DNA of 64,000 bases, from contig NZ_JALBGD010000004.1 in the NCBI RefSeq assembly GCF_023507705.1, positions 1 to 64,000 on the forward strand, in the 5' to 3' direction. The stretch's first letter is position 1, and the number at the start of each line of letters is the position of its first letter. The DNA comes from Stappia sp. WLB 29 (GTDB lineage: Bacteria; Pseudomonadota; Alphaproteobacteria; Rhizobiales; Stappiaceae). Made by a program: the position numbers and the translations under genes. The notes under the pieces are model-generated. The model ran no database searches, had not been told where the DNA came from, and saw only the letters and a program-made list of their open reading frames with translations. Of the stretch, positions 1 to 64,000 are shown one piece after another.

Positions 1-11
1 AACAATATCAA

Positions 12-88
<77 letters not shown>

Positions 89-99
89 CCGATACAGAC

Positions 100-129
100 A
101 AACCCGTCGCATTAGCGGCGGGTTTTTTT
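100..129 (+). terminator. Rho-independent terminator of tRNA-fMet
   Basis: An 11-bp stem (AAACCCGTCGC/GCGGCGGGTTT, with one T-G wobble) closes an ATTA loop and runs into seven T residues. It lies 11 bp after the tRNA CCA end and should end the tRNA transcript. Confidence 0.9.
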
Positions 130-221
130 GTTTCAGCAGCATTTCCAATGACTTGGCGCACCGTTCATTCGAGGATCGTTCGCCGTGCGGCGTGGCGTAG
201 GGGTCCCCCCTCCCCGTTCCG

Positions 222-1192
222 GGCCGGGAGTCGGCAAGATCTTCATCAGAGCGCGCAAATCCTGCGACGCGCCCTGTCGCTCCTCCTTGTGGTTGAGGGC
301 CTTCGTCAGCGCAACGATCTTCTTTGCGTAGCGCGGTTCCCTGTTCGGCCGGTTCGTCTCTTCCGCATGGGCGCGCATGGCGTCCTCGACGATCTCCGGC
401 GCCACCATCCGGCCTTTCAACCCGACAAGCACACGCCGCTCCAGGTCCCCGCGCGCAATGCCGCGACTGTTGGAGCAGGAACCCTTGTCGATGTGGGTTC
501 GAGCCGGCGAAGCGATCAGCGCCGCGAAGCGAGTGGGAGCCTCCGCCGCGACCGCAGAACACAAGGCCAGCAGCGACTTCGGTCGGCGCGTACCGTTCAG
601 ACGGTGCCTCTTATACATGCACACGGACTCGGTGACGTTGGCGGTACTTCTTCTCTGCGATCTCGCCCTGCCGGTCGCGGCCAGCCCGCTACAGTTCGTC
701 ATCGACGATCCGCAGGTCTGGAACGTCCTTGACGACCCATGCCGATTTCGGATTGAGCCGGGACACGCGCTTTCCAGCCGGCGAGTCTTCGATATAGCGC
801 AGCCGATTCCAGATGAGACGACCGATGCAGAGTTCATTGTTCACCAGACCCGTGCCGCACTTCACGTGGCCGCGGATGGTCGTGTCGCTCCAAAGCTTGC
901 CGTACGAGCCGAGGATGCCTTCCTCGTTTAAGGTGCCGGCGCCCTTGGGCGGGCCTATGCCTGCGGCAAATTCGCGCAAGATGCGCCGAACGACATTGGC
1001 CTCGGCTGCGTCGATCTCGCGGTCGCCCCGGATCGGATCGTCGCGCGCATCGAGCTGCTTCACGACATTGTAGCCGAAGCAGAGCCCGCCGCCCGACTTG
1101 CCCTCCCCGACGCGCCCAAGGATGCAGCGATGGGTCTCGGCGGCAAGGTCCTTGAGGAACAGCGCGTTCATCGTGCCCTGGAGGCCGACATG
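222..1192 (-). pseudogene. Decayed serine site-specific recombinase, 5'-truncated and frameshifted
   Basis: Reading from 1192 downwards, the conserved Recombinase-domain text of large serine recombinases appears: HVGLQGTMNALFLKDL, then EAGKSGGG-like (GEGKSGGG), TTIRGHVK, NNELCIGRLIWNRLRY and RIVDDEL. After about 690 the match continues only by changing frame: a zinc-ribbon-like FCGRGGGSHSL stretch in one frame, then RGDLERRVLVGLKGRMVAPEIVEDAM in another, and a degenerate coiled-coil tail near 222-300. The N-terminal resolvase catalytic domain with its nucleophilic Ser is absent; upstream sequence to about 1266 matches nothing. The gene is therefore truncated and frameshifted and cannot make an active recombinase. 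Its position directly beyond tRNA-fMet suggests it is what remains of the integration module of the island that follows. Confidence 0.85.
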
Positions 1193-1266
1193 CCGGGACG
1201 CAGGATCAGGCTCGCGCCCCGGAGGTGCTGGCGTCCTTATCGGTGCCGACGCCCTGGTTCGCCGAG

Positions 1267-1674
1267 CTAACTGCCGGCGGCTGCATCAAACCGCTGGCGA
1301 GACTGCTCGATCTCCTGCCAATTTTCCCTGATCCAATCGGTGAACCCTTCAAGAGCCGGGAGCATTGTCCGGCCCATTGGCGTCAATTGGTATTCGACGC
1401 GCGGGGGAACCTCCGCGAAGTAATGGCGGATGACAAGGCCGTCCCGCTGGAGGTTTCGCAGCGTGAGCGTGAGCATGCGCTGCGAAATTTCCGGGATTCC
1501 GTTCCTGATTTCAGAGAAACGCAGAGGCCTTTCGGGATCCAGTGCGAGAATGCTCACGACGAGGATCGTCCACTTGTCCCCCAGCCTCGCAAGGATGCTG
1601 TTCGGCGCGCATGGCGTGAAGACCGGGCCTTTCTTCGTTTCCGTGTAGGGCCTGCCATGGATCAGTTTCTCCAT
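1267..1674 (-). CDS. HxlR-family winged-helix transcriptional regulator
   Basis: A 135-residue protein, the usual HxlR length. The winged helix covers about residues 27-105: GDKWTILVVSILAL starts the first helix, RFSEIRNGIPEISQRMLTLTLRNL holds helix 2 and the recognition helix, and the wing lies in GLVIRHYFAEVPPRVEYQLT. HxlR proteins sense reactive electrophiles or redox signals and usually control an adjacent divergent gene. Here that gene is the secreted hydrolase, 250 bp away. The start is well supported by a perfect AGGAGG placed 6 nt before ATG. The N-terminal Cys22 (FTPCAPNS) could be the redox sensor, which is an inference. The target is not known. Confidence 0.9.
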   Translation of the reverse strand: MEKLIHGRPYTETKKGPVFTPCAPNSILARLGDKWTILVVSILALDPERPLRFSEIRNGIPEISQRMLTLTLRNLQRDGLVIRHYFAEVPPRVEYQLTPMGRTMLPALEGFTDWIRENWQEIEQSRQRFDAAAGS

Positions 1675-1923
1675 GAGTTACCTCCTGGTCACTGGCTTAC
1701 AGACATGTGCCGTCTTGCGTGCTTCTTATAGCAGTGCCATTTCATAACCATCAATAGTCACGAAGAGGAACTATAGATGGCGAGGTTCGGTCCGGCCGGT
1801 TGCCGAAGCCGGTCTGGAGAAGCCCGTGCGACGTCGGCAACCCGTCCGCAGGACAGGGGCACCAGACAGCATGGACTGCCGTCCGTCTGTCCCTCAGCGT
1901 GAACAACAGCAGAGACCCCGAAC

Positions 1924-2688
1924 ATGACTCATCTAAAAGCTCTCATGCTTTCCTGCGCTCTCGCTCTCGGTGCATTGACCGCGCAATCGGGCGCGGCGCT
2001 CGCCGATGTGAACAACATCGTTCTCGTGCATGGCGCGAATGTCGACGGCAGCACCTGGCGCGACGTCTACAACCGTCTCACGGCGCAAGACTACAAAGTC
2101 ACGATCGTGCAGATGCCGCTGACCTCCACCGAGGACGACATTGCCGCGGTACAGCGGATTGTCGACAGTCAGGACGGCCCGATGCTGCTGGTCGGGCATT
2201 CCTACGGCGGCATGGTGATCAGCGAAGTCGGCGGGGACCCGAACGTCAAGGGCCTCGTCTACGTCGCGGCGTTCCAACCCGACGCCGGCGAAAGCGGCGG
2301 GGCTCTGTTGGCCTCGGTTCCGACCGAGTTCACGCCCGACAAGCTCACGGTCTTCGACGACGGTCACTACCTGGTCAATGAAGACGCCTTCGTCTCCGTC
2401 GTCGGAAACGGCTTGTCCAGCGAAGACGCGATCTACGTTGCAAGGTCACAGGCTGCATCGAACACCGCGATTCTCGACTACCAGGCTCGGGTGGCGGCCT
2501 GGAACGAGAAGCCGAGCTGGTCGGCCATCGCGACCCTCGACCGGACCATTGCGCCCGATCTGCAGCGTCAGATGTCCGAGCGGGCCGGCTCCACGATCGT
2601 CGATATCGAGAACGGTCACATGCTGCCGATGACGAGCCCGGACGAGGTGGCCGACCTCATCCGGCAGGCCGCCAAGGCGGTGGAATAG
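1924..2688 (+). CDS. Secreted alpha/beta hydrolase (esterase-like)
   Basis: A 254-residue alpha/beta hydrolase. An N-terminal signal peptide ends near residue 27 (hydrophobic LSCALALGALTAQ, then GAALAD), so the enzyme is exported to the periplasm. The mature part opens with the oxyanion-hole stretch VLVHGANVDGSTW (residues 33-45). The nucleophile elbow is GHSYGG with Ser93, and the likely catalytic His is His232 in NGHMLPMTSP. The family hydrolyses esters or lactones, and the substrate cannot be told from sequence. The gene is divergent from hxlR, which probably controls it through the shared 250-bp spacer. It ends 10 bp before an intrinsic terminator and appears monocistronic. Confidence 0.88.
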   Translation: MTHLKALMLSCALALGALTAQSGAALADVNNIVLVHGANVDGSTWRDVYNRLTAQDYKVTIVQMPLTSTEDDIAAVQRIVDSQDGPMLLVGHSYGGMVISEVGGDPNVKGLVYVAAFQPDAGESGGALLASVPTEFTPDKLTVFDDGHYLVNEDAFVSVVGNGLSSEDAIYVARSQAASNTAILDYQARVAAWNEKPSWSAIATLDRTIAPDLQRQMSERAGSTIVDIENGHMLPMTSPDEVADLIRQAAKAVE

Positions 2689-2698
2689 GGCGTTTACC

Positions 2699-2731
2699 GC
2701 ACGGGCCGGGCAAACCGGTCCGTGCGCTTTT
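2699..2731 (+). terminator. Intrinsic terminator of the secreted hydrolase
   Basis: An 11-bp stem (GCACGGGCCGG/CCGGTCCGTGC, one G-T wobble) with a GCAAA loop is followed by GCTTTT. It lies just after the hydrolase stop and before the convergent oxidoreductase. Confidence 0.75.
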
Positions 2732-2803
2732 CCCGGTGTCCCGCCTCGGCGGGCCGACCGCAGCCGCCTCGGCCTGCCGTCTTGCCCGTCCTCGTCCCTA
2801 TCG

Positions 2804-3802
2804 CTAGGCGGGAAGCTCGACGGTCCGGCCCACGACATCGATCGCCACCTTGCCGCGAAGCCCACGGGAGCCTCCGCCTTCGAGCAGTTCGTGCGCGTCG
2901 CCGATCCGGGCCAGCGGCAGCACCGCGCCGATGACCGGCTTGATCAGGCCGCGTTCGACAAGGTTTGTCAGCGCGTCGAGCTTGCCGCGGTTCTGCCGGG
3001 TGAACACGAAATGATAGGCGGCATTCTTGCCCCAGGCCTCGATCAGGTTCTGCGGCTGCGCGATGTCGACGATGCTGACCACCCGTCCGGCGTCGGCGAG
3101 GATGAGCGGGCTTTTCGTCAGGGTGTCGCCGCCGATCGTATCGAACACGACGTTCACCCCCTGCCCATCCGTCAGGTCCGCCACGGCTGAGACATAATCG
3201 CCGGACGTGTAGTCGATCACCTCGTCCGCACCGAGCGACCGCACGAAATCATGGTTGCTGGAGCGCGCCGTCGTGAGGACCCGTGCGCCCATCGCCTTGG
3301 CGAGCTGGATCGCCACGGAGCCGACACCGCCGGCGCCGCCATGGATCAGCACCGTTTCATGGACGGCAAGCTGGGCGCGGGTCACAAGAGCTTCCCAGAT
3401 CGTACCGCCAACCAGCGTCAGACTGGCAGCCTCCAGATGGCTGAGATTGCGCGGCTTGCGGGCAACCAGATCGACATCGACGACGTGCTGCTCCGCATAG
3501 GAACCGGGGCCGCCGAAGATCTTGGGCGTGTAGTAGACCTCGTCGCCTGTCTCGAACTCGCTTACATCGGCGCCCCTCTCTTCCACCACGCCGGAAACGT
3601 CGTGACCGATGATGGCAGGGAGCGGCACGTAGTCGACGTAGTCGCCGCGACGGATCTGATAGTCGAGGGGATTGATGGCGGTGGCGTGGACGCGCACCCG
3701 GACTTGTCGCGGCCCCACCGCCGGTACGGGCACATCGCGCAGTTCGAACGCGTCGTAGCCGCCGAACGTCTGCAGGACGATCGCCTTCATGGTGTCGGTC
3801 AT
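2804..3802 (-). CDS. NADP-dependent MDR-family oxidoreductase (quinone reductase-like)
   Basis: A 332-residue medium-chain dehydrogenase/reductase of the zinc-independent quinone oxidoreductase type. The GroES-like N-terminal domain runs from [15 protein letters not shown] through [11 protein letters not shown]. The Rossmann domain has [17 protein letters not shown] for NADPH binding. No structural zinc Cys cluster is seen. Such enzymes reduce quinones or activated double bonds of electrophiles, which fits the detoxification genes around it. The ATG at 3802 is preferred to the longer GTG at 3820, because the sequence between them is the ribosome binding site itself (GGAGAGGTAGG). It converges on the secreted hydrolase. 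Confidence 0.9.
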
Positions 3803-3967
3803 GATCCTACCTCTCCTCACTCTCGATTTCCGGCCCGGTTGCCGGTGGCGTCTTGTGAGGTCGTGACTGCGTGATTGCCGTCGTTTGGCCCCCGGCGACG
3901 GTCCGGGGACCGGAGGGGGCGGCCGATCAAGGTGCCGGGGAGCGATGTCACGCTCCGCCGCCCCCTC

Positions 3968-5218
3968 TCACGATCGGCGTACCACGTCCTGCCATTCCGG
4001 GTGCCGTGCGATCTGCGCCTTGGCGAAAGGGCAGAGCGGCAGGATGGCGACCCCTTCGCGGCGCGCGTCCTCGATCGCCTGGCGCACCAGCCGCTCGCCG
4101 ACCTTGCGGCCGCGCAGCGCCGCCGGCACCTCGGTGTGGTCGATAATGATCATCCCGGCGCCAGCCCGGCTGTAGGTCATCTCGGCCTCGACGCCGTCGA
4201 TGACGAGGCGGTAGCGTCCCTTCGACGCGCCATCCTCCCGCTCGACCGTCTCGTCGCCGCTCGAGGCTGCGGGCCTGACCGTTTCGGCGTCGGGCGCACG
4301 CACCTGCCGTGGCGTGCCGTGCGCGCATTCCAGAAGATCGCGATCCCAGCCGCCGAGATCGGCCGCCGCCTCGTAGGTCGAAACGAGGAATGCCATCAGC
4401 GCTTCGTCGGGATCGGCGGCGGATTGCACGGCCTCATAGGGGAGGACGAATTCAGACAGTCCGTCGTGCCAGAATGCGGCATCGGGCTGCACGGCCGCAG
4501 CGCGGTAACCGCCGGGCGCCGGGTAGGCGTAGGCATAGAAGGCTGGATAGTCGATGCCGCCGCCGCCCGGCCAGAAACCTGCCGAGGAGACCTCGCGGTC
4601 GTAAGCCTCCTGCGCGACGTCATCCGGCAAGGCCGGAACGCCGCCGGGATGGAGCGGTGCGCGCCGTCCCGAAAAGCGGGTAACGGCCAGGTCGAAGCTG
4701 CCCCAGAACAGGTGAACCGGGCTGGACTTGCCCACAAACGACGTCCGGAACCGGTTGAAAACCCTGTCGACCGCGATCAGACCCTGATGGAAGCGCTGAA
4801 CGGCTTCGCGGTCATAAGGCCGGTCGCGATCATCCTCGGCGAAGGGAATCGGATAGGGCACCTCGTTCGGACTGCCGTGGAAGGTAGGCGTGCCGCCAAG
4901 ATCGGAAACCAGCTGCACGAAGCTCGCGTGGAATGTCGCAACCGTCATTGGCCTAAGATCGAACGACTCCTGGCGACCGTTGCCGCAGGTGCCGACGATC
5001 CTGTGCTCGCGCAAGTCGAACAAGATCTCGATGCCGGGACCGTCCGGGATGGGCGAGGACGCCAAACCGTGGGGCGTGACGTAGAAGGTCGCGTTCCACG
5101 AATGATTGAGCCAGGGTGTGTGTGCCAGCCGGTATTTGCCGGCGATCTGGAGATAGAGATGCAGGGCTGAACACGTCTCGCGCCAACTGAGATAATCAAG
5201 TTGCGGCCACTTGTTCAT
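3968..5218 (-). CDS. DUF5996 protein with C-terminal acetyltransferase-like domain
   Basis: A 416-residue two-domain protein. Residues 1 to about 310 match the DUF5996 family: WPQLDYLSWRETCSALHLYLQIAGKYRL, then PWLNHSWNATFYVTPHGL and SSPIPDG, later HLFWGSFDLAVTRFSGR. A variable linker (about 310-335) follows. The last 80 residues look like a small GNAT domain of the Acetyltransf_CG type, with the acetyl-CoA loop in RGRKVGERLV and the family tail LPLCPFAKAQIARHPEW. DUF5996 has no known activity. The small GNATs may bind acetyl-CoA, but their substrates are unknown. It starts behind a GGAGAAACGACC leader and lies 25 bp downstream of pirin on the same strand, so the two are probably co-transcribed. 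Fusion is seen in one open frame; a role in stress is inference. Confidence 0.82.
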   Translation of the reverse strand: MNKWPQLDYLSWRETCSALHLYLQIAGKYRLAHTPWLNHSWNATFYVTPHGLASSPIPDGPGIEILFDLREHRIVGTCGNGRQESFDLRPMTVATFHASFVQLVSDLGGTPTFHGSPNEVPYPIPFAEDDRDRPYDREAVQRFHQGLIAVDRVFNRFRTSFVGKSSPVHLFWGSFDLAVTRFSGRRAPLHPGGVPALPDDVAQEAYDREVSSAGFWPGGGGIDYPAFYAYAYPAPGGYRAAAVQPDAAFWHDGLSEFVLPYEAVQSAADPDEALMAFLVSTYEAAADLGGWDRDLLECAHGTPRQVRAPDAETVRPAASSGDETVEREDGASKGRYRLVIDGVEAEMTYSRAGAGMIIIDHTEVPAALRGRKVGERLVRQAIEDARREGVAILPLCPFAKAQIARHPEWQDVVRRS

Positions 5219-5243
5219 GGTCGTTTCTCCATACGGCTTCCGG

Positions 5244-6188
5244 TCAATCCGGAAGGGGAATGTGCTCGTTGCGGTCGCCGGCGGGCAGGTCGAAGCGTCC
5301 CTTGCCCCAGCTCGCGGCGCGCCATTCGGCCTTGGCGGCTTCGATGCGCTCCTGCGAGGAGGCGACGAAGTTCCACCAGATGTAGCGCGGTCCGTTGAAG
5401 GTCGCGCCGCCGAGGATCATCAGCCGCGCGCCCTGGCCTTCCGCGGCCACGGTGATAGGGTCGCCGGGGCGGAAGACCATCATCCGGCCGGCCTCGAACT
5501 CCTGTCCGGCCACCGAGATCGAGCCTTCGACGATGTAGATGCCGCGGTCTTCGTGGTTGTCCGGCATCGGCAGCCGGCTTCCCGGCTCAAGCCTCACATC
5601 GGCGTAGAATGTCTCGGAGAGCATCGTCGCGGGCGCGGTCTTGCCGTAGGCGTTTCCGAGAATGAGCCGAACGGTGACGCCGCGATCCTCGATGACGGGC
5701 AGGGTCTCCTTGCCGTGATGCTCGAAGCTGGGTGCCACATCCTCATGGCTGTCCGGCAGGGCCAGCCAGGTCTGGATCCCGAACAGGCTGTTCGGACCGT
5801 TCCGCGCCGCCGCCGACGTGCGCTCCGAATGGGTGACGCCGCGCCCCGCGACCATCCAGTTCAGCGCGCCGGGACTGATGATCTGGTCGGCGCCGGTGCT
5901 GTCGCGATGATGGAAGTCGCCCTTGAACAGGTAGGTGACCGTGCCTAGGCCGATATGCGGATGCGGCCGGACATCGACGCCCTGGCCGGTCAGCAGCTCG
6001 GCCGGCCCGGCCTGATCGAAGAAGATGAAAGGCCCGACCATCTGCCGCTTCGGCGCGGGCAGGGCGCGCCGGACCTCGAAGCCGCCAAGGTCGCGCGAGC
6101 GCGGGACGATCAGCGTCTCGATCGCATCGATGCCGACCTCGTCCGGACAGCCCGGTTCGATCGATGGGTTCCAGCTCATCTGCGTCAT
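5244..6188 (-). CDS. Pirin family protein
   Basis: A 314-residue bicupin. The N-terminal cupin has the pirin metal-binding set: RPHPHIGLGTVTYLF gives His76 and His78, and GVTHSERT gives His120 and Glu122. Bacterial pirins bind a metal and have been linked to quercetin dioxygenase activity or to redox-dependent regulation, so the exact role here is open. ATG 6188 (MTQMSW) is chosen because AAGGGG precedes it and pirin similarity begins soon after; the frame is open much further upstream but that extension is low-complexity. It probably leads a two-gene unit with the DUF5996-acetyltransferase gene. Confidence 0.88.
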   Translation of the reverse strand: MTQMSWNPSIEPGCPDEVGIDAIETLIVPRSRDLGGFEVRRALPAPKRQMVGPFIFFDQAGPAELLTGQGVDVRPHPHIGLGTVTYLFKGDFHHRDSTGADQIISPGALNWMVAGRGVTHSERTSAAARNGPNSLFGIQTWLALPDSHEDVAPSFEHHGKETLPVIEDRGVTVRLILGNAYGKTAPATMLSETFYADVRLEPGSRLPMPDNHEDRGIYIVEGSISVAGQEFEAGRMMVFRPGDPITVAAEGQGARLMILGGATFNGPRYIWWNFVASSQERIEAAKAEWRAASWGKGRFDLPAGDRNEHIPLPD

Positions 6189-6668
6189 CCCCTTATCTTT
6201 GGATCCGTCTTCGGATCGCCCGATCCTGCCGAGCGGTCGCGTAGCCGGCATCCGCCAGTCTGCGATGTCCGTTCGGCTTCCCCCGTGTCGCAACACGCCC
6301 GGCAGGGCAGACCCCACCCCATCGCCGATGGAAAGATCGCCTGCCGCGTTCGCCGCAGGCTCGGGCGGCCACCCGTTTCGGCCGACGGATCCGCCGAAAT
6401 TCGGTCGCACCCTTTCCGAGAAGCCGAACGAACTCAAGCCTCCGCGTCGCGGCGGGCCGGAAAGGGCGCAAGAACGGCACCAGCGCGGCATGTCCTGCAC
6501 CGCAGAGCCGGAGCGCATTCGCTACTTACCGCCAGTCAATGAGCGCTTCCCCCGGACTCAGGAGACTGGAATGGCTTTCCGCAACGGCCTTGCTTCGCTT
6601 CGTCGTCCACGGCGCTCGATCAGGACCGATAACGACTTGCGAGGACCCATCGTCGACACCACGTCGAC
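6189..6668. other. Intergenic stretch, no gene recognised
   Basis: About 480 bp upstream of pirin. Reading frames on both strands are Arg/Pro-rich and match no family I know. It probably contains the pirin promoter and degenerate sequence belonging to the LLM scar that follows. Confidence 0.5.
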
Positions 6669-6872
6669 GGTTTCGCGGCCATCCTTCGCGACCTGGCGAC
6701 AGGGCTGCCTCCCTCGGCAACCGATCGCATGGCGGACCTTCTGGAGAATATCGAGGCCGCTCACCATGTCGGGCTCGATGTATTCGGCGTCGGCGAGTAC
6801 GATCGCACCGAATTTGTCGATTTCGCGCCCGCCATCATTCTAGCCGCCGCTGCGGCCCGGACCAGCAACATC
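6669..6872 (+). pseudogene. Remnant of an LLM-class flavin-dependent oxidoreductase (N-terminal scar)
   Basis: The frame gives DLATGLPPSATDRMADLLE, then AAHHVGLDVFGVGEYDRTEF and APAIILAAAAARTSNI. This is the conserved first 60 or so residues of luciferase-like (LLM) monooxygenases. The text stops at 6872, and the next 18 bp lead straight into the DJ-1 gene in the same open frame. The usual LLM start and the remaining 250-300 residues are missing. It is a deletion scar, not a domain of the next protein, because that gene has its own ribosome binding site and ATG at the normal DJ-1 start. Confidence 0.75.
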
Positions 6873-6890
6873 TTATTGGAGAATAAAGCC

Positions 6891-7577
6891 ATGAAAGTTG
6901 TAATGATCCTGACGTCGCATGATCAGCTCGGCGACACCGGCCGCAAGACCGGTTTCTGGCTCGAAGAGCTGGCCGCGCCTTATTATGTGTTCAAGGAAGC
7001 TGGCTACGAGATCACGCTCGCGTCGCCGGACGGCGGTCAGCCGCCGCTTGATCCCAAAAGCAACGAGCCCGACTTCCAGACCGAGGACACGCGCCGCTTC
7101 GAGGCCGACGCCGAGGCGCGGGAAGCGCTGGCGAATACCGTGAAGCTCGCCGACATATCCCAGGCTGATTTCGATACGGTCTTTTATCCAGGCGGCCACG
7201 GCCCGATGTGGGATCTCGCCGAAAGCCCGGTCTCGGCGGCGCTGATCGAAAGTTTCCTTTCCGCGGACAAGCCGGTCGCCCTGGTGTGCCACGCGCCGGG
7301 CGTGCTCCGTCACGTCAAGACGCCGAACGGCCGTCCGCTCGTCGAAGGAAAGAAGGTCACCGGCTTCACCAACAGCGAGGAGGCCGCCGTCGGGCTGACG
7401 GACGTCGTGCCGTTCCTCGTCGAGGACGAGTTGCAGGCCAAGGGCGGCATCTATTCGAAGGGTCCCGACTGGGGACCGTACTTCGTACAGGACGGCCTGC
7501 TGATCACCGGCCAGAACCCGGCTTCCTCGGCCCCGGCTGCCGAGCGCCTGGTCGAAGTGCTGAAGACATCGGCATGA
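6891..7577 (+). CDS. DJ-1/PfpI family type 1 glutamine amidotransferase-like protein (Hsp31/glyoxalase III type)
   Basis: A 228-residue protein starting MKVVMILTSHD, with TGFWLEELAAPYYVF and LASPDGGQPPLDPKS, the pattern of Hsp31-like proteins. The nucleophile elbow is CHAPG with Cys133 followed by His134, and FYPGGHGPMWDLA carries the residues near the active site. Relatives detoxify methylglyoxal (glyoxalase III) or act as protein deglycase/chaperones under stress. The start ATG 6891 has TTGGAG about 9 nt upstream, and earlier in-frame sequence belongs to an LLM scar. It precedes the acetolactate-synthase-like gene by 130 bp. Confidence 0.9.
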   Translation: MKVVMILTSHDQLGDTGRKTGFWLEELAAPYYVFKEAGYEITLASPDGGQPPLDPKSNEPDFQTEDTRRFEADAEAREALANTVKLADISQADFDTVFYPGGHGPMWDLAESPVSAALIESFLSADKPVALVCHAPGVLRHVKTPNGRPLVEGKKVTGFTNSEEAAVGLTDVVPFLVEDELQAKGGIYSKGPDWGPYFVQDGLLITGQNPASSAPAAERLVEVLKTSA

Positions 7578-7707
7578 GCGCCTAAGTACTGTTCCTTCGG
7601 GAAGCTGCCCGACGGCTGCGGGACCGCGGAACGATGGCGGCACTTGCGCGTACCCGTGTAGGATCGCCGTGCGTTCCATCGAAACCGTCAACACAAGGCT
7701 CTAAACC

Positions 7708-9363
7708 ATGCCCAAAGGATCGGACCTTTTTGTTGCCGCGCTGGAGAACGAGGGCGTCGACCGCGTCTTCGGAGTGCCGGGCGAGGAGAATCTCGACCTC
7801 CTGGAGGCCTTGCGAACCTCCGGCATCGAGCTGGTCCTGACCCGTCATGAGCAGGCCGCGGCCTTCATGGCCGCGACGCATGGACGGCTGACGGGCAGGC
7901 CCGGCGTTTGCCTGGCCACGCTCGGCCCCGGCGCGCTGAACCTCTCCACCGGTGCGGCCTACGCGCATCTCGGGGCCATGCCGATGATCCTCATTACGGG
8001 CCAGAAGCCGATAATGAGCGCCAAGCAGGCCCGCTTCCAGATCGTCGACATCGTGGCATCGATGAAGCCGCTGACCAAGATGACGCGCCAGATCGTCAGC
8101 GCGGCCGCCATACCCTCGACGGTACGCGATGCCTTTCGCGTCGCGACGGAGGAGCGGCCCGGGCCGGTGCATCTGGAGCTGCCGGAGGACGTCGCGGCCG
8201 AGGAGGTCGAGACCGCCTCTCTCATTCCGGTGCATACCGCGGAGCGGCCTGTCGCCTCCAGCCCGTCGCTCGACGGCGCGGCGCGGATGATCCTTGCCGC
8301 CAGGCGGCCGCTCGTGATGATCGGCGCGTCGGGCAACAGGCCTGCGCTGGTCGAGGCGCTTTCGGATTTCGTGAGGCGCACGCGGCTGCCGTTCTTCAAC
8401 ACGCAAATGGGCAAGGGCGCGGTCACCGGCGGCTCGAACCTCTATATGGGAACCGCGGCGCTGTCGGAGGGCGACTACGTCCACGAGGCCGTGGAGCGCG
8501 CCGACCTGATCATCGCCATCGGCCACGATACGGTCGAGAAGCCGCCCTTCCTGATGAAAAGCGCCGGCGGGCCGCGGGTCATCCATGTCGGCTACCAATC
8601 GGCCACGGTCGAGCAGGTCTACCATCCGGACATCGAGGTGATCGGCGACATCGGCGCTGCCGTCGAGGGGCTTGCCGGGCGGCTCGAAGGAAAGCTGACG
8701 CCCGACGAGGGACTGCTCGACCTGCGCCAGCGTATCCTCGCCCGCCTCAACGACCGCGCCGAGGAGGACCGCTTTCCGCTCACGCCCCAGCGCATCGTTC
8801 ACGACGTTCGCAAGGTGATGCCGGAGGACGGCATCGTGTGCCTCGACAACGGCATGTACAAGATCTGGTTCGCCCGCAACTACCGCACCCATGTCGCCAA
8901 CACCCTGTTGCTCGACAATGCGCTCGCCACGATGGGCGCCGGCCTGCCCTCGGCGATGATGGCGGCAATGCTTCATCCGGACCGCCGCGTCATGGCGGTC
9001 TGCGGCGACGGCGGCTTCATGATGAACTCGCAGGAGATGGAAACGGCGGTCCGCCTCGGCCTGAACCTCGTCCTCGTCATTCTCAACGACAGCGCCTACG
9101 GCATGATCCGCTGGAAGCAGGCGGTCGACGGGTTCCCGGATTTCGGCATGAGCTTCGGCAATCCCGACTTCGTGCGCTATGCCGAGGCCTATGGCGCTAA
9201 GGGATCGCGGGTCGCGGCCGCCGAGGATCTCGTGCCCACGCTCGAGGCCGCGTTCGCCGGCGGCGGGGTCCATCTGGTCGATGTGTCGATCGACTATTCC
9301 GAAAACACGCGCGTGCTGGTCGACGAGTTGCGCAACCGCACGCCCGACGTGGAATGCGCCTGA
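7708..9363 (+). CDS. Acetolactate synthase large-subunit-like ThDP enzyme
   Basis: A 551-residue thiamine diphosphate enzyme of the acetolactate synthase/benzoylformate decarboxylase group. The PYR domain has FGVPGEENLDLLEAL and RHEQ with the catalytic Glu48. The central domain follows, and the PP domain has GDGGFMMNSQEMETA with the downstream Asn (VILNDSAYG) for magnesium-ThDP binding. No regulatory small subunit lies nearby, and the gene is followed at 23 bp by an aldehyde dehydrogenase, so a catabolic or stress role (2-keto acid decarboxylation or carboligation, with the product aldehyde then oxidised) is more likely than branched-chain biosynthesis. The ribosome binding site is weak (AAGG). 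Confidence 0.88.
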   Translation: MPKGSDLFVAALENEGVDRVFGVPGEENLDLLEALRTSGIELVLTRHEQAAAFMAATHGRLTGRPGVCLATLGPGALNLSTGAAYAHLGAMPMILITGQKPIMSAKQARFQIVDIVASMKPLTKMTRQIVSAAAIPSTVRDAFRVATEERPGPVHLELPEDVAAEEVETASLIPVHTAERPVASSPSLDGAARMILAARRPLVMIGASGNRPALVEALSDFVRRTRLPFFNTQMGKGAVTGGSNLYMGTAALSEGDYVHEAVERADLIIAIGHDTVEKPPFLMKSAGGPRVIHVGYQSATVEQVYHPDIEVIGDIGAAVEGLAGRLEGKLTPDEGLLDLRQRILARLNDRAEEDRFPLTPQRIVHDVRKVMPEDGIVCLDNGMYKIWFARNYRTHVANTLLLDNALATMGAGLPSAMMAAMLHPDRRVMAVCGDGGFMMNSQEMETAVRLGLNLVLVILNDSAYGMIRWKQAVDGFPDFGMSFGNPDFVRYAEAYGAKGSRVAAAEDLVPTLEAAFAGGGVHLVDVSIDYSENTRVLVDELRNRTPDVECA

Positions 9364-9386
9364 CTGCAGGCCGAGGAGCACCGCCC

Positions 9387-10769
9387 ATGCTGACTGTCGT
9401 GCAAGCCTTCGATCGCACGCCGATGACGGAGATCGAGACCGACGATGCCGCCGCACTGGAGCGCAAGCTGCAGGCGGCCGATCGCGTCTTCAGGGATCGC
9501 GAGGGCTGGCTGAAGCCTCACCGGCGGATTGCGATCCTGCGCAAGCTGGCCCTGCTGATGGAGGGCAAGCGCGATCACCTGGCCATGCAGATCGCGCGCG
9601 AGGGCGGCAAGCCGCTGCCCGACGCGATCGTCGAGACCGGTCGCGCCATCGACGGCGTCCACAACGCCGCCGACGAGCTGCGCAATTTCGCCGGCCGCGA
9701 AATCCCGATGGGCCTTTCCGCGGCCGCCGAGAACCGCTGGGCCTTCACCACCAAAGAGCCTATCGGCATCGTCGCGGCGATTTCCGCCTTCAACCATCCG
9801 CTGAACCTGATCGTTCACCAGGTCGCGCCGGCCATCGCGGTCGGCTGCCCGGTCATCGTCAAGCCGGCGACCACGACGCCGCTGTCCTGCCTCGAGTTCG
9901 TGGCGCTGGTTCGAGAGGCGGGCCTTCCCGAGCCGTGGTGCCAGACCTTCGTCACGGAAGATACCGCACTGGCCGAAAGGCTGGCGACCGATAGCCGGGT
10001 CGCCTTCCTCAGCTTCATCGGCTCTGCCCGGGTCGGCTGGTCCCTGCAGTCCAAGCTCGCCCCCGGCACGCGTTCGGCGCTGGAGCATGGCGGCGCCGCG
10101 CCGGCCATCATCGACCGCAGCGCGGATCTCGACAGGGTCGTCGAGCCGATCGTCAAGGGCGGCTACTACCATGCCGGGCAGGTCTGCGTGTCGACGCAGC
10201 GCATCTTCGTCCATAGCGACATCGCCGACGCGTTCACGCAGAAACTGATCGCCCGCGTGGAAAGACTGCGCACCGCCGACCCCGCCCTGAAGGACACCGA
10301 AGTCGGGCCGCTGATCCTGCCGCGCGAGGCCGACCGGATCGCGCAGTGGATCGAGGAGGCGGTGGAGGGCGGAGCCGTGCTTGCGACCGGCGGCAAGCGC
10401 CTGTCCGAGACGACCCTGCAGCCGGCGGTTCTGCTCGATCCCGCCGCCGATGCGAGGATATCGACGCTGGAGGTTTTCGGCCCTGTCGTCGCGGTCTATC
10501 GCTACCGCGATCTCGACGACGCGATCCGTCGGGCAAATGCGTTGCCGACCGCCTTCCAGGCGAGCATCTTCGCCCAGGACATCGATATCGCGCTGCGCGC
10601 CGCCGACCGTCTCGATGCCTCGGCCGTGATGATCAACGATCCCACGGCCTTCCGCACCGACTGGATGCCCTTTGCCGGCCGCAGGGAATCCGGATACGGA
10701 ACCGGCGGCATTCCCTACACGATGCGCGACATGACGCAGGAAAAGATGATCCTGATGCGCAGGAGCTGA
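9387..10769 (+). CDS. Aldehyde dehydrogenase family protein
   Basis: A 460-residue NAD(P)-dependent aldehyde dehydrogenase. The cofactor domain includes PIGIVAAISAFNHPLN and VIVKPATTTPLS. The general base Glu is in LEHGGAAP, where the usual ELGG reads EHGG, and the nucleophile is the Cys of GQVCVSTQRI. EVFGPVVAVYRY and FAGRRESGYG complete the family pattern. ATG 9387 is chosen over an earlier in-frame codon because GAGGAG lies 8 nt before it. The gene follows the ThDP enzyme closely and is probably in its operon, oxidising the aldehyde made from a 2-keto acid. It converges on catalase with an 11-bp gap. Confidence 0.9.
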   Translation: MLTVVQAFDRTPMTEIETDDAAALERKLQAADRVFRDREGWLKPHRRIAILRKLALLMEGKRDHLAMQIAREGGKPLPDAIVETGRAIDGVHNAADELRNFAGREIPMGLSAAAENRWAFTTKEPIGIVAAISAFNHPLNLIVHQVAPAIAVGCPVIVKPATTTPLSCLEFVALVREAGLPEPWCQTFVTEDTALAERLATDSRVAFLSFIGSARVGWSLQSKLAPGTRSALEHGGAAPAIIDRSADLDRVVEPIVKGGYYHAGQVCVSTQRIFVHSDIADAFTQKLIARVERLRTADPALKDTEVGPLILPREADRIAQWIEEAVEGGAVLATGGKRLSETTLQPAVLLDPAADARISTLEVFGPVVAVYRYRDLDDAIRRANALPTAFQASIFAQDIDIALRAADRLDASAVMINDPTAFRTDWMPFAGRRESGYGTGGIPYTMRDMTQEKMILMRRS

Positions 10770-10780
10770 TTCCCGTTCGA

Positions 10781-12244
10781 TCAGAACTGCGGGTCCAGCG
10801 CGTCCAGCGCGGCGCAGACGCCGGCACCGAAGTCTGGATGGACCTGCCGAAACAGCTCGATCTGCCGTTCCGCGATGGCATCGGGAATGCCGCGCATCGC
10901 GTCGGCGATGTTGGCGAACAGCCGCGCCTTCTGCGCGTCGTCGAACAGCAGGAACAGCGCGCGGGGCTGGGTGAAATCGTCGTTTCCCTCCCGATGATCG
11001 AACCGGGCAGCCGGACCTTCGATCTGGAGTGGCGGTTCGGCGAACGAGCCATCTTCCATCGGACCGCCGAAGCTGTTCGGCTCGTAATAGGCATCCGGAT
11101 TGGGCATGCTGCCGAAGAAGCGCATCGCCCCATCCTTGTGATAATGATGCACCGGGCACCGAGGCCGGTTGATCGGCAGCGCCTCGTAGTGAGTGCCCAG
11201 CCTGTAGCGATGGGCGTCCGCATAGGCGAAGATTCTGCCCTGCAGCATCCTGTCGGGCGAATGGCCGATGCCGCGTACGACGTTCGAGGGACTGAAGGCA
11301 AGCAGTTCGATCTCGGCAAAGTAATTGTCGGGATTGCGGTTGAGTTCGAGCACGCCGATGTCGATCGGCGGAAAATCGGCATGGGGCCAGACCTTGGTGA
11401 CGTCGAACGGATTGAAGGGCAATTCGCCCGCCTGCGCTTCCGTCATGACCTGGATCTGCACGATCCATCGAGGGTGGTTTCCTTCCTCGATCGCGCCGAA
11501 CAGGGCTTCCTGATAGCCTTCCCTGGTTCTGCCGACGACCCCTTCCGCCTCGGCGTTGGTATAGTGGCGATGCCCCTGAGACGTCTTGAAATGAAACTTG
11601 ACCCAGACGCGCTCGCCAGCGTCGTTCCACAGGCTGTAGGTGTGGCTGCCGTAGCCGTTCATGTGCATCGGGCCGACAGGCAGACCGCGGTCGGAGAAGA
11701 GGATCGTCACCTGATGCAGGCTTTCCGGTGACAGGGACCAGAAATCCCACATCGCCGTTGCCGACCGCAAATTGGTGCGCGGGTGACGCTTCTGAGTGCG
11801 GATGAAATCGGGGAACTTGAGCGGATCGCGAACGAAGAAGACCGGCGTATTGTTGCCCACCAGATCCCAATTGCCCTCCTCGGTATAGAACTTGAGCGCG
11901 AAACCGCGAACGTCCCGCTCATGATCGGCCGCTCCCATTTCTCCCGCAACCGTCGAGAAGCGCGCGATCATGGGGGTCTCGGCGCCGGGCTGCAGCACCT
12001 TGGCGCAGGTCAGGTGCGATATGTCGCCCGTGATCCTGAGGGTGCCATGCGCACCCCAGCCCTTGGCGTGGACCACCCGCTCGGGGATCCGTTCCCGGTT
12101 CTGGTGGGCCAGCTTCTCGATCAGCTTCCAGTCCTGCATGAGCACCGGGCCGCGATCGCCGGCGGTCAGGCTGTTCTGGTTGTCGGCAACGGGTGCGCCG
12201 GCAGTTGTCGTCAGGCGTGGGTTCCGATCGTCCTGCGGAGGCAT
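10781..12244 (-). CDS. kat: Monofunctional heme catalase
   Basis: A 487-residue small-subunit catalase. The active-site segment is [11 protein letters not shown] with catalytic His59, the distal Asn is in [11 protein letters not shown], and the proximal heme ligand Tyr is in [27 protein letters not shown] and [10 protein letters not shown] are also diagnostic. It decomposes hydrogen peroxide in the cytoplasm. ATG 12244 (MPPQDD) follows GGAAGG at good distance; the longer open frame upstream is not catalase-like. The TetR gene is upstream on the same strand, 213 bp away, and may control it. Confidence 0.95.
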
Positions 12245-12457
12245 CCTCGATCCTTCCTTTCGTCCACACCGCGCGCTGTCTGGCGGTGTATCCGCTGGAC
12301 AGGCTAACGAACCGCGCCGGCAGGGCGTCGCAGCCCCTGCGGTGACGATGCCGTTCTTGCGATGTTTCGCCGAGGGTCGGAGGGTCGAGGAGGGTCGGGC
12401 GGTCACCATGCCGGCGGAAGCAGCGTCCGCGCGCCCTCCTGTGGCGTCGCCCCTGTT

Positions 12458-13069
12458 TCAGCAGGTCCTTAACGCCGCATGCAGGGCGATGCCCAGCCTG
12501 TCGAGTTCAGCCTTCGAGAAGCTCTTCCCTCGGACGATCATGCGGGAGTAGAGGGGAGCGAAGAGAAGATCGAGCGCCAGTTCCCTGTCGAGGTCGGCGC
12601 GCAGTTCGTTGCGGGCAATGGCGCGATCCAGCAGTCGATGTCCGAACTGTCGCCGTGCCTCGGCGATACCGAGCAGCATCGAGGCCAATTCGTTCGATCT
12701 CAGACGTTCGGCGACCAGATCGGGGACTATACGGCGGACCAGAGGATGCCGCAGGACCGCGCGCGTCGCTCGAAGGTATTCTCTGATGTCCGCCTGCAGC
12801 GACCGCTGGTCGGTGGACCCCAACCGCATGACCTCGACGCTTCGTATCGCTTCGCACGCGAACTCCAGCTTCGATGTCCATCGCCGGTATATGGCCGCCT
12901 TGCCTGCGCCCGCCCGTGCCGCCACGCGCTCCAGGCTTACTGCCGCAAAGCCGGTTTCTGCCCACTCCTCGAACAATGCCCTGAACAGCGCCGTGGTCAG
13001 TTCGGGCCGGATGACCGCCGCCCCGCTCGGTTTCCGTCTTCTTGTAAGGTCGATACTCTTGCGTTCCAT
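12458..13069 (-). CDS. TetR/AcrR family transcriptional regulator
   Basis: A 203-residue regulator. The N-terminal HTH is seen in FEEWAETGFAAVSLERVAARAGAGKAAIYRRWTSK (residues about 35-69), the rest is the variable helical ligand domain. ATG 13069 is preferred because GGAGGA lies 7 nt before it; a second ATG five codons upstream overlaps that ribosome binding site. TetR repressors respond to small hydrophobic ligands. Candidate targets are catalase downstream or the divergent AraC gene, but no operator could be assigned with confidence. Confidence 0.9.
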   Translation of the reverse strand: MERKSIDLTRRRKPSGAAVIRPELTTALFRALFEEWAETGFAAVSLERVAARAGAGKAAIYRRWTSKLEFACEAIRSVEVMRLGSTDQRSLQADIREYLRATRAVLRHPLVRRIVPDLVAERLRSNELASMLLGIAEARRQFGHRLLDRAIARNELRADLDRELALDLLFAPLYSRMIVRGKSFSKAELDRLGIALHAALRTC

Positions 13070-13319
13070 CCAGAAGTCCTCCACTGTCGATGGAACGGTA
13101 GCGTTTCAACCCGTGAGTGAGAAGGGATCGAGGCGAGCTTCACCGGGGCGTTTCTGACTGATTTCGGGGGCAGAGACGAAGAGCGCGGCACCGCCTCTCG
13201 CACGCCGCCGAAACGAAGGCATTCGCTTTGATCCATTGCGTCTTCCGGTTGGTCTGCGCGGCGCGAAACAGGCCGCTGGCTCGCACTGGGAGGGCTGCGA
13301 GAAGCATAGGAGACACAAC

Positions 13320-14231
13320 GTGACCGTGCCTGCCTATCATTCTTTTGCTCAATGGTACAGCAAGGGTCACCTTGCGCACTATGTGCGAACGATGAAGTCC
13401 GCAGGCGACATCATTCATCTGCTGGAGGCCGCGCAGCCGGCCGGAGACATGTCCGACCCCGCCGTCCCGGATCTCGTCCTGTATCAGGACCTGCACGGTG
13501 GCAGCCGCGTCAGCGGCGACATGGGAGGGGGACGCTTCGATGTGAAGAGTGAGAAGGGCGGCTTTTTTCTCTCCGCCCCGAAGTTCGCAAACACGGTCAT
13601 TGTCGACGCGGCTCATGAGCTTCGAAGCTTGTCGTTCCCATTGGCACAGTGGCAGTCCGTTCTGGATGAAGCCGCCGATGGGCAGTTCCCCGTGGACTAT
13701 CAGAAACTCTGTATGGGGACGTTCGTCTCTCCCGCTATCCGGTCGGCCATCCGGAATCTGTGGGTCTTGTGCGATGAGGAGGGTGCGCCGTCGCGTCTGC
13801 TGGCGCGGGCCGCGGGTTTGGAGATTCTGGCCGAGTTGTGCCGGTTGGGCGGGGCACCGTTGGCGACTGCAAAGGGCGGCCTGGCCCCCTGGGCACAGCG
13901 GCGCTGTCTGGAGCTCATGCGGGCGCGGCTTTCCGAAGACATCAGCCTCGACGAGTTGGCGGCCGAAGCGCGGCTGTCGCCATTTCATTTCGCGCGCATG
14001 TTCAAGCAGAGCGTCGGCGTGCCGCCACGGGTGTACCTGACGCAACTGAGGATCGAAAAAGCCTGCGAGCTTCTCGAGCAGACAGACATTCCGGTCACGG
14101 AGATCGCGCAGGAGGTGGGTTATTCGTCGAACCAGGTGCTGGCCCGGGTGTTCATCAAGCACCGGCACATGAGCCCGACCGATTATCGCCGGGCGGTGCG
14201 CGATCCGGTGCGTTCTATCGCGCCGCAGTGA
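13320..14231 (+). CDS. AraC family transcriptional regulator (cupin_6 type)
   Basis: A 303-residue regulator. The C-terminal 100 residues hold two HTHs: DISLDELAAEARLSPFHFARMFKQSVGVPPRVYL and IPVTEIAQEVGYSSNQVLARVFIKHRHMSPTDYR. The N-terminal domain (YQDLHGGSRVSGD, then a cupin-like fold) is the effector part. GTG 13320 is selected, as AGGAG lies 7 nt before it; the in-frame TTG at 13236 has no such signal. It is divergent from tetR and converges on the amidotransferase gene. Target and effector are unknown. Confidence 0.88.
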   Translation: MTVPAYHSFAQWYSKGHLAHYVRTMKSAGDIIHLLEAAQPAGDMSDPAVPDLVLYQDLHGGSRVSGDMGGGRFDVKSEKGGFFLSAPKFANTVIVDAAHELRSLSFPLAQWQSVLDEAADGQFPVDYQKLCMGTFVSPAIRSAIRNLWVLCDEEGAPSRLLARAAGLEILAELCRLGGAPLATAKGGLAPWAQRRCLELMRARLSEDISLDELAAEARLSPFHFARMFKQSVGVPPRVYLTQLRIEKACELLEQTDIPVTEIAQEVGYSSNQVLARVFIKHRHMSPTDYRRAVRDPVRSIAPQ

Positions 14232-14274
14232 CTTTCAATGGCGGCGCCTGGCGGCGGGAAGCTTGCCGATGGAT

Positions 14275-14979
14275 TTAGCGCGTCAGTCGTGACAGCCAAC
14301 CGGTCAGCAAGGCGGCACCGGCTTGCTCGAGCCTGCCGGCATGGCGCCGCGCATCGAGGCGCAGCGCAACCGGGTCGATGCCTGCCGTTGCCAGTTCATT
14401 GGCGTGGCCCAGAAGCCAGTGCTCGAACCGCGCGCCCAGAACTTCCGGGTGGAACTGGAGGCCGAGCACATTCGGTCCGCGCGAAAACGCCTGGTTCGTG
14501 CAAAGCGGGGTAGATGCGAGGAGAGTACAGCCTTCCGGCAGGTCGAACGTGTCGCCATGCCAGTGAAGCACCGGTACGCCGCGCAGCACAGCGAGAGGAT
14601 TGAGCACGGCTGCGTCCGACAGGTCGAGCGCAGACCAGCCGATCTCCTTGGCCGGACCCGGATAGATTCGGGCACCGGAGGCTGCCGCCATCAGCTGTGC
14701 GCCGAGGCAGATGCCGAGCGTCGGCCGGTCGGCCGCGAGCCGCGCCCGCAGCAGGCGGATCTCGTCGGTGACGACCGGATAGGCGTCATGATCATAGACG
14801 CCGATCGGACCGCCCAGAACCACGAGGAGTTCGGCGGCGAGGGGATCGAGCGTTGCCGGATCGCGCTCGGCCACGTCGATGTATTCGATGTCGTAGCCGG
14901 CCTCTCTCAAGGGGGCCGCGAAGCTGCCGAGATCCTCGAAACCGATATGGCGAATGGCCTGCACGGTTCTCCGCGTCAT
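14275..14979 (-). CDS. Class I glutamine amidotransferase (GMP synthase-like domain)
   Basis: A 234-residue stand-alone GATase1 protein. The catalytic triad is complete: Cys91 in LGICLGAQ, His178 and Glu180 in LQFHPEV. VVLGGPIGVYD gives the oxyanion strand. Such proteins hydrolyse glutamine or, like gamma-glutamyl peptidases, remove gamma-Glu groups. The start has a strong GGGAGGAGAGG leader and overlaps the stop of the homoserine-dehydrogenase-like gene by 4 bp (ATGA), so the two are translationally coupled. Longer open sequence upstream is the antisense-like shadow of that gene and is ignored. Its acceptor enzyme is unknown. Confidence 0.88.
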   Translation of the reverse strand: MTRRTVQAIRHIGFEDLGSFAAPLREAGYDIEYIDVAERDPATLDPLAAELLVVLGGPIGVYDHDAYPVVTDEIRLLRARLAADRPTLGICLGAQLMAAASGARIYPGPAKEIGWSALDLSDAAVLNPLAVLRGVPVLHWHGDTFDLPEGCTLLASTPLCTNQAFSRGPNVLGLQFHPEVLGARFEHWLLGHANELATAGIDPVALRLDARRHAGRLEQAGAALLTGWLSRLTR

Positions 14980-16004
14980 GCCTCTCCTCCCGAACCGTGA
15001 CCGGCCCGCGCCGCTCTCGCCGTCAGGATATGTTCGAGATCCTTCAGCGCGGCGGCCGCGGTGGCGAGAGGCTCCGTGCCGGATCCGATCGCGATCGTCT
15101 CGCCCATGGCGTCCGTCGTGATGCGGATCGCCTTGTTCTTTCCCGACACATGCGCGAACGGGTCGGTCATCGGGTAGGTCCGGACGCCGACGGCCGCCCG
15201 CGTCGCCCCGTCCGTCCGGACGAGGCTCCCGACGAGTTTTGGAACGAGACGCTGTTTTCGCCATGCAGCGATGCACTGCTCCGTGACCGATTGAATGCCC
15301 TCGACGACCAGGTCGTCCATCGTCAGGTCGGCATCGAGGCCGAAATTGGCGATGAGGATGAGCTTGCTGGCGGTGTCCCAGCCTTCGGTGTCGTTGCGCG
15401 GGTCGGCTTCCGCGAAGCCGCCTGCCTGGGCGCGCGCCAGCGCCTCGTCGAAGCCTAGGTTCTGGTTCATCATCGCATCGAGCAGGTAGTTGGTGGTTGC
15501 GTTCAGAATGCCCTCGATTTCGAGCACCTCGCAGCCTCTCAGGCTGTGCTCGAGGAGATCGATCGTCGGCAGCGCGGCGGCAGCGGCGCCGCTGAGTTTC
15601 AGCATCGCGCCCGAGGAGCGCGCCAAGTCCCGCAGGTCCGGTCCGCTGTGGACCAGCGCCCCTTTGGATATGACGATGGTGTCGCGCCCCGCCGAGAGGG
15701 CGGATCGGAGATAGGCGAGACCGGGCCCCCCGGTTCGAAAATCGCTGGGCCCCGCCTCGATGAGAATGTCGGCGCCGCTCGCCTCGATGAAGGCCGGGCC
15801 GGTCAGGCCCGGCTCGAGCGCCTCAAGGCGCCCGGCTTCGAGACCGTCCGGGTCGGCCAATCCGGCTCGCGATCCGCAGACGGCGACGAGGCGAATGTCG
15901 GCGTCATGAACCTGCCGGTAACGAGGCCGGCGGTTTAGGAGGAGAGTGGCCGTTGCGCGGCCCACGCCCCCGAAACCGGCAATTGCAACTCTGACGATCT
16001 TCAT
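14976..16004 (-). CDS. Homoserine dehydrogenase-like NAD(P)-dependent oxidoreductase
   Basis: A 342-residue protein, shorter than ACT-domain homoserine dehydrogenases (about 430) and without an ACT domain. The Rossmann motif is AIAGFGGVGRA. GILNATTNYLL matches the homoserine dehydrogenase GIVNGTTNY signature, and EADPRNDTEGWDTASK supplies the catalytic Asp210/Lys214 pair; Lys114 is in ISKGAL. The family reduces aspartate semialdehyde to homoserine. Being truncated of its regulatory domain and linked to a glutamine amidotransferase, it may act in a side pathway. The ribosome binding site is modest (AAGG, 10 nt). Confidence 0.85.
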   Translation of the reverse strand: MKIVRVAIAGFGGVGRATATLLLNRRPRYRQVHDADIRLVAVCGSRAGLADPDGLEAGRLEALEPGLTGPAFIEASGADILIEAGPSDFRTGGPGLAYLRSALSAGRDTIVISKGALVHSGPDLRDLARSSGAMLKLSGAAAAALPTIDLLEHSLRGCEVLEIEGILNATTNYLLDAMMNQNLGFDEALARAQAGGFAEADPRNDTEGWDTASKLILIANFGLDADLTMDDLVVEGIQSVTEQCIAAWRKQRLVPKLVGSLVRTDGATRAAVGVRTYPMTDPFAHVSGKNKAIRITTDAMGETIAIGSGTEPLATAAAALKDLEHILTARAARAGHGSGGEA

Positions 16005-16182
16005 GATTTCAATGCCTTATCTTCGAGAGCCGAGCCGGATTGCCAACGCTTCGAACAGCGCCGACCACTCTCCCGTTGCGACCCGGCTCTTTCTTCACGC
16101 CAGCGACGACGAGCGCGTACCCGAGGCGTGCTTGCGGCGGTCGCGGATGGCACGACCGCCGCTTGCCGTCGGCGAAGCCGTC

Positions 16183-17013
16183 TCAGGCGCGGATGAAGGC
16201 CAGCATATCCGGATTCACCACCTCCGGATGGGTGGCGAACAGGCCGTGAGACAGGCCGGGATAGGTCTTCAGCGTGCCGTCCCTGACGAGCCTGATCGCC
16301 TTGTGGGCCGAGTTCTCGATCGGAACGATCTGATCGTCCTCGCCGTGAATGATCAGCACAGGAATGGTGATTGCCTTCAGGTCCTCCGTGAAGTCGGTCT
16401 CCGAAAACACTTCGACGCAGTCGTAATGCGCCTTGGCACCGCCGGCCATGCCCTGCCGCCACCAATTGTCGATCAGGCCCTGGCTCATCTTCGCACCCTC
16501 CCGGTTGAACCCATAGAAGGGTCCGCTCGGCAGATCGCGGTAGAACTGCGCACGGTTCGTGAGGACCCCTTCGCGGATTCCGTCGAAGACCTCCATCGGA
16601 ACGCCGTCCGGGTTGGCATCGGACCGAGCCATCACCGGCGGGATCGCCGCGATCAGAATGGCCTTGGCCACCCGGCCGCGCTCGGCACGCGCCGCATAGC
16701 GCGTGACTTCGCCGCCGCCGGTCGAATGGCCGATATGCACCGCGTCGCGCAGATCGAGCGCCTTGGCGATCTCAGCCACGTCCGAGGCATAGGTGTCCAT
16801 GTCGTTGCCGGTGTCGGTCTGGTCGGACCGGCCATGGCCGCGCCGGTCATGCGCGATCACCCGATAGCCTTTGGACAGGAAGAACAGCATCTGGGTGTCC
16901 CAGTCGTCCGAGCTCAGCGGCCAGCCATGGTGAAACATGATGGGCTGCGCATCTTTCGGTCCCCAATCCTTGTAGAACAGCTTCGTGCCGTCATTCATGG
17001 TGATGGTGGTCAT
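16183..17013 (-). CDS. Alpha/beta hydrolase, non-heme chloroperoxidase/perhydrolase type
   Basis: A 276-residue cytoplasmic hydrolase, the usual length of cofactor-free haloperoxidases. The oxyanion loop is [13 protein letters not shown], the nucleophile elbow GHSTGGGE gives Ser97, the acid is in HGEDDQIVP (Asp226/227) and His256 is in [12 protein letters not shown]. Such enzymes hydrolyse esters or lactones and form peracids. GGAAG lies before ATG. The next gene upstream is only a decayed transporter scar, so its promoter probably lies in or after that scar. Confidence 0.9.
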
Positions 17014-17149
17014 GGCATGTCTTCCTTTCGTTGGCTTCGAGGGATTTACGAGTATGGCCGGGCGGCGGGACGACCGGTTCCGCGTGCGCCCGGTCGGTCA
17101 TGGCGGCCTCGACAAATGCTGCACGACGGGCGGCCGATCGCCGACTGGA

Positions 17150-17685
17150 CTGCCTGGAGCAGTTGCTGATCGAGTTGGTCGGCATGGGTCGCGCAGGCAT
17201 GCTGGCGCTGGTTCTCGACCCAGCTCTCGACGACGAAGCTTTCGGCGATGCGCCCTGGCTCCGCGACGTCTTCCCAGACGTCCCAGCGGATGGCGCCGTC
17301 ACGCTGCCGCGATGACCGGAAATCGCGCAGCGCGGTGATGAAATCGGGAAGGCGCGCGGGCTCGACCAGATATTCGATGTGGATGAGAACCGGCCCGCGG
17401 TCGTCCGCCGGCTGAACGAAGACCACCGGATCCGCCCAAGGGTTCGAGGGTGCCAGGTCGTTGGCCGTCTCCTGCGGCAGGCGTCGGCGGAACGCCAGCA
17501 TCAGCGCCGCCGCCTGTCCGGCGGCCGCCAGCACCGGAGCGGTGGGGACGCTGGTGCTCGCGGCGATCGAGCCCCACAAAATGCTCCCGCCCGCCATGGC
17601 GCCCTGAAACACGAGGATGTAGACGGCGCGCGCGCACGCCTTCACCCATCCCGGGGAGCCGCTGTACGCCCGCCTCACCTGCAAG
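17150..17685 (-). pseudogene. C-terminal remnant of an MFS_3 (enterobactin-exporter-like) transporter
   Basis: The frame contains PGWVKACARAVYILVFQG, GGSILWGSIAAST and a last hydrophobic helix, followed by the soluble tail found in MFS_3 proteins: DLAPSNPWADP, DRGPVLIHIEYLVEPA, QRDGAIRWDVWED and ESFVVESWVENQRQH. The first ten or so membrane helices are absent and the 3' end loses similarity after THADQ. It is joined at about 17680 to an XapX remnant in another frame. No functional transporter can be made. Confidence 0.78.
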
Positions 17686-17811
17686 CATGCGTGAGAGGCC
17701 GACCAAGGCGATGATCGGGGGCGCCGGCGAGCGAACGGACACCAGGCCATAGAGCACGCCGATCCCGAGACCGACGACCAGCGAAAGAACGTGGGGTTGA
17801 AGTTGGCCCAT
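17670..17811 (-). pseudogene. XapX domain protein remnant, fused out of frame to the MFS scar
   Basis: From ATG 17811 the frame reads MGQLQPHVLSLVVGLGIGVL, then YGLVSVRSPAPPIIALVGL and GEAG. This is the XapX domain, a small two-helix membrane protein of about 55-60 residues with unknown function. The similarity stops near the last residues, and the frame then runs on through out-of-frame MFS_3 sequence to 17299. It is a deletion junction between two genes. A short XapX product could still be translated, so loss of function is likely but not certain. Confidence 0.7.
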
Positions 17812-17999
17812 GATCGATGTCCCGGTGCAGATCCCTTGGTCCGAATGCCAGCCGGTGCCTGAGGAGACGGGCGCCGCCTCGCCATAACCGCCGCCCAAAA
17901 GCCGCCGGAAGGTGCACGGCATGCAGGCAGGTTGGCTTTGCGAGGCTTACTCTACTGCCCGTGCCTGCTTGCCGCGGCGCAGGACCTGCGATGACGGTG

Positions 18000-18146
18000 C
18001 CGATCTTGCGGGCTCTTGCCGAGGGAAAGTCGTCAGGCCATCCAGACCGCTTCCGCCACATCCTTTACGGTGGTGACTTCGGCCGGCTGCTGCGGCGCCG
18101 CGGAGAACGCCTGTCTGGCCCGGCCGGCATAGGCTTCGGGTATGCC
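18000..18146 (-). pseudogene. Possible C-terminal remnant of a short-chain dehydrogenase
   Basis: The stretch GIPEAYAGRARQAFSAAP, then VTTVKDVAEAVWMA resembles the C-terminal helix region of classical SDRs (the usual text is near EDVAEAVWRAATDP). After a frame change DDFPSARA may continue it. There is no N-terminal Rossmann or catalytic part nearby. The call rests on one short motif and is tentative. Confidence 0.35.
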
Positions 18147-18252
18147 GTCCTGCGAGCGGCCGCGCCGAACGACGTTTCGGGTGCACGGCCGGGGGACCGC
18201 CCGTGTTGGATTTTCAGGCGATTGCTCAAACATTTTGCACTGCAGCATTTAT

Positions 18253-18265
18253 TTGCAAGATGCAA
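18253..18265. promoter_or_regulatory. Putative MarR operator TTGCA-AGA-TGCAA upstream of the methyltransferase operon
   Basis: A perfect 5-bp inverted repeat with a 3-nt spacer. The same TTGCA-N3-TGCAA core, extended to 7-bp arms, covers the start codon of marR at 25524-25540. It abuts a TTGACA (18266-18271) that could be a -35 box, though no -10 at ideal spacing is evident (TATCAG lies 14 nt on). More TGCA repeats lie just upstream (18235-18245). Binding would block or adjust transcription of the cluster that starts at 18640. Confidence 0.6.
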
Positions 18266-18271
18266 TTGACA

Positions 18272-18639
18272 AGCTAGCAATCTGCTATCAGTCTCCCCAC
18301 AGGGTTGAATTGATATTCTCAAATCAGCGGAAAGCTGAAGAGCGACGGCCAACTCGGGTACCGCTCACGGACAGCTCGCGAGGATGTTCGGATCCGGCCG
18401 CCTTCATCCTCTCGACGAGCTGGCGATTTCGCCGGTGCGGCCTTAGCCGAATGATCTCGAGCCCGCCGCGCATTGAAAGTTTGGGCGCGAAACCTCGGGC
18501 TTTGCCCCGTTGGCTTGACGATGCGCGAGATTGCCGCCCGCTCGCCCTGAGCGGGCAGCCAAAAGCAAATGAGGAGATTCCCAAGGCACACGTTTTTCCG
18601 AGCGGTCGACACACTTCTACAATCAGAAGGACCACCGTG
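18272..18639 (+). other. Long leader of the methyltransferase operon
   Basis: About 370 bp between the putative promoter/operator and the methyltransferase ATG. The methyltransferase frame happens to stay open through it, but the translation is Arg/Ser/Pro-rich and unlike any methyltransferase N-terminus. A hairpin with an 8-bp stem (GCCCGCTC/GAGCGGGC, 18536-18556) is present without a T tract. I see no aromatic-rich leader peptide. Confidence 0.4.
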
Positions 18640-19440
18640 ATGTATGCCGATACAAAGATTGACTCTCCGTCGCTGGAATTCACGGGAAAGCGGTCTTCGG
18701 ACTACCGGAGTGCGCTGTCGGACTACAGCGATGCCTGGCTTCCCGATATCGCTTGCATGAAGCGCTTTCTGAACCCGGCACCGGGCGAACGCATCCTGGA
18801 GGTCGGCGCGGGAAATGGCTATTTCAGCACCGCCATCGCAGATTACCTCGGTCCAAACGGTCTTCTGGTCGCCAGCGATCCCTCCACTGAGCAGCTTTCG
18901 GATCTGGAAAGCCAGAGCGAGCACGGCAACATCCGTGTTGTGCCGGCCTCCGCCGATACGCTCGATATCAATTTCAGCGGGTTCGATGCGATCTGGAGCC
19001 GGGGGGCGATCCACCACGTCACCGACAAGACCTCGGCCTTCACCCGCTTTGCGCAGGTGGTGCGCCCAGGAGGGCGCCTGGTCATCAATGACATTTTCGC
19101 CGGCACGCCGCTCGCCCGCTACTTCGACGCCTTCATAGCGCGAAGCTGTTCCACCGGTCACGAAGTGGCCTATCTCTCGCACGAATTCGCCGAAAGCCTG
19201 TGCCAACTGACAGGATGGGGTGCGCCGGTCTTCCACGAGATGGTCACCCCCTGGGAATTCAGAAAGCGCGAGGATATCGGCCGCTTCCTGCAGCTCCTGT
19301 TCTCCGCCAAACCCGAATACACGGCCGAAGACTGCCTGGCGGCGGCTGATCGGCATCTGAGCATCAGCCAAACCACGTCCGGCTGGGCACTCATGTGGCC
19401 CATGACGGTGATGGTGGCGGTTCGCCCGGCCCATGGTTGA
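18640..19440 (+). CDS. Class I SAM-dependent methyltransferase
   Basis: A 266-residue enzyme with motif I at ILEVGAGNG (residues 52-60), the acidic ribose contact Asp80 in VASDPS, FDAIWSRGAIHHV as the post-II region, and RPGGRLVINDIF as the post-III region. The substrate is not given by sequence. It is the first gene of the cluster and the next gene, 6 bp on, makes phenylpyruvate, so a C- or O-methylation of an aromatic 2-keto acid or its product is a reasonable guess (phenylpyruvate C-methyltransferases such as MppJ are known), not a fact. AGAAGGA lies 8 nt before ATG 18640. Confidence 0.85.
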   Translation: MYADTKIDSPSLEFTGKRSSDYRSALSDYSDAWLPDIACMKRFLNPAPGERILEVGAGNGYFSTAIADYLGPNGLLVASDPSTEQLSDLESQSEHGNIRVVPASADTLDINFSGFDAIWSRGAIHHVTDKTSAFTRFAQVVRPGGRLVINDIFAGTPLARYFDAFIARSCSTGHEVAYLSHEFAESLCQLTGWGAPVFHEMVTPWEFRKREDIGRFLQLLFSAKPEYTAEDCLAAADRHLSISQTTSGWALMWPMTVMVAVRPAHG

Positions 19441-19446
19441 CGGACG

Positions 19447-20604
19447 ATGACGAGGATCCTCGCTATGCCCAGATGCCAGAAGACGAAAGGGCTCGGCGCC
19501 GATGGCGCGTCACGTCGCACCGGCATCCAGCCTCGCTGGCGCCATCGGCCGAACCTGTCGAATGCCCTCGCCCCGACGGGAGAACATGTCGTGCTGAAAT
19601 CCCATGAAGCCGGTCTGAGACGACTGGCGGGCAGGGGAGTTCCGCGACCCACCAGCCGTCCACCGGCCGGACCGGCAGGAAGGCTGGATCCCGATATTGT
19701 AATGTACCACGGCAGTGCCGGCGCCTTCGCCCATATCGCGTGCCGAACCGCCTTTCCCCAGGCCCGCAGCATCGCCTGTGCCAGTCTTCTCGATGTCATC
19801 GATGCGGTGCGAGCGGGAAAGGCGGATGCGGCGGTTCTGCCGTGCGAAAATCTTCTGGCCGGGCGGGTGCCCGATATCCACCTGCTTCTGCCGGAAATCG
19901 GCCTGTCGATCGTCGGCGAGATTTTCCTGCCCATCGAGCTGCATCTGGTGGCGCCGGAGGGCTGGTCGCTCGAAGAGGTCCGGCGGGTGCATTCGCACCC
20001 GGTTGCACTGAGGCAGGTTCGCCGCTTCCTTTCCGCACGTGGACTGACCCCGGTGGAGCAGGGGAACACGGCCACGGCCGCCGCCCTGTTGCGCCAGACG
20101 GGCGACCGTGCGGACGCGGCGGTGGCGTCAGAACTTGCCGCGCAGACCTACGGCCTGACGATCCTGCAGCGAAACATCGAAGACAATCCCTTCAACATGA
20201 CCCGCTTCTACGTACTGGCATGCGAGCCGGTCGTCCCCGCGCCGCAGGAGCAGGACATCCTGACCTGTGTGCTCTTCGAGGTACGCAACACCCCTGGCGC
20301 TCTCTTCCACGCTGTAGGTGGCTTTGCCCACGGCGGCATCAACCTGACCAGGCTGGAAAGCTATCTGGTCGACGGACAATTCGTGGCGACCCGCTTCCTC
20401 TGCGAGTTCGAGGGCCACCCCTATCACCCGCATGTCGGCCGCGCGCTCGACACCCTCAAGAGGCACAGCACGAGCTACGCCATCCTGGGGACATTTCCCA
20501 TGCACGATACGGGGGCGAGAAGACGCGCGGACACGGAGCCGACGACCTGCGGGACCGATCCGCAGGCTCATGCACTCGATGAAACCGGGCGGAGGGGAGT
20601 GTAG
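19447..20604 (+). CDS. pheA: Prephenate dehydratase with ACT domain
   Basis: A 385-residue protein. The PDT domain starts near residue 85 (MYHGSAGAFAHIAC) and contains ADAAVLPCENLLAGRV and the catalytic NMTRFYVLA, with the Thr-Arg-Phe triplet. The ACT domain follows (NTPGALFHAVGGFAHGGINLTRLESYLV), as in alphaproteobacterial PheA. It converts prephenate to phenylpyruvate, and ACT normally binds Phe. The N-terminus is uncertain: ATG 19447 lies 6 bp after the methyltransferase stop and gives 80 extra residues, while GTG 19591 has GGGAG at 8 nt and gives a shorter protein. It is probably a second, cluster-specific copy, as a housekeeping PheA would not normally sit in such a cluster. Confidence 0.87.
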   Translation: MTRILAMPRCQKTKGLGADGASRRTGIQPRWRHRPNLSNALAPTGEHVVLKSHEAGLRRLAGRGVPRPTSRPPAGPAGRLDPDIVMYHGSAGAFAHIACRTAFPQARSIACASLLDVIDAVRAGKADAAVLPCENLLAGRVPDIHLLLPEIGLSIVGEIFLPIELHLVAPEGWSLEEVRRVHSHPVALRQVRRFLSARGLTPVEQGNTATAAALLRQTGDRADAAVASELAAQTYGLTILQRNIEDNPFNMTRFYVLACEPVVPAPQEQDILTCVLFEVRNTPGALFHAVGGFAHGGINLTRLESYLVDGQFVATRFLCEFEGHPYHPHVGRALDTLKRHSTSYAILGTFPMHDTGARRRADTEPTTCGTDPQAHALDETGRRGV

Positions 20605-20975
20605 TGGCGAATGAGGCCTTCCTGCAGTCGGCCGCTCCCGACGCGCTTGAGACGGTCATCTCCATCCTCTCGGCCCGGCTCGACAAGCGAGGGTCGACCG
20701 CCCCGCCGTTGCGCGAACAGCATGGTCGCGATTCCAGCTACAGGCCGGCCTATCCACCGGATGCGGTCGCCCTTCCCTCCTCGCGCGCCGCGATCGACTG
20801 TGCCGTCGCGATCATGGGCTCCGGCATTCCGGTCGCGCGGATCGAATGTCTCGCCGAAGAGCACGGGAGCGCGGGCGTGTGCGCCATGGCGGCGGTCAAG
20901 CGCGCCTTCGATCCGCGCAACATCCTCAATCCGGGAAAAGTGGTCGAGGCGGAAGAAACGCCGCCATTCATCTGA
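20604..20975 (+). pseudogene. Internally deleted FAD-linked oxidase (GlcD/D-lactate dehydrogenase type)
   Basis: A 123-residue open frame that begins like an FAD-linked oxidase (LREQHGRDSSYRPAYPPDAV, the segment just before the FAD-binding fold) and then jumps to the family C-terminus (EEHGSAGVCAMAAVKRAFDP, NILNPGKVVEA). Full-length members have about 460-490 residues, so some 340 residues with the entire FAD and substrate domains are missing, without frame loss. GTG 20604 overlaps the pheA stop by 1 bp and follows GGAGGGGAG, so it may still be translated. A D-2-hydroxyacid dehydrogenase was probably here once. No activity is expected from this product. Confidence 0.75.
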
Positions 20976-20996
20976 ACGGGAGGATCAGCCGAAACG

Positions 20997-22238
20997 ATGA
21001 ACAACAATCCCCAGTCGATCGCCGACTTTCGCGAACTGGCGCGACGGCGGCTGCCCCGCTTCGTCTTCGATTTCATCGACGGCGGCAGCGGCAGCGAGAA
21101 CACCCTGGCGGAAAACCGGGCCGCGCTCGACCGCATTCGCCTTCTCGGCAGTGCACCCATCGACGTCAGCGACTGCTCGCAATCCGTCACGTTGTTCGGT
21201 CATGACCATGCCATGCCGGTCATTGTCGGCCCGACCGGGCTGGCCGGCGTCGCCTGGCCGCGCGGCGATATCGATCTGGCGCGAGCTGCCGGGTCCGCGG
21301 GAATTCCCTTCGTCATGAGCACGGCCGCCACCGCCACGATGGAGGAGGTTGCCGAGGTGGGCGACGGCATCAAGTGGTTCCAGCTCTACATCTTCAAGAA
21401 TCGCGACGTCAGTCTGCGGCTCGTTTCGAAGGCGAGGGCCCTCGGCTTCAAGGCGCTGGAGGTCACGGTCGACAACGCCATTCCGGGCCGTCGCCTGCGG
21501 GATGCCAGAAACGGCTTTTCCCTGCCTTTCCGCTGGACGGCGACAAAGCTGGCCAGCCTCGCCGCCCACCCGGCCTGGAGCCTGCGCATGGCGCGTGCCG
21601 GTGCCCCCAGGCTGGAGGTGATGGCCGCGGAACTGGGGCTTCAGCAGACGGACACGATCGCGGAACTCATGCAGTCCCAGCTCGATCCTTCCGTCGGATG
21701 GGAGGACATCAAGTGGGTGCGCGACGTCTGGGATGGGCCGCTTCTCGTAAAGGGCATGCTCGATCCCGGCCAGGTGGCCAAGGCGCTCGAAATCGGCGTG
21801 GACGGTCTCGTCATCTCCAACCATGGCGGGCGACAGCTCGACGGCGCGGTCGCCACGATCGACATCCTGCCCGAGTTCAGGTCGGAGGCAGGATCGCGCC
21901 TCACCCTTTTGGTGGACAGCGGGTTTCGCACCGGCTCCGACATCGCGCGGGCACTGACACTCGGCGCCGACGCGGTGCAGGTTGGACGGGCGACGCTCTA
22001 TGCGCTGGCCGGCAAGGGCGAGGCGGGGGTCCGCCAGGCCCTTTCGATCCTGAAAAGCGAACTCGAAGTCACCCAGATGTTGATGGGGGCACGCCGCATC
22101 CAGGACTTCGGTCCCGCCATGCTGCGCACCCACCGTTCCCCGCAAAGTCCGCAAGCCGGTCTGTTCACGCCCGGCGGGGCGCAGGCTGCGAGCTCCCTTT
22201 CGCTGGTAAAGGACAAACAACCGAAGACCATGCTCTGA
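20997..22238 (+). CDS. FMN-dependent alpha-hydroxyacid dehydrogenase (lactate/mandelate type)
   Basis: A 413-residue TIM-barrel flavoenzyme. The catalytic residues are in place: Lys252 (LLVKGML), His276 and Arg279 (ISNHGGRQLDG), Asp159 in TVDN, Tyr131 in QLY; VDSGFRTGSDIARAL binds FMN phosphate. The N-terminal Tyr of the family (in YDYxxGG) is replaced by Phe (VFDFIDGG, Phe24/26), which may change substrate preference or oxidase/dehydrogenase behaviour. The enzyme oxidises an L-2-hydroxyacid to the 2-keto acid; beside a prephenate dehydratase, phenyllactate or mandelate are plausible but unproven. A GGAGG lies about 13 nt before ATG. Confidence 0.9.
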   Translation: MNNNPQSIADFRELARRRLPRFVFDFIDGGSGSENTLAENRAALDRIRLLGSAPIDVSDCSQSVTLFGHDHAMPVIVGPTGLAGVAWPRGDIDLARAAGSAGIPFVMSTAATATMEEVAEVGDGIKWFQLYIFKNRDVSLRLVSKARALGFKALEVTVDNAIPGRRLRDARNGFSLPFRWTATKLASLAAHPAWSLRMARAGAPRLEVMAAELGLQQTDTIAELMQSQLDPSVGWEDIKWVRDVWDGPLLVKGMLDPGQVAKALEIGVDGLVISNHGGRQLDGAVATIDILPEFRSEAGSRLTLLVDSGFRTGSDIARALTLGADAVQVGRATLYALAGKGEAGVRQALSILKSELEVTQMLMGARRIQDFGPAMLRTHRSPQSPQAGLFTPGGAQAASSLSLVKDKQPKTML

Positions 22239-22292
22239 AACGGGAAACAGCACCGTCTTCCAGCAAGAAGCACACAGAAGAGGAACAGACAG

Positions 22293-23261
22293 ATGCTCAG
22301 CCACAAACTCGCAGCATGGGCTGCGGCGCTTCTGATGGCGGTGACCGGATCGACTGCCGGGAGTGCCGAGACGACGAGCGTCGCCATCACCTATATCATC
22401 GATCATCCGGCCATCGACGCCGCGCGCAGGGGCATCGTCGACGAACTGGCGGAGGCCGGCTACAAGGAGGGCGAAAACCTCACCCTGCACGTGCAGAGCG
22501 CGCAGGGCAGCATGCCAACTCAGATCCAGATCGCGAAGACGTTCGCCGGCCTGAAGCCCGACCTGCTGATCGCCATCTCCACACCCTCCGCGCAGGCCCT
22601 GCAGAGCACGGCCGGCGACATCCCGGTGCTTTTCTCGGCCGTCACCGATCCGGTGGACGCCAAGCTGGTCAAAAGCGTGAATGAGCCGGGCGGCAACATC
22701 ACCGGCACCAGCGACAAGCAACCCTTCGGTCCGACCCTGGAGCTCATCAAGATGCTGGTGCCCGACGCCAAGACGCTCGGTGTCGTCTACAACGCGGGCG
22801 AGGCGAATTCCGTCGCCCAAGTTGAGGATCTCAAGTCCGAACTCTCCGACTACGGGCTGGCGCTCGAGGAAAGCTCCGCCTCGCAGACCGCCATGGTTGC
22901 CGATGCCGCCGTCAGCCTCGCCGGGCGCGCGGATGCCATCCTCATTCCGACCGACAGCACGGTCGTGGCGGCGGTGGAAAGCGTGGTGAACGTCGGAAAG
23001 AAGGCGAAGGTGCCGGTCTTTGCCAGCGATACCGATTCCGTGAAGCGCGGCGCGCTCGCGGCCCTCGGCTTCGACTACTACAAGCTGGGCCGCCTGACGG
23101 GACGGATGGCGGTGCGCGTGCTCAAGGGCGAAAGCCCCGCTACGATCCCGGTCGGCGTCCTCGACACTCAGGAGCTCTACCTGAACACGTCCTCGGCAAA
23201 GGCCATGGGCGTCACCATACCCGGCGGGCTTCTGGAAACAGCCACGAAGGTGATCGAGTGA
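22293..23261 (+). CDS. ABC transporter substrate-binding protein (ABC_sub_bind, TrpX-like)
   Basis: A 322-residue periplasmic binding protein with a signal peptide cleaved near residue 25 (TAGSA/ETT). The mature part shows the PF04392 pattern: ITYIIDHPAIDAARRGIVDEL, PVLFSAVTDPV and GFDYYKLGRLTGRMA. Members of this group bind aromatic amino acids such as Trp or Tyr, or related small molecules. It is followed by its permease at 1 bp and by the ATPase, forming a complete importer. AGAGGAAC gives a good ribosome binding site. Confidence 0.9.
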   Translation: MLSHKLAAWAAALLMAVTGSTAGSAETTSVAITYIIDHPAIDAARRGIVDELAEAGYKEGENLTLHVQSAQGSMPTQIQIAKTFAGLKPDLLIAISTPSAQALQSTAGDIPVLFSAVTDPVDAKLVKSVNEPGGNITGTSDKQPFGPTLELIKMLVPDAKTLGVVYNAGEANSVAQVEDLKSELSDYGLALEESSASQTAMVADAAVSLAGRADAILIPTDSTVVAAVESVVNVGKKAKVPVFASDTDSVKRGALAALGFDYYKLGRLTGRMAVRVLKGESPATIPVGVLDTQELYLNTSSAKAMGVTIPGGLLETATKVIE

Positions 23262-23262
23262 G

Positions 23263-24195
23263 ATGAGTGCGCTCGCCATTTCGGGAGCCATCGAAGCCGG
23301 GCTCCTCTTCTCGCTGGTCGCGCTCGGAGTCTATCTCTCCTTCCGTGTCCTCAACTTCCCTGATCTGACGGTCGACGGCAGCTTTCCACTAGGGGCGGCC
23401 GCGGCCGCCGTCGCCATCGTCAACGGTGTCGATCCCTTTCTGGCGACCGCGCTCGCCACGTTCGCCGGCGCCTCTGCCGGCTTCGTCTCCGGCTTTCTCA
23501 ATGTCCGGTTCCGGATCCTCAACCTGCTGGCCGGAATCCTCACCATGGTCGCCCTCTACTCCATCAATCTGAGAGTGATGGGCCGTCCCAACATCTCGCT
23601 TTATGGCGAGGCGACCATCTTCACGCCGTTCGAGAAATGGTTCGATTTCGGCATCTGGACCACCTCCATTGTGCTCTTCGTCATCGCCCTGGGAATGAAG
23701 GTTCTCGTCGACTGGTTTCTCGGCACACAGGTGGGGCTGGCGCTCAGGGCAAGCGGCGAGAACCCGGTCATGGCGCGGGCGCAATCGGTCAGCAATGACC
23801 GCATGACCCTCATCGGCATGACGCTCTCTAACGCGCTGGTGGGCCTGGCGGGCGCGCTGTTCGCCCAGAGCCAGGGGATGGCCGACGTCTCCATCGGCAT
23901 CGGCACGATCGTCACCGGCCTTGCTGCGCTGATCATCGGCGAGACATTGTTGGGCTCCACCAAGGTGGTCTTGGCAACGCTCGGCTGTCTGATCGGCGCG
24001 GTGCTCTACCGCTTCTTCATCGCCGCTGCGTTGAGTGTGGGCTTCCTGGGTATCCAGGCACAGGATCTGAATCTGGTCACGGCCGTCGTCGTCGCCATCG
24101 CAGTTGTTCTGTCTCAGGCCCGGCGCAACAGCCGGTTCAAGCTGTGGCCGAAGCTGCGTCGCGCCCTGCTGACCGTGCAACCGCAGAAAGGATGA
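23263..24195 (+). CDS. ABC transporter permease (TrpY-like, branched-chain permease fold)
   Basis: A 310-residue membrane protein with about eight or nine hydrophobic helices and the BPD_transp_2 pattern (LVALGVYLSFRVLNFPDLTVDG, GLALRASGENPVMARAQSV, GLAALIIGETLLGST). It forms the membrane channel of the importer. Its ATG lies 1 nt after the stop of the binding-protein gene and the ATPase starts 4 nt after its own stop, so the three are translated as one unit. Confidence 0.92.
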   Translation: MSALAISGAIEAGLLFSLVALGVYLSFRVLNFPDLTVDGSFPLGAAAAAVAIVNGVDPFLATALATFAGASAGFVSGFLNVRFRILNLLAGILTMVALYSINLRVMGRPNISLYGEATIFTPFEKWFDFGIWTTSIVLFVIALGMKVLVDWFLGTQVGLALRASGENPVMARAQSVSNDRMTLIGMTLSNALVGLAGALFAQSQGMADVSIGIGTIVTGLAALIIGETLLGSTKVVLATLGCLIGAVLYRFFIAAALSVGFLGIQAQDLNLVTAVVVAIAVVLSQARRNSRFKLWPKLRRALLTVQPQKG

Positions 24196-24199
24196 ACTC

Positions 24200-24997
24200 G
24201 TGCTGAATGTCTGCGATGCCTACATAACCTTCAACCCGGGGACCCCACTGGCGGTCCCGGCCCTGCGCGGCGTTGATCTCGATATCGAGGAAGGCGAGTT
24301 CGTGACCATCATCGGCACCAATGGTGCGGGCAAGTCGACGTTGCTCTCCGCGGTCGCCGGTGATGTCCGCCTCGATCGGGGCGGCATCTATATCGACGGG
24401 CACGACGTCACGAGTTTCCCGACCGAGCAGCGCGCGGCCATGATCGGCCGGGTCTTCCAGGAGCCCCGACTGGGAACCTGCAGTTCGCTGACGGTGGAGG
24501 AGAACCTGGCCTTGGCGATGAGCCGGGGCGGGCGACGCTCCATGCGCAGCGCGCTGGGTCGGGGGCGTGAACGGCGCAAGCTCGCCGAACAGGTATCGCG
24601 GCTCGGCATGGGGCTGGAGGGCCGGCTCGGTTCCCTTGCCGGCACGTTGTCGGGGGGGCAGAGGCAAGCGCTCAGTCTGCTCATGGCCACGCTGCTGCCG
24701 ATGAAGATCCTGATCCTTGACGAGCATACGGCGGCACTCGATCCTGGCGCGGCGGCGACTGTTCTGGATCTGTCGGCGGAAATCGCGGGCGAGCAGAAGT
24801 TGACGACGCTGATGGTGACCCACAGCATGCGCAATTCGCTCGACTACGGAACCCGCACGATCATGATGAATGCTGGGCGCGTCCTGCTCGACATCCATGG
24901 CGAAGAGCGCAAAGGCTATGATGTCCCCGACCTGCTCGACCTCTTCAAGGAGTCGACCGGCAGCGCGGTCGAAGACGACCAGTTGGTGCTTGCCTGA
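24200..24997 (+). CDS. ABC transporter ATP-binding protein (TrpZ-like)
   Basis: A 265-residue ATPase. Walker A is GTNGAGKST, the Q-loop is in VFQEPRLG, the signature reads LSGGQRQALSL and Walker B is ILILDEHTAAL, where the usual catalytic Glu is present; the switch His is in MVTHSM. It powers the importer of the two preceding genes. The start is GTG, 4 nt after the permease stop, with AAAGGA before it. The gene converges on yciI-like 25060-25401 with a 62-bp gap; a long imperfect dyad there is not a convincing terminator. Confidence 0.93.
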   Translation: MLNVCDAYITFNPGTPLAVPALRGVDLDIEEGEFVTIIGTNGAGKSTLLSAVAGDVRLDRGGIYIDGHDVTSFPTEQRAAMIGRVFQEPRLGTCSSLTVEENLALAMSRGGRRSMRSALGRGRERRKLAEQVSRLGMGLEGRLGSLAGTLSGGQRQALSLLMATLLPMKILILDEHTAALDPGAAATVLDLSAEIAGEQKLTTLMVTHSMRNSLDYGTRTIMMNAGRVLLDIHGEERKGYDVPDLLDLFKESTGSAVEDDQLVLA

Positions 24998-25059
24998 GAG
25001 ATGCGGTCCCGGTTGTCCGGTTCGATTTGCCGACGGGGAGCGGGGCCGCATCCCCTTCC

Positions 25060-25401
25060 TCAGCCCACTTGGCCGGCGGATCGCTCGCGCTCCAGCTCCT
25101 TGAGAAGCAGGCCCGGAGGATCTTCCGGCACCATCTGGCGCAAACGGCTGACGCTCAGGTCCACGAAAAGTCCGGCACGGGAATAGGGCTCGTCCTTCAG
25201 GAATGCCTCCACCTCCTCCCGGGCTTCATACGACAATACCATGAGGCTCCCGATCACCCGCGATCCGTCGTCGTCCTGCAGCGGTCCGCCGAAGGCGACA
25301 CGGTCGCCGTGGGTGATCATATATTCCAGATGTTCGGCCCGGGTGCGCCGGCGCAAGTCGCCCGCGTCCGGCCGGTCGAGGCAATGTATGACGAATGGCA
25401 T
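25060..25401 (-). CDS. YciI family protein
   Basis: A 113-residue single-domain protein starting MPFVIHCLDRPDAG, with RAEHLEYMITHGDRVAFGGPL, GSLMVLSYEAREEVEAFLKDEPY and AGLFVDLSVSRLRQ. This is the YCII fold, related to muconolactone isomerase and dye-decolourising ferredoxin-like folds; the His/Asp pair needed by YciI-type enzymes is visible (His27 in RAEHLEY and Asp66/68 in DEPYSRAG region). Function is not known, and family members occur in aromatic or chlorinated-compound pathways. ATG 25401 is chosen by family start. It is divergent from marR across 131 bp and may share its control. Confidence 0.82.
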   Translation of the reverse strand: MPFVIHCLDRPDAGDLRRRTRAEHLEYMITHGDRVAFGGPLQDDDGSRVIGSLMVLSYEAREEVEAFLKDEPYSRAGLFVDLSVSRLRQMVPEDPPGLLLKELERERSAGQVG

Positions 25402-25523
25402 GGTCAGGGTTCCCCTTTGCGTGTGGCCACGCCCTGATCGCGCGTTCCCCCTTTGGCCAAGCTTCCCCATGTTTTAGGGTGTTGGCGGCATAAGCCGTTG
25501 CCATATCCTATTAAAGAAGATAT

Positions 25524-25540
25524 GATTGCAAAATGCAATC
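25524..25540. promoter_or_regulatory. Putative MarR operator over the marR start codon
   Basis: GATTGCA-AAA-TGCAATC, a perfect 7-bp inverted repeat with a 3-nt spacer. The ATG of marR (25533) is inside it, so bound MarR could block its own expression. The core recurs upstream of the methyltransferase operon (18253-18265). Confidence 0.68.
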
Positions 25541-26105
25541 GTTTAGCAACAAAACTCCGGGGCAAACCGGACTGGCCGCCCCTGCCGCCGAAACCGGCAT
25601 GGACGAAAAGCTCCAGCTGGAAAGCTGGCTTCCCTATCGCCTGTTCCGCATCTCCGTCCGCATCGCCGACGTCCTCAATGCGTTCTATGGTCCCAGGTTC
25701 GGCTTCTCCCGTTCGGCCTGGCGCACGATGGCGATCATCGCCAACCGGCCTGGCGTCAGCGCCAAGGAAATCTGCCAGGCGGGGGGGCTCGACCAGTTCT
25801 CCGTCTCGCGCGCCATCAAGCAACTCGTCGAGCTCGGCTATGCCCAGCGTCAGAACGGGCGCACCGATCGCCGTTACGCGGCGATCGAGCTTTCGAAGAG
25901 CGGCTGGGCTGCGTTCACGGAAATTTCCGATCTGGCGAGACGTCTCGACCAGGAACTGACCGGCGCCGTCTCGCAAGAAGAATTGGCAATGCTGGATTCC
26001 ATCCTCACCAAACTGGACAACGCCAGCGCGGGCATCATGGCGCGTGGCTGGCGGGGCGGGGCGCGGGAGAAGTCGGAGCCGGACGGACAAAAGACAGGCG
26101 ACTGA
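25533..26105 (+). CDS. MarR family transcriptional regulator
   Basis: A 190-residue MarR protein. The winged helix is at VSAKEICQAGGLDQFSVSRAIKQLVELGYAQRQ and NGRTDRRYAAIELSKSGW (wing), residues about 73-128. The N-terminal dimerisation helix is ESWLPYRLFRISVRIADVLN. It probably represses itself and the aromatic cluster through the TTGCA-N3-TGCAA sites. The start could be ATG 25533, which lies in the operator, or ATG 25599 (MDEKLQLES); neither has a strong ribosome binding site. It is followed by the EamA exporter and RidA genes on the same strand. Confidence 0.9.
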   Translation: MQSFSNKTPGQTGLAAPAAETGMDEKLQLESWLPYRLFRISVRIADVLNAFYGPRFGFSRSAWRTMAIIANRPGVSAKEICQAGGLDQFSVSRAIKQLVELGYAQRQNGRTDRRYAAIELSKSGWAAFTEISDLARRLDQELTGAVSQEELAMLDSILTKLDNASAGIMARGWRGGAREKSEPDGQKTGD

Positions 26106-26161
26106 ACGGGCTCGCCCGGGTTTCGACGCCCGCCCCAGGCCTGCAATCACGAAGGGCAGAC

Positions 26162-27064
26162 ATGCGCGCGCTTCTATTTCTGGCCACCGCGGTCCTGTGG
26201 GGCAGCAGTGCCATTGTGACCAGCCAGCAGGCGATATCGGGCGCGCCGGAAGTTTCGGTCGGCTACCGGATGGCGCTCGTGAGCTTCGTCATGTTCGCCT
26301 GGAGCATCGCGGAAGGTCACGACATTCGCCTGCGGGCGATCGATCGCCCCTGGGTCGCCCTGCAGGGGGTGCTGTTCTTCGGACTTGCCTTCATCACCTT
26401 CTATCATTCCACGACACTGATCCCCTCCGGTATCGCGGCGCTGATCCTGTCGACGTCACCCCTGTTCGCCGCGTTCGCCGGAAGGATTTTCCTGTCCGCG
26501 CCGGTAACTGGACGCATGCTTGCCGGCATCTGCTCCGGGATTGTCGGCCTCGCGGTGATCGCAGGTCCGCAGTTCGCCCGGCTATCTTCCGGCGGCGACA
26601 CCATCGTCGGCGTCGTGCTGGCGCTGGCGGCGGCCGCCTGCACGGGATGCGGCACGGTCGTCGCCATGCGAAACCAGCAAGCGGGCATCCCCATCTGCGT
26701 CCTGATGAGCTGGGCGGCACTTTGTGGCGCGCTCTTTTCGTTTGCAATGGCGCTTATCGGCAACCTCAGCTTTGCGGTCGACGTCTCGCTCGCCTATCTC
26801 GCCGGACTCGCCTATCTGGCGATCATCGCATCCTGCATCACCTTCTTCATGTATTTCAGCCTCGTGCATCGCATCGGTGCGGCGAGCGCCTCCTACACGC
26901 TGGCCCTTGTGCCGGTGGTGGCGCTGCTGCTGTCCGCACTGTTCGAGAACCTGACGATCAACGCTTACGTGCTGAGCGGGGGGGTGGCGGTGCTTGTGGG
27001 CAACGTTCTGGTGCTCAGCGCCCAGGCCCGCCGCCCTGCGCGGGTGCAGGCAGAATCGGCTTAG
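26162..27064 (+). CDS. EamA/DMT family transporter
   Basis: A 300-residue inner-membrane protein with about ten helices in two EamA repeats: repeat 1 from LLFLATAVLWGSSAIV to GIVGLAVIAGP, repeat 2 from VGVVLALAAAACTGCGTVVA to VAVLVGNVLVLSA. The family exports metabolites, often amino acids or aromatic compounds. Between marR and ridA, it may expel the substrate or a toxic intermediate of the cluster. AAGGGC precedes ATG. Confidence 0.9.
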   Translation: MRALLFLATAVLWGSSAIVTSQQAISGAPEVSVGYRMALVSFVMFAWSIAEGHDIRLRAIDRPWVALQGVLFFGLAFITFYHSTTLIPSGIAALILSTSPLFAAFAGRIFLSAPVTGRMLAGICSGIVGLAVIAGPQFARLSSGGDTIVGVVLALAAAACTGCGTVVAMRNQQAGIPICVLMSWAALCGALFSFAMALIGNLSFAVDVSLAYLAGLAYLAIIASCITFFMYFSLVHRIGAASASYTLALVPVVALLLSALFENLTINAYVLSGGVAVLVGNVLVLSAQARRPARVQAESA

Positions 27065-27083
27065 TGAAAGGAGTCGGACCCTC

Positions 27084-27464
27084 ATGCCCAAGCAGACCTT
27101 CGCCACCCATCCCGTGGTGCCGCTTTCGGCCGTTGTCAGGGCGGGCGACTACATCTTCCTGTCGGGCCAGGTTCCCTTCGCCCCGGACGGCACGCTGGTC
27201 GCCGGGGATATCGAGGTACAGACGCGTCAGGTCCTCGACAACATTGCGGGCGCCCTCGGGCGGGTCGGGGCAACGCTCGACGACGTGGTCAAGACAACGA
27301 TCTGGCTGACAGATCCGGCCGACTTCCCGCGCTTCAACACGATCTACGGCAAATACTTCCCGCAAGACCCGCCTGCGCGCTCCTGCGTTGCCTCCCAGTT
27401 GATGGTGGAGGCGAAGATCGAGGTCGAAGCCATTGCCTACAAACCACTGGGAGGGGCGACCTGA
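27084..27464 (+). CDS. RidA family reactive intermediate deaminase
   Basis: A 126-residue RidA/YjgF protein: GDYIFLSGQVPFAPDGTLV, QTRQVLDNIAGALGRVGATLDDVVKTTIWL and PPARSCVASQLMVEAKIEVEAIA. The conserved Arg (in PARS) that holds the carboxylate of the 2-imino acid is present. RidA hydrolyses reactive enamines/imines released by PLP or flavin enzymes. Its presence at the end of this cluster suggests that an imino or keto acid intermediate is made. AAAGGAG precedes ATG 27084, 19 bp after the exporter gene. Confidence 0.9.
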   Translation: MPKQTFATHPVVPLSAVVRAGDYIFLSGQVPFAPDGTLVAGDIEVQTRQVLDNIAGALGRVGATLDDVVKTTIWLTDPADFPRFNTIYGKYFPQDPPARSCVASQLMVEAKIEVEAIAYKPLGGAT

Positions 27465-27556
27465 ATTCATCGATGTGGCTTGAACCTGACGTGCTCCGCA
27501 CGCCGGGCCGGGCGGCCGGGCGCTGCGCTCACTTCGCGGCGAAGGTGGCGGGGACG

Positions 27557-27592
27557 AAAAAGGCAGGCGCCCGCGATCTGCAGGCGCCTGCC
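27557..27592 (-). terminator. Intrinsic terminator of the TRAP operon
   Basis: On the minus strand a 10-bp stem GGCAGGCGCC/GGCGCCTGCC with an 11-nt loop is followed by TTTTT. It lies about 45 bp after the dctM stop. Confidence 0.85.
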
Positions 27593-27638
27593 GGGCCGAG
27601 GGAGGCGGCGAGAGGACAGGTGGGAGGCTGCCGCGCCC

Positions 27639-28940
27639 TCAGTTCATCAGCCGGGGCAGCCAGAGCACGATGTCCGGCCACAGGGTGATCAGCGTCAGCA
27701 GCCCCATCAGCAGCAGGAAGAACGGGAAGGTCGCCTTCGCCACGGTGAGGATGTTGGCGCCCGTCACGCTCTGCATCACGAACAGGTTGAAGCCGACCGG
27801 CGGGGTGATCTGCGCCGCCTCGATCAGGATCGTGATGAAGATGCCGAACCAGATCAGGTCGACGCCGGCCGTCTGCACCATCGGCAGCATCACCGAGGAG
27901 GTGAGCACGATGATCGAGATCCCTTCCAGGAAGCAGCCGAGGACGAGGATCAGCAGCCCGAGCACCGCCAGCAGCGCATAGGGCGACAGGTTCAGCGCAT
28001 CCACCCAGCTGGCGAGCTGGCGCGGCAGGTCGACGAAGGCGACGGCGATGGACAGGCACGCGGCGCAGGCGATAATGAACGAGATCATGCAGGACGTGCG
28101 CACGGCCGCCATGACGCCCTCCATGAAGGTCGCGCGCGTCAGGGTCCCGCTCAGCGCCGACAGGGCCAGCGCCCCGATGACGCCGATCACCGCCGCCTCG
28201 GTCGGGGTGGCGAAGCCGCCGTAGATCGAGCCGATCACCAGCGCGATCAGGCCGACCGCCGGGGCGAGGTTGCGCAGGCCCGCCAGCTTGGCGCGCCAGC
28301 TCGGCGCGGTTTCCGGCTCCGGCATCTTGTTGCGCCGCACCAGGCTCCATATCGCCGTGTAGCCCATGAACAGGGCGATCAGCAGCAGGCCGGGCACCAC
28401 GCCGGCGATGAACAGGCGGGCGATCGACTGCTCCGCCGTCACGCCGTAGACGATCATGATGATCGAGGGCGGGATCAGCAGGCCGAGCGTGCCCGAACCC
28501 GCCAGCGTGCCGATGGTCATGTTGTCGGGGTAGTCGCGCTTCGACAGTTCCGGCACCGTCATGCGGCCGATGGTGGCGCAGGTGACCGCCGAGGAGCCGG
28601 TGATCGCCGCCAGCACGCCGCAGCCCAGGATGTTGACATGCAGCAGGCCGCCGGGCAGGCGACCGACGAGCGGCGACAGGCCGCGGAACATGTTTTCCGA
28701 CAGGTTCGAGCGGAAGAGGATCTCTCCCATCCACACGAACAGCGGCAGCGATGTCAGCGCCCAGCCCCAGCTGCTGTCCCACAGGGTCGAGGCGATCAGC
28801 GAGCCGGTCGGGGCGGAGGTGAACAGCGCCATCATCGCCATGCCGACGGCCAGCAGCGTGACGGAGACCCACACGCCGGCGGCCAGAAGCCCGAAGACGA
28901 GGACCACCAGGGTGATGGCGGAGACGAAGATCATGTCCAT
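27639..28940 (-). CDS. dctM: TRAP transporter large permease
   Basis: A 433-residue DctM-type membrane subunit with about 12 helices, including the family stretches PSIIMIVYGVTAEQSIARLFIAGVVPG and GLIALVIGSIYGGFATPTEAA, and ITPPVGFNLFVMQSVTG near the C-terminus. It carries the transport channel and couples import to the sodium gradient. It follows dctQ by 6 bp and ends the operon before an intrinsic terminator. The ligand should be an organic acid; from the neighbours, an aldarate or keto acid is plausible. Confidence 0.95.
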   Translation of the reverse strand: MDMIFVSAITLVVLVFGLLAAGVWVSVTLLAVGMAMMALFTSAPTGSLIASTLWDSSWGWALTSLPLFVWMGEILFRSNLSENMFRGLSPLVGRLPGGLLHVNILGCGVLAAITGSSAVTCATIGRMTVPELSKRDYPDNMTIGTLAGSGTLGLLIPPSIIMIVYGVTAEQSIARLFIAGVVPGLLLIALFMGYTAIWSLVRRNKMPEPETAPSWRAKLAGLRNLAPAVGLIALVIGSIYGGFATPTEAAVIGVIGALALSALSGTLTRATFMEGVMAAVRTSCMISFIIACAACLSIAVAFVDLPRQLASWVDALNLSPYALLAVLGLLILVLGCFLEGISIIVLTSSVMLPMVQTAGVDLIWFGIFITILIEAAQITPPVGFNLFVMQSVTGANILTVAKATFPFFLLLMGLLTLITLWPDIVLWLPRLMN

Positions 28941-28946
28941 GAGGGT

Positions 28947-29465
28947 CTACTCTGCGTGGCTGTCTTCGGGTTGGATGTCGCGGTCGTAGCTCGGCTCGCG
29001 GCCGAGCAGCACCTGCACAAGGTCGTCGAGGATCGCGACGGCGAAGAGCACCACGCCGGCCGAGACGCCGGCCTGCGGGATCCAGAACGGCATGGCCAGC
29101 AGGCCCGGGCTGACGTCGTTGTAGCTGTAGGACTGGAAGGTCAGCTCGATGACGTGCCAGGCGAGAAAGCACACGGCGGCGGCGGCGACGAGACAGTTGA
29201 AGACCTCGAAGACCCGCTTCGGTCCGGCGGGCAGGTGGCCGACGACCAGCGTGATGCGCACATGCGCCCCTTGCCGGAACGTATGCGCCAGGCCGAAGAA
29301 GGTGGCGGCGGCCAGACACAGTCCGGCCGCCTCGGTGGAATCGACGGTGACCGACAGGGTGCGGGCCACCACCTGCACGACGATCGTCACGCCGATGCCG
29401 ATCAGGAACAGGGCCGCCAGATAGCCGGCCGCCTCGTAGAGGCTGTCGAGGACGCGTCGGATCAT
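28947..29465 (-). CDS. dctQ: TRAP transporter small permease
   Basis: A 172-residue protein with four hydrophobic helices (YLAALFLIGIGVTIVVQVVAR, GLCLAAATFFGLAHTFRQGAHVRI, NCLVAAAAVCFLAWHVIEL, WIPQAGVSAGVVLFAVAIL), the DctQ layout. It bridges the binding protein and the large permease. GGAGGAGG is ideally placed before ATG. It lies 31 bp after dctP and 6 bp before dctM. Confidence 0.93.
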   Translation of the reverse strand: MIRRVLDSLYEAAGYLAALFLIGIGVTIVVQVVARTLSVTVDSTEAAGLCLAAATFFGLAHTFRQGAHVRITLVVGHLPAGPKRVFEVFNCLVAAAAVCFLAWHVIELTFQSYSYNDVSPGLLAMPFWIPQAGVSAGVVLFAVAILDDLVQVLLGREPSYDRDIQPEDSHAE

Positions 29466-29496
29466 GCCGGTTCCTCCTCCCTTGGCTGTTGGCGGA

Positions 29497-30486
29497 TCAG
29501 TCGAGCGAGGCCTGATAGGCCTCGTAGACCGCCTTTTCCGCGTCGGAGGCGCGGGTCATCCAGTCGGCGACCATCTCCTTGCCGATCTCGTCGATGCGGT
29601 CGAGCACGTCCTGCGGCGCCTGGTTGATCGTGATGCCGTGCTCCTTGAGCACGTTCTCGCGCTCCTCGCTGGCGGCCTTGGCCAGCTCCCAGCCGCGCGC
29701 GGTCGCCGCCTCGCCTTCCTCGATGACGATCTGGCGGATCTCCTCCGGCAGGGCGCGCAGGGCCCGCTCGTTGACGATCACGGCGTTCTTGTTGTGCATC
29801 GTGCCGGTATAGGTGAACACGTCGAGATAATCCCACACCTGCACGTCGGTGCCCGACTGCGCGCTGGTCCACAGCGCCTCGATCATGCCGGTGGCGAAGG
29901 CCTGCGGCACCTCTGCGAAGGGCAGGATGATCGCCTGGGTGCCGAGCTTCTCGCCCATCACCTGGGTCTGCTGCGAGTAGATGCGCAGCTTCACGCCCTT
30001 CAGGTCGTCGAGCGAGTTGATCGGCGCGGCGGTGAAGAAGCCCTGGCCCGGCCAGGCCACATAGGTGATGACGCGCATGCCGTTGCGGCCGAACCACTCG
30101 TCGTAGAACGGCTTTTGCGCCTCCATCAGCTTCCAGGACTTGTCGAAGGTCGGCACGACGCCGGGGATGTTGTCGAGGTTGAACATCTCCTGCTCGTTGC
30201 CGTAGACGCCCATGCGGATCTCGCCGATCTGCACCTGGCCCGACTGCACGGCACGCTTGATGTTGTCGAGCTTGATGAGGCTGTCATGGGAGCGCAGGTC
30301 GATCTTCAGCTCGCCCTTGGTCCTCTCCTCCACCGCCGCGATGAACTGGCGGATGTTCTTGGTGAAAAAGCTGGTTTCCGGGTAGCCCGAGGCCATCGTC
30401 CACTGGGTGGCCGCAAGGGCGGGACCGGCGAGGGCGAGGGTGGCCGAGGCCAGGGCGGCCGCGCGAAGCAGGGACTTCAGGGACAT
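29497..30486 (-). CDS. dctP: TRAP transporter periplasmic substrate-binding protein
   Basis: A 329-residue DctP-family protein. The signal peptide ends at ALA/A near residue 25. The mature protein has FFTKNIRQFIAAVEERTKGELKI, GEIRMGVYGNEQEMF, LDDLKGVKLRIYSQQ and the binding-site region with Arg in LRIYSQQTQVMGEKLGTQAI, which normally pairs with the ligand carboxylate. ATG 30486 has GGAGAA 6 nt before it and begins the signal peptide; longer frames upstream are not used. Tandem TGTCATATGT repeats about 90 bp upstream are candidate GntR sites. Confidence 0.93.
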   Translation of the reverse strand: MSLKSLLRAAALASATLALAGPALAATQWTMASGYPETSFFTKNIRQFIAAVEERTKGELKIDLRSHDSLIKLDNIKRAVQSGQVQIGEIRMGVYGNEQEMFNLDNIPGVVPTFDKSWKLMEAQKPFYDEWFGRNGMRVITYVAWPGQGFFTAAPINSLDDLKGVKLRIYSQQTQVMGEKLGTQAIILPFAEVPQAFATGMIEALWTSAQSGTDVQVWDYLDVFTYTGTMHNKNAVIVNERALRALPEEIRQIVIEEGEAATARGWELAKAASEERENVLKEHGITINQAPQDVLDRIDEIGKEMVADWMTRASDAEKAVYEAYQASLD

Positions 30487-30577
30487 TCTTGTTCTCCGTC
30501 TGTTGGGTCGATGGGGCGCCGGCGGGGGTTCCTGGCGCGCGGGCAATTGGCTTGCCTCTCGCTTTAGGTATGCAGAC

Positions 30578-30597
30578 TGTCATATGTTGTCATATGT
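30578..30597. promoter_or_regulatory. Tandem TGTCATATGT repeat upstream of dctP (putative GntR operator)
   Basis: Two perfect head-to-tail copies of the 10-mer TGTCATATGT. Together they contain TATGTTGTCATA, a TATG-N4-CATA dyad that recurs exactly, on the other strand, upstream of hyuA (37074-37089). It lies 90-110 bp before dctP and is a candidate site for the GntR/FCD protein encoded next to it. Confidence 0.6.
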
Positions 30598-30779
30598 GTC
30601 AAAACCGTAAAACGCGGTTTCGGCGATTCCGGCAATTTTTGTCGATGGTCAGGCGAGCGGGTGCGCGGCCGCGCGGCCGCGCAGCCGGCATGGGCCGGCC
30701 GATAGCCTCACGGGCTGGATCCATGCGGGTGAAACGGGTGCTGCGTGCTGCCGGCGGGGGCCGGCAGGGGGGCAGAGCG

Positions 30780-31472
30780 TCAGACGGCGGACTGGCGGTA
30801 GCGCATCAGGCTGCCCGACAGGTGGCGGCGCATGGCGTCGCGCGCGGCGGCCGGGTCCTCGGCCTCGATGGCGTCGAGGATGGCGCGGTGCTCGTCCTGC
30901 AGCTTGTCGTTATAGGCTCCGGTGCGGGCCGTGCCGGCGATGGCATTGACGCGCAGGCGCGGGATGATCTGCGGCCCGAGAAAGGTCAGGAACTTCTCGA
31001 AATACGGGTTGTTGGTGGCCCGGGCGATGGCGAGATGGAATTCGAAATCCATCGGCCCGCTCTGGCCCGCGCCTTCCGCCGACAGCCGCTCCAGCGCATC
31101 GCGGATCTCGGCCAGTTGCTCCTCGCTGCGCCGCTCGGCCGCCATGGCCGCGGCCTCCAGCTCGACGCTGAGGCGCAGCTCCAGGATCTGCAGGATCTCC
31201 TGCACCGCCGCATCGGGCAGCGGCGAGATCTCGAAGGGCTGCAGGCGCGGCGCGTCGTCGACGAAGACGCCGATGCCCTGGCGCGACTTCAGCACGCCGT
31301 CGGCGCGCAGCGAGGCGACGGCCTCGCGCACCACCGTGCGGCTGACGCCGAACTCGGCGCACAGGTCGCTCTCGGAAGGGATGCGCTCGCCGGGAAGATA
31401 AACCTTGTCGTCGATCTTCTGCAGGATCTGCTTTTTGAGCTGCGATGAAAGGCTTTCCCGTCGCCCGAGCAT
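30780..31472 (-). CDS. GntR/FadR family (FCD domain) transcriptional regulator
   Basis: A 230-residue regulator. The N-terminal winged helix spans residues 5-75 (RIPSESDLCAEFGVSRTVVREAVASLR, then GVLKSRQGIGVFV). The C-terminal FCD domain has ILELRLSVELEAAAMAAER, DFEFHLAIARATNNPYF and DEHRAILDAIEAEDP with the metal-binding Asp and His residues. It likely responds to a sugar-acid or amino-acid-like metabolite and controls the flanking catabolic genes. ATG 31472 has AAGGAAG; upstream in-frame sequence is not GntR-like. Confidence 0.92.
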   Translation of the reverse strand: MLGRRESLSSQLKKQILQKIDDKVYLPGERIPSESDLCAEFGVSRTVVREAVASLRADGVLKSRQGIGVFVDDAPRLQPFEISPLPDAAVQEILQILELRLSVELEAAAMAAERRSEEQLAEIRDALERLSAEGAGQSGPMDFEFHLAIARATNNPYFEKFLTFLGPQIIPRLRVNAIAGTARTGAYNDKLQDEHRAILDAIEAEDPAAARDAMRRHLSGSLMRYRQSAV

Positions 31473-31508
31473 TCGTCTTCCTTTTTGCGTCCCGCTGTGC
31501 CTGTTGGG

Positions 31509-31519
31509 CATCATATAAC
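31509..31519. promoter_or_regulatory. CATCATATAAC motif upstream of gntR (putative autoregulatory site)
   Basis: This motif lies 37-47 bp before the gntR ATG. It differs by one base from CATCATACAAC in the kdgD/aldehyde dehydrogenase spacer (38714-38724). The reverse strand gives GTTATATGATG, which shares the TATGAY core with the sites near dctP and hyuA. Confidence 0.45.
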
Positions 31520-31593
31520 AGACCACATGGCCGTTCCAGAGCGGCAGCCGCGCCCGCGCTGCTACGATAGTCGATGTCGGGCCCGGTTTCCCC

Positions 31594-32055
31594 TCAGTCA
31601 TCCACCAGCAGGATGGCCTCGACCTCGACGCTCATGTCGTGCGGCAGCGAGGCGACGCCGACGGCGCTGCGCGCATGGCGCCCGGCCTCGCCCAGCACCT
31701 GCAGGAAGAGATCGGAGCAGCCGTCGATCACCTTCGGATGGTCGCGATAGCCGGGAACCGCATTGACCATCCCCAGCAGCTTGACCACGGCGCGGATACG
31801 GCCGAGATCGCCGAGCTCCGCCTGCGCGGCGGCCAGCAGCTGCAGCCCGGCCGAGCGGGCATGGGTCTGCGCCTCGGCCGTCGTCACGCTCTCGCCGACC
31901 CGGCCCGAGGCGACCTGCCCGTCGGCGCCGGCCCCGCCTCGTCCCGACAGGAACAGCAGCGGACCTGCCCGTCGGGCCGGAATGTACGAGCCGGCGGCCC
32001 CACGCACCGGCGGCAGCTCAAGCCCGAGGTCGCGCAGCCGTTCCAGCGGGCTCAT
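31594..32055 (-). CDS. RidA family protein
   Basis: A 153-residue member of the longer, YjgH/TdcF-like RidA branch: GPLLFLSGRGGAGADGQVAS, TTAEAQTHARSAGLQLLAAAQAELGDL, and HARSAVGVASLPHDMSVEVEAI. The conserved Arg129 (HARSAVG) binds the substrate carboxylate. It should hydrolyse imine/enamine intermediates, here perhaps from the coupled aminotransferase. Its ATG overlaps the aminotransferase stop by 4 bp (ATGA). Confidence 0.88.
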   Translation of the reverse strand: MSPLERLRDLGLELPPVRGAAGSYIPARRAGPLLFLSGRGGAGADGQVASGRVGESVTTAEAQTHARSAGLQLLAAAQAELGDLGRIRAVVKLLGMVNAVPGYRDHPKVIDGCSDLFLQVLGEAGRHARSAVGVASLPHDMSVEVEAILLVDD

Positions 32056-33278
32056 GCCGCGTCTTCGAGCGCTGCGACCGCCGCGCGGATGCGCGTGCAG
32101 GCGGCTTCGAGCAGGGGGCGTGCGGCGGCGAAGGACAGGCGCACGTAGGGCGACAGGCCGAAGGCGGCGCCCGGCACGGTGGCGACGCCGGCCGCCTCCA
32201 GCAGGTAGTCGCACACGTCCGCGTCGCTGGTCAGCAGAGTCCCGTCCGGCCGGCGCCGGCCGATCAGGCCCTTGCACCCGACGAAGGCGTAGAACGCGCC
32301 CTCCGGCTTGCGCAAGCGGAGGCCGGGAATGCCGGACAGCCCTTCCATCACCAGGTCGCGGCGGGCGGTGTATTCGCGGCCCGCCTCGACCACGAAGTCC
32401 TGCGGCCCGTTCAGCGCGGCGATGGCCGCCGCCTGGGCGACCGAGCAGGGGTTGGAGGTGCTCTGCGACTGGATCTTGGCCATCACCTTGATCAGGCCGG
32501 CAGGTCCGGCCGCATAGCCGATCCGCCAACCGGTCATCGCATAGGCCTTGGAGACCCCGTTGACCGTCACCGTGCGATCCCGCAAGCGCGGGCAGGCGGC
32601 GAGGAAGGGCGTCGCCTCGGCCCCGTCGTGCAGGATGTGCTCGTAGATCTCGTCCGACAGGATCAGCACCCGCGGATGCCGCTCGAGCATCGCTCCCAGC
32701 GCTTCCAGCTCGGCGCGCGAGAAGGCGGCGCCCGACGGATTGCCCGGCGAGTTGAGGAACAGCCAGCGCGTCTTCGGGGTGATCGCCGCTTCCAGCTGCT
32801 CCGGCGTCGGCTTGAAATCCGCCTCGATCGGGCACTCGACAACCTTCGGCACGCCGCCCAGCAGCAGCGTCATGTCCGTATAGGAGACCCAGTAGGGCGC
32901 CGGCACCAGCACCTCGTCGCCCGGCTCCAGCGTTGCCATCAAGGCGTTGAAGATGACCTGCTTGGCGCCGTTTCCGGCCGAAACCTCCTGGCGGGAGACC
33001 TCCAGCCCGTTCTCGCGGGCGAACTTGGCGACGATGGCGTCCTTCAGCTCCGCCGTGCCGTCGGCGGCGGTGTAGTGGGTCTCGCCCCGCCGCATCGCCG
33101 CCTCGGCCGCATCCAGAACATGGGCGGGCGTGTCGAAGTCCGGCTCGCCGACGCTGAGGTCGGCGATGTCGGCGCCGCCGGCGCGCAACTCGCGCGCCCG
33201 CACCGAGATCGCCATGGCCGGCGACAGCTTGATGCGGCTGGCGCGTTCGGCCTCATAGCTCATGGCGGGCCGGCTCAT
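32052..33278 (-). CDS. PLP-dependent class I/II aminotransferase (aspartate aminotransferase-like)
   Basis: A 408-residue fold-type I aminotransferase of the type Ib (prokaryotic AspAT) group. DLSVGEPDFDTP opens the domain, NSPGNPSGAAF gives the PLP-contacting Asn180, LSDEIYE gives Asp209, and VNGVSKAYAMTGWRIGY gives the PLP lysine, Lys244; the substrate-carboxylate Arg is in YVRLSFA near the C-terminus. It exchanges an amino group between an amino acid and a 2-keto acid. The start overlaps the hyuB stop by 4 bp and its own stop overlaps ridA by 4 bp, so all three are coupled. Confidence 0.93.
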   Translation of the reverse strand: MSRPAMSYEAERASRIKLSPAMAISVRARELRAGGADIADLSVGEPDFDTPAHVLDAAEAAMRRGETHYTAADGTAELKDAIVAKFARENGLEVSRQEVSAGNGAKQVIFNALMATLEPGDEVLVPAPYWVSYTDMTLLLGGVPKVVECPIEADFKPTPEQLEAAITPKTRWLFLNSPGNPSGAAFSRAELEALGAMLERHPRVLILSDEIYEHILHDGAEATPFLAACPRLRDRTVTVNGVSKAYAMTGWRIGYAAGPAGLIKVMAKIQSQSTSNPCSVAQAAAIAALNGPQDFVVEAGREYTARRDLVMEGLSGIPGLRLRKPEGAFYAFVGCKGLIGRRRPDGTLLTSDADVCDYLLEAAGVATVPGAAFGLSPYVRLSFAAARPLLEAACTRIRAAVAALEDAA

Positions 33279-34912
33279 TTGGCCACCACATATTCGAACG
33301 CCTCGTCGCGGGCCGCCGCCTCCGGATCCCGCTTGTCCGGCGCGCCGAAGCCGCCGCCGCCGGGAAGCGAGAGGATCAGCCGCCGGTCGGCCGGCACGTG
33401 CTGGCGTCCCTTGGAGGCAAGGCGGGTGCCGTCGTCCAGCGTCACCGAGCCGGGCTCGCCGTCATGGCCGCCGTCGCGTCCGCGCGCGGGATGGTCGATG
33501 CGGTCGAACATGGCGTTGAAGTGGAACTCGTGGCCGGCCGCCGCGCCGATCTCGACCACCTGGCCGAGGCCGCCGCGATACCGGCCGGCGCCGCCCGACC
33601 CGTCGCGCAGCTCCTTGCGCCAGAAGATCACCGGGCCGACATGCTCGGTCGCCTCGATCGACATGGAGTGCACGCCGCTGGGGAAGGCGGTGGCGCTCAG
33701 GCCGTCGAGGCTCGCCCGGGCGCCGCCGCCGCCGCTGTTGAACAGCAGCACCTCGGCCCGCCGGCCGCCGTCGGCGGGGGCCTGCGCGCCCTGCAGCGGG
33801 CGGGCGCTGACATGCAGGTTCCACAGCGCGCCGGAGCCTTCCGCCGGCACCCGGCCCGGCAGCATCTTGTGCACCGCGCCGAGCACCGCGTCGGGGATGA
33901 AATGCCCCAGCACGTGGCGCACCGCCACCGGGGCGGGATGCTGCGCGTTGAGGATGCAGCCGGTCGGCGCGGCGAAGTGGAACGGGGCGAGCGAGCCGTG
34001 ATTGTTGGGAATGTCCGGGGCCAGCGCGCATTTCAGCCCGTAGCAGGCATAGGCCTTGGAGTAGATCATCGGCACGTTGATGCCGAGGGGGCTCGGACCG
34101 GAGGTGCCGTCGAAATCGGCAAGGATGTGGTCGTCGTGCACGTCGATGCGCACGGCCAGGTCGACCGGGCTGCCATAGCCGTCGACGCGCATGACATTGT
34201 CGTAGGAGCCCTTCGGCAGCGCCGCGATCCGCTCCAGCGTCGCGTTGTAGCTGCGCTCGAAGACGAAATCGGCGAGCTCCTCCAGGTCGGCGAGGCCGAA
34301 CTCGCCCATCATGTCCATCAGCCGCCGGTGGCCGGTCTCGTTGCAGGCCGCCAGCGAGAAGATGTCGCCGACCACCTGGTCCGCCTCGCGCACATTGTGG
34401 CGCAGGATGTTGACGAGGTCGCGGTTGACGGTGCCGCGCTCGACGAACTTCATGATCGGGATGAAGATGCCTTCCTCGTAGACCTCGTTGGCATCCGGGC
34501 CGAAGCCGCGGCCGCCCACGTCCACCACATGCGCGGTGCAGGCGAAGAAGCCGACCAGCGCGCCACCGCGGAAGGACGGCGTCACCATGGTGATGTCGAG
34601 GAGGTGGCCGGTGCCCTTCCACGGATCGTTGGTGATGTAGACGTCGCCTTCGAAGATGTTGTCCGGGCCGATGTCGTTGATGAAGTGGCCGACCGCCTCG
34701 GCCATGGCGTTGACGTGGCCCGGCGTGCCGGTGACGGCCTGGGCGATCATCTTGCCGCCGCGGTTGAACACGCCGGCGGACAGGTCGCCGGACTCGCGCA
34801 CGCTGGTGCTGAAGGCGGTGCGGATGAGCGTGACGGCCTGTTCCTCGACCACCGAGATGAGGCGGTTCCACATGACCTGCATGCGGACGTCGGAGAGCGA
34901 ATTTCCGGTCAT
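33275..34912 (-). CDS. hyuB: Hydantoinase B / oxoprolinase family protein
   Basis: A 545-residue HyuB-type subunit: NRLISVVEEQAVTLIRTAFSTSVRESGD, GVFNRGGKMIAQAVTGTPGH, VYITNDPWKGTGHLLDIT and the C-terminal AEVLLFNSGGGGAR and LSLPGGGGFG. HyuA and HyuB together perform ATP-dependent opening of hydantoin or 5-oxoproline-like cyclic amides. Here HyuB follows HyuA at 14 bp. ATG 34912 (MTGNSL) has AAGGAAA upstream. It is coupled to the aminotransferase gene by a 4-bp overlap. Confidence 0.93.
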   Translation of the reverse strand: MTGNSLSDVRMQVMWNRLISVVEEQAVTLIRTAFSTSVRESGDLSAGVFNRGGKMIAQAVTGTPGHVNAMAEAVGHFINDIGPDNIFEGDVYITNDPWKGTGHLLDITMVTPSFRGGALVGFFACTAHVVDVGGRGFGPDANEVYEEGIFIPIMKFVERGTVNRDLVNILRHNVREADQVVGDIFSLAACNETGHRRLMDMMGEFGLADLEELADFVFERSYNATLERIAALPKGSYDNVMRVDGYGSPVDLAVRIDVHDDHILADFDGTSGPSPLGINVPMIYSKAYACYGLKCALAPDIPNNHGSLAPFHFAAPTGCILNAQHPAPVAVRHVLGHFIPDAVLGAVHKMLPGRVPAEGSGALWNLHVSARPLQGAQAPADGGRRAEVLLFNSGGGGARASLDGLSATAFPSGVHSMSIEATEHVGPVIFWRKELRDGSGGAGRYRGGLGQVVEIGAAAGHEFHFNAMFDRIDHPARGRDGGHDGEPGSVTLDDGTRLASKGRQHVPADRRLILSLPGGGGFGAPDKRDPEAAARDEAFEYVVAK

Positions 34913-34926
34913 GGCTTGTGTTTCCT

Positions 34927-37011
34927 TCACGCTTTCGAGCGGACGAGCAGGCATCCGTCGGCCTGGAAGATCGCTTCCTGTCCGTCCGTGATGATCGTGG
35001 TGGTCTCGTTTTCGGTGATGACGGCAGGGCCGGCGACGCAGTCGCCCGGCGCCAGCTCGGAGCGCGCCACGACCGTGGCGGCGACGAAGCCGGCGGTGCG
35101 CGCCTCGAACATCTGCCGCGTTTCGGCCGCCTCCAGCCGGCGCTTCGCCTCGACGCGCGGCACGCGCGGCGCCGGATAGGCCTCGGAGCTTGCCCGCAGC
35201 GACCAGCTGACGATCTCGATGTCGAGCTTGTCGATCAGCCGGCCGAACAGCTGCTCGTAGACCTCCTCGAAGCCCTTGCGGAACACCTCGACCTCGCCGG
35301 CGGCGTAGTCGCGCACGTCCACCTCGACCGGCACTTCCCAGCCCTGGCCGGCATAGCGCATGTAGGCGGTGCATTCGAGGCTCGGCACCGCGTCCGGCGC
35401 GCCGGACCGCACGAAGGCGGTCGCCTCCTCGGCCAGCTCCTTCAGCACGGCGTTGACCTTGCCGGCGTCGAAGGCGCTGAGCCGCAGGAAGGCGCTGCGC
35501 ACGGATTCGAAGCCGAAGGGCGCACGCAGGAAGCCGATGGCCGAGCCGACGCCCGCTCCCGGCGGCACCAGCAGTTCGCTGATACCGAGCTTCTCGCACA
35601 GCCGGCCGGCATGCAGGGGCGCCGCGCCGCCGAAGGCGATCATCGTGTAGTCGGCCAGCTCCATGCCGTTTTCCACCGCATGCATGCGCGCCGCGTTGCT
35701 CATGTTCTCGTCGACCACCTCGCACAGGCCGAAGGCGGCCGTGGTGCCGTCGATGTCGAGCGGGCGGGCGAGATCGCGCTCGATGGCGCCCGTTGCAGCG
35801 TCCGTGTCCAGCGTCATCGAGCCGCCGGCAAAGCCCTCAGCTGCCAGCTTGCCGAGCAGCAGGTCGGCATCGGTCACCGTCGGCCTGTCGCCGCCGCGGC
35901 CGTAGCAGGCGGGGCCGGGTTCGGAACCGGCGCTGTGCGGGCCGACGCGGATTTGGCGCATGGCATCGACGGCGGCGATGGAGCCGCCGCCGGCGCCGAT
36001 CTCGACCATCTCGATCACCGGGATCGAGATCGGCATGCCGCTGCCCTTCTTGAAGCGGTAGGTGCGTGCCACCTCGAAGGTCTTGGCGGTCTTCGGCACC
36101 TGGTTGTCGATCAGGCAGATCTTGGCGGTGGTGCCGCCCATGTCGTAGGAGAGCACGCGCTCCAGCCCGTGCTGGCGGGCGATATGGGCGGCGAAGATCG
36201 CGCCGCCCGCCGGGCCCGATTCCAGCAGCCGGACGGGGAACTCGATGGCGCTCTCGACGCTGATGATGCCGCCGCCCGAATGGATCATGAAGACCGGGCA
36301 GGTGGTTCCGGCGGCCTTGAGGCTGTCGGTCAGCCGGCGCAGGTAGGAGGCCATCAGCGGCTTCACATAGGCATTGGCGCAGACCGTGTTGAAGCGCTGG
36401 AACTCCCGCATCTGCGGCGAGACCTCGCTCGAGATCGAGACGAAGAGGTCCGGCCGGCGGGCCAGCAGCGCATCGCGGACGCGCCGCTCGTGCGCGCCGT
36501 TGACATAGGAGTGGATGAGGCCGACGGCGATGCTCTCGAAGCCGCCCGCCAGCACCCGCTCGACCAGGGCATCGAGCTCGGCCTCGTCGATCTCCTTCAG
36601 CACGTTGCCATGGGCGTCGATGCGCTCATCGAGGACGAAGCGCTCGTTGCGCGGCACCAGGGGCGCCGGCAGCACGATGTCGAGGTCGTACTGCTCGAAG
36701 CGGTTCTCGGTCCGCATCTCGATGACGTCCCGGAAGCCCTTGGTGGTGATGAAGGCGGTGCGGGCGCCGCGCCGCTCGATCAGGGCATTGGTGGCCAGCG
36801 TGGTGCCGTGGATGAGCGTGTCGATCTGGTCGAGCGCGACGCCGGCGCGTTCCGCGACCAGCCGCACGCCGTCGACGATGCCCTGCTCGGGTGCCGTGTA
36901 GTTGGTCAGCACCTTGGCGGAGTGCATGGCATCGCCAACTTCCATGGCAACATCGGTAAAGGTTCCGCCGATGTCGGCCCCCACCCGGATCTGCTTGCCG
37001 TCCTTCGTCAT
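34927..37011 (-). CDS. hyuA: Hydantoinase A / oxoprolinase family protein
   Basis: A 694-residue HyuA subunit with an acetate/sugar kinase-like ATPase fold: RVGADIGGTFTDVA at the N-terminus, HGTTLATNALIERRGARTAF, VLSYDMGGTTAKICLI and GAGGGSIAAVDAMRQIRVGPHSAGSEPGPACYG. It supplies the ATP-driven step of cyclic amide hydrolysis. ATG 37011 (MTKDGKQI) is preferred over ATG 37068, because the latter lies at a regulatory motif and has no ribosome binding site; GGGAGA stands about 11 nt before the chosen one. The natural substrate is unknown. Confidence 0.93.
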   Translation of the reverse strand: MTKDGKQIRVGADIGGTFTDVAMEVGDAMHSAKVLTNYTAPEQGIVDGVRLVAERAGVALDQIDTLIHGTTLATNALIERRGARTAFITTKGFRDVIEMRTENRFEQYDLDIVLPAPLVPRNERFVLDERIDAHGNVLKEIDEAELDALVERVLAGGFESIAVGLIHSYVNGAHERRVRDALLARRPDLFVSISSEVSPQMREFQRFNTVCANAYVKPLMASYLRRLTDSLKAAGTTCPVFMIHSGGGIISVESAIEFPVRLLESGPAGGAIFAAHIARQHGLERVLSYDMGGTTAKICLIDNQVPKTAKTFEVARTYRFKKGSGMPISIPVIEMVEIGAGGGSIAAVDAMRQIRVGPHSAGSEPGPACYGRGGDRPTVTDADLLLGKLAAEGFAGGSMTLDTDAATGAIERDLARPLDIDGTTAAFGLCEVVDENMSNAARMHAVENGMELADYTMIAFGGAAPLHAGRLCEKLGISELLVPPGAGVGSAIGFLRAPFGFESVRSAFLRLSAFDAGKVNAVLKELAEEATAFVRSGAPDAVPSLECTAYMRYAGQGWEVPVEVDVRDYAAGEVEVFRKGFEEVYEQLFGRLIDKLDIEIVSWSLRASSEAYPAPRVPRVEAKRRLEAAETRQMFEARTAGFVAATVVARSELAPGDCVAGPAVITENETTTIITDGQEAIFQADGCLLVRSKA

Positions 37012-37073
37012 GTTCGCCGCGTCTCCCGCTTGCCTGAGGCTGTGCCGGCCCCTCCCGGAGCCGGCCATGTCAC

Positions 37074-37089
37074 TTGTATGACAACATAC
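37074..37089. promoter_or_regulatory. TTGTATGACAACATAC motif upstream of hyuA (putative GntR operator)
   Basis: The reverse complement contains TATGTTGTCATA, identical over 12 nt to the dctP site, and forms a GTATG-TTGT-CATAC dyad. A second related TGTATGAT lies at 37115-37122. It is 63-78 bp before the hyuA ATG, so it could control hyuA onwards separately from the aldehyde dehydrogenase. Confidence 0.6.
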
Positions 37090-37126
37090 TACATGGAAAT
37101 GTCAAGACGTGTGATGTATGATTACG

Positions 37127-38653
37127 TCAGTTTTGCGCGTCCGTCCGCGCGTCCTCCGGCAGCAGGCCGGCCGGCAGGTTCTGGTAGCAGACCGGCCGCA
37201 GGAACCGCCGGATCGCCATCGAGCCGACGCTGGTCGCCCCGAAATTGGTGGAGGCCGGATAGGGCCCGCCATGCACCATCGCGTCGCAGACCTCGACGCC
37301 GGTCGGATAGCCGTTGACCAGCAGCCGGCCGGCCTTGCGCTCCAGCACCGGCACCAGGGCGCGCGCTTGCGGCATGTCCCCCGGCTCAATCTGCAGCGTG
37401 CAGGTCAGCTGGCCGGCGAGCCCTTGCGCAACCTGCGCCATTTCCTCGGCCGAGGCGACCGTCACCACCAGCCCGAGCGGGCCGAACACTTCCTCGGCAA
37501 GATGCGGCTCCGCGAGGAAGCGGCTTCCTTGCGTGCGCAGCAGCACGGGCGAGGCCTCGCGCGGGCCGCAGGACGGCCCGAGATGCACCGGCTTGCCGCC
37601 GGCTGCTTCCAGATCGCCCGCCCCCTTGCGGAACGAGGCGGCGATCTCGGCCGTCAGCATCGGCTGCGGCGCCACCTGCGACAGGGCCCGCGCCGCCTCG
37701 GCGATGAAGGCCTCGGCCGCCTCGCCCGCGCGCAGCACCAGCACGCCGGGATTGGTGCAGAACTGGCCGGCGCCCATCGCCAGCGAAGCGGTCCATTCGC
37801 GGGCGATGCTTGCCCCGCGGGTCCGCAGCGCCTCGTCCAGCACGAAGACCGGGTTGACCGAGCCGAGCTCGCCGAAGAACGGGATCGGTTCGGCGCGCCG
37901 GGCGCAAAGGTCGAACAGCGCCCGCCCGCCGGCGAGACTCCCGGTGAAGCCGACCGCGCGGATCAGCGGATGGGTGACGAGCGCTTCGCCGGCCGCCCGG
38001 TCGGCGCTCTGCACCAGCGAGAAGGTGCCGGCCGGCATGTCGCAGGCGATGCGCGCCGCCTCGATGGCCTCGGCGACGATCTCGCCGGTCGCCGGATGGG
38101 CCGGATGACCCTTCACCACCACCGGGCAGCCGGCGGCAAGGGCGGCCGCCGTGTCGCCGCCGGCGGTGGAAAAGGCGAGGGGGAAGTTCGAGGCCCCGAA
38201 CACCGCGACGGGCCCGAGCGGGCGCATGCACAGCCGCAGTTCCGGGCGCGGCGGCGTGCGGTCGGGCAAGGCCTCGTCGACGCGCAGGTCGAGATGGCGC
38301 CCGGCGCGGATATGGCCGGCAAACATGCGCAGCTGGCCGGTGGTGCGGCCGCGCTCGCCCTCCACCCGCACCTGCGGCAGGCCGGTCTCGGCCATCACCG
38401 TCGGGGTGAGATCTTCGGCGCGCGCCTCGATGGCATCGGCGATCGCCTCCAGGAAGGCCGCCCGCTGCTCGCGCGAGGTTCGGGCGTAGTCGGCAAAGGC
38501 GGCTTCCGCGGCGCGCACCGCCGCGTCGACTTCCTTAGCCCCGCCATTGGCGAAGCCGTGCGAGGGGCCGCTGACCGGTCGGCTGTCGAAACGCGCGCTG
38601 CTGTCGACGCGCGCACCGGCGATGAGATGGGCGCCGTGGGGACGATAGGCCAT
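37127..38653 (-). CDS. 2,5-dioxovalerate (2-oxoglutarate semialdehyde) dehydrogenase-like ALDH
   Basis: A 508-residue aldehyde dehydrogenase of the NADP-dependent KGSADH type: RPLGPVAVFGASNFPLAFS, GFTGSLAGGRAL, catalytic Glu in FFGELGSVNP and nucleophile Cys in GQFCTNPGV. In bacteria this subgroup oxidises 2-oxoglutarate semialdehyde to 2-oxoglutarate in sugar-acid and hydroxyproline pathways. The divergent neighbour is a KdgD-type dehydratase that makes this very semialdehyde, which supports the assignment. ATG 38653 has AAGGAG at 9 nt; a longer frame runs into the promoter and is rejected. Confidence 0.9.
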   Translation of the reverse strand: MAYRPHGAHLIAGARVDSSARFDSRPVSGPSHGFANGGAKEVDAAVRAAEAAFADYARTSREQRAAFLEAIADAIEARAEDLTPTVMAETGLPQVRVEGERGRTTGQLRMFAGHIRAGRHLDLRVDEALPDRTPPRPELRLCMRPLGPVAVFGASNFPLAFSTAGGDTAAALAAGCPVVVKGHPAHPATGEIVAEAIEAARIACDMPAGTFSLVQSADRAAGEALVTHPLIRAVGFTGSLAGGRALFDLCARRAEPIPFFGELGSVNPVFVLDEALRTRGASIAREWTASLAMGAGQFCTNPGVLVLRAGEAAEAFIAEAARALSQVAPQPMLTAEIAASFRKGAGDLEAAGGKPVHLGPSCGPREASPVLLRTQGSRFLAEPHLAEEVFGPLGLVVTVASAEEMAQVAQGLAGQLTCTLQIEPGDMPQARALVPVLERKAGRLLVNGYPTGVEVCDAMVHGGPYPASTNFGATSVGSMAIRRFLRPVCYQNLPAGLLPEDARTDAQN

Positions 38654-38713
38654 GTCGGGATGCTCCTTGCCGCATGTGAAAATTCGGTCCGCGCAACCCA
38701 TCATAAAATAAGA

Positions 38714-38724
38714 CATCATACAAC
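38714..38724. promoter_or_regulatory. CATCATACAAC motif in the kdgD/aldehyde dehydrogenase divergent promoter
   Basis: It lies midway in the 137-bp divergent spacer and matches the gntR upstream motif (31509-31519) in 10 of 11 positions. One regulator bound here could control both directions. Confidence 0.5.
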
Positions 38725-38751
38725 TGTTGACTTTCATCTGATGCTCGGTAG

Positions 38752-39705
<954 letters not shown>

Positions 39706-39745
39706 CGCACCTCCCCCCTTGGCAGCGACTGGGCAGCCGGACATG

Positions 39746-39781
39746 AAAGGCCCGCGGGAGAGCGTCTCCCACGGGCCTTTT
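39746..39781 (+). terminator. Intrinsic terminator after kdgD
   Basis: A stem of about 16 bp, AAAGGCCCGCGGGAGA paired with TCTCCCACGGGCCTTT around a GCG loop, is followed by a T. It lies 41 bp after the kdgD stop. Confidence 0.9.
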
Positions 39782-39991
39782 GCATGCGCAGCCGAGGCGC
39801 CTTGACTCAGTCCTGCGGTCCGGCGCCTGCGTCCCCTGCCGGCCTGAGCAAGAGGGTGAAGCGTCCGCCGGCCGCGTTAGCCCGGCTCATCTTCCCCTGA
39901 CGAAAACTCAGCAGCCGGCGGCTTCCGTCCGTGCTCAACTGTCCCCGGCGGTCCGCATCGATGCGGGCCGCGGCCAAGGACGATTGCGCAT

Positions 39992-40585
39992 ATGGATCCC
40001 ACCTCGCTGACGGCGCTGGCCATCTATGCCTTCGTGATGTCGATCACGCCCGGCCCCAACAACCTGATGCTGACCACCTCCGGCCTCGTCTTCGGCATGG
40101 CCCGGACCTGGCCGCATATCCTCGGCATTCCCTTCGGCGTTGCGGTGCAGCTCAGCGCGGTCGGCGCGGGTCTCGGCGCCGTCTTCGCGCTGGAGCCGCG
40201 GCTGCAGGTGGTGCTGAAGGTGATCGGTACGCTCTATCTGCTGTGGCTGGCGGCCAAGCTCTGGCGCGCCGGCGAATTGCGCGATGCCTCCATGGCCCGG
40301 CCCATCGGCTTCTTCCAGGCCGCCGCCTTCCAGTTCGTCAATCCCAAGGCCTGGCTGATCGCCGGCACGGTGATCGCCGCCTTCGTCGCGCCGGGCGAGG
40401 GCGATGCCGGTCGGCTGGCGCTGGTCTGCCTCGTCTTCACGGTCGTCGGCGTGCCCTGCATGTCGGTCTGGGCCGCCTTCGGCGCTGGTCTGCGGCAAGT
40501 GCTCAAGGACCGGCGCAAGCTGCTGCTGGTCAACCGGACGATGGCCGCGCTCGCAGCCCTCACCGCCGTGCTGTTCTGGCTGTGA
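39992..40585 (+). CDS. LysE family amino acid exporter
   Basis: A 197-residue inner-membrane protein with about six helices. The N-terminus FVMSITPGPNNLMLTTSGL holds the LysE/RhtB signature, and FVNPKAWLIAGTVIAAF is the second conserved block. Members export amino acids or related compounds. Two cupin genes follow it closely (14 bp, then overlapping), so the three form a probable operon. AAGGA lies 11 nt before ATG. Confidence 0.9.
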   Translation: MDPTSLTALAIYAFVMSITPGPNNLMLTTSGLVFGMARTWPHILGIPFGVAVQLSAVGAGLGAVFALEPRLQVVLKVIGTLYLLWLAAKLWRAGELRDASMARPIGFFQAAAFQFVNPKAWLIAGTVIAAFVAPGEGDAGRLALVCLVFTVVGVPCMSVWAAFGAGLRQVLKDRRKLLLVNRTMAALAALTAVLFWL

Positions 40586-40598
40586 GAGAGTGAATCCG

Positions 40599-41033
40599 AT
40601 GACCCGCGAAACCGCACCCGCCGTTGCTTCCGCCGTCGCCTTCGTCGAGGCGGGCGCCGACACTCTCTATTCTTGGGGCGAGGGCTGTCTCGGCTGGCGC
40701 CTGCTGGAGCAGGACGGCCTGCAGTTGCGCCAGGAGCTGATGCAGCCGGGCACCAGCGAGACGCCGCATCTGCATCGCCGTGCCCGCCAGGTCTTCTACG
40801 TGCTGGAGGGCGAAATGACCCTGCGCATGCCGGAAGGGACGCTGCGCGCCCGCCCGCGCCAGGCGATCCACGTTCCGCCCGGCCGGCCGCACTGGGTGCG
40901 CAACGACGGGACCGGCGATCTGGTCTTCGTCCTCGTCTCCTCGCCCTCCACCGCCGGCGACCGCATCGAGGTCGAGGCGGACGGCTGGGCGCCCGTTTCT
41001 TCCGATGACGAAAACGAGACAGGTGACCGATGA
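40599..41033 (+). CDS. Cupin domain protein
   Basis: A 144-residue single cupin. The metal-binding motif 1 is TPHLHRRARQVFYVLEGEMTL (His-x-His, then Glu) and motif 2 is PPGRPHWVRNDG with a His. It probably binds a divalent metal and may be an isomerase, dioxygenase or sensor; sequence gives no substrate. ATG 40599 lies 14 bp after the LysE stop. The end overlaps the start of the second cupin by 4 bp. Confidence 0.85.
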   Translation: MTRETAPAVASAVAFVEAGADTLYSWGEGCLGWRLLEQDGLQLRQELMQPGTSETPHLHRRARQVFYVLEGEMTLRMPEGTLRARPRQAIHVPPGRPHWVRNDGTGDLVFVLVSSPSTAGDRIEVEADGWAPVSSDDENETGDR

Positions 41034-41527
41034 CCTCCCCGATCGTGCGGCCGGATGCCCTGCCGCTCCAGACCCAGCGCCATGGCGATACCTTCGAGGC
41101 GAGCATGGCTGCCATCGCCGCGCCGCTCGGCGCCCGCCATCTCGGTGCGCGCTATGTGGAGGTGCCGGCCGGCAAGAAGGCCTGGCCGTTCCACTGCCAC
41201 CACGCCAACGACGAGATGTTCGTGATCCTGTCGGGCTCCGGCACACTGCGTTATGGGTGCGACGAGCATGCGGTCATCGCTGGCGACGTGATCGTCTGCC
41301 CGGCCGGGGGCCCGCAGACCGCGCACCAGCTGATCGCCGGACCCGACGGGCCGCTGCGCTATCTCGCGATCAGCAGCATGCGCGAGCCGGACGTGATGCA
41401 ATATCCCGACAGCGGCAAGCTGGCGGTCTTTGCCGGCTCCGCCCCCGGCGGCGACAAGGCCGCCCGGCGGCTGGACCTGGTGCTGCGCGGCGATGCGACC
41501 GCCGGTTACTGGGACGGCGAGGACTGA
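41030..41527 (+). CDS. Cupin domain protein (second of a pair)
   Basis: A 165-residue single cupin. Motif 1 is PFHCHHANDEMFVILSGSGTLRYG and motif 2 is CPAGGPQTAHQLIAG, the pattern of small cupins near mannose-6-phosphate-isomerase-like proteins. AGGTGACCG precedes the ATG, which overlaps the upstream cupin stop (ATGA). Its 3' end overlaps the convergent LysR gene by 22 bp. Two consecutive different cupins behind an exporter suggest one unknown small-molecule pathway. Confidence 0.85.
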   Translation: MTSPIVRPDALPLQTQRHGDTFEASMAAIAAPLGARHLGARYVEVPAGKKAWPFHCHHANDEMFVILSGSGTLRYGCDEHAVIAGDVIVCPAGGPQTAHQLIAGPDGPLRYLAISSMREPDVMQYPDSGKLAVFAGSAPGGDKAARRLDLVLRGDATAGYWDGED

Positions 41528-42405
41528 CCCGCTTCGGCCAGCAGCCAGGTGCGTACGTTGCGGATCCGCCGGTCGCGCTCCAGCGCCGGCGGATAGCACA
41601 GGTAGTAGCCGGCCTCGGCCGGCACCTTGTGGCCGAACAGCGGCTCGAGCCGCCCGGCGGCGATGTCCTGCCCGGCGATCTCGATCCCGGCCAGCGTGAC
41701 GCCCGCCCCGTCGATGGCGGCCTTGAGGCCGAGCCCGGCGGAATCGACGATGGTCACCGCCGCCGGCTGCAGCGGCCCGCCCGGCAGCGAGGCGTTCCAG
41801 CGGGCGAAGTTCTCTCGCCGGTTCTGCGACAGGAAGAGGTTCGTGCGGCCGACAAGGGCGCGCAGCTCGTCCTCGCCGCCGGCCGCAACCAGCGACGGCG
41901 CGCCGAGCAGCCCCACCGTCTCCTCGAACAATCGCTCCGCGATGACGCCCGGCCACTGGCCGTCGCCATGCCGCACGGCGGCATCCGCCGCCCCGGCCGA
42001 AATATCCGCCCGGTCCTGGCCGGTCGAGATCAGCAGCTCGAAGCCGGCCCGGGCGAAGGGATAGCGGCTCAGCCGCGGCGACAGCCAATGTGCGGCGAAG
42101 GTCGGCAGCATCGACAGGCGCAAGGGGCCGAGCTTGCGCTCGCTCCTGACCAGTCCCACCGCGCCGGCGATGCGGCCGAAGCCCGCCGTCAGCTCCGGCG
42201 ACAGCAGGCGTCCGGTTTCCGTCAGCTCCAGCCGCGGCCCGACCCGCCGCATCAGCTCCACGCCCAGCACCGTTTCCAGCACGCGCAACTGGTGGCTCAC
42301 GGCGGACGGCGTCACGCCGATTTCGCCCGCCGCCTCCTTGATCGACAGATGGCGCGCCGCCGCCTCGAAGGCGCGCAGCGCCGTCAGCGGCACGCCGAGC
42401 CGCAT
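41506..42405 (-). CDS. LysR family transcriptional regulator (GcvA-like)
   Basis: A 299-residue LysR protein. The HTH is in LTALRAFEAAARHLSIKEAAGEIGVTPSAVSHQLRVLE, with the GcvA-like opening. The effector domain has LRLSMLPTFAAHWLSPRL and GVTLAGIEIAGQDIAAGRL. ATG 42405 (MRLGVPL) gives the family-typical start with AGGAGA 11 nt away; ATG 42468 would add 21 unconserved residues. It converges on the cupin pair and is divergent from the MocR-type gene, so either may be its target. Confidence 0.88.
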   Translation of the reverse strand: MRLGVPLTALRAFEAAARHLSIKEAAGEIGVTPSAVSHQLRVLETVLGVELMRRVGPRLELTETGRLLSPELTAGFGRIAGAVGLVRSERKLGPLRLSMLPTFAAHWLSPRLSRYPFARAGFELLISTGQDRADISAGAADAAVRHGDGQWPGVIAERLFEETVGLLGAPSLVAAGGEDELRALVGRTNLFLSQNRRENFARWNASLPGGPLQPAAVTIVDSAGLGLKAAIDGAGVTLAGIEIAGQDIAAGRLEPLFGHKVPAEAGYYLCYPPALERDRRIRNVRTWLLAEAGQSSPSQ

Positions 42406-42521
42406 GGCGCGGCCGGTCTCCTGCGGCGGCGAGAGGGCGGATGAGGGAGAAGAAGCATGCTGGAGCATCTGGGGTCCGATCCGGTCAGGCAGGACTTTCA
42501 CGATCCGGAATGCTATTGGCT

Positions 42522-42553
42522 GTGACACTTTGTTAAAACAGCAAAAGCGTCAC
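42522..42553. promoter_or_regulatory. Dyad GTGACACTTT...AAAGCGTCAC upstream of the MocR-type gene
   Basis: Two 10-bp arms (9 of 10 complementary) flank a 12-nt AT-rich centre. The right arm ends 23 bp before the MocR-type ATG and the site is 117 bp from the LysR start, so either regulator could bind it. Confidence 0.45.
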
Positions 42554-42575
42554 GTTACACTTGAGGAGATTCCGC

Positions 42576-43967
42576 ATGCGCCTGCGCTCGCCCTGGCAGC
42601 CCCGCCTCGCGGACGGGGCCGGCCCGCCCGGCGAACGGCTCGCCGCCGCCCTGTCGCAGGACATCCTGTCGGGGGAGCTTGCCGTCGGCGCCCGCCTTCC
42701 CGCGCAGCGCGATCTCGCCTGGCGTCTCGGCATCGGCCTCGGCACCGTGACCAAGGCCTATGCGCTGCTGGAGCGGCGCGGGTTGCTGCGCTCGGTGCGC
42801 GGCTCGGGCAGCTTCGTCGCCGCCACCGAGGCGCGCAAGGGCCCGCTTATCGACCTGTCGCGCAACGCTCCGCCTTCCGGCGTCAGCGAGCGGCTGCTCG
42901 CCCGCACCCTGGCCGCCGTTTCCCGCAAGCTCGATGCGGATGTGTTCAACACCTATCCGCCGGTCGCCGGCCATGCCCGCTACCGCAACGAGATGGCCCG
43001 CTGGTTCCGCCGGCTCGGCATGGAGGCCGATCCCGAATGCCTGCTGCTGACGGGCGGGGCGCAGCATGCGCTGGCCGTCGCGCTTTCGACCCTTTGCGGC
43101 CCCGGCGGCACGCTGCTCGTCGAGGCGCAGACCTATCCCGGTGTGCTGACGCTCGCCCGGCATATGGGCCTGCGCGTCGTCGGCGTCGCCATGGACGGCG
43201 AAGGCATGCTGCCCGATGCACTGGACTGGGCACTACACGATCTTCGAGAGGAGGCGGGCGGCATCGCGGTCTACCTGACCCCGACCATGCAGAACCCGAC
43301 CACCGGCTCGATGGGGCGGGCCCGGCGCGAGGCCATCCTTGCGATCTGCCGCGCGCGCGATGCGATGCTGGTGGAGGACGATGTCTACACGCTGGCGCCG
43401 GAGGCGGAGTTCCCCTCGCTTGCCAGTCTCGCGCCCGAGCGCGTCGTCTACATCAACAGCCTGTCGAAGACCTTGAATCCCTCCTTGCGCGTCGGCGGTC
43501 TGGTGGTGCCGCCGGCCCTTGTCGCCCGCACGGAAAATGCGCTCCATGCCAGCGGGCTGATGATCTCGCCGCTCGGCTGCGTGGTGATGGAACAATGGGT
43601 TCTGGACGGCACGGCCGAGGCCATCGGCACCGCCATCCGCGAGGAGGCCGCGCGCCGCCGGGCGCTGGCCGGCGCGATCCTCGGCCCCGCGATGCGCGAC
43701 GCGCGCCATGTCGGCTATCACGTCTGGCTGCCGCTCGAAGCCGGACGGGCCGCAGTGCTGGAGACCGCCGCCCGGGCGCTGGGCATCCTCGTCACCCCGC
43801 CCGCCTCCACCGCCGCCGCGCCCGGCACGCCGGAGGACGATGCCTCCTGCGGTGTGCGGCTGTGCCTCGGCGCGCCTGCCATGGACGAGCTGGAGACGGC
43901 GCTGCGCGCCATTTCCGGCCTCGTCGAAAATCTCGAGGGAGGCGCGCCGCCGCCTGTCCTAGCCTGA
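42576..43967 (+). CDS. MocR/PdxR-type regulator (GntR HTH plus aminotransferase domain)
   Basis: A 463-residue fusion. Residues about 15-80 form a GntR winged helix (GARLPAQRDLAWRLGIGLGTVTKAYALLERRGLL, RGSGSFVA). The rest is a fold-type I aminotransferase domain with VYLTPTMQNPTTG and the PLP lysine in YINSLSKTLNPSLRVG. MocR proteins use PLP or its adducts as effector and regulate amino-acid or vitamin B6 genes. ATG 42576 follows GAGGAG; an in-frame TTG at 42561 lies within that ribosome binding site. The 3' end overlaps the convergent hydrolase gene by 9 bp. Confidence 0.9.
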   Translation: MRLRSPWQPRLADGAGPPGERLAAALSQDILSGELAVGARLPAQRDLAWRLGIGLGTVTKAYALLERRGLLRSVRGSGSFVAATEARKGPLIDLSRNAPPSGVSERLLARTLAAVSRKLDADVFNTYPPVAGHARYRNEMARWFRRLGMEADPECLLLTGGAQHALAVALSTLCGPGGTLLVEAQTYPGVLTLARHMGLRVVGVAMDGEGMLPDALDWALHDLREEAGGIAVYLTPTMQNPTTGSMGRARREAILAICRARDAMLVEDDVYTLAPEAEFPSLASLAPERVVYINSLSKTLNPSLRVGGLVVPPALVARTENALHASGLMISPLGCVVMEQWVLDGTAEAIGTAIREEAARRRALAGAILGPAMRDARHVGYHVWLPLEAGRAAVLETAARALGILVTPPASTAAAPGTPEDDASCGVRLCLGAPAMDELETALRAISGLVENLEGGAPPPVLA

Positions 43968-44504
43968 GTCCCGCGCCCCGGCGGCGAAGGCGTCGAACAG
44001 CATCCGCCCCTCGCGCCAGGCCCCGAGACCGCTCGCCCCGTTGATGTGGCCCCTGGCGCCGATCTCGACGAGCCCGGCCCCCCAGTCCCGCGCCCGCCGG
44101 CGGGCATGCTCCGGCGTGCCGTAGGGATCGTCGCTGCTGGCGATGATCAGCGCGGGAAACGGCAGCGCCCGCGCCGGCACGTCGCGAAAGCTCGCCGCCT
44201 CGATCGGAAAGGCCGACCCGTCCGGGTCCGGCACCGCGACCAGGAACGCCCCGCGCACGCGGCCGGCGATCTTCTCGGCCGCATGGGCGACCAGCAGGCA
44301 GGCGAGGCTGTGCGCGATCAGCAGCGGCGGGCGGGAAAAGCCGGCCAGCGCCCGCTCCAGCGCGCCCGTCCACTCGGCAAGCTCCGGCCGGTCCCAGTCG
44401 GCCGGGGCAAAGCGCGTCAGCCCGGCATCCTCCGCTTCCCACAGGCTCTGCCAATGCGCCTCGTCCGATCCGCCGATGCCGGGAAGAACCAGTCCGTCCG
44501 TCAT
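43959..44504 (-). CDS. RBBP9/YdeN family serine hydrolase
   Basis: A 181-residue compact alpha/beta hydrolase: VLPGIGGSDEAHWQSLWE is the typical opening, LIAHSLACLL gives Ser66, SSDDPYGTPEHA the acid (Asp125/126) and GARGHINGASGLG His153. The family hydrolyses small esters or amides with mostly unknown physiological substrates. GGAG lies 6 nt before ATG. Confidence 0.88.
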   Translation of the reverse strand: MTDGLVLPGIGGSDEAHWQSLWEAEDAGLTRFAPADWDRPELAEWTGALERALAGFSRPPLLIAHSLACLLVAHAAEKIAGRVRGAFLVAVPDPDGSAFPIEAASFRDVPARALPFPALIIASSDDPYGTPEHARRRARDWGAGLVEIGARGHINGASGLGAWREGRMLFDAFAAGARDSG

Positions 44505-44721
44505 TGCGCGCTCCGTCTCTTCATTGCCGCGACCGCGAGACTACAGGCCCCGGGCCACCGAAGGAAACTGAAGCGATTTCAGGCCAGGAGGAGCATTTCT
44601 CACGGACTTCCGGCTGCGGTGTTTTGGCGCGAAGTGTCCCTCATCCGTCCGCTCCGCGCATTTCGTCCTTTCAGAGCGGCGCTATCCTGCGGATACTGTC
44701 CCTCGTCAGGAGATACCGGAA

Positions 44722-45288
44722 ATGTCCGCAAAGACCGCCCTCATCGTCGTCGACGTCCAGGAATCCTTCCGCCACCGGCCCTACTTCCGCGAGGACGGGC
44801 TCGGCCTCTATCTGGAGCGCCAGCAGGCGCTGATCGACGGCGCCGCCGCCGCCGGCATCCCGATGGTGCAGATCTTCCATGTGGAGGAGACCGGCCCGTT
44901 CGCAGAAAGCTCGGGCTTCGTCGTGCCGCTCGCCCCGCTGCGCCTTGCCGCCGACGCGGTCTTCCGCAAGCGGCGCCACAGCGCGCTGGTCGGCAGCGGC
45001 CTCGACGTCTGGCTGACCGAGCGCGGCATCCGCCGGCTGATCGTCTCGGGCATCCGCACCGAGCAGTGCTGCGAGACCACGACGCGCCATGCCTCGGATC
45101 TCGGATACGAGGTCGATTTCGTCGGCGAGGCGACGCTGACCTTCCCGATGGTCGATGCGGCGGGGCGCGAGTGGAGCGCCGCCGAGATCCGCGCCCGCAG
45201 CGAGTTGGTGCTCGCCGGCCGCTTCGCCCGCATCGCCACGGTGGAGGAGGCGCTTTCCGCCGCCACGGCCGGCCGGCTCGCCGCATGA
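44722..45288 (+). CDS. Isochorismatase-like cysteine hydrolase
   Basis: A 188-residue member with the triad Asp11 (VVDVQESF), Lys83 (VFRKRRHS) and Cys116 (GIRTEQCC). Family enzymes hydrolyse amides such as nicotinamide, biuret or N-carbamoyl compounds, so an amidase is more likely than a true isochorismatase. AGGAG lies 8 nt before ATG. The stop overlaps the next gene's ATG by 4 bp, which couples it to the GlxA-type regulator. Confidence 0.88.
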   Translation: MSAKTALIVVDVQESFRHRPYFREDGLGLYLERQQALIDGAAAAGIPMVQIFHVEETGPFAESSGFVVPLAPLRLAADAVFRKRRHSALVGSGLDVWLTERGIRRLIVSGIRTEQCCETTTRHASDLGYEVDFVGEATLTFPMVDAAGREWSAAEIRARSELVLAGRFARIATVEEALSAATAGRLAA

Positions 45289-46286
45289 CCGAGGCAGCGC
45301 GCGTGCGGACCATACCTGTCTTCGTGGTGGTTCCCCCGCGCGCGCTGCTGCTCGACATCGCCGGCCCGGTCGAGGTGCTGCGCAAGGCCAACATGGAGCA
45401 GGCGCGGCTGTGCTTCGACGTCGCCTATGTCGGCCCGTCGGAGAGTGTCACCAGTTCCGTCGGCCTTGCCGTTGCCGGCATCGCGCCGCTGCCCGATACC
45501 CTGCCGGACGGGGCGATGGTGGTGGTCTCGGGCGCGGCCGACAGGCCGCTCGGCAGCGAGACCGACACGCGCAGGGACGACGCGCCGCTGGAAGCGGAGA
45601 TCGCCGACTGGCTGCGCCGGGCGGTGCGCCCCGGCATCCGGCTGGTGACGATTTGTTCTGGCGCGCTGCTTGCCGCCCGTGCCGGCCTGCTGGAAGGGTG
45701 CGAGTGCACCACCCATCACGCGGCGATCGAGGACCTGCGCCGCGCCGCGCCCACCGCGCGGGTGCGCGACAACCGCCTGTTCGTGGAGGACGGCGAGCGG
45801 CTGACCAGCGCCGGCATCACCGCCGGCATCGATCTCATGCTGGCCATCGTCGCGCGCGAGGCCGGCCACGACGTGGCGCTGGCGGTCGCGCGCTATCTCG
45901 TCGTCTATCTGCGGCGCGGCGGCGCCGACCCGCAGCTGTCGCCCTGGCTGGAGGGGCGCAACCACATCCACCCCGCCATCCACCGGGTGCAGGACGCGGT
46001 CGCCGGCGATCCGGCCCGCGCCTGGACCGTCGCGGCGCTCGCCCGCCTTGCCGCCACCAGCCCGCGCAATCTCTCGCGCCTGTTCAACGAGCATACCGGG
46101 CTGAGCGTCACCGAGTTCGTCAACCGCATGCGCATCGCGCTGGCGCGCGAGATGGTGCTTGGCTCGCGGCTCGACATGGAGGAGATCGCCGCCAGAGCCG
46201 GCTTTTCCTCCGCCCGCCAGTTCCGCCGGGCCTGGAACCGGCTGCATCCCGCCTCGCCGACCAGCCTGCGCGCCGCCGCCTCCTGA
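45285..46286 (+). CDS. GlxA family transcriptional regulator (DJ-1-like domain plus AraC HTH)
   Basis: A 333-residue protein. The N-terminal DJ-1/PfpI-like domain (FVVVPPRALLLDIAGPVEVL, TICSGALLAARAGLLEG, TTHHA) serves as sensor. The C-terminal AraC-type HTH pair is TVAALARLAATSPRNLSRLFNEHTGLSVTEFVNRMRI and MEEIAARAGFSSARQFRRAWNRLHPASPTSLR. It probably activates the coupled isochorismatase-like gene. The gene ends 12 bp before a MITE-like insertion. Confidence 0.9.
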   Translation: MTEAARVRTIPVFVVVPPRALLLDIAGPVEVLRKANMEQARLCFDVAYVGPSESVTSSVGLAVAGIAPLPDTLPDGAMVVVSGAADRPLGSETDTRRDDAPLEAEIADWLRRAVRPGIRLVTICSGALLAARAGLLEGCECTTHHAAIEDLRRAAPTARVRDNRLFVEDGERLTSAGITAGIDLMLAIVAREAGHDVALAVARYLVVYLRRGGADPQLSPWLEGRNHIHPAIHRVQDAVAGDPARAWTVAALARLAATSPRNLSRLFNEHTGLSVTEFVNRMRIALAREMVLGSRLDMEEIAARAGFSSARQFRRAWNRLHPASPTSLRAAAS

Positions 46287-46297
46287 GGCGGGGCGGC

Positions 46298-46535
46298 CTA
46301 GGTCGTGGACTCATAATTGTGCCGGAAACGGCGTCTGGCCCGGCAATGATATGCCAGGAGGAGCGTGATGGCCGGGGCAGGTCCCCCGGCCGAGCGGTCC
46401 GACGCCGCAGATCGAAGTCGGGCCGACGAGCATCGCAAGACCTTGAAAACCGGACGGTTTCCTGCGGACTTGCTCCTTGTATCCGATCAGGTTCGGGCAG
46501 ACCGTTTCCGGCACAATTATGAGTCCACGACCTAG
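46298..46535. mobile_element. MITE-like element, 34-bp perfect terminal inverted repeats
   Basis: Left end 46298-46331 and right end 46502-46535 are exact reverse complements over 34 bp, starting CTAGGTCGTGGACTCATAAT. The outer CTAG at both ends may be the duplicated target, as expected of IS5-family (IS427-like, YTAR) or related transposition. The 170-bp interior has no transposase motif but does contain a GC-rich hairpin (GGCCGGGG/CCCCCGGCC). It lies between two convergent genes; the right CTAG supplies the TAG stop of the kinase gene, so neither gene is broken. A non-autonomous element moved by a transposase elsewhere is the simplest reading. Confidence 0.85.
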
Positions 46536-47560
46536 AGCGCGTGCGGCCGCCCTTCGGCGATCTCCAGCGCCCTGAGCGCGAAGCGCTCGGCGAGCGGCGC
46601 AAGCTTCGCCGCCTCCGGGTCGGAGGCATTGCCGAGCCGCGCCCGCTCGGCGATGCCGACGAAGATGACGGCGAAGCGGTAGAGCGCGAAGGCCTTGTGG
46701 AAGGGCAGGAGCGGCGGCGCGCCGGGAGCGGCCTGCATGTAGCGGGCGACGAACTCGTCTTCGCGCGGCAGCTGCATCGCGGCAAGGTCGATGCCCAGCA
46801 GCCCGCCATATTCCTCCGGCGCCGTGTGCCAGGGCATGCAGCAGAAACCGAGATCGGCCAGCGGATGGCCGAGCGTCGACAGCTCCCAGTCGAGGATCGC
46901 CACCACCTTGGGCTGGCTCGGGTGGAACATCAGGTTGCCGAGCCGGAAATCGCCATGGCACAGCGACACGCGTTCGTCGTCCGCCGGCCGGTTGGCGCTC
47001 AGCCAGTCGAACAGCGCCTCGATTGGGGGGATGGGCGCCAGCTCCGACTGGCGGTACTGCCGATCCCAGCGGCTGATCTGCCGCTCGAAATAGTTGCCCG
47101 GCTTGCCGTAGTCGCCAAGGCCGACCTCCTCCGGCACGAGGGCGTGCATCGCCGCCATCGCCTCGGCCGCCGCCATCCAGATGGCGCGGCGCTCGCCGGC
47201 GGGGAGCTCCTGCAAAGAGGTGTCGGTGAAGACGCGGCCCTCGACCCGTTCCATCAGGTAGAACGGCGTGCCGATCACCTCGGCATCCTCGCAATAGAGC
47301 ACCGGGCGCGGCACCGGCACGCCGGTCGGCGCCAGCGCCTGCAGCACCCGGTATTCCCGGTCGATGGCATGGGCCCCGCGCAGGATCGGCCCGCCCGGCT
47401 GCTTGCGCAGCACGTAGCGCTCAGGCCCCCGGTCGAGGAAGAAGGACGGGTTGGACTGGCCGCCGCCGATCCGCTCCAGCGTTATCCCCGTTTCCGCGGG
47501 GCCGAGGTCGGCATCGAGCCGCGCGGCGAGCCTCCCGACGTCGAAGCCGGGTCCGCTCAT
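46532..47560 (-). CDS. Phosphotransferase (APH-like kinase), ACAD10/11 or LvaA type
   Basis: A 342-residue protein-kinase-like phosphotransferase: IGGGQSNPSFFLD and YVLRKQPGG (nucleotide-binding lobe), HALV region, then CHGDFRLGNLMFH (catalytic Asp and Asn) and AILDWELSTLGHP (metal-binding Asp). In human ACAD10/11 such a kinase domain is fused to an acyl-CoA dehydrogenase, and in Pseudomonas LvaA phosphorylates a 4-hydroxyacyl-CoA. Here it follows the dehydrogenase with a 4-bp overlap, so the same chemistry is inferred. The stop codon lies in the CTAG at the end of the MITE. Confidence 0.9.
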   Translation of the reverse strand: MSGPGFDVGRLAARLDADLGPAETGITLERIGGGQSNPSFFLDRGPERYVLRKQPGGPILRGAHAIDREYRVLQALAPTGVPVPRPVLYCEDAEVIGTPFYLMERVEGRVFTDTSLQELPAGERRAIWMAAAEAMAAMHALVPEEVGLGDYGKPGNYFERQISRWDRQYRQSELAPIPPIEALFDWLSANRPADDERVSLCHGDFRLGNLMFHPSQPKVVAILDWELSTLGHPLADLGFCCMPWHTAPEEYGGLLGIDLAAMQLPREDEFVARYMQAAPGAPPLLPFHKAFALYRFAVIFVGIAERARLGNASDPEAAKLAPLAERFALRALEIAEGRPHAL

Positions 47561-48762
47561 TCTCCGGTCTCCCAGCGCCAGGCGTCGCGCCCGTCCTTTT
47601 CCAGGTGCCGGTAGAGCACCATCTTGTGCACCTCGTCCGCGCCGTCGACCAGCCGCGCCTGGCGGGCGTAGCGGTAGATCCATTCCAGCACGGTGTCCTT
47701 GGAATAGCCGCGCGCGCCGTTGATCTGGATCGCCGTGTCGGCCGCCTTGTGCAGCAGGTTGGCGACATGCACCTTGGCCATCGAGACTTCCTTCTGGGCG
47801 TAGCCGCCCCGGTCGATCTCCCAGGCTGCCTTCATCACCAGCATGCGGCCGATCTCGATCTGCATCGCCAGTTCGCCGAGCATCACCTGCACGCTCTCGC
47901 GGTCGGCCAGCCGCACGCCGAAGCCCATCCGCTTCGAGGCGTAGTCGCGGGCGATCTCGACGCAGCGCTTCGACAGGCCGAGCCAGCGCATGCAGTGGGT
48001 CAGCCGCGCCGGCCCGAGCCGCGTCTGCGTCGCCTTGAGGCCCCGTCCCTCGCCGATCAGCACGTTCTCCGCCGGGATGCGCAGCCCGTCGAAGCGCAGC
48101 TCGCAATGCCCGCCATGCTCCTCCGGTCCCATGATCGGGATGCGCCGGACGATCTCCCAGCCCGGCTGGTCGCGGTGGAACAGGAAGGCGGTGTGCCCGG
48201 CCCGCGCATCGTCCGAGGTGCGGGCGATCAGCACGAAATGCGCCGCCTCCTCCGCGCCGGTGATGAACCACTTGTGCCCGGTGACCACATAGTCGTCGCC
48301 CTCGCGCACGGCGCGGGTCTGCATCATGCCGGGGTCGGAGCCGCCGCCCGGATGCGGCTCGGTCATCACGAAGGCGGAGCGCACCTTGCCCTGCGCGATC
48401 GGCGCCAGCCACCGCTCCTTCTGCTCCGGCGTGCCGAGCGCCTCCAGCATCATCATGTTGCCGTCGTCGGGCGCGGCGGAGTTGAAGACGACCGGCCCGA
48501 AGATCGACCGGTTCATCTCCTCGTAGCACACGGCCATGCCCATCTTGCCGACGCCGCGCCCGCCGTTCTCGGGCGACAGCTGCAGGCACCACAGGCCCTG
48601 CTCGCGGGCCTTGGCGCGCATCGTCTCCAGCACGCTAGGTGCGATGTTCTCGTGCGCGTCGTAGGACGCCGGATCGCTCTCCAGCGGGATCAGGTGCTCC
48701 TCGACGAAGGCGGCGATCTCGGCGCGCAGGCCGGCGATCTCGGGGGATAGGGTGAAATCCAT
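47557..48762 (-). CDS. Acyl-CoA dehydrogenase, ACAD10/11 or LvaC type
   Basis: A 401-residue FAD enzyme. The N-terminal helical domain is followed by SAFVMTEPHPGGGSDPGMMQTRA and HKWFITGAEEA (FAD and substrate contacts), and the C-terminal domain includes INGARGYSKDTVLEWIYR and RLVDGADEVHKM. The position of the usual catalytic Glu is Asp (VDG), as is normal for the ACAD10/11-like group. With the coupled kinase it may turn a 4-phosphoacyl-CoA into a 3-hydroxyacyl-CoA. GAGGG precedes ATG 48762. The remnant of an SDR gene lies just upstream. Confidence 0.92.
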   Translation of the reverse strand: MDFTLSPEIAGLRAEIAAFVEEHLIPLESDPASYDAHENIAPSVLETMRAKAREQGLWCLQLSPENGGRGVGKMGMAVCYEEMNRSIFGPVVFNSAAPDDGNMMMLEALGTPEQKERWLAPIAQGKVRSAFVMTEPHPGGGSDPGMMQTRAVREGDDYVVTGHKWFITGAEEAAHFVLIARTSDDARAGHTAFLFHRDQPGWEIVRRIPIMGPEEHGGHCELRFDGLRIPAENVLIGEGRGLKATQTRLGPARLTHCMRWLGLSKRCVEIARDYASKRMGFGVRLADRESVQVMLGELAMQIEIGRMLVMKAAWEIDRGGYAQKEVSMAKVHVANLLHKAADTAIQINGARGYSKDTVLEWIYRYARQARLVDGADEVHKMVLYRHLEKDGRDAWRWETGE

Positions 48763-48770
48763 GAATGCCC

Positions 48771-48850
48771 TCACAATCCTGAAACCGGATGTCCGCCGTC
48801 CACCGCGACGACCGAGCCCGTCAGTAGGCGGACCGGTCGCTGGCCAGCAG
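48771..48850 (-). pseudogene. C-terminal scar of a short-chain dehydrogenase
   Basis: Read on the minus strand, LLASDRSAY in one frame and LTGSVVAVDGGHPVSGL followed by a stop in another, one nucleotide apart, give the standard SDR C-terminus. Everything upstream of it is missing before aspA. An SDR gene was once the first member of the dehydrogenase/kinase operon. Confidence 0.7.
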
Positions 48851-48941
48851 CAGCAGCGGCGAAGAATCCGGCATTGTTCGGCGTCTCTTATAGCCCGGGT
48901 ACAGCGCGCGGCGCGAATGCGATGGCTTGCGCGCCTTGTGC

Positions 48942-50324
<1,383 letters not shown>

Positions 50325-50375
50325 TCCGGTCTCCATTGCGCGGGTGCGCCCGCGTCTTTTCTAGGCTCAGGCAGA

Positions 50376-50407
50376 AAAGGAAAACGGGCCGCCTTGCGGC
50401 GGCCCGT
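50376..50407 (-). terminator. Intrinsic terminator between the symporter and aspA
   Basis: On the minus strand a 10-bp stem ACGGGCCGCC/GGCGGCCCGT with a GCAA tetraloop is followed by TTTCCTTTT. It starts 19 bp after the symporter stop. Confidence 0.85.
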
Positions 50408-50425
50408 CGCTCGTCGTGTCGCGGC

Positions 50426-51856
50426 TTACTTCCAGCGCGCGGGATCCCAGGCCTCCCGGTCGAGGTCGAGGTCGGGGAACTTCGCCGGATCGAAGATCGG
50501 GCGGGCGACGCCGGCTTTCAGCTGGGCGCGGAAGTCGTTGACCACGCGCATCGCCGTCGGGAACAGCATCAGGATGGCCACCAGGTTGACCAGCGCCAGC
50601 ACGCCCATCATCGGGTCGGAGAAGAAGAACACGGCCGTCGCGGACGGAGCCGCCGCGCCCATGAAGACGAGGCCGAGGATCAGCAGCCGCAGACCGTTCA
50701 GCGCCGTCTTGGAGTCGGTCATCGCCGCCAGCGCGTTCTCGCCCAGATAGACGTTGTAGATGATCGACGAGAAGGCGAAGAGCAGGATCGCCAGCGTCAG
50801 CGCGTAGCGCGACCAGTCGCCGAAATGGCTCGCCAGCGACTGCTGGGTCAGCACCACGCCGTCGATGCCTTCCGCGCCCGGCGTGTAGACGTCGCCGAGC
50901 AGGATCAGGAAGGCGGTGCAGGAGCAGATGACGATGGTGTCGATGAACACCGAGAAGGCCTGGGTGACGCCCTGGCTGACCGGGTGGCGCACCAATGCGG
51001 TCGCCGCCACGTTCGGGGCCGAGCCGAGGCCCGCCTCGTTGGAGAACAGGCCGCGGCGCAGGCCTTGCGCGATGGCAGCGCCCATGCCGCCGGCGATCGC
51101 TTCCTCGTAGCCGAAGGCGCTGGAGACGATGCGGGCGATCACGGAAGGGATCTCCTGGATGTTGAGCAGGATGGCGAGGACGGCAAGGCCCAGATAGCCG
51201 ATGGCCATGATCGGCACCACCACGTCCGCCGCCTTGGCGATGCGCTTGATGCCGCCGAAGATCACGAAGCCGGTGACGACGGTCAGGAAGGCACCGGTGA
51301 TCATCCGGTCGAGCCCGAGCGAATCCTGCACCGCGCCGGCGACCGTGTTGCCCTGGAAGGCGTTGAAGCCGAGGCCGAAGGCGGCCAGCAGGCAGATGGC
51401 GTAGACGATGGCCAGCCAGTTGTACTCGCGGCCGAGACCCCGGCGGATGTAGTCGGCCGGCCCGCCGCGGAAGGAGTGCTCGCCGTCCCTGCGCTTGTAG
51501 ACCTGCGCCAGCGTGCATTCGACCAGGCTGGTGGCCATGCCGACCAGCGCGATGCACCACATCCAGAACACTGCGCCCGGCCCGCCGAGCGTGATCGCCA
51601 CGGCGACGCCGGCGATGTTGCCGCCGCCCACGCGCCCGCCGACGGAGACCAGCAGCGCCTCGCGGGCGCTGATCGCGTTGGGATCGCTGTTCTGGTTGCG
51701 GCCCGAAAGCACGCGGAACATCCGGCCGAAGAACTCGACCTGGACGAAGCCGGACATGATGGTGATGAACACGCCGAACACGACCAGGATCGGGATCAGC
51801 GCCCAGCCCCAGGTCAGCGCGTCGACGTAACCGAACAGCGTATGCAGGAACTCCAT
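50426..51856 (-). CDS. Sodium:alanine symporter family protein (AGCS)
   Basis: A 476-residue membrane protein with about 11 helices. SVGGRVGGGNIAGVAVAITLGGPGAVFWMW is the AGCS signature region, and RRGLFSNEAGLGSAPNVAATA is the second. AGCS proteins import alanine, glycine or D-alanine with sodium; with asparaginase, racemase and aspartase next to it, another small amino acid could be the ligand. ATG 51856 has GGGAGGG at 6 nt. Two tandem 25-bp repeats that can each fold into a hairpin lie directly upstream. Confidence 0.93.
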   Translation of the reverse strand: MEFLHTLFGYVDALTWGWALIPILVVFGVFITIMSGFVQVEFFGRMFRVLSGRNQNSDPNAISAREALLVSVGGRVGGGNIAGVAVAITLGGPGAVFWMWCIALVGMATSLVECTLAQVYKRRDGEHSFRGGPADYIRRGLGREYNWLAIVYAICLLAAFGLGFNAFQGNTVAGAVQDSLGLDRMITGAFLTVVTGFVIFGGIKRIAKAADVVVPIMAIGYLGLAVLAILLNIQEIPSVIARIVSSAFGYEEAIAGGMGAAIAQGLRRGLFSNEAGLGSAPNVAATALVRHPVSQGVTQAFSVFIDTIVICSCTAFLILLGDVYTPGAEGIDGVVLTQQSLASHFGDWSRYALTLAILLFAFSSIIYNVYLGENALAAMTDSKTALNGLRLLILGLVFMGAAAPSATAVFFFSDPMMGVLALVNLVAILMLFPTAMRVVNDFRAQLKAGVARPIFDPAKFPDLDLDREAWDPARWK

Positions 51857-51870
51857 GTGACCCTCCCATT

Positions 51871-51920
51871 CACGACGAGCCCCGCTCGTCTCTTCCACGA
51901 CGAGCCCCGCTCGTCTCTTC
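51871..51920. repeat. Perfect tandem duplication, 2 x 25 bp, each with a hairpin
   Basis: Two identical adjacent copies (51871-51895 and 51896-51920) of a 25-mer beginning CACGACGAGCCCC. Each contains GACGAGC-CCC-GCTCGTC, a 7-bp stem with a 3-nt loop. It lies 15-64 bp before the symporter start codon, in its probable 5' leader. It may influence translation or merely be a replication slip. Confidence 0.9.
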
Positions 51921-52052
51921 CCAAGATGACGGGCCGCGCCCGCCTCAAGATTCTCCAAAGCTCCCGAAAACCTAAAGGTCTTCCGTCAAGGACCTGCCGG
52001 GCCGCCTCCCGGCCCATTCTGCAACAATAGGCTGCAGGCGGATCAGTCCCAA

Positions 52053-52099
52053 TTGCGCGAAATGAAGCGGACTGGTGCAATCTGGTGCATTTTGCGCAA
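52053..52099. promoter_or_regulatory. Inverted repeat TTGCGCGAAATG...CATTTTGCGCAA upstream of the symporter
   Basis: The 12-nt arms (52053-52064, 52088-52099) match in 11 of 12 positions. Between them, on the minus strand, lie two direct copies of TGCACCAG. The site is 197-243 bp before the symporter ATG and just after the asparaginase stop, so the symporter probably also has its own regulated promoter. A related GCGCGAAAAATGCATC lies upstream of the XRE gene (near 53910). Confidence 0.45.
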
Positions 52100-52133
52100 C
52101 ATATCGCCTCCGAACGGCATCCGCGCCGTCCCG

Positions 52134-53018
52134 TCAGTCCGACAGCTCCAGCCACAGACGCGCCAGCGCCGCCTCCGCCGTTTCCGGGCCGCCGTTCTCC
52201 AACCCTGCGCGCCACAGCATGGCGCCTGCGGCATAGGAGCCGGGCGACAACCCGCCTTCCTCGCACTGGCTGATCGCGCGGATGCGGCAGCCGCGCCGCA
52301 CCGCCTGCGCGAGCGCCGTTTCCAGTTCCGGGTCGGCCATCGCCGTGCCGGCGCCGTAGACCCGCAGCACCGCCCCGTCGAGTGCGGCCAGCGCTCCGGC
52401 CAGCGCGCCGGCCGGCAGGCCCGGCGACAGCGTCAGGATCGCCAGCCGCCTGTCGGCGAAGCGGCGCCGGCGATAGGGGCCGGCAAGCGGGGCCTGCGGC
52501 ACGGAGCGGAAGGCGTCGGCCTCCTGCGAATTGTGCTTCACCAGTCCGGCGGCCTGCAGGATCTCGCCGTTGAAGGCGAGCCGCACCCCGGCCGGCCCCT
52601 CGCGCACCGCATCCAGTGCCAGCTTCAGGTTGCCTTCTGCATCGCCTCCGGTGCCGAGCGGCTGCATCGATCCGCACAGCAGCACCGGCAGCGGCAAGCC
52701 GGCCAGCGCCTGCGCCAGCGCCGCGCCGGTGAAGGCCATCGTGTCGGTGCCGTGGGTGATGATGACACTCGCCCGTCCCGGCATGTCCGCGCAGCGGGCG
52801 GCGAAGGTGTCGATGACCTCGAGCATTCGGTTCCAATGGTCCGGGCCGATGGCCGAACTGTCGACCAGCGGGTCGAAGACATGCAGCGTCAGCCGGGCGT
52901 CCGCCGGCGCCATCCGGCGTGCCGCCGCCTCGACCAGGCCTTTGGCCGGCGCCAGCCCGTTCGGGCCGGGCGCCATGCCGATGGTGCCGCCGGTATGGAT
53001 CAGCAGGATCTCGGCCAT
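52134..53018 (-). CDS. L-asparaginase
   Basis: A 294-residue asparaginase/glutaminase family enzyme. The first catalytic Thr is Thr12 in HTGGTIG, and the second motif THGTDTMAFTG gives Thr91/Asp92, the hydroxyl/carboxyl relay. It hydrolyses asparagine to aspartate and ammonia. No signal peptide is seen, so it is the cytoplasmic type, somewhat shorter than the usual 320-330 residues at the C-terminus. It starts 2 bp after the racemase stop, implying one transcript. Confidence 0.92.
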   Translation of the reverse strand: MAEILLIHTGGTIGMAPGPNGLAPAKGLVEAAARRMAPADARLTLHVFDPLVDSSAIGPDHWNRMLEVIDTFAARCADMPGRASVIITHGTDTMAFTGAALAQALAGLPLPVLLCGSMQPLGTGGDAEGNLKLALDAVREGPAGVRLAFNGEILQAAGLVKHNSQEADAFRSVPQAPLAGPYRRRRFADRRLAILTLSPGLPAGALAGALAALDGAVLRVYGAGTAMADPELETALAQAVRRGCRIRAISQCEEGGLSPGSYAAGAMLWRAGLENGGPETAEAALARLWLELSD

Positions 53019-53020
53019 CG

Positions 53021-53779
53021 TCACCCCGCCTGCTGCAGCACGGCCGGTGCCGGCATCGCCCGCCGCGCCAGCGCGTCGGCGACGAGATCGGTGACGTCGA
53101 CCAGCTGCTTGTCCGTCTCGATGTCGGCGATCAGCGGCAGCTCGGTGCAGGCCAGCAGCACCGCGTCGGCGTCGAGGCCGGCCACCAGCTCGGCAAGGCG
53201 CGGGCGCAAGGCAGCATGGCCGCTGCCCAGCCGCTTCACGTCCTCGATCAGCCGGTGCAGCGCGGCCGCATCGCCCGGCAGCTCCACCTCGACCTGCTGC
53301 GGCAGGTCGCGATAGGCCGACCATGCGTCCATTGCGGTCACCGGCCCGGCGCCGAGCAGCGCCAGCTTGCGCGTGCCGCTGCGGGCGATCCAGTCGGCAA
53401 GCACGTCCTGGAACGAGACCAGCTCAGCGGCAAGGCCGAGCTCGGCGATGCGCGGGGCGTACCAGTTCAGCGTGTTGCAGGCGATGGCATAGGCCTCGAC
53501 CTGCGGCGCCACGAGGTCGAGCGTCTCGCGCATCGCCGCCCACACGGCGGCATCGTTGGCGGCAAGGTCCATCGACAGGCCGAGCCGCGGCTCGGACACG
53601 ACGACGACGCGCGGCGCGTCGAGATCGCCGCGAAACGCTTCGCCCATCAGCTGCTGGTTGCGCGTCAGCACCTTGGCCCACAGGTCGAGCCCGGCCTCCG
53701 GTCCCGAGCCGGCGATGATGCCGAGGCTCGCCCGCCGGGGCTCCGCGCCGGTGGTCGTTCGGCCGGTGTCGTTCTGCAT
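53021..53779 (-). CDS. Aspartate/glutamate racemase family protein
   Basis: A 252-residue PLP-independent racemase. LGIIAGSGPEAGLDLW opens the first half. The two catalytic cysteines are Cys101 in AIACNTLN and Cys211 in LLACTELPL, so both protonation directions are available. It probably interconverts D- and L-aspartate. With the asparaginase it lets the cell use D-Asp/D-Asn from cell walls or surroundings via aspartase. GAGG precedes ATG 53779. It heads the operon and is divergent from the XRE regulator over 156 bp. Confidence 0.9.
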   Translation of the reverse strand: MQNDTGRTTTGAEPRRASLGIIAGSGPEAGLDLWAKVLTRNQQLMGEAFRGDLDAPRVVVVSEPRLGLSMDLAANDAAVWAAMRETLDLVAPQVEAYAIACNTLNWYAPRIAELGLAAELVSFQDVLADWIARSGTRKLALLGAGPVTAMDAWSAYRDLPQQVEVELPGDAAALHRLIEDVKRLGSGHAALRPRLAELVAGLDADAVLLACTELPLIADIETDKQLVDVTDLVADALARRAMPAPAVLQQAG

Positions 53780-53935
53780 CCCTCGTCTCCGCGATGGTTC
53801 GGTGCCGGTGGTCGGCGCCTTGGCGCAAGGTGCCTGCCTCGTTCCGCAAGGTGGTTGACCGCGGCCGCCTCCGGCAATTATGCAATTGAGTGAGAACCGG
53901 CGCTTTCGGGCGCGAAAAATGCATCAAAGCGCGCC

Positions 53936-54748
53936 ATGCACCCTTTCGGCACCAATCTCCGCCTTTTATGCGGCTACCGGCCCTCCATCGCCCGCGTGGC
54001 GCAGGACCTGAAGATCAATCGCAGCCAGCTCAACCGCTATCTTGCGGGAAGCTCCTTCCCGCGCAACGCCTTGATGCGGAAGATCTGCGATTATTTCGGC
54101 GTCGAGCCGCACGAGATGCTGCTGCCGGAGGACGAGTTCGCCCGGCTGGTCAAGCTGCGCGGCCTTGCCTCCGACACGCTGACCCGCACCTTCCGCCAGC
54201 ATTTCGACCAGATCTTCGCCCATGGCGACCCGCGCATCTTCAACCTGGTCGGCACCTTCTTCGAATATTACTACTCCATGTCCTCGCGCGGCCAGATCGT
54301 GCGGGCACTGGTGTCCTTCTCCATCGAGGGCGAGCACGTCTTCTACCGCCGGCTGGAGCGCATGGGCCCGTTCGACCGGACCTGCCGGCGCCACTACCGC
54401 TACCAGGGCTCGGCGCTGCTGACCGGCGACCGGGTGTTCCTCAACGACTACGAATACAGCGCCGGCATCGAGATCACCCAGACGGTGCTCTATCCCGACT
54501 ATGCCCATCGCTGGACGCGGCTGCACGGGGTCAAGGTCGGCGTCTCGGCCAACCGCGACCACGTGCCTTGCGCCGTGCGCACCTATCTGGAGCGCACCCT
54601 GCCGCGCATGCCGCTGGCCGGGGCGCTGCGCCGCTGCGGCCTGTTCGATCCGGACAGCCCGGAAATGCCGGCCTATGTGCTGCCGATGATCGACAACACC
54701 CGCTCCGGCAACCACGTCTTCGAGGCCTATGCCGACGAGCGCGGCTGA
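53936..54748 (+). CDS. XRE-type helix-turn-helix transcriptional regulator
   Basis: A 270-residue protein. The HTH (residues about 16-55) is seen in SIARVAQDLKINRSQLNRYLAGSSFPRNALMRKICDYFGV. The 200-residue C-terminal part has FEYYYSMSSRGQIVRALVSF and YSAGIEITQTVLYPDYAHRW, which I cannot place in a named ligand fold. No clear ribosome binding site precedes ATG, so the message may be nearly leaderless. It is divergent from the racemase/asparaginase genes and is their likely regulator. Confidence 0.85.
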   Translation: MHPFGTNLRLLCGYRPSIARVAQDLKINRSQLNRYLAGSSFPRNALMRKICDYFGVEPHEMLLPEDEFARLVKLRGLASDTLTRTFRQHFDQIFAHGDPRIFNLVGTFFEYYYSMSSRGQIVRALVSFSIEGEHVFYRRLERMGPFDRTCRRHYRYQGSALLTGDRVFLNDYEYSAGIEITQTVLYPDYAHRWTRLHGVKVGVSANRDHVPCAVRTYLERTLPRMPLAGALRRCGLFDPDSPEMPAYVLPMIDNTRSGNHVFEAYADERG

Positions 54749-54765
54749 AGTCTGCCTGCCGGCAC

Positions 54766-54803
54766 GAAAAAACCCGCCGGGACGACCGTCCCGGCGGGTT
54801 TTT
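54766..54803. terminator. Bidirectional terminator between xre and the azoreductase gene
   Basis: AAAAACCCGCCGGGACG pairs with CGTCCCGGCGGGTTTTT around a short ACC loop. The symmetric A and T tracts let it terminate both the xre and azoR transcripts. Confidence 0.92.
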
Positions 54804-54827
54804 GGTTTCGCCGCTGCGGGCTTTGCG

Positions 54828-55448
54828 TCAGGCTGCGACCAGCTCTTCGAGCTTGCGCTCGGCCTCGCCGATCGAGGCTTCGCGGGCCTCCGGGCCGAAA
54901 GCCAGCTTCTCGGCATAGACGAAGCTGATGTCGGTGATGCCGATGAAACCCAGCATGGTCCGCAGGTGCGGCTCCTGCGAATCCATCGGCTTGGCCGGGC
55001 CTTCGCTGTAGAGCCCGCCGCGGGTCGCGACAATGATGGCGCGCTTGCCGGTCATCAGGCCTTCCGGCCCGGCTTCGGTGTAGCGGAACGTCACGCCGGC
55101 GCGCAGCACGTAGTCGAACCAGGACTTCAGCGTCGAGGGAATGCCGAAATTGTACATCGGCGCGCCGATGACCAGCACGTCGGCGGCCTTGACCTCGGCG
55201 ATCAGCTCGTCGGACAATTTCTGCGCGGCGGCCTGCGCCGCGTTCGCCGGCTCGCCGCCGCGAATGGCGGTGGCGCCGTCGAGGTCGAGATGCGGCACCT
55301 GGCCGGCACCGAGATCGCGCACGGTCAGCTGCAGGCCGGGATTGCGGGACTTGAGCTGGTCGACCGTGTCGTTGACCAGCTTGTTGGATGCGGACGCATC
55401 GCCCAGCGCGCTGCTGGTGATGGCGAGAACCTTCAAAGTCGAGGGCAT
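54828..55448 (-). CDS. azoR: FMN-dependent NADH-azoreductase
   Basis: A 206-residue flavodoxin-like reductase: LAITSSALGDASASNKL gives the FMN phosphate loop, PMYNFGIPSTLKSWFDYVLRAGVTF the central contact, and TRGGLYSEG the isoalloxazine loop. It reduces quinones and azo compounds by two electrons and protects against electrophiles. The start has GGAAGGAGC. It is divergent from a LysR gene across about 105 bp, where GTTGTACCCTACAG may be part of the operator; this pairing is common for azoR. Confidence 0.92.
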   Translation of the reverse strand: MPSTLKVLAITSSALGDASASNKLVNDTVDQLKSRNPGLQLTVRDLGAGQVPHLDLDGATAIRGGEPANAAQAAAQKLSDELIAEVKAADVLVIGAPMYNFGIPSTLKSWFDYVLRAGVTFRYTEAGPEGLMTGKRAIIVATRGGLYSEGPAKPMDSQEPHLRTMLGFIGITDISFVYAEKLAFGPEAREASIGEAERKLEELVAA

Positions 55449-55553
55449 GACCCTGCTCCTTCCTATACTGTTGTACCCTACAGGTAGTCGCCATTGTGCG
55501 TTGCCAGAACTCCCGAAATCCGCACCACATTGTTGCGCCAGCAGGAACGCCGG

Positions 55554-56522
55554 ATGATCGAACTGGAAGACATGCGCTATTTCATCGAGGTCGCCGAGAG
55601 CGGCGGCTTCAGCCGGGCCGCCGCCCGCCTCGGCGTTTCCAAATCCATCGTCAGCCGGCGCATCGCCCGCATCGAGGAGCATCTGGGCGCGCGCCTGCTC
55701 AACCGCACGACCCGGGGCGTCACCGCCAGCGATGCCGGGCTGGAGTTCAAGGCGCGGGCCGAACGGCTCCTCGCCGACTACGACGAGGCGCTCGACGCGG
55801 TCGCCGTCCATGGCGGCGAAGTGGTCGGCCGGCTGCGCATCTCCGCGCCGCTCTCCTTCGGCATCCACCACCTGGCGCCGGTGCTGGCCGAGCTTGCCGC
55901 GGCCCATCCGCGCCTGGAGCTCGACGTCTCGCTCTCCGACCGGCTGGTCGATCTGATCGGCGAGCGGCTCGATGCCGCGATCCGGATCGGCAAGCTGGAA
56001 GATTCCAGCCATGTCGCCCGCCGCATCGCGCCGATCCGCTCCCTCGTCGTCGCCAGCCCCGCCTATCTCGCCCGCAAGGGCCGGCCGGCGCGGCCCGAAG
56101 ACCTGGCCACCGACCACGACTGCCTGATCTACACCGGCAGCCGCTCGCCCGAATGGGTCTTCACCCGCGGCGAGGCGACCATCTCGGTGCGCCCGCGCGG
56201 CCGGCTGCGCAGCGACAGCGGCGAGACGCTGGTCGCCTGGGCCCTTGCCGGCCTCGGCATCGTCCAGCTGCCCTCCTTCCTCATCGGCGACACGGTCGAC
56301 ACCGGCGCCCTGGTGCCCCTGCTGCTCGACCATCCGACCCCCGAATTCGGCATGTATGTCGTCCGCCCGCCCGGCCCGCACACGCCCGGCAAGGTCCGGG
56401 CGCTGACCGAGGCCCTGCTGCGCCATTTCGGCGGCACCCCGGCCTGGGACCGCTGCGTCCGCCATGTGGCGGAGACGGAGGCCGCCGCACGGCAGGCGAA
56501 GAAGGCGGAAGAGCGGGGATAG
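55554..56522 (+). CDS. LysR family transcriptional regulator
   Basis: A 322-residue LysR protein. The HTH lies in MRYFIEVAESGGFSRAAARLGVSKSIVSRRIARIEEHLGARLL. The effector domain shows GRLRISAPLSFGIHHLAPVLAELAA and DAAIRIGKLEDSSHVAR as in the CrgA group. ATG 55554 follows AGGAA. It is divergent from azoR and probably its activator. Confidence 0.92.
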   Translation: MIELEDMRYFIEVAESGGFSRAAARLGVSKSIVSRRIARIEEHLGARLLNRTTRGVTASDAGLEFKARAERLLADYDEALDAVAVHGGEVVGRLRISAPLSFGIHHLAPVLAELAAAHPRLELDVSLSDRLVDLIGERLDAAIRIGKLEDSSHVARRIAPIRSLVVASPAYLARKGRPARPEDLATDHDCLIYTGSRSPEWVFTRGEATISVRPRGRLRSDSGETLVAWALAGLGIVQLPSFLIGDTVDTGALVPLLLDHPTPEFGMYVVRPPGPHTPGKVRALTEALLRHFGGTPAWDRCVRHVAETEAAARQAKKAEERG

Positions 56523-56647
56523 ACGGAAAAGGCCGGCGTGCGGCCGGACGGGGATAACCGCCGGGCCGTGCCGCCAGTCGCGCTCTTTCGCCGGTAAGGG
56601 GCTGGTTTGCCGGTTTTGCGCGCGCCGTCTCGAAAATCGCGCTTATT

Positions 56648-56674
56648 GAGACGGAATTTTGCAAAATCCGTCTC
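56648..56674. promoter_or_regulatory. Nested palindrome upstream of the beta-CASP nuclease gene
   Basis: Outer arms GAGACGGA/TCCGTCTC enclose the palindrome TTTTGCAAAA, leaving one unpaired A. It could form a nearly loop-free cruciform or bind a dimeric regulator. CGTCTCGAAA also occurs twice nearby (56626 and 56669). It lies between the LysR stop and the nuclease start. Confidence 0.55.
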
Positions 56675-56807
56675 GAAATTTCTCAAGCGGCCTGCGGCGT
56701 TTTCTCCCCGCGCGGGCCTTGCCGGCTTGCGCACCCGAAATCCGTGCTAACCTATCGCACTTGTTGGACTTTGCGCCGTCCGGCGCGTGCGTTTCGGGGA
56801 GGTTCCG

Positions 56808-58406
56808 ATGACCGTTCTACCCAGGCTGACATTCCATGGCGCCGCCGGCGGCGTCACCGGATCGTGTCACCGTCTCGAAACGGCGGGCGGCACCGTCCTG
56901 CTCGACTGCGGCCTGTTCCAGGGCTCCAAGACCGAAAAGGAGCTGAACTACCGGCCCTTCCCGTTTTCCGTCGGCGACGTCGACGCGGTCGTCCTCAGCC
57001 ACGCCCATATCGACCATTCCGGTCTGCTGCCGAAGCTCGTCCGCGACGGCTATTCCGGGCCGATCTATGCCACCGGCGCCACGTTCGAGCTCTGCAGCGT
57101 CATGCTTCCCGACAGCGCCCACATCCAGGAGATCGAGGTCGAGCAGCTCAACCGCCGCAACCGCCGGCGCCAGCGCCGCGACAAGGTCGAGCCGATCTAT
57201 ACCGGAGCGGACGCGCAGGCGACGCTGGCGCTTTTCCACTCCTATGCCTACGGCCACTGGTTCCAGGTCCTGCCCGGCCTGCGCGCCCGGTTCTGGAATG
57301 CCGGCCATCTGCTCGGCTCCGCCTCGGTCGAGCTGGAACTCGCCGAACCTCCGATGAAATTGCTGTTTTCCGGCGATGTCGGCCCGGACTACAAGCTGAT
57401 GCATCCGGACCCGGAAGGCCCCAGCGGGATCGACTACCTGATCTGCGAGAGCACCTATGGCGACACCGACCGGGAGGACGCTACCCCCGCCCACCGGCGC
57501 GGCCAGCTGCGCGCCGAGGTGAAGGCGGCGATGCATCCGGACGGCGCGCTCTTGATCCCCTCCTTCGCGGTCGAACGGGCCCAGGAGCTGATCAGCGACC
57601 TGTGCCAGCTGATGGCGGAAGGGGCCTTGCCCGAGATCCCGATCTATGTCGATTCGCCGCTGGCGGCGGCCGCGACCCGCGTCTTCGCCCGCCATGCCCG
57701 CGAGCTGGAAGGCGGCGAGGTGCTGCTCAAGGGCCTTGCCGCCCGCAACCTGCACATGACCGAGACGGTCGAGCAGAGCAAGGCGCTCGACCGGGTCCGC
57801 GGTTTCCACATCGTCATCGCGGCCAGCGGCATGTGCGAGGCCGGCCGCATCCGCCACCGGCTGAAAAACTGGCTCTGGCGCGACGAGGCGACGGTCCTTT
57901 TGGTCGGCTACCAGGCGGCCGGCACCCTCGGCCGCATCCTCCAGGACGGCGCCCCTTCCGTCCGCATCCAGGGCGAAGAGTTCTCGGTTCGCGCCCGCAT
58001 CCGCTCCATCGACCTCTATTCCGGTCACGCCGACGGTCCGGAGCTGGCGAGCTGGGTCGAAAAGCGCCTGCCGCTGGCGCACGACATCTTCCTCGTCCAC
58101 GGCGAGCGGGAGGCGATCGACGGTCTGGCCGACCGCCTGTCCGGCCTGATCGAGGCCAGCCACGTGCTGAAACCCGGCCTCGACGAAAGCTTCGAGCTGA
58201 CGCCGGCCGGGGCCGTCCGTCTTGCCGGCGAAGCGCCGCCGCGCCTGCCGCGCGAGGAGGTCGGACGTCTCGACTGGCACAACGACGTCACCCGCCTGCT
58301 GCTCGACATCAGCGACCAGCTTGCGGCGGAAACCGACGAAAAGAGCCGGAACGTCGTGATTCGCCGCCTGCGCCGTGCGCTCGCCGGCGACGAAAACGGT
58401 CGTTAG
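56808..58406 (+). CDS. MBL-fold beta-CASP RNA nuclease (CPSF-like)
   Basis: A 532-residue enzyme. The metallo-beta-lactamase motif is SHAHIDHSG with His65, His67, Asp69 and His70, followed by NAGHLLGSAS and FSGDVG as further zinc ligands. The beta-CASP insertion contains IPSFAVERAQELI and IAASGMCEAGRI, and DLYSGHADGPEL the C-terminal His. Such proteins are endo- or exoribonucleases. ATG 56808 follows GGGGAGG. It is not part of a clear operon. Confidence 0.92.
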   Translation: MTVLPRLTFHGAAGGVTGSCHRLETAGGTVLLDCGLFQGSKTEKELNYRPFPFSVGDVDAVVLSHAHIDHSGLLPKLVRDGYSGPIYATGATFELCSVMLPDSAHIQEIEVEQLNRRNRRRQRRDKVEPIYTGADAQATLALFHSYAYGHWFQVLPGLRARFWNAGHLLGSASVELELAEPPMKLLFSGDVGPDYKLMHPDPEGPSGIDYLICESTYGDTDREDATPAHRRGQLRAEVKAAMHPDGALLIPSFAVERAQELISDLCQLMAEGALPEIPIYVDSPLAAAATRVFARHARELEGGEVLLKGLAARNLHMTETVEQSKALDRVRGFHIVIAASGMCEAGRIRHRLKNWLWRDEATVLLVGYQAAGTLGRILQDGAPSVRIQGEEFSVRARIRSIDLYSGHADGPELASWVEKRLPLAHDIFLVHGEREAIDGLADRLSGLIEASHVLKPGLDESFELTPAGAVRLAGEAPPRLPREEVGRLDWHNDVTRLLLDISDQLAAETDEKSRNVVIRRLRRALAGDENGR

Positions 58407-58568
58407 GTTGCGGGCGAACGCAGGTCGCGCTTGCCTCGGCGCCGCGCCTTGGGCACTTTCTCTGGCCTTGCGGACGGCTGACGCGGCGGAACCCTTGCGG
58501 GTGCCGGCCGGGAAGCGTCCGCGTTCTCGCGAAGCCCGGCGCAGCCCGCCCATGACGACCGGTTGACC

Positions 58569-59648
58569 ATGACGAAGGAAGCCCCCGCCGCCCCGCGCCC
58601 GCGCAACGCCACCTTGCGCGATGTGGCAAGAGAAGCCGGCGTCGACGTCTCCACGGTCTCGCGGGTCCTGAAGAACGACAAGGACGTGCGCACCAGCGCC
58701 GAGACCCGCCAGCGCATCATCGATGCGGCGGCGCGGCTGCAATACCGCGCCAATCCGCTGGCCCGCGCGCTGAAGATGGCGAGTTCCCGCACGCTGCTGA
58801 TCGTCGTGCCGCAGATCGAGAACCCGGTCTTCGCCTCGGCGATCCTGGGGGCGGAGGCCGAGGCGCGGGCGAAAGGCTACGTGCTGCTCGTCGCCTACGA
58901 CCAGAACGGCTCAGCCGCCAGCGTGCTGGAGCGGGTGTCGCAGTCCAGCCTGATCGAGGGCGTCATCATCGCCAGCTTCGATGAGGACGACAGCCTGCGC
59001 CAGAGCATCGCGGCCATCAACCGTCCCTATGTGGTGATCAACCGCGTGCTGCCCGGCGATGTGCACTGCGTCGCGGTCGACACCTGCGCGGCCGCGGCCA
59101 TCGGCGTCGGCCACCTGATCGCCCTCGGTCACCGGCGCATCGGCCACCTTGCCGGCCGGCTCGGCCGCTTCAACGGCAATGCCCGCCGCCAGGGCTGGCA
59201 GCAGGCGATGAGCGCCGCCGGACTGGAGCCGGATCCGGAACTGGTCGCCGAGGCCGGTTACGATCCGGCGCGGGTGCCGGGCGCCGTCGATGCGCTGCTG
59301 GCGCGCGGGGTGACGGCGATCCACGCCGCGACGCTGCTGACCGGGGCGGCGACGATCGCCCACCTGCACAAGCGCGGCCTCGACGTGCCGGGCGACATGT
59401 CCGTCGTCACCATGCATGACGACCTGCTGGCGCGGGTGGTGCATCCCGAGATCACCACCGTCGGTCTGCCTACTTCGGAGATGGGCCGCGAGGCGGTGCG
59501 TGCGCTGCTGGCGCAGCTCGAGCCGGTGCCTCAGGGCGGGGCGGCCGAGGCCTCCCGCATGTTGCTGCTGCCGCCGGGCGATCTGGTCGTCCGGGCGTCC
59601 GCTGCCGCCCCGAAGGCCGGCCCGGAAGCCGGCAATGAGGCCGTCTGA
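58569..59648 (+). CDS. LacI family transcriptional regulator
   Basis: A 359-residue LacI-type repressor. The HTH is ATLRDVAREAGVDVSTVSRVLKNDKDV, the hinge helix is NPLARALKM, and the rest is a periplasmic-binding-protein-like ligand domain. It likely responds to a sugar or sugar acid. A perfect LacI-type palindrome stands 3 kb downstream, at the FAD oxidase/kinase operon (61526-61543), and is the best candidate target. The ribosome binding site at ATG 58569 is weak. Confidence 0.92.
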   Translation: MTKEAPAAPRPRNATLRDVAREAGVDVSTVSRVLKNDKDVRTSAETRQRIIDAAARLQYRANPLARALKMASSRTLLIVVPQIENPVFASAILGAEAEARAKGYVLLVAYDQNGSAASVLERVSQSSLIEGVIIASFDEDDSLRQSIAAINRPYVVINRVLPGDVHCVAVDTCAAAAIGVGHLIALGHRRIGHLAGRLGRFNGNARRQGWQQAMSAAGLEPDPELVAEAGYDPARVPGAVDALLARGVTAIHAATLLTGAATIAHLHKRGLDVPGDMSVVTMHDDLLARVVHPEITTVGLPTSEMGREAVRALLAQLEPVPQGGAAEASRMLLLPPGDLVVRASAAAPKAGPEAGNEAV

Positions 59649-59828
59649 CCCTTGTCGCGCCGCGCGCAGGAGGTGTTGACGGGCGCGCGGTTGGGTCCCT
59701 ATCCTGCCGGCGTCTGAAACAGGTTAGGTTCGGGACGGTTGGCCCGGCCCCCGCTTCGCGGGTCCTTCCGTCGCCGAGGCGACGGCCCAAGACTGTCAAG
59801 GCGCGCGCATGGTGCGGGCGCCGATAGC

Positions 59829-60266
59829 ATGGGCATGGACATCATGAAGCCGCGAATTTCCGTTCTCACACTTGCCGTCTCCGATCTCGAAAACGCGCTG
59901 TCCTTCTATCGCGATGGCCTCGGTCTGCCGACCGAGGGCATTGTCGGGCGCGAATTCGAACATGGCGCGGTCGCCTTCTTCGACCTGTCGGGCGGCCTGA
60001 AGCTCGCCATCTGGGCGCAGGACGATCTCGTCCACGACACCGGCCTGCCCAAGACCCCGATTTGTACCACCGCCGCCAGCATCGGGCATAACGTTCTGCG
60101 CCGCGAGGATGTCGACGAGATCATGCGCAAGGCGAAGGGCGCAGGGGCGAGGATCGTCAAGGAGCCGCAAGACACGTTCTATGGCGGCTATGCGGGCTAT
60201 TTCACCGATCCCGACGGGCATCTTTGGGAAATCGTCTGGAACCCGCAGATGCTGCCGGCCGACTGA
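59829..60266 (+). CDS. VOC family protein (glyoxalase-like)
   Basis: A 145-residue vicinal-oxygen-chelate protein: ISVLTLAVSDLENALSFYRDGLGL starts the first beta-alpha-beta-beta-beta unit, and VKEPQDTFYGGYAGYFTDPDGHLWEIVWNP ends the second. A metal-binding Glu is in LWEI. It may act on a reactive carbonyl or aromatic. The start is uncertain between ATG 59829 and ATG 59844. The last 65 bp overlap the 3' end of the convergent methionine aminopeptidase gene. Confidence 0.82.
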   Translation: MGMDIMKPRISVLTLAVSDLENALSFYRDGLGLPTEGIVGREFEHGAVAFFDLSGGLKLAIWAQDDLVHDTGLPKTPICTTAASIGHNVLRREDVDEIMRKAKGAGARIVKEPQDTFYGGYAGYFTDPDGHLWEIVWNPQMLPAD

Positions 60267-61071
60267 CGCCGCCTCGGGCTTGGGCCCGTGCCGCGTGGAT
60301 AACATCTGCCGGCACGGGTTCGCCGGCGCGCAGGGTCAGCACGCAAACGCCGGAGGAGGTGACGGCGACCGTGTGCTCGAACTGGGCGGAGAGCGAACCG
60401 TCGCGGGTGACCACGGTCCAGCCGTCGTCTTGCGTGCGCACGCTGCGCCGGCCCCGGTTGAGCATCGGCTCGATGGTGAAGACCATCCCCTCGCGCAGCG
60501 CCAGGCCGGTGCCCGGCTTGCCGTAATGCAGGATCTGCGGCTCCTCGTGCATCTCCCGGCCTATGCCGTGGCCGCAATATTCGCGCACCACCGAATAGCC
60601 GTTGCGCTTGGCGTGGCGCTCGATCGCCCAGCCGATATCGCCGAGCCTTGCGCCCGGGCGCACCGCGCCGATGCCCTTCCACATCGCCTCGAAGGTGGTG
60701 CGCACCAGGCGCCGGGCCGCCGGATTGACCTCGCCGACGAGGTACGTCTTGCTGCTGTCGGCGATGTAGCCGTTCTTCTCCAGCGTAATGTCGAAATTGA
60801 CGATGTCGCCCGCGCGCAGCACCGCCTCGCGGGACGGCACGCCGTGGCAGACGACCTCGTTGACGGAGGCGTTCAGCACGAATGCGTAGCCGTACTGGCC
60901 CTTGCTGGCCGGCCGCGCGGCGAGATCCTCGATGATGAAGCGCTCGACCCGATCGTTGACCTCGAGCGTCGACAGGCCGGCCAGCGCCGTGCCGTCCAGC
61001 ATCTCGAAGACGCGCGCCAGCAGCCGGCCGGATTCGGCGAGCAGCGCCAGTTCGCCAGGGTCCTTGGTCAT
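60202..61071 (-). CDS. map: Type I methionine aminopeptidase
   Basis: A 289-residue aminopeptidase. The dinuclear metal ligands are complete: Asp94 and Asp105 (VNFDIT, GYIADSSKT), His168 (CGHGIG), Glu201 (FTIEPML) and Glu232 (FEHTVAV). It removes N-terminal Met from new proteins. The C-terminus carries an unusual basic, Ala-rich tail of about 30 residues where it overlaps the VOC gene. Its ATG overlaps the ParD-like gene stop by 4 bp, an arrangement that suggests a dedicated pair and a second map copy rather than the housekeeping one. Confidence 0.93.
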   Translation of the reverse strand: MTKDPGELALLAESGRLLARVFEMLDGTALAGLSTLEVNDRVERFIIEDLAARPASKGQYGYAFVLNASVNEVVCHGVPSREAVLRAGDIVNFDITLEKNGYIADSSKTYLVGEVNPAARRLVRTTFEAMWKGIGAVRPGARLGDIGWAIERHAKRNGYSVVREYCGHGIGREMHEEPQILHYGKPGTGLALREGMVFTIEPMLNRGRRSVRTQDDGWTVVTRDGSLSAQFEHTVAVTSSGVCVLTLRAGEPVPADVIHAARAQARGGVSRPAASAGSRRFPKDARRDR

Positions 61072-61289
61072 GCGCCCGCCGGCTCAGCGGCCGCTTCGGG
61101 CGCGGCAACGCCGGCCGCGGCGAGCTCGCGCTGCATGATCTCGGAAAAGCTCAGCGCAGGGTTGGTCTCGCACAGCATGCCGATCCGGATCCAGTAGGCG
61201 GCCTGCGCGTTGATCGAGCGGTACGAGACCTTGCTCGCCCGCCGCAACTGGTCGTGCAGGTCCTCGTCGATGCTCACGATGCCCATCAT
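61068..61289 (-). CDS. ParD-like ribbon-helix-helix protein coupled to map
   Basis: A 73-residue protein resembling the ParD_like family: MGIVSIDEDLHDQLRRASKV, then SINAQAAYWIRIGMLCETNP, LSFSEIMQRELAAAG. A short beta strand followed by two helices fits ribbon-helix-helix DNA binders. ATG 61289 and 61286 are adjacent; TTGGAGAGG supports either. No toxin-like gene follows; instead map overlaps by ATGA. An autoregulatory repressor of the pair, or an antitoxin-like partner of the aminopeptidase, are both possible, and the second is speculative. Confidence 0.8.
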   Translation of the reverse strand: MMGIVSIDEDLHDQLRRASKVSYRSINAQAAYWIRIGMLCETNPALSFSEIMQRELAAAGVAAPEAAAEPAGA

Positions 61290-61307
61290 GCCTCTCCAAA
61301 TGATTCA

Positions 61308-61331
61308 TATGCGTTTCGTATATATCGCATA
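61308..61331. promoter_or_regulatory. TATGCG...CGCATA inverted repeat upstream of the parD-like gene
   Basis: The 6-bp arms flank a 12-nt AT-rich centre that includes CGTATATATCG. It lies 19-42 bp before the ParD-like ATG, over the expected promoter. It would suit autoregulation by the ribbon-helix-helix protein. Confidence 0.55.
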
Positions 61332-61525
61332 GTGCGCGATGCCAAGCTCGGCCGGGCGCGTATCGACCGCTGCCGGCGCACGATTCGCTGCCGCGCCGCC
61401 GTGCCGGGCCTCGCTGGAGACCTGTGTTGATCAGGCCGCGAGCGCCGGTTTCCGCCGTCTTGGGAGCCCTTCGCGATGGATCGTAAATTTTGCTGTTGAC
61501 CTCGGAGGTCTCTTGGCGTTCTATC

Positions 61526-61543
61526 TGAACAAACGTTTGTTCA
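61526..61543. promoter_or_regulatory. Perfect LacI-type operator TGAACAAACGTTTGTTCA
   Basis: An 18-bp perfect palindrome with the central CG and AAACGTTT core typical of LacI/PurR-family operators. A second imperfect one (CAAAC-G-GTTTG) follows at 61542-61552. It lies about 100 bp before the FAD oxidase/kinase operon. The LacI gene at 58569 is the obvious candidate to bind it. The rest of the 353-bp gap (61290-61642) contains no gene I recognise. Confidence 0.75.
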
Positions 61544-61642
61544 AACGGTTTGCCCAACAGGTTTGATCGAGCGGTCGTTCAGGGTTTCACCGCAGCCGGC
61601 ACGCAACCAGCCGCCGCTGGCGGTCGAACAGGGAGGTTCAGG

Positions 61643-63100
61643 GTGAGCAGTGAAACGCGGCTAGCGGAATTTGCGGAGATCGTCGGGGCCGGCAACGTTC
61701 TGACGGCTGAGGACGATCGCCGGCGATACGCCCATGACAAGCTCCCTTACGCCAATTTCCGGGCCCGGGCCGGCGCGCTGGTCGGTACGCTGCCCGGCGT
61801 CGTGGTGCGTCCCGGCACGGCCGACGAGGTGCAGCAGGTGGTGAAGCTGGCGGCCGAGGCCGGCCTGCCCGTCATCCCCTATGGCAGCGGCTCCGGCGTG
61901 CTCGGCGGCACCATCCCGCTCGGTGAGGAAGTGCTGATCGACATGCAGCGCATGGACCGGATCCTCGGCATCGATCCCGAGAATGCGCTGGTCACCGTCG
62001 AGGCCGGCATGAACGGCGAACTCTTTGAGGAGGCGCTGAACAAGCAGGGCTTCACGGCCGGCCACCTGCCGCAGTCGCTCACCATCTCCACCGTCGGCGG
62101 CTGGGCCGCCTGCCGCGGCGGCGGCCAGGAATCGAGCCGCTACGGCAAGATCGAGGACATCGTCGTCGGCCTCAAGGCGGTGCTGCCCGACGGGCGGATG
62201 CTCGAGGTCCGCCCGCTGCCCAAGCGCGCCACCGGCCCCTCGATCCGCGACCTGATCGTCGGCAACGAGGGCACGCTCGCCATCATCACCGAGCTGACGC
62301 TGCGCCTGTGGAAGCTGCCGGAGGCCGAGGAGGTGCTGGCCTTCGCGCTCCCCGACCGTCCTGCCGCGCTGGGCCTTGCCCGCCGCATCATGCAGGCCGG
62401 CCTGCATCCGCGCATCGTCCGCCTCTACGACGAGAAGGAGACGGCCTCGCGCACCGAAGGGATCGACGCCTATCGCGAGCGTCCGGTGATGGCCAATATC
62501 GTCCTGTGCGGCGAGCCGGGGCTGGTTGCGGCGGAAGCCGCGCTGGTGCGCGCCTTCGCCGCCGAGGCCGGGGCGGTGGAAACCGAGACGCGGCCGTTCG
62601 ACGAATGGCGCGCGCACCGCTACAAGTCGATCAGCCAGCAATGGCAGGAGAAGGGCTTCTACAACGACACGATCGAGGTGACGGTCAACTGGTCGCGGGC
62701 GGCCGCCCTGTACGATGCGATCCGCGCGGCGGTGCCGGCGATCCATCCCGACGCCCATTTCAGCGCCCACTGGTCGCATGTCTATCCGGAAGGCGTCTGC
62801 CAGTACATGACGATCCGCCTGCCGCAGATGCCTCAGGACGAGGCGCTGCCGCTCCATGCAAGGCTCTGGGAGCTGCTGGAGGGCGAGACGCTCGCCCATG
62901 GCGGCTCCATCGCCCACCATCACGGGACCGGCCTGTTCCGCGGCCCCTGGATGGACGGCGAGCTCGGCGTCGGCATGGATGTGCTGCGGGCGGTGAAGGA
63001 CGCCCTCGATCCGCAGAACATCTTCAACCCCGGCAAGCTCGGCCTGCCGCCGCGCGCCGGGGCCATCGACCCCTATCGCGACAGGATGGACCATGCCTGA
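61643..63100 (+). CDS. FAD-binding oxidase (GlcD/D-2-hydroxyacid dehydrogenase-like)
   Basis: A 485-residue PCMH-type flavoenzyme. LPGVVVRPGTADEVQQVVKLAAE and PVIPYGSGSGVLGGTIPL form the FAD-binding start, ISTVGGWAACRGGGQESSRYG the pyrophosphate region and VGNEGTLAIITELTL the end of the domain. The C-terminus has HHHGTG (metal or substrate His) and ALDPQNIFNPGKLG. It oxidises a hydroxyacid or related alcohol. GTG 61643 has GGGAGG at 6 nt. The stop lies 8 bp inside the start of the kinase gene, so a sugar-acid catabolic operon under LacI control is likely. Confidence 0.9.
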   Translation: MSSETRLAEFAEIVGAGNVLTAEDDRRRYAHDKLPYANFRARAGALVGTLPGVVVRPGTADEVQQVVKLAAEAGLPVIPYGSGSGVLGGTIPLGEEVLIDMQRMDRILGIDPENALVTVEAGMNGELFEEALNKQGFTAGHLPQSLTISTVGGWAACRGGGQESSRYGKIEDIVVGLKAVLPDGRMLEVRPLPKRATGPSIRDLIVGNEGTLAIITELTLRLWKLPEAEEVLAFALPDRPAALGLARRIMQAGLHPRIVRLYDEKETASRTEGIDAYRERPVMANIVLCGEPGLVAAEAALVRAFAAEAGAVETETRPFDEWRAHRYKSISQQWQEKGFYNDTIEVTVNWSRAAALYDAIRAAVPAIHPDAHFSAHWSHVYPEGVCQYMTIRLPQMPQDEALPLHARLWELLEGETLAHGGSIAHHHGTGLFRGPWMDGELGVGMDVLRAVKDALDPQNIFNPGKLGLPPRAGAIDPYRDRMDHA

Positions 63101-64000
63101 TCCGTTGCTGCTGGGCATAGACCTCGGCGCCGGTTCGCTCAAATCGACCGTGATCGACGGGACCGGCAAGGTCCATGGCGCGGCGTCTGCCGCCGTCGAG
63201 ACCCTGGCGCCGTATCCCGGCTTCAGCGAGCAGGACCCGCTCGGCTGGCGCGCGGCGATGATCGACACCCTGGCGCAGTTGTGGCGCCAGGGCATCGACC
63301 CCGCGCGGATCAGGGGCATCGCCTTTACCGCCGGCGCCCATACCCATGTGCTGGAAGAGGCGGATGGCACGATCCTGCGCCCGGCCATCATGTGGAACGA
63401 CCAGCGCTCGGGCCCCCAGGCGGCGGCGCTGCGCGAGAGCGACGGCGCTCGGATCCTGGAGCTTTCGGGCAACCAGGCGAGCCCCACCTGGACGCTGCCG
63501 CAGCTGGTCTGGGTGCGCGAGAACGAGCCGGAGCTGTTCGCCCGCATCCGCCGGATCCGGCCGGCCAAGGACTGGCTGCGCCGCCAGATCGACGGGAGCG
63601 ACGCCACCGACATCACCGACGCGTGGGGCCTTATGCTGGCCGATGCCCGCTCCGCCGAAGGCGCCTGGTCGCACGAGCTCTGCCGCATCGCCGGGATCGA
63701 TCCTTCCGTGCTGCCCCCGCTCGTCGGCTCGTGCGAGGTCACCGGAGCGGTGACGGCGGACGCCGCTGCCGCGACGGGGCTGGTCGCCGGAACGCCGGTC
63801 GTCTGCGGCACGTCGGACACCAATGCGGAGACCTTTTGCGGCGGCATGACCCGTCCCGGCCTCGGGGCGCTGAAGCTTGCGACCGCCGGCACCGTCTCCT
63901 CGCTGACGGCCTCCCCGTCCTTTTCGGCCAAGGTGATCCACTATCCGCATCTGGTGCCGGGCCACTGCTACACGATCCTCGGCACCAACTCCTGCGCCTC
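63093..64000 (+). CDS. FGGY family carbohydrate kinase, 3' end outside the window
   Basis: The first 302 codons of a kinase with no stop before the window ends; full-length members have about 500 residues. LGIDLGAGSLKSTVID is the phosphate-1 loop, GIAFTAGAHTHVL and MWNDQRSGPQAAAL the sugar site with the catalytic Asp in WNDQRS, and CGTSDTNAETFCGG with ATAGTVSSL the adenosine-side loops. Xylulokinase-like members phosphorylate pentuloses or sugar alcohols. The ATG overlaps the oxidase stop by 8 bp; AGGA is upstream. The oxidase may make its keto-sugar substrate. Confidence 0.88.
   Translation, partial: MPDPLLLGIDLGAGSLKSTVIDGTGKVHGAASAAVETLAPYPGFSEQDPLGWRAAMIDTLAQLWRQGIDPARIRGIAFTAGAHTHVLEEADGTILRPAIMWNDQRSGPQAAALRESDGARILELSGNQASPTWTLPQLVWVRENEPELFARIRRIRPAKDWLRRQIDGSDATDITDAWGLMLADARSAEGAWSHELCRIAGIDPSVLPPLVGSCEVTGAVTADAAAATGLVAGTPVVCGTSDTNAETFCGGMTRPGLGALKLATAGTVSSLTASPSFSAKVIHYPHLVPGHCYTILGTNSCA

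Follow-up and report, generated by a model that had tools for sequence, protein, structure and literature searches.

Whether the genes at one locus of Stappia sp. WLB 29 form a metabolic unit, and what such a unit might do, is not apparent from their families, every one of which is common when taken singly. The original prediction listed the genes and read them as a set built around phenylpyruvate, with a methyltransferase perhaps acting as MppJ does, a copy of prephenate dehydratase and a dehydrogenase possibly linking phenylpyruvate to phenyllactate. Our window comprises 64,000 nt of this genome (contig NZ_JALBGD010000004.1), and every gene named in that prediction was found within the cluster at 18640-27464. 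The genes are a conserved unit across Hyphomicrobiales, PheA here is a second copy, and the aromatic theme is strengthened. Membership of the MppJ family is not supported, and oxidation of aryl-lactates is a better reading than phenyllactate synthesis. The features are as follows.

18253..18265, no strand: TTGCAAGATGCAA, inverted repeat ahead of the MT operon; putative MarR operator
18640..19440, + strand: class I SAM-dependent methyltransferase (MT), 266 aa
19447..20604, + strand: PheA2, divergent prephenate dehydratase paralogue with ACT region (PF00800)
20604..20975, + strand: relic of a D-2-hydroxyacid dehydrogenase (D-type; LDHD/GlcD type, FAD), two internal deletions, open frame
20997..22238, + strand: FMN L-2-hydroxyacid dehydrogenase (L-type; PF01070)
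22293..23261, + strand: TrpX-type substrate-binding protein (SBP; PF04392)
23263..24195, + strand: ABC permease
24200..24997, + strand: ABC ATPase
25060..25470, - strand: YciI-family protein, among the cluster loci confined to the marine clade
25526..25538, no strand: TTGCAAAATGCAA, inverted repeat separating yciI and marR; putative MarR operator
25533..26105, + strand: regulator of the MarR family, predicted to repress the cluster and its own gene
26162..27064, + strand: EamA-family exporter
27084..27464, + strand: RidA-family imine deaminase (marine clade)

Gene-neighborhood comparison recovered the same gene order at 12 loci in our genome collection, at 5 more in the family of the window strain, and on plasmid pRtrCIAT899c of Rhizobium tropici CIAT 899. 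Across these 18 loci, the order MT-PheA2-(D-type)-L-type-SBP-permease-ATPase recurs in several families, represented by Stappia, Roseibium, Oceaniradius, a Rhodobiaceae MAG and Rhizobium. MarR and EamA accompany this conserved set in every case, and YciI and RidA are added in the marine clade. The MTs of the marine and Rhizobium clades are 55-57% identical, and pairwise distances of MT, PheA2, LldD, SBP and MarR are concordant (r 0.97-0.99 overall, 0.90-0.95 within the marine clade). That the genes are chance neighbors without a joint function is thus hardly conceivable: the conserved order, the concordant divergence and the operator-like repeats shared between clades all contradict it, and we reject this explanation. 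The MT family occurs almost exclusively in this cluster; class-wide and phylum-wide searches for more distant clusters returned only MTs of about 20% identity without the cluster neighbors. The set of about eleven genes is a real metabolic unit that has not been described so far, and our search of the open literature found no description of it.

A shared regulatory element points in the same direction. The inverted repeat TTGCA-N3-TGCAA precedes the MT gene and marR in both clades. In Rhizobium, where eamA is the first gene of the cluster, a third repeat of this kind precedes eamA, and all three Rhizobium repeats are exact or carry one mismatch. Both exact copies in the window lie inside the cluster, out of five in the whole genome of the strain. 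Among ten genomes, exact copies number 2-8 per genome, two of them within the cluster each time. Because two of so few copies fall in the cluster, the repeats are probably, as judged from sequence, MarR operators of one local regulon.

The second gene encodes a prephenate dehydratase that is not the only one in its genome. PheA2 scores 169 bits against PF00800 (cut-off 25.2), and its TRF and SHPxALxQ motifs (SHPVALxQ in the window) are invariant in 13 sequences. It resembles the canonical alpha-proteobacterial enzyme (PRK11899) in its PDT and ACT regions and catalytic motifs. It differs in falling below the family cut-off of 359 for NF008866, the standard alpha-proteobacterial PheA model (335 bits in the window, 321 in R. 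tropici), and in lying in a specialized operon; the separate, full-length canonical copy in the same genome scores 464. PheA2 proteins of the two clades share 50-53% identity, and the window copy is about 40-41% identical to the canonical PheA of its own genome. PheA2 is therefore a second, divergent paralogue, and we reject the possibility that it is the sole PheA of the genome.

Two flavin-dependent hydroxyacid dehydrogenases follow, one of which has decayed. As the original prediction had proposed, the window holds a former D-type enzyme, now a 123-aa relic. It has lost two internal blocks of about 537 and about 522 bp, sizes given by the alignment offset from intact orthologues, and the frame remains open because both deletions are multiples of 3. 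Little is left of the FAD-binding and catalytic parts, and the full-length LDHD FAD-binding and C-terminal domains are not recovered. Two further Stappia have also lost the gene. It is intact in most orthologous clusters; one intact orthologue (locus L040) matches 8jdc at 1.5e-143. The L-type enzyme (415 bits against PF01070) retains the active-site residues Tyr131, Arg165, Lys231, His274 and Arg277 (MDH numbering). It scores 310 bits against the LldD model NF033901, under the cut-off of 550, and its nearest solved relative is (S)-mandelate dehydrogenase, albeit a distant one (311 bits over 377 residues). Like that FMN enzyme it has kept the small Gly81, which admits bulky substrates and is replaced by Ala in glycolate oxidase. 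Compared with three outgroup enzymes, just two residues show a fixed difference, one of them at position 26, which is Phe in all cluster members and Tyr in the outgroups and in (S)-mandelate dehydrogenase. Phe24 occupies the equivalent position in p-hydroxymandelate oxidase (Hmo), which oxidizes (S)-phenyllactate (PMC6677016). A Phe is also reported at this position in long-chain hydroxyacid oxidase (PMC10153336). Unlike for mandelate dehydrogenase and Hmo, no mandelate or hydroxyphenylglycine genes were seen near the cluster; further searches gave no more close L-type relatives. With flavin enzymes of both stereochemistries present, this pair is better read as oxidizing imported aryl-lactates than as synthesizing phenyllactate.

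The adjacent three-gene ABC importer resembles TrpXYZ systems (VC_1101, CD0873, SP1069). Its SBP shows full-length homology to 3lkv (E 6e-76), 6hni (E 7e-69) and 3lft (E 1e-59), solved relatives that hold Phe, Tyr or Trp (PMC6816091). It differs from them in scoring below the equivalog cut-off for the tryptophan importer TrpX (NF041285, 285 versus 390 bits), in having an Asp-Ser pair in every cluster member where the solved relatives have Asp-Asn, and in being encoded with hydroxyacid dehydrogenases. Eleven fixed differences were counted in the SBP. An Asp at the position of CD0873 Glu263 was considered as a tyrosine-type signature and rejected, since ordinary proteobacterial TrpX controls also have Asp. 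An amino acid, and not a hydroxy acid, could be what it imports.

A plasmid of Variovorax paradoxus VAI-C (CP063167) offers a context for this importer-dehydrogenase module. It encodes homologues of the D-type (56% identical), L-type (65%), SBP (47%), permease (58%) and ATPase (56%), together with YciI and MarR homologues and a RidA after the L-type gene. These adjoin hppD, homogentisate dioxygenase, fumarylacetoacetate hydrolase and indolepyruvate oxidoreductase, which stand in place of MT, PheA2 and EamA, and the YciI homologue sits between hppD and homogentisate dioxygenase. The linkage to these two genes suggests aryl-lactate to aryl-pyruvate chemistry and strengthens the phenylpyruvate/aryl-lactate theme, although this is the one such locus that we found, with homologues 47-65% identical, whose substrate itself is deduced from context. 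The TTGCA-N3-TGCAA repeat was not found in the Variovorax homogentisate cluster.

MppJ methylates phenylpyruvate, and, as with MppJ, SgvM and MarI, the SAM methyltransferase here is encoded next to a phenylpyruvate source. The MT is nevertheless not a member of the MppJ/SgvM family, because PF00891, which we take to be the Methyltransf_2 catalytic domain of such enzymes, is absent among its nine Pfam matches at E 1e-3, and the protein also lacks the N-terminal helical dimerization domain. Its best Pfam families are the generic Methyltransf_25/11/31/12. SgvM, which methylates alpha-ketoleucine, has a dimerization domain of about 145 residues in a total of about 340 aa (PMC10502145), as against 266 aa for the MT. 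The window cluster also differs from the MppJ-type systems in having neither an NRPS nor an aminotransferase gene. Fold comparison was uninformative for naming the substrate, with at least 1000 chains at Z over 8, including many unrelated small-molecule methyltransferases. With regard to the two-histidine metal site of MppJ/SgvM-type enzymes, all 15 sequences compared, one of them a relative from the cyanobacterium Crinalium at 31% identity, carry H125 and H174; model confidence is low around 171-180. The Crinalium gene sits in an aromatic polyketide-like cluster that gives no substrate clue.

We propose, at a probability of about 0.45, that the cluster is a MarR-controlled unit whose hub is an aryl-pyruvate, with phenylpyruvate the likeliest candidate. 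PheA2 would supply phenylpyruvate from prephenate, and the TrpX-type importer would take up aromatic 2-hydroxy acids such as phenyllactate, 4-hydroxyphenyllactate or close kin. The two dehydrogenases of opposite stereochemistry, of which only the L-type is intact in the window strain, would convert these to the same 2-oxo acid. The cluster-specific MT would then probably methylate this acid or one of its immediate derivatives, and the product would leave the cell through EamA. YciI and RidA could remove by-products in the marine clade, and MarR, bound at the TTGCA-N3-TGCAA sites, would repress the whole set until it binds an aromatic ligand. Counting against this hub are the MT's fold, common to many unrelated methyltransferases, and our finding no close characterized relative of the enzyme. 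The cluster contains no later tailoring enzyme either, so the product cannot be read from the genes.

Other accounts distribute the roles differently. The importer and dehydrogenases might simply scavenge, yielding 2-oxo acids from aromatic hydroxy acids for transamination or catabolism, with PheA2 supplementing phenylalanine and the MT detoxifying or housekeeping off the path. The Variovorax module within a homogentisate catabolic cluster fits such a role. So does Rhizobium sp. 11515TR, where L-type, ABC and MarR genes are intact despite a truncated MT, a broken EamA, a D-type fragment and the loss of PheA2, so the module can stand alone. We consider this account unlikely, since all other orthologous loci keep MT and PheA2 adjacent behind an operator-like site and co-evolving with the module, and the window cluster lacks catabolic genes (hppD, IorAB); the hppD of the genome is on another contig. 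A very improbable variant has the MT acting on prephenate or a prephenate-derived acid, for example in a CmoA-like manner, and PheA2 working before or after it on modified prephenate. The adjacency and co-inheritance of the two genes and the divergence of PheA2 would suit this, but no CmoA model is among the NCBIfam matches listed and the catalytic PDT motifs of PheA2 are unchanged.

Alternatively, the MT could be a carboxyl or hydroxyl O-methyltransferase, so that a methyl ester or methoxy aromatic acid is made, exported, re-imported and degraded in a closed, signal-like loop under one ligand-sensing repressor. Its best NCBIfam match is BioC, although far under the cut-off (52 versus 185 bits), and the carboxyl methyltransferases BioC and JHAMT are among its Foldseek matches, but RebM, MitM, YcgJ and many others rank equally. 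The Phe of the L-type enzyme replaces a tyrosine that contacts the substrate carboxylate in lactate oxidase, yet hydroxymandelate oxidase and long-chain oxidase have the same Phe and use free acids. The fixed differences in the SBP and the repeat common to exporter and importer agree with this proposal; the lack of an esterase in the cluster does not. On balance it seems to us improbable. Doubtful, too, is a complete cycle devoted to a single private, methylated aromatic acid, in which PheA2 and MT would make the acid, EamA secrete it, MarR sense it, and the re-tuned SBP with the L- and D-type dehydrogenases retrieve and oxidize it. If this were true, marine Stappiaceae-type bacteria and nodulating rhizobia would share a diffusible aromatic compound of a new class.

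Nodule-forming Rhizobium and marine Stappiaceae share a conserved pathway of some eleven genes, controlled locally, for which we found no account in the open literature searched. It joins a dedicated prephenate dehydratase and an MT without a characterized close relative to an importer-dehydrogenase module presumed to act on aromatic hydroxy acids. CIAT 899 can be cultured, operators are predicted and natural gene losses form a series, which makes the function open to direct tests. New in this analysis is the TTGCA-N3-TGCAA repeat as a candidate cluster operator in both clades. Directly after the repeat at 18253-18265 lies a conserved TTGACA (18266-18271), and the true start of marR may lie downstream of its own operator repeat.

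The genes grouped in the original prediction form a real, conserved cluster with a probable local regulon, and it has apparently not been described so far. Every gene on the predicted list was found in the window at its expected coordinates, beginning with the methyltransferase (MT):

18640, ATG start of the methyltransferase gene MT

The following PheA-like gene (PheA2) runs to 20604, its end overlapping the beginning of a 123-residue open frame. This frame, a relic, can be aligned only to the two termini and one central segment of an FAD-linked D-2-hydroxyacid dehydrogenase (D-type). Alignment with intact orthologues revealed two internal deletions of ~537 and ~522 bp; each length is divisible by three, which leaves the frame open. 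This relic is the 'former' D-type enzyme of the prediction, and judging from its sequence it is very probably inactive. The nearest match of an intact orthologue is mitochondrial D-lactate dehydrogenase (LDHD), presumably the mammalian enzyme. Upstream, a homoserine-dehydrogenase-like protein (14976-16004) scores under the curated cut-offs of homoserine dehydrogenase models and is possibly a paralogue with another role.

The neighbourhood search that had been proposed as a check found these genes to be neighbours elsewhere. A tblastn search of plasmids with MT located homologues in Rhizobium tropici CIAT 899, at 57% identity, and in Rhizobium sp. 11515TR, where the copy is truncated. A single scan of the genome collection, queried with a three-sequence alignment, returned 12 loci: a Roseibium MAG, a Rhodobiaceae MAG, Oceaniradius stylonematis, two Stappia, and seven Rhizobium or close kin. 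MT, PheA2, the FMN L-2-hydroxyacid dehydrogenase (L-type), the binding protein, permease and ATPase of the importer, MarR and EamA are present in 12/12, and the same set recurs in five further loci of the window's family. Within that family the cluster is patchy, because MT occurs in 9/87 genomes, seven of which belong to the genus of the window. The marine clade has YciI and RidA in addition, and its EamA lies behind MarR; in the Rhizobium clade EamA precedes MT. Most loci have an intact D-type gene, and two other Stappia-type loci (L043, L063) have none. Across MT, PheA2, L-type, binding protein and MarR, pairwise distances are closely correlated (0.97-0.99 overall, 0.90-0.95 in the marine clade alone), which fits inheritance as a single unit. 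In Oceaniradius (L041, 10794-13328), one 844-aa open frame spans the PheA2 and D-type genes, possibly a natural fusion or an assembly frameshift.

DNA alignment upstream of MT uncovered a conserved block, TTGCA-N3-TGCAA, with TTGACA directly after. The window holds only two exact copies of the repeat, at 18253 (before MT) and 25526 (between yciI and marR); 0.73 matches would be expected there even with one mismatch allowed. Ten cluster-bearing genomes carry 2 to 8 exact copies each, with two inside the cluster in 10/10, and in two of these genomes the in-cluster copies are the only ones. The Rhizobium loci show the repeat, exact or with a single mismatch, ahead of eamA and of MT as well as at the marR start. 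The simplest reading, from position and conservation, is that the cluster MarR would bind these predicted operators, repress the set and autoregulate. At one locus, in R. tropici (L034, 10527-12143), a MocR-type regulator with GntR and aminotransferase domains lies upstream of eamA on the opposite strand.

Aryl-pyruvate is most likely the hub of the cluster, and would be fed both from prephenate, via PheA2, and from imported aryl-lactates. The prediction had asked whether the cluster PheA is the sole copy in the genome; there is a second, which passes the curated cut-off of 359 bits (464), whereas cluster copies fall below it (335 in the window, 321 in R. tropici). Stappia and Rhizobium cluster copies share 50-53% identity, against 41% between the window's PheA2 and its own canonical copy, so the cluster copies represent a single line of paralogues, in which the PDT motifs SHPVALxQ and TRF do not vary.

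Among solved structures, (S)-mandelate dehydrogenase is closest to the L-type enzyme, which retains Tyr131, Arg165, Lys231, His274 and Arg277. Position 81 is Gly, where glycolate oxidase has Ala (PMC10153336). Only two differences are fixed, one of them at position 26, with Phe throughout the cluster and Tyr in three outgroup relatives; Phe is also found there in p-hydroxymandelate oxidase, which oxidises (S)-phenyllactate (PMC6677016), and in long-chain hydroxyacid oxidase (PMC10153336). These residue comparisons make a bulky hydrophobic 2-hydroxy acid the likely substrate. Structures with Phe, Tyr and Trp have been solved for three homologues of the binding protein (22293-23261; PMC6816091). 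At eleven positions of the binding protein, all cluster members share one residue and three relatives share another. One of these is Ser222, where the relatives have the Asn of an Asp-Asn pair that is conserved elsewhere; a change of ligand is possible.

In Variovorax paradoxus VAI-C (L067, 4400-15600, CP063167), hppD and the genes for homogentisate dioxygenase, fumarylacetoacetate hydrolase and an indolepyruvate oxidoreductase form one row with a RidA gene and with homologues of D-type, L-type, YciI, MarR and each of the three importer subunits. In a second Variovorax a D-type gene and YciI adjoin an indolepyruvate oxidoreductase. These contexts place the shared importer-dehydrogenase module at the step from aryl-lactate to aryl-pyruvate, and the VAI-C homogentisate cluster suggests an uncharacterised route for hydroxyphenyllactate uptake and oxidation. 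A plain scavenging operon is one main rival of the hub reading. In the window cluster, unlike in Variovorax, the module is joined to MT and to PheA2, predicted to convert prephenate to phenylpyruvate. In the decayed cluster of Rhizobium sp. 11515TR (p11515TR-A; L036, 10900-17100), L-type, the ABC importer and MarR remain intact, MT and EamA are broken, D-type is a fragment and PheA2 is missing. The other main rival is a loop in which an ester or methoxy product is made, exported and imported again. With aryl-pyruvate as hub, the putative product is likely a methylated compound; Pfam and fold identify MT as a generic class I enzyme, and neither gives its substrate.

Read as a claim of family, the earlier comparison with MppJ did not hold, as MT is without the MppJ/SgvM layout. 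H125 and H174, 49 residues apart, are conserved throughout, down to a cyanobacterial relative of 31% identity, but HH at the first of these places is common in the methyltransferase superfamily. In SgvM, two zinc ligands (H244, H296) are spaced by 52 (PMC10502145), and an SgvM-like metal site in MT is only a lead. On a Crinalium epipsammum plasmid (L035, 11938-12726), a 31%-identical methyltransferase lies within an aromatic polyketide-like cluster that also encodes cyclases and a tetracycline-type efflux pump. In the window, a separate minus-strand cassette (27639-32835) encodes a TRAP transporter (DctM, DctQ, DctP), an FCD-type GntR regulator resembling LldR, and a protein of 413 aa whose C-terminal domain is RidA/YjgF-like.
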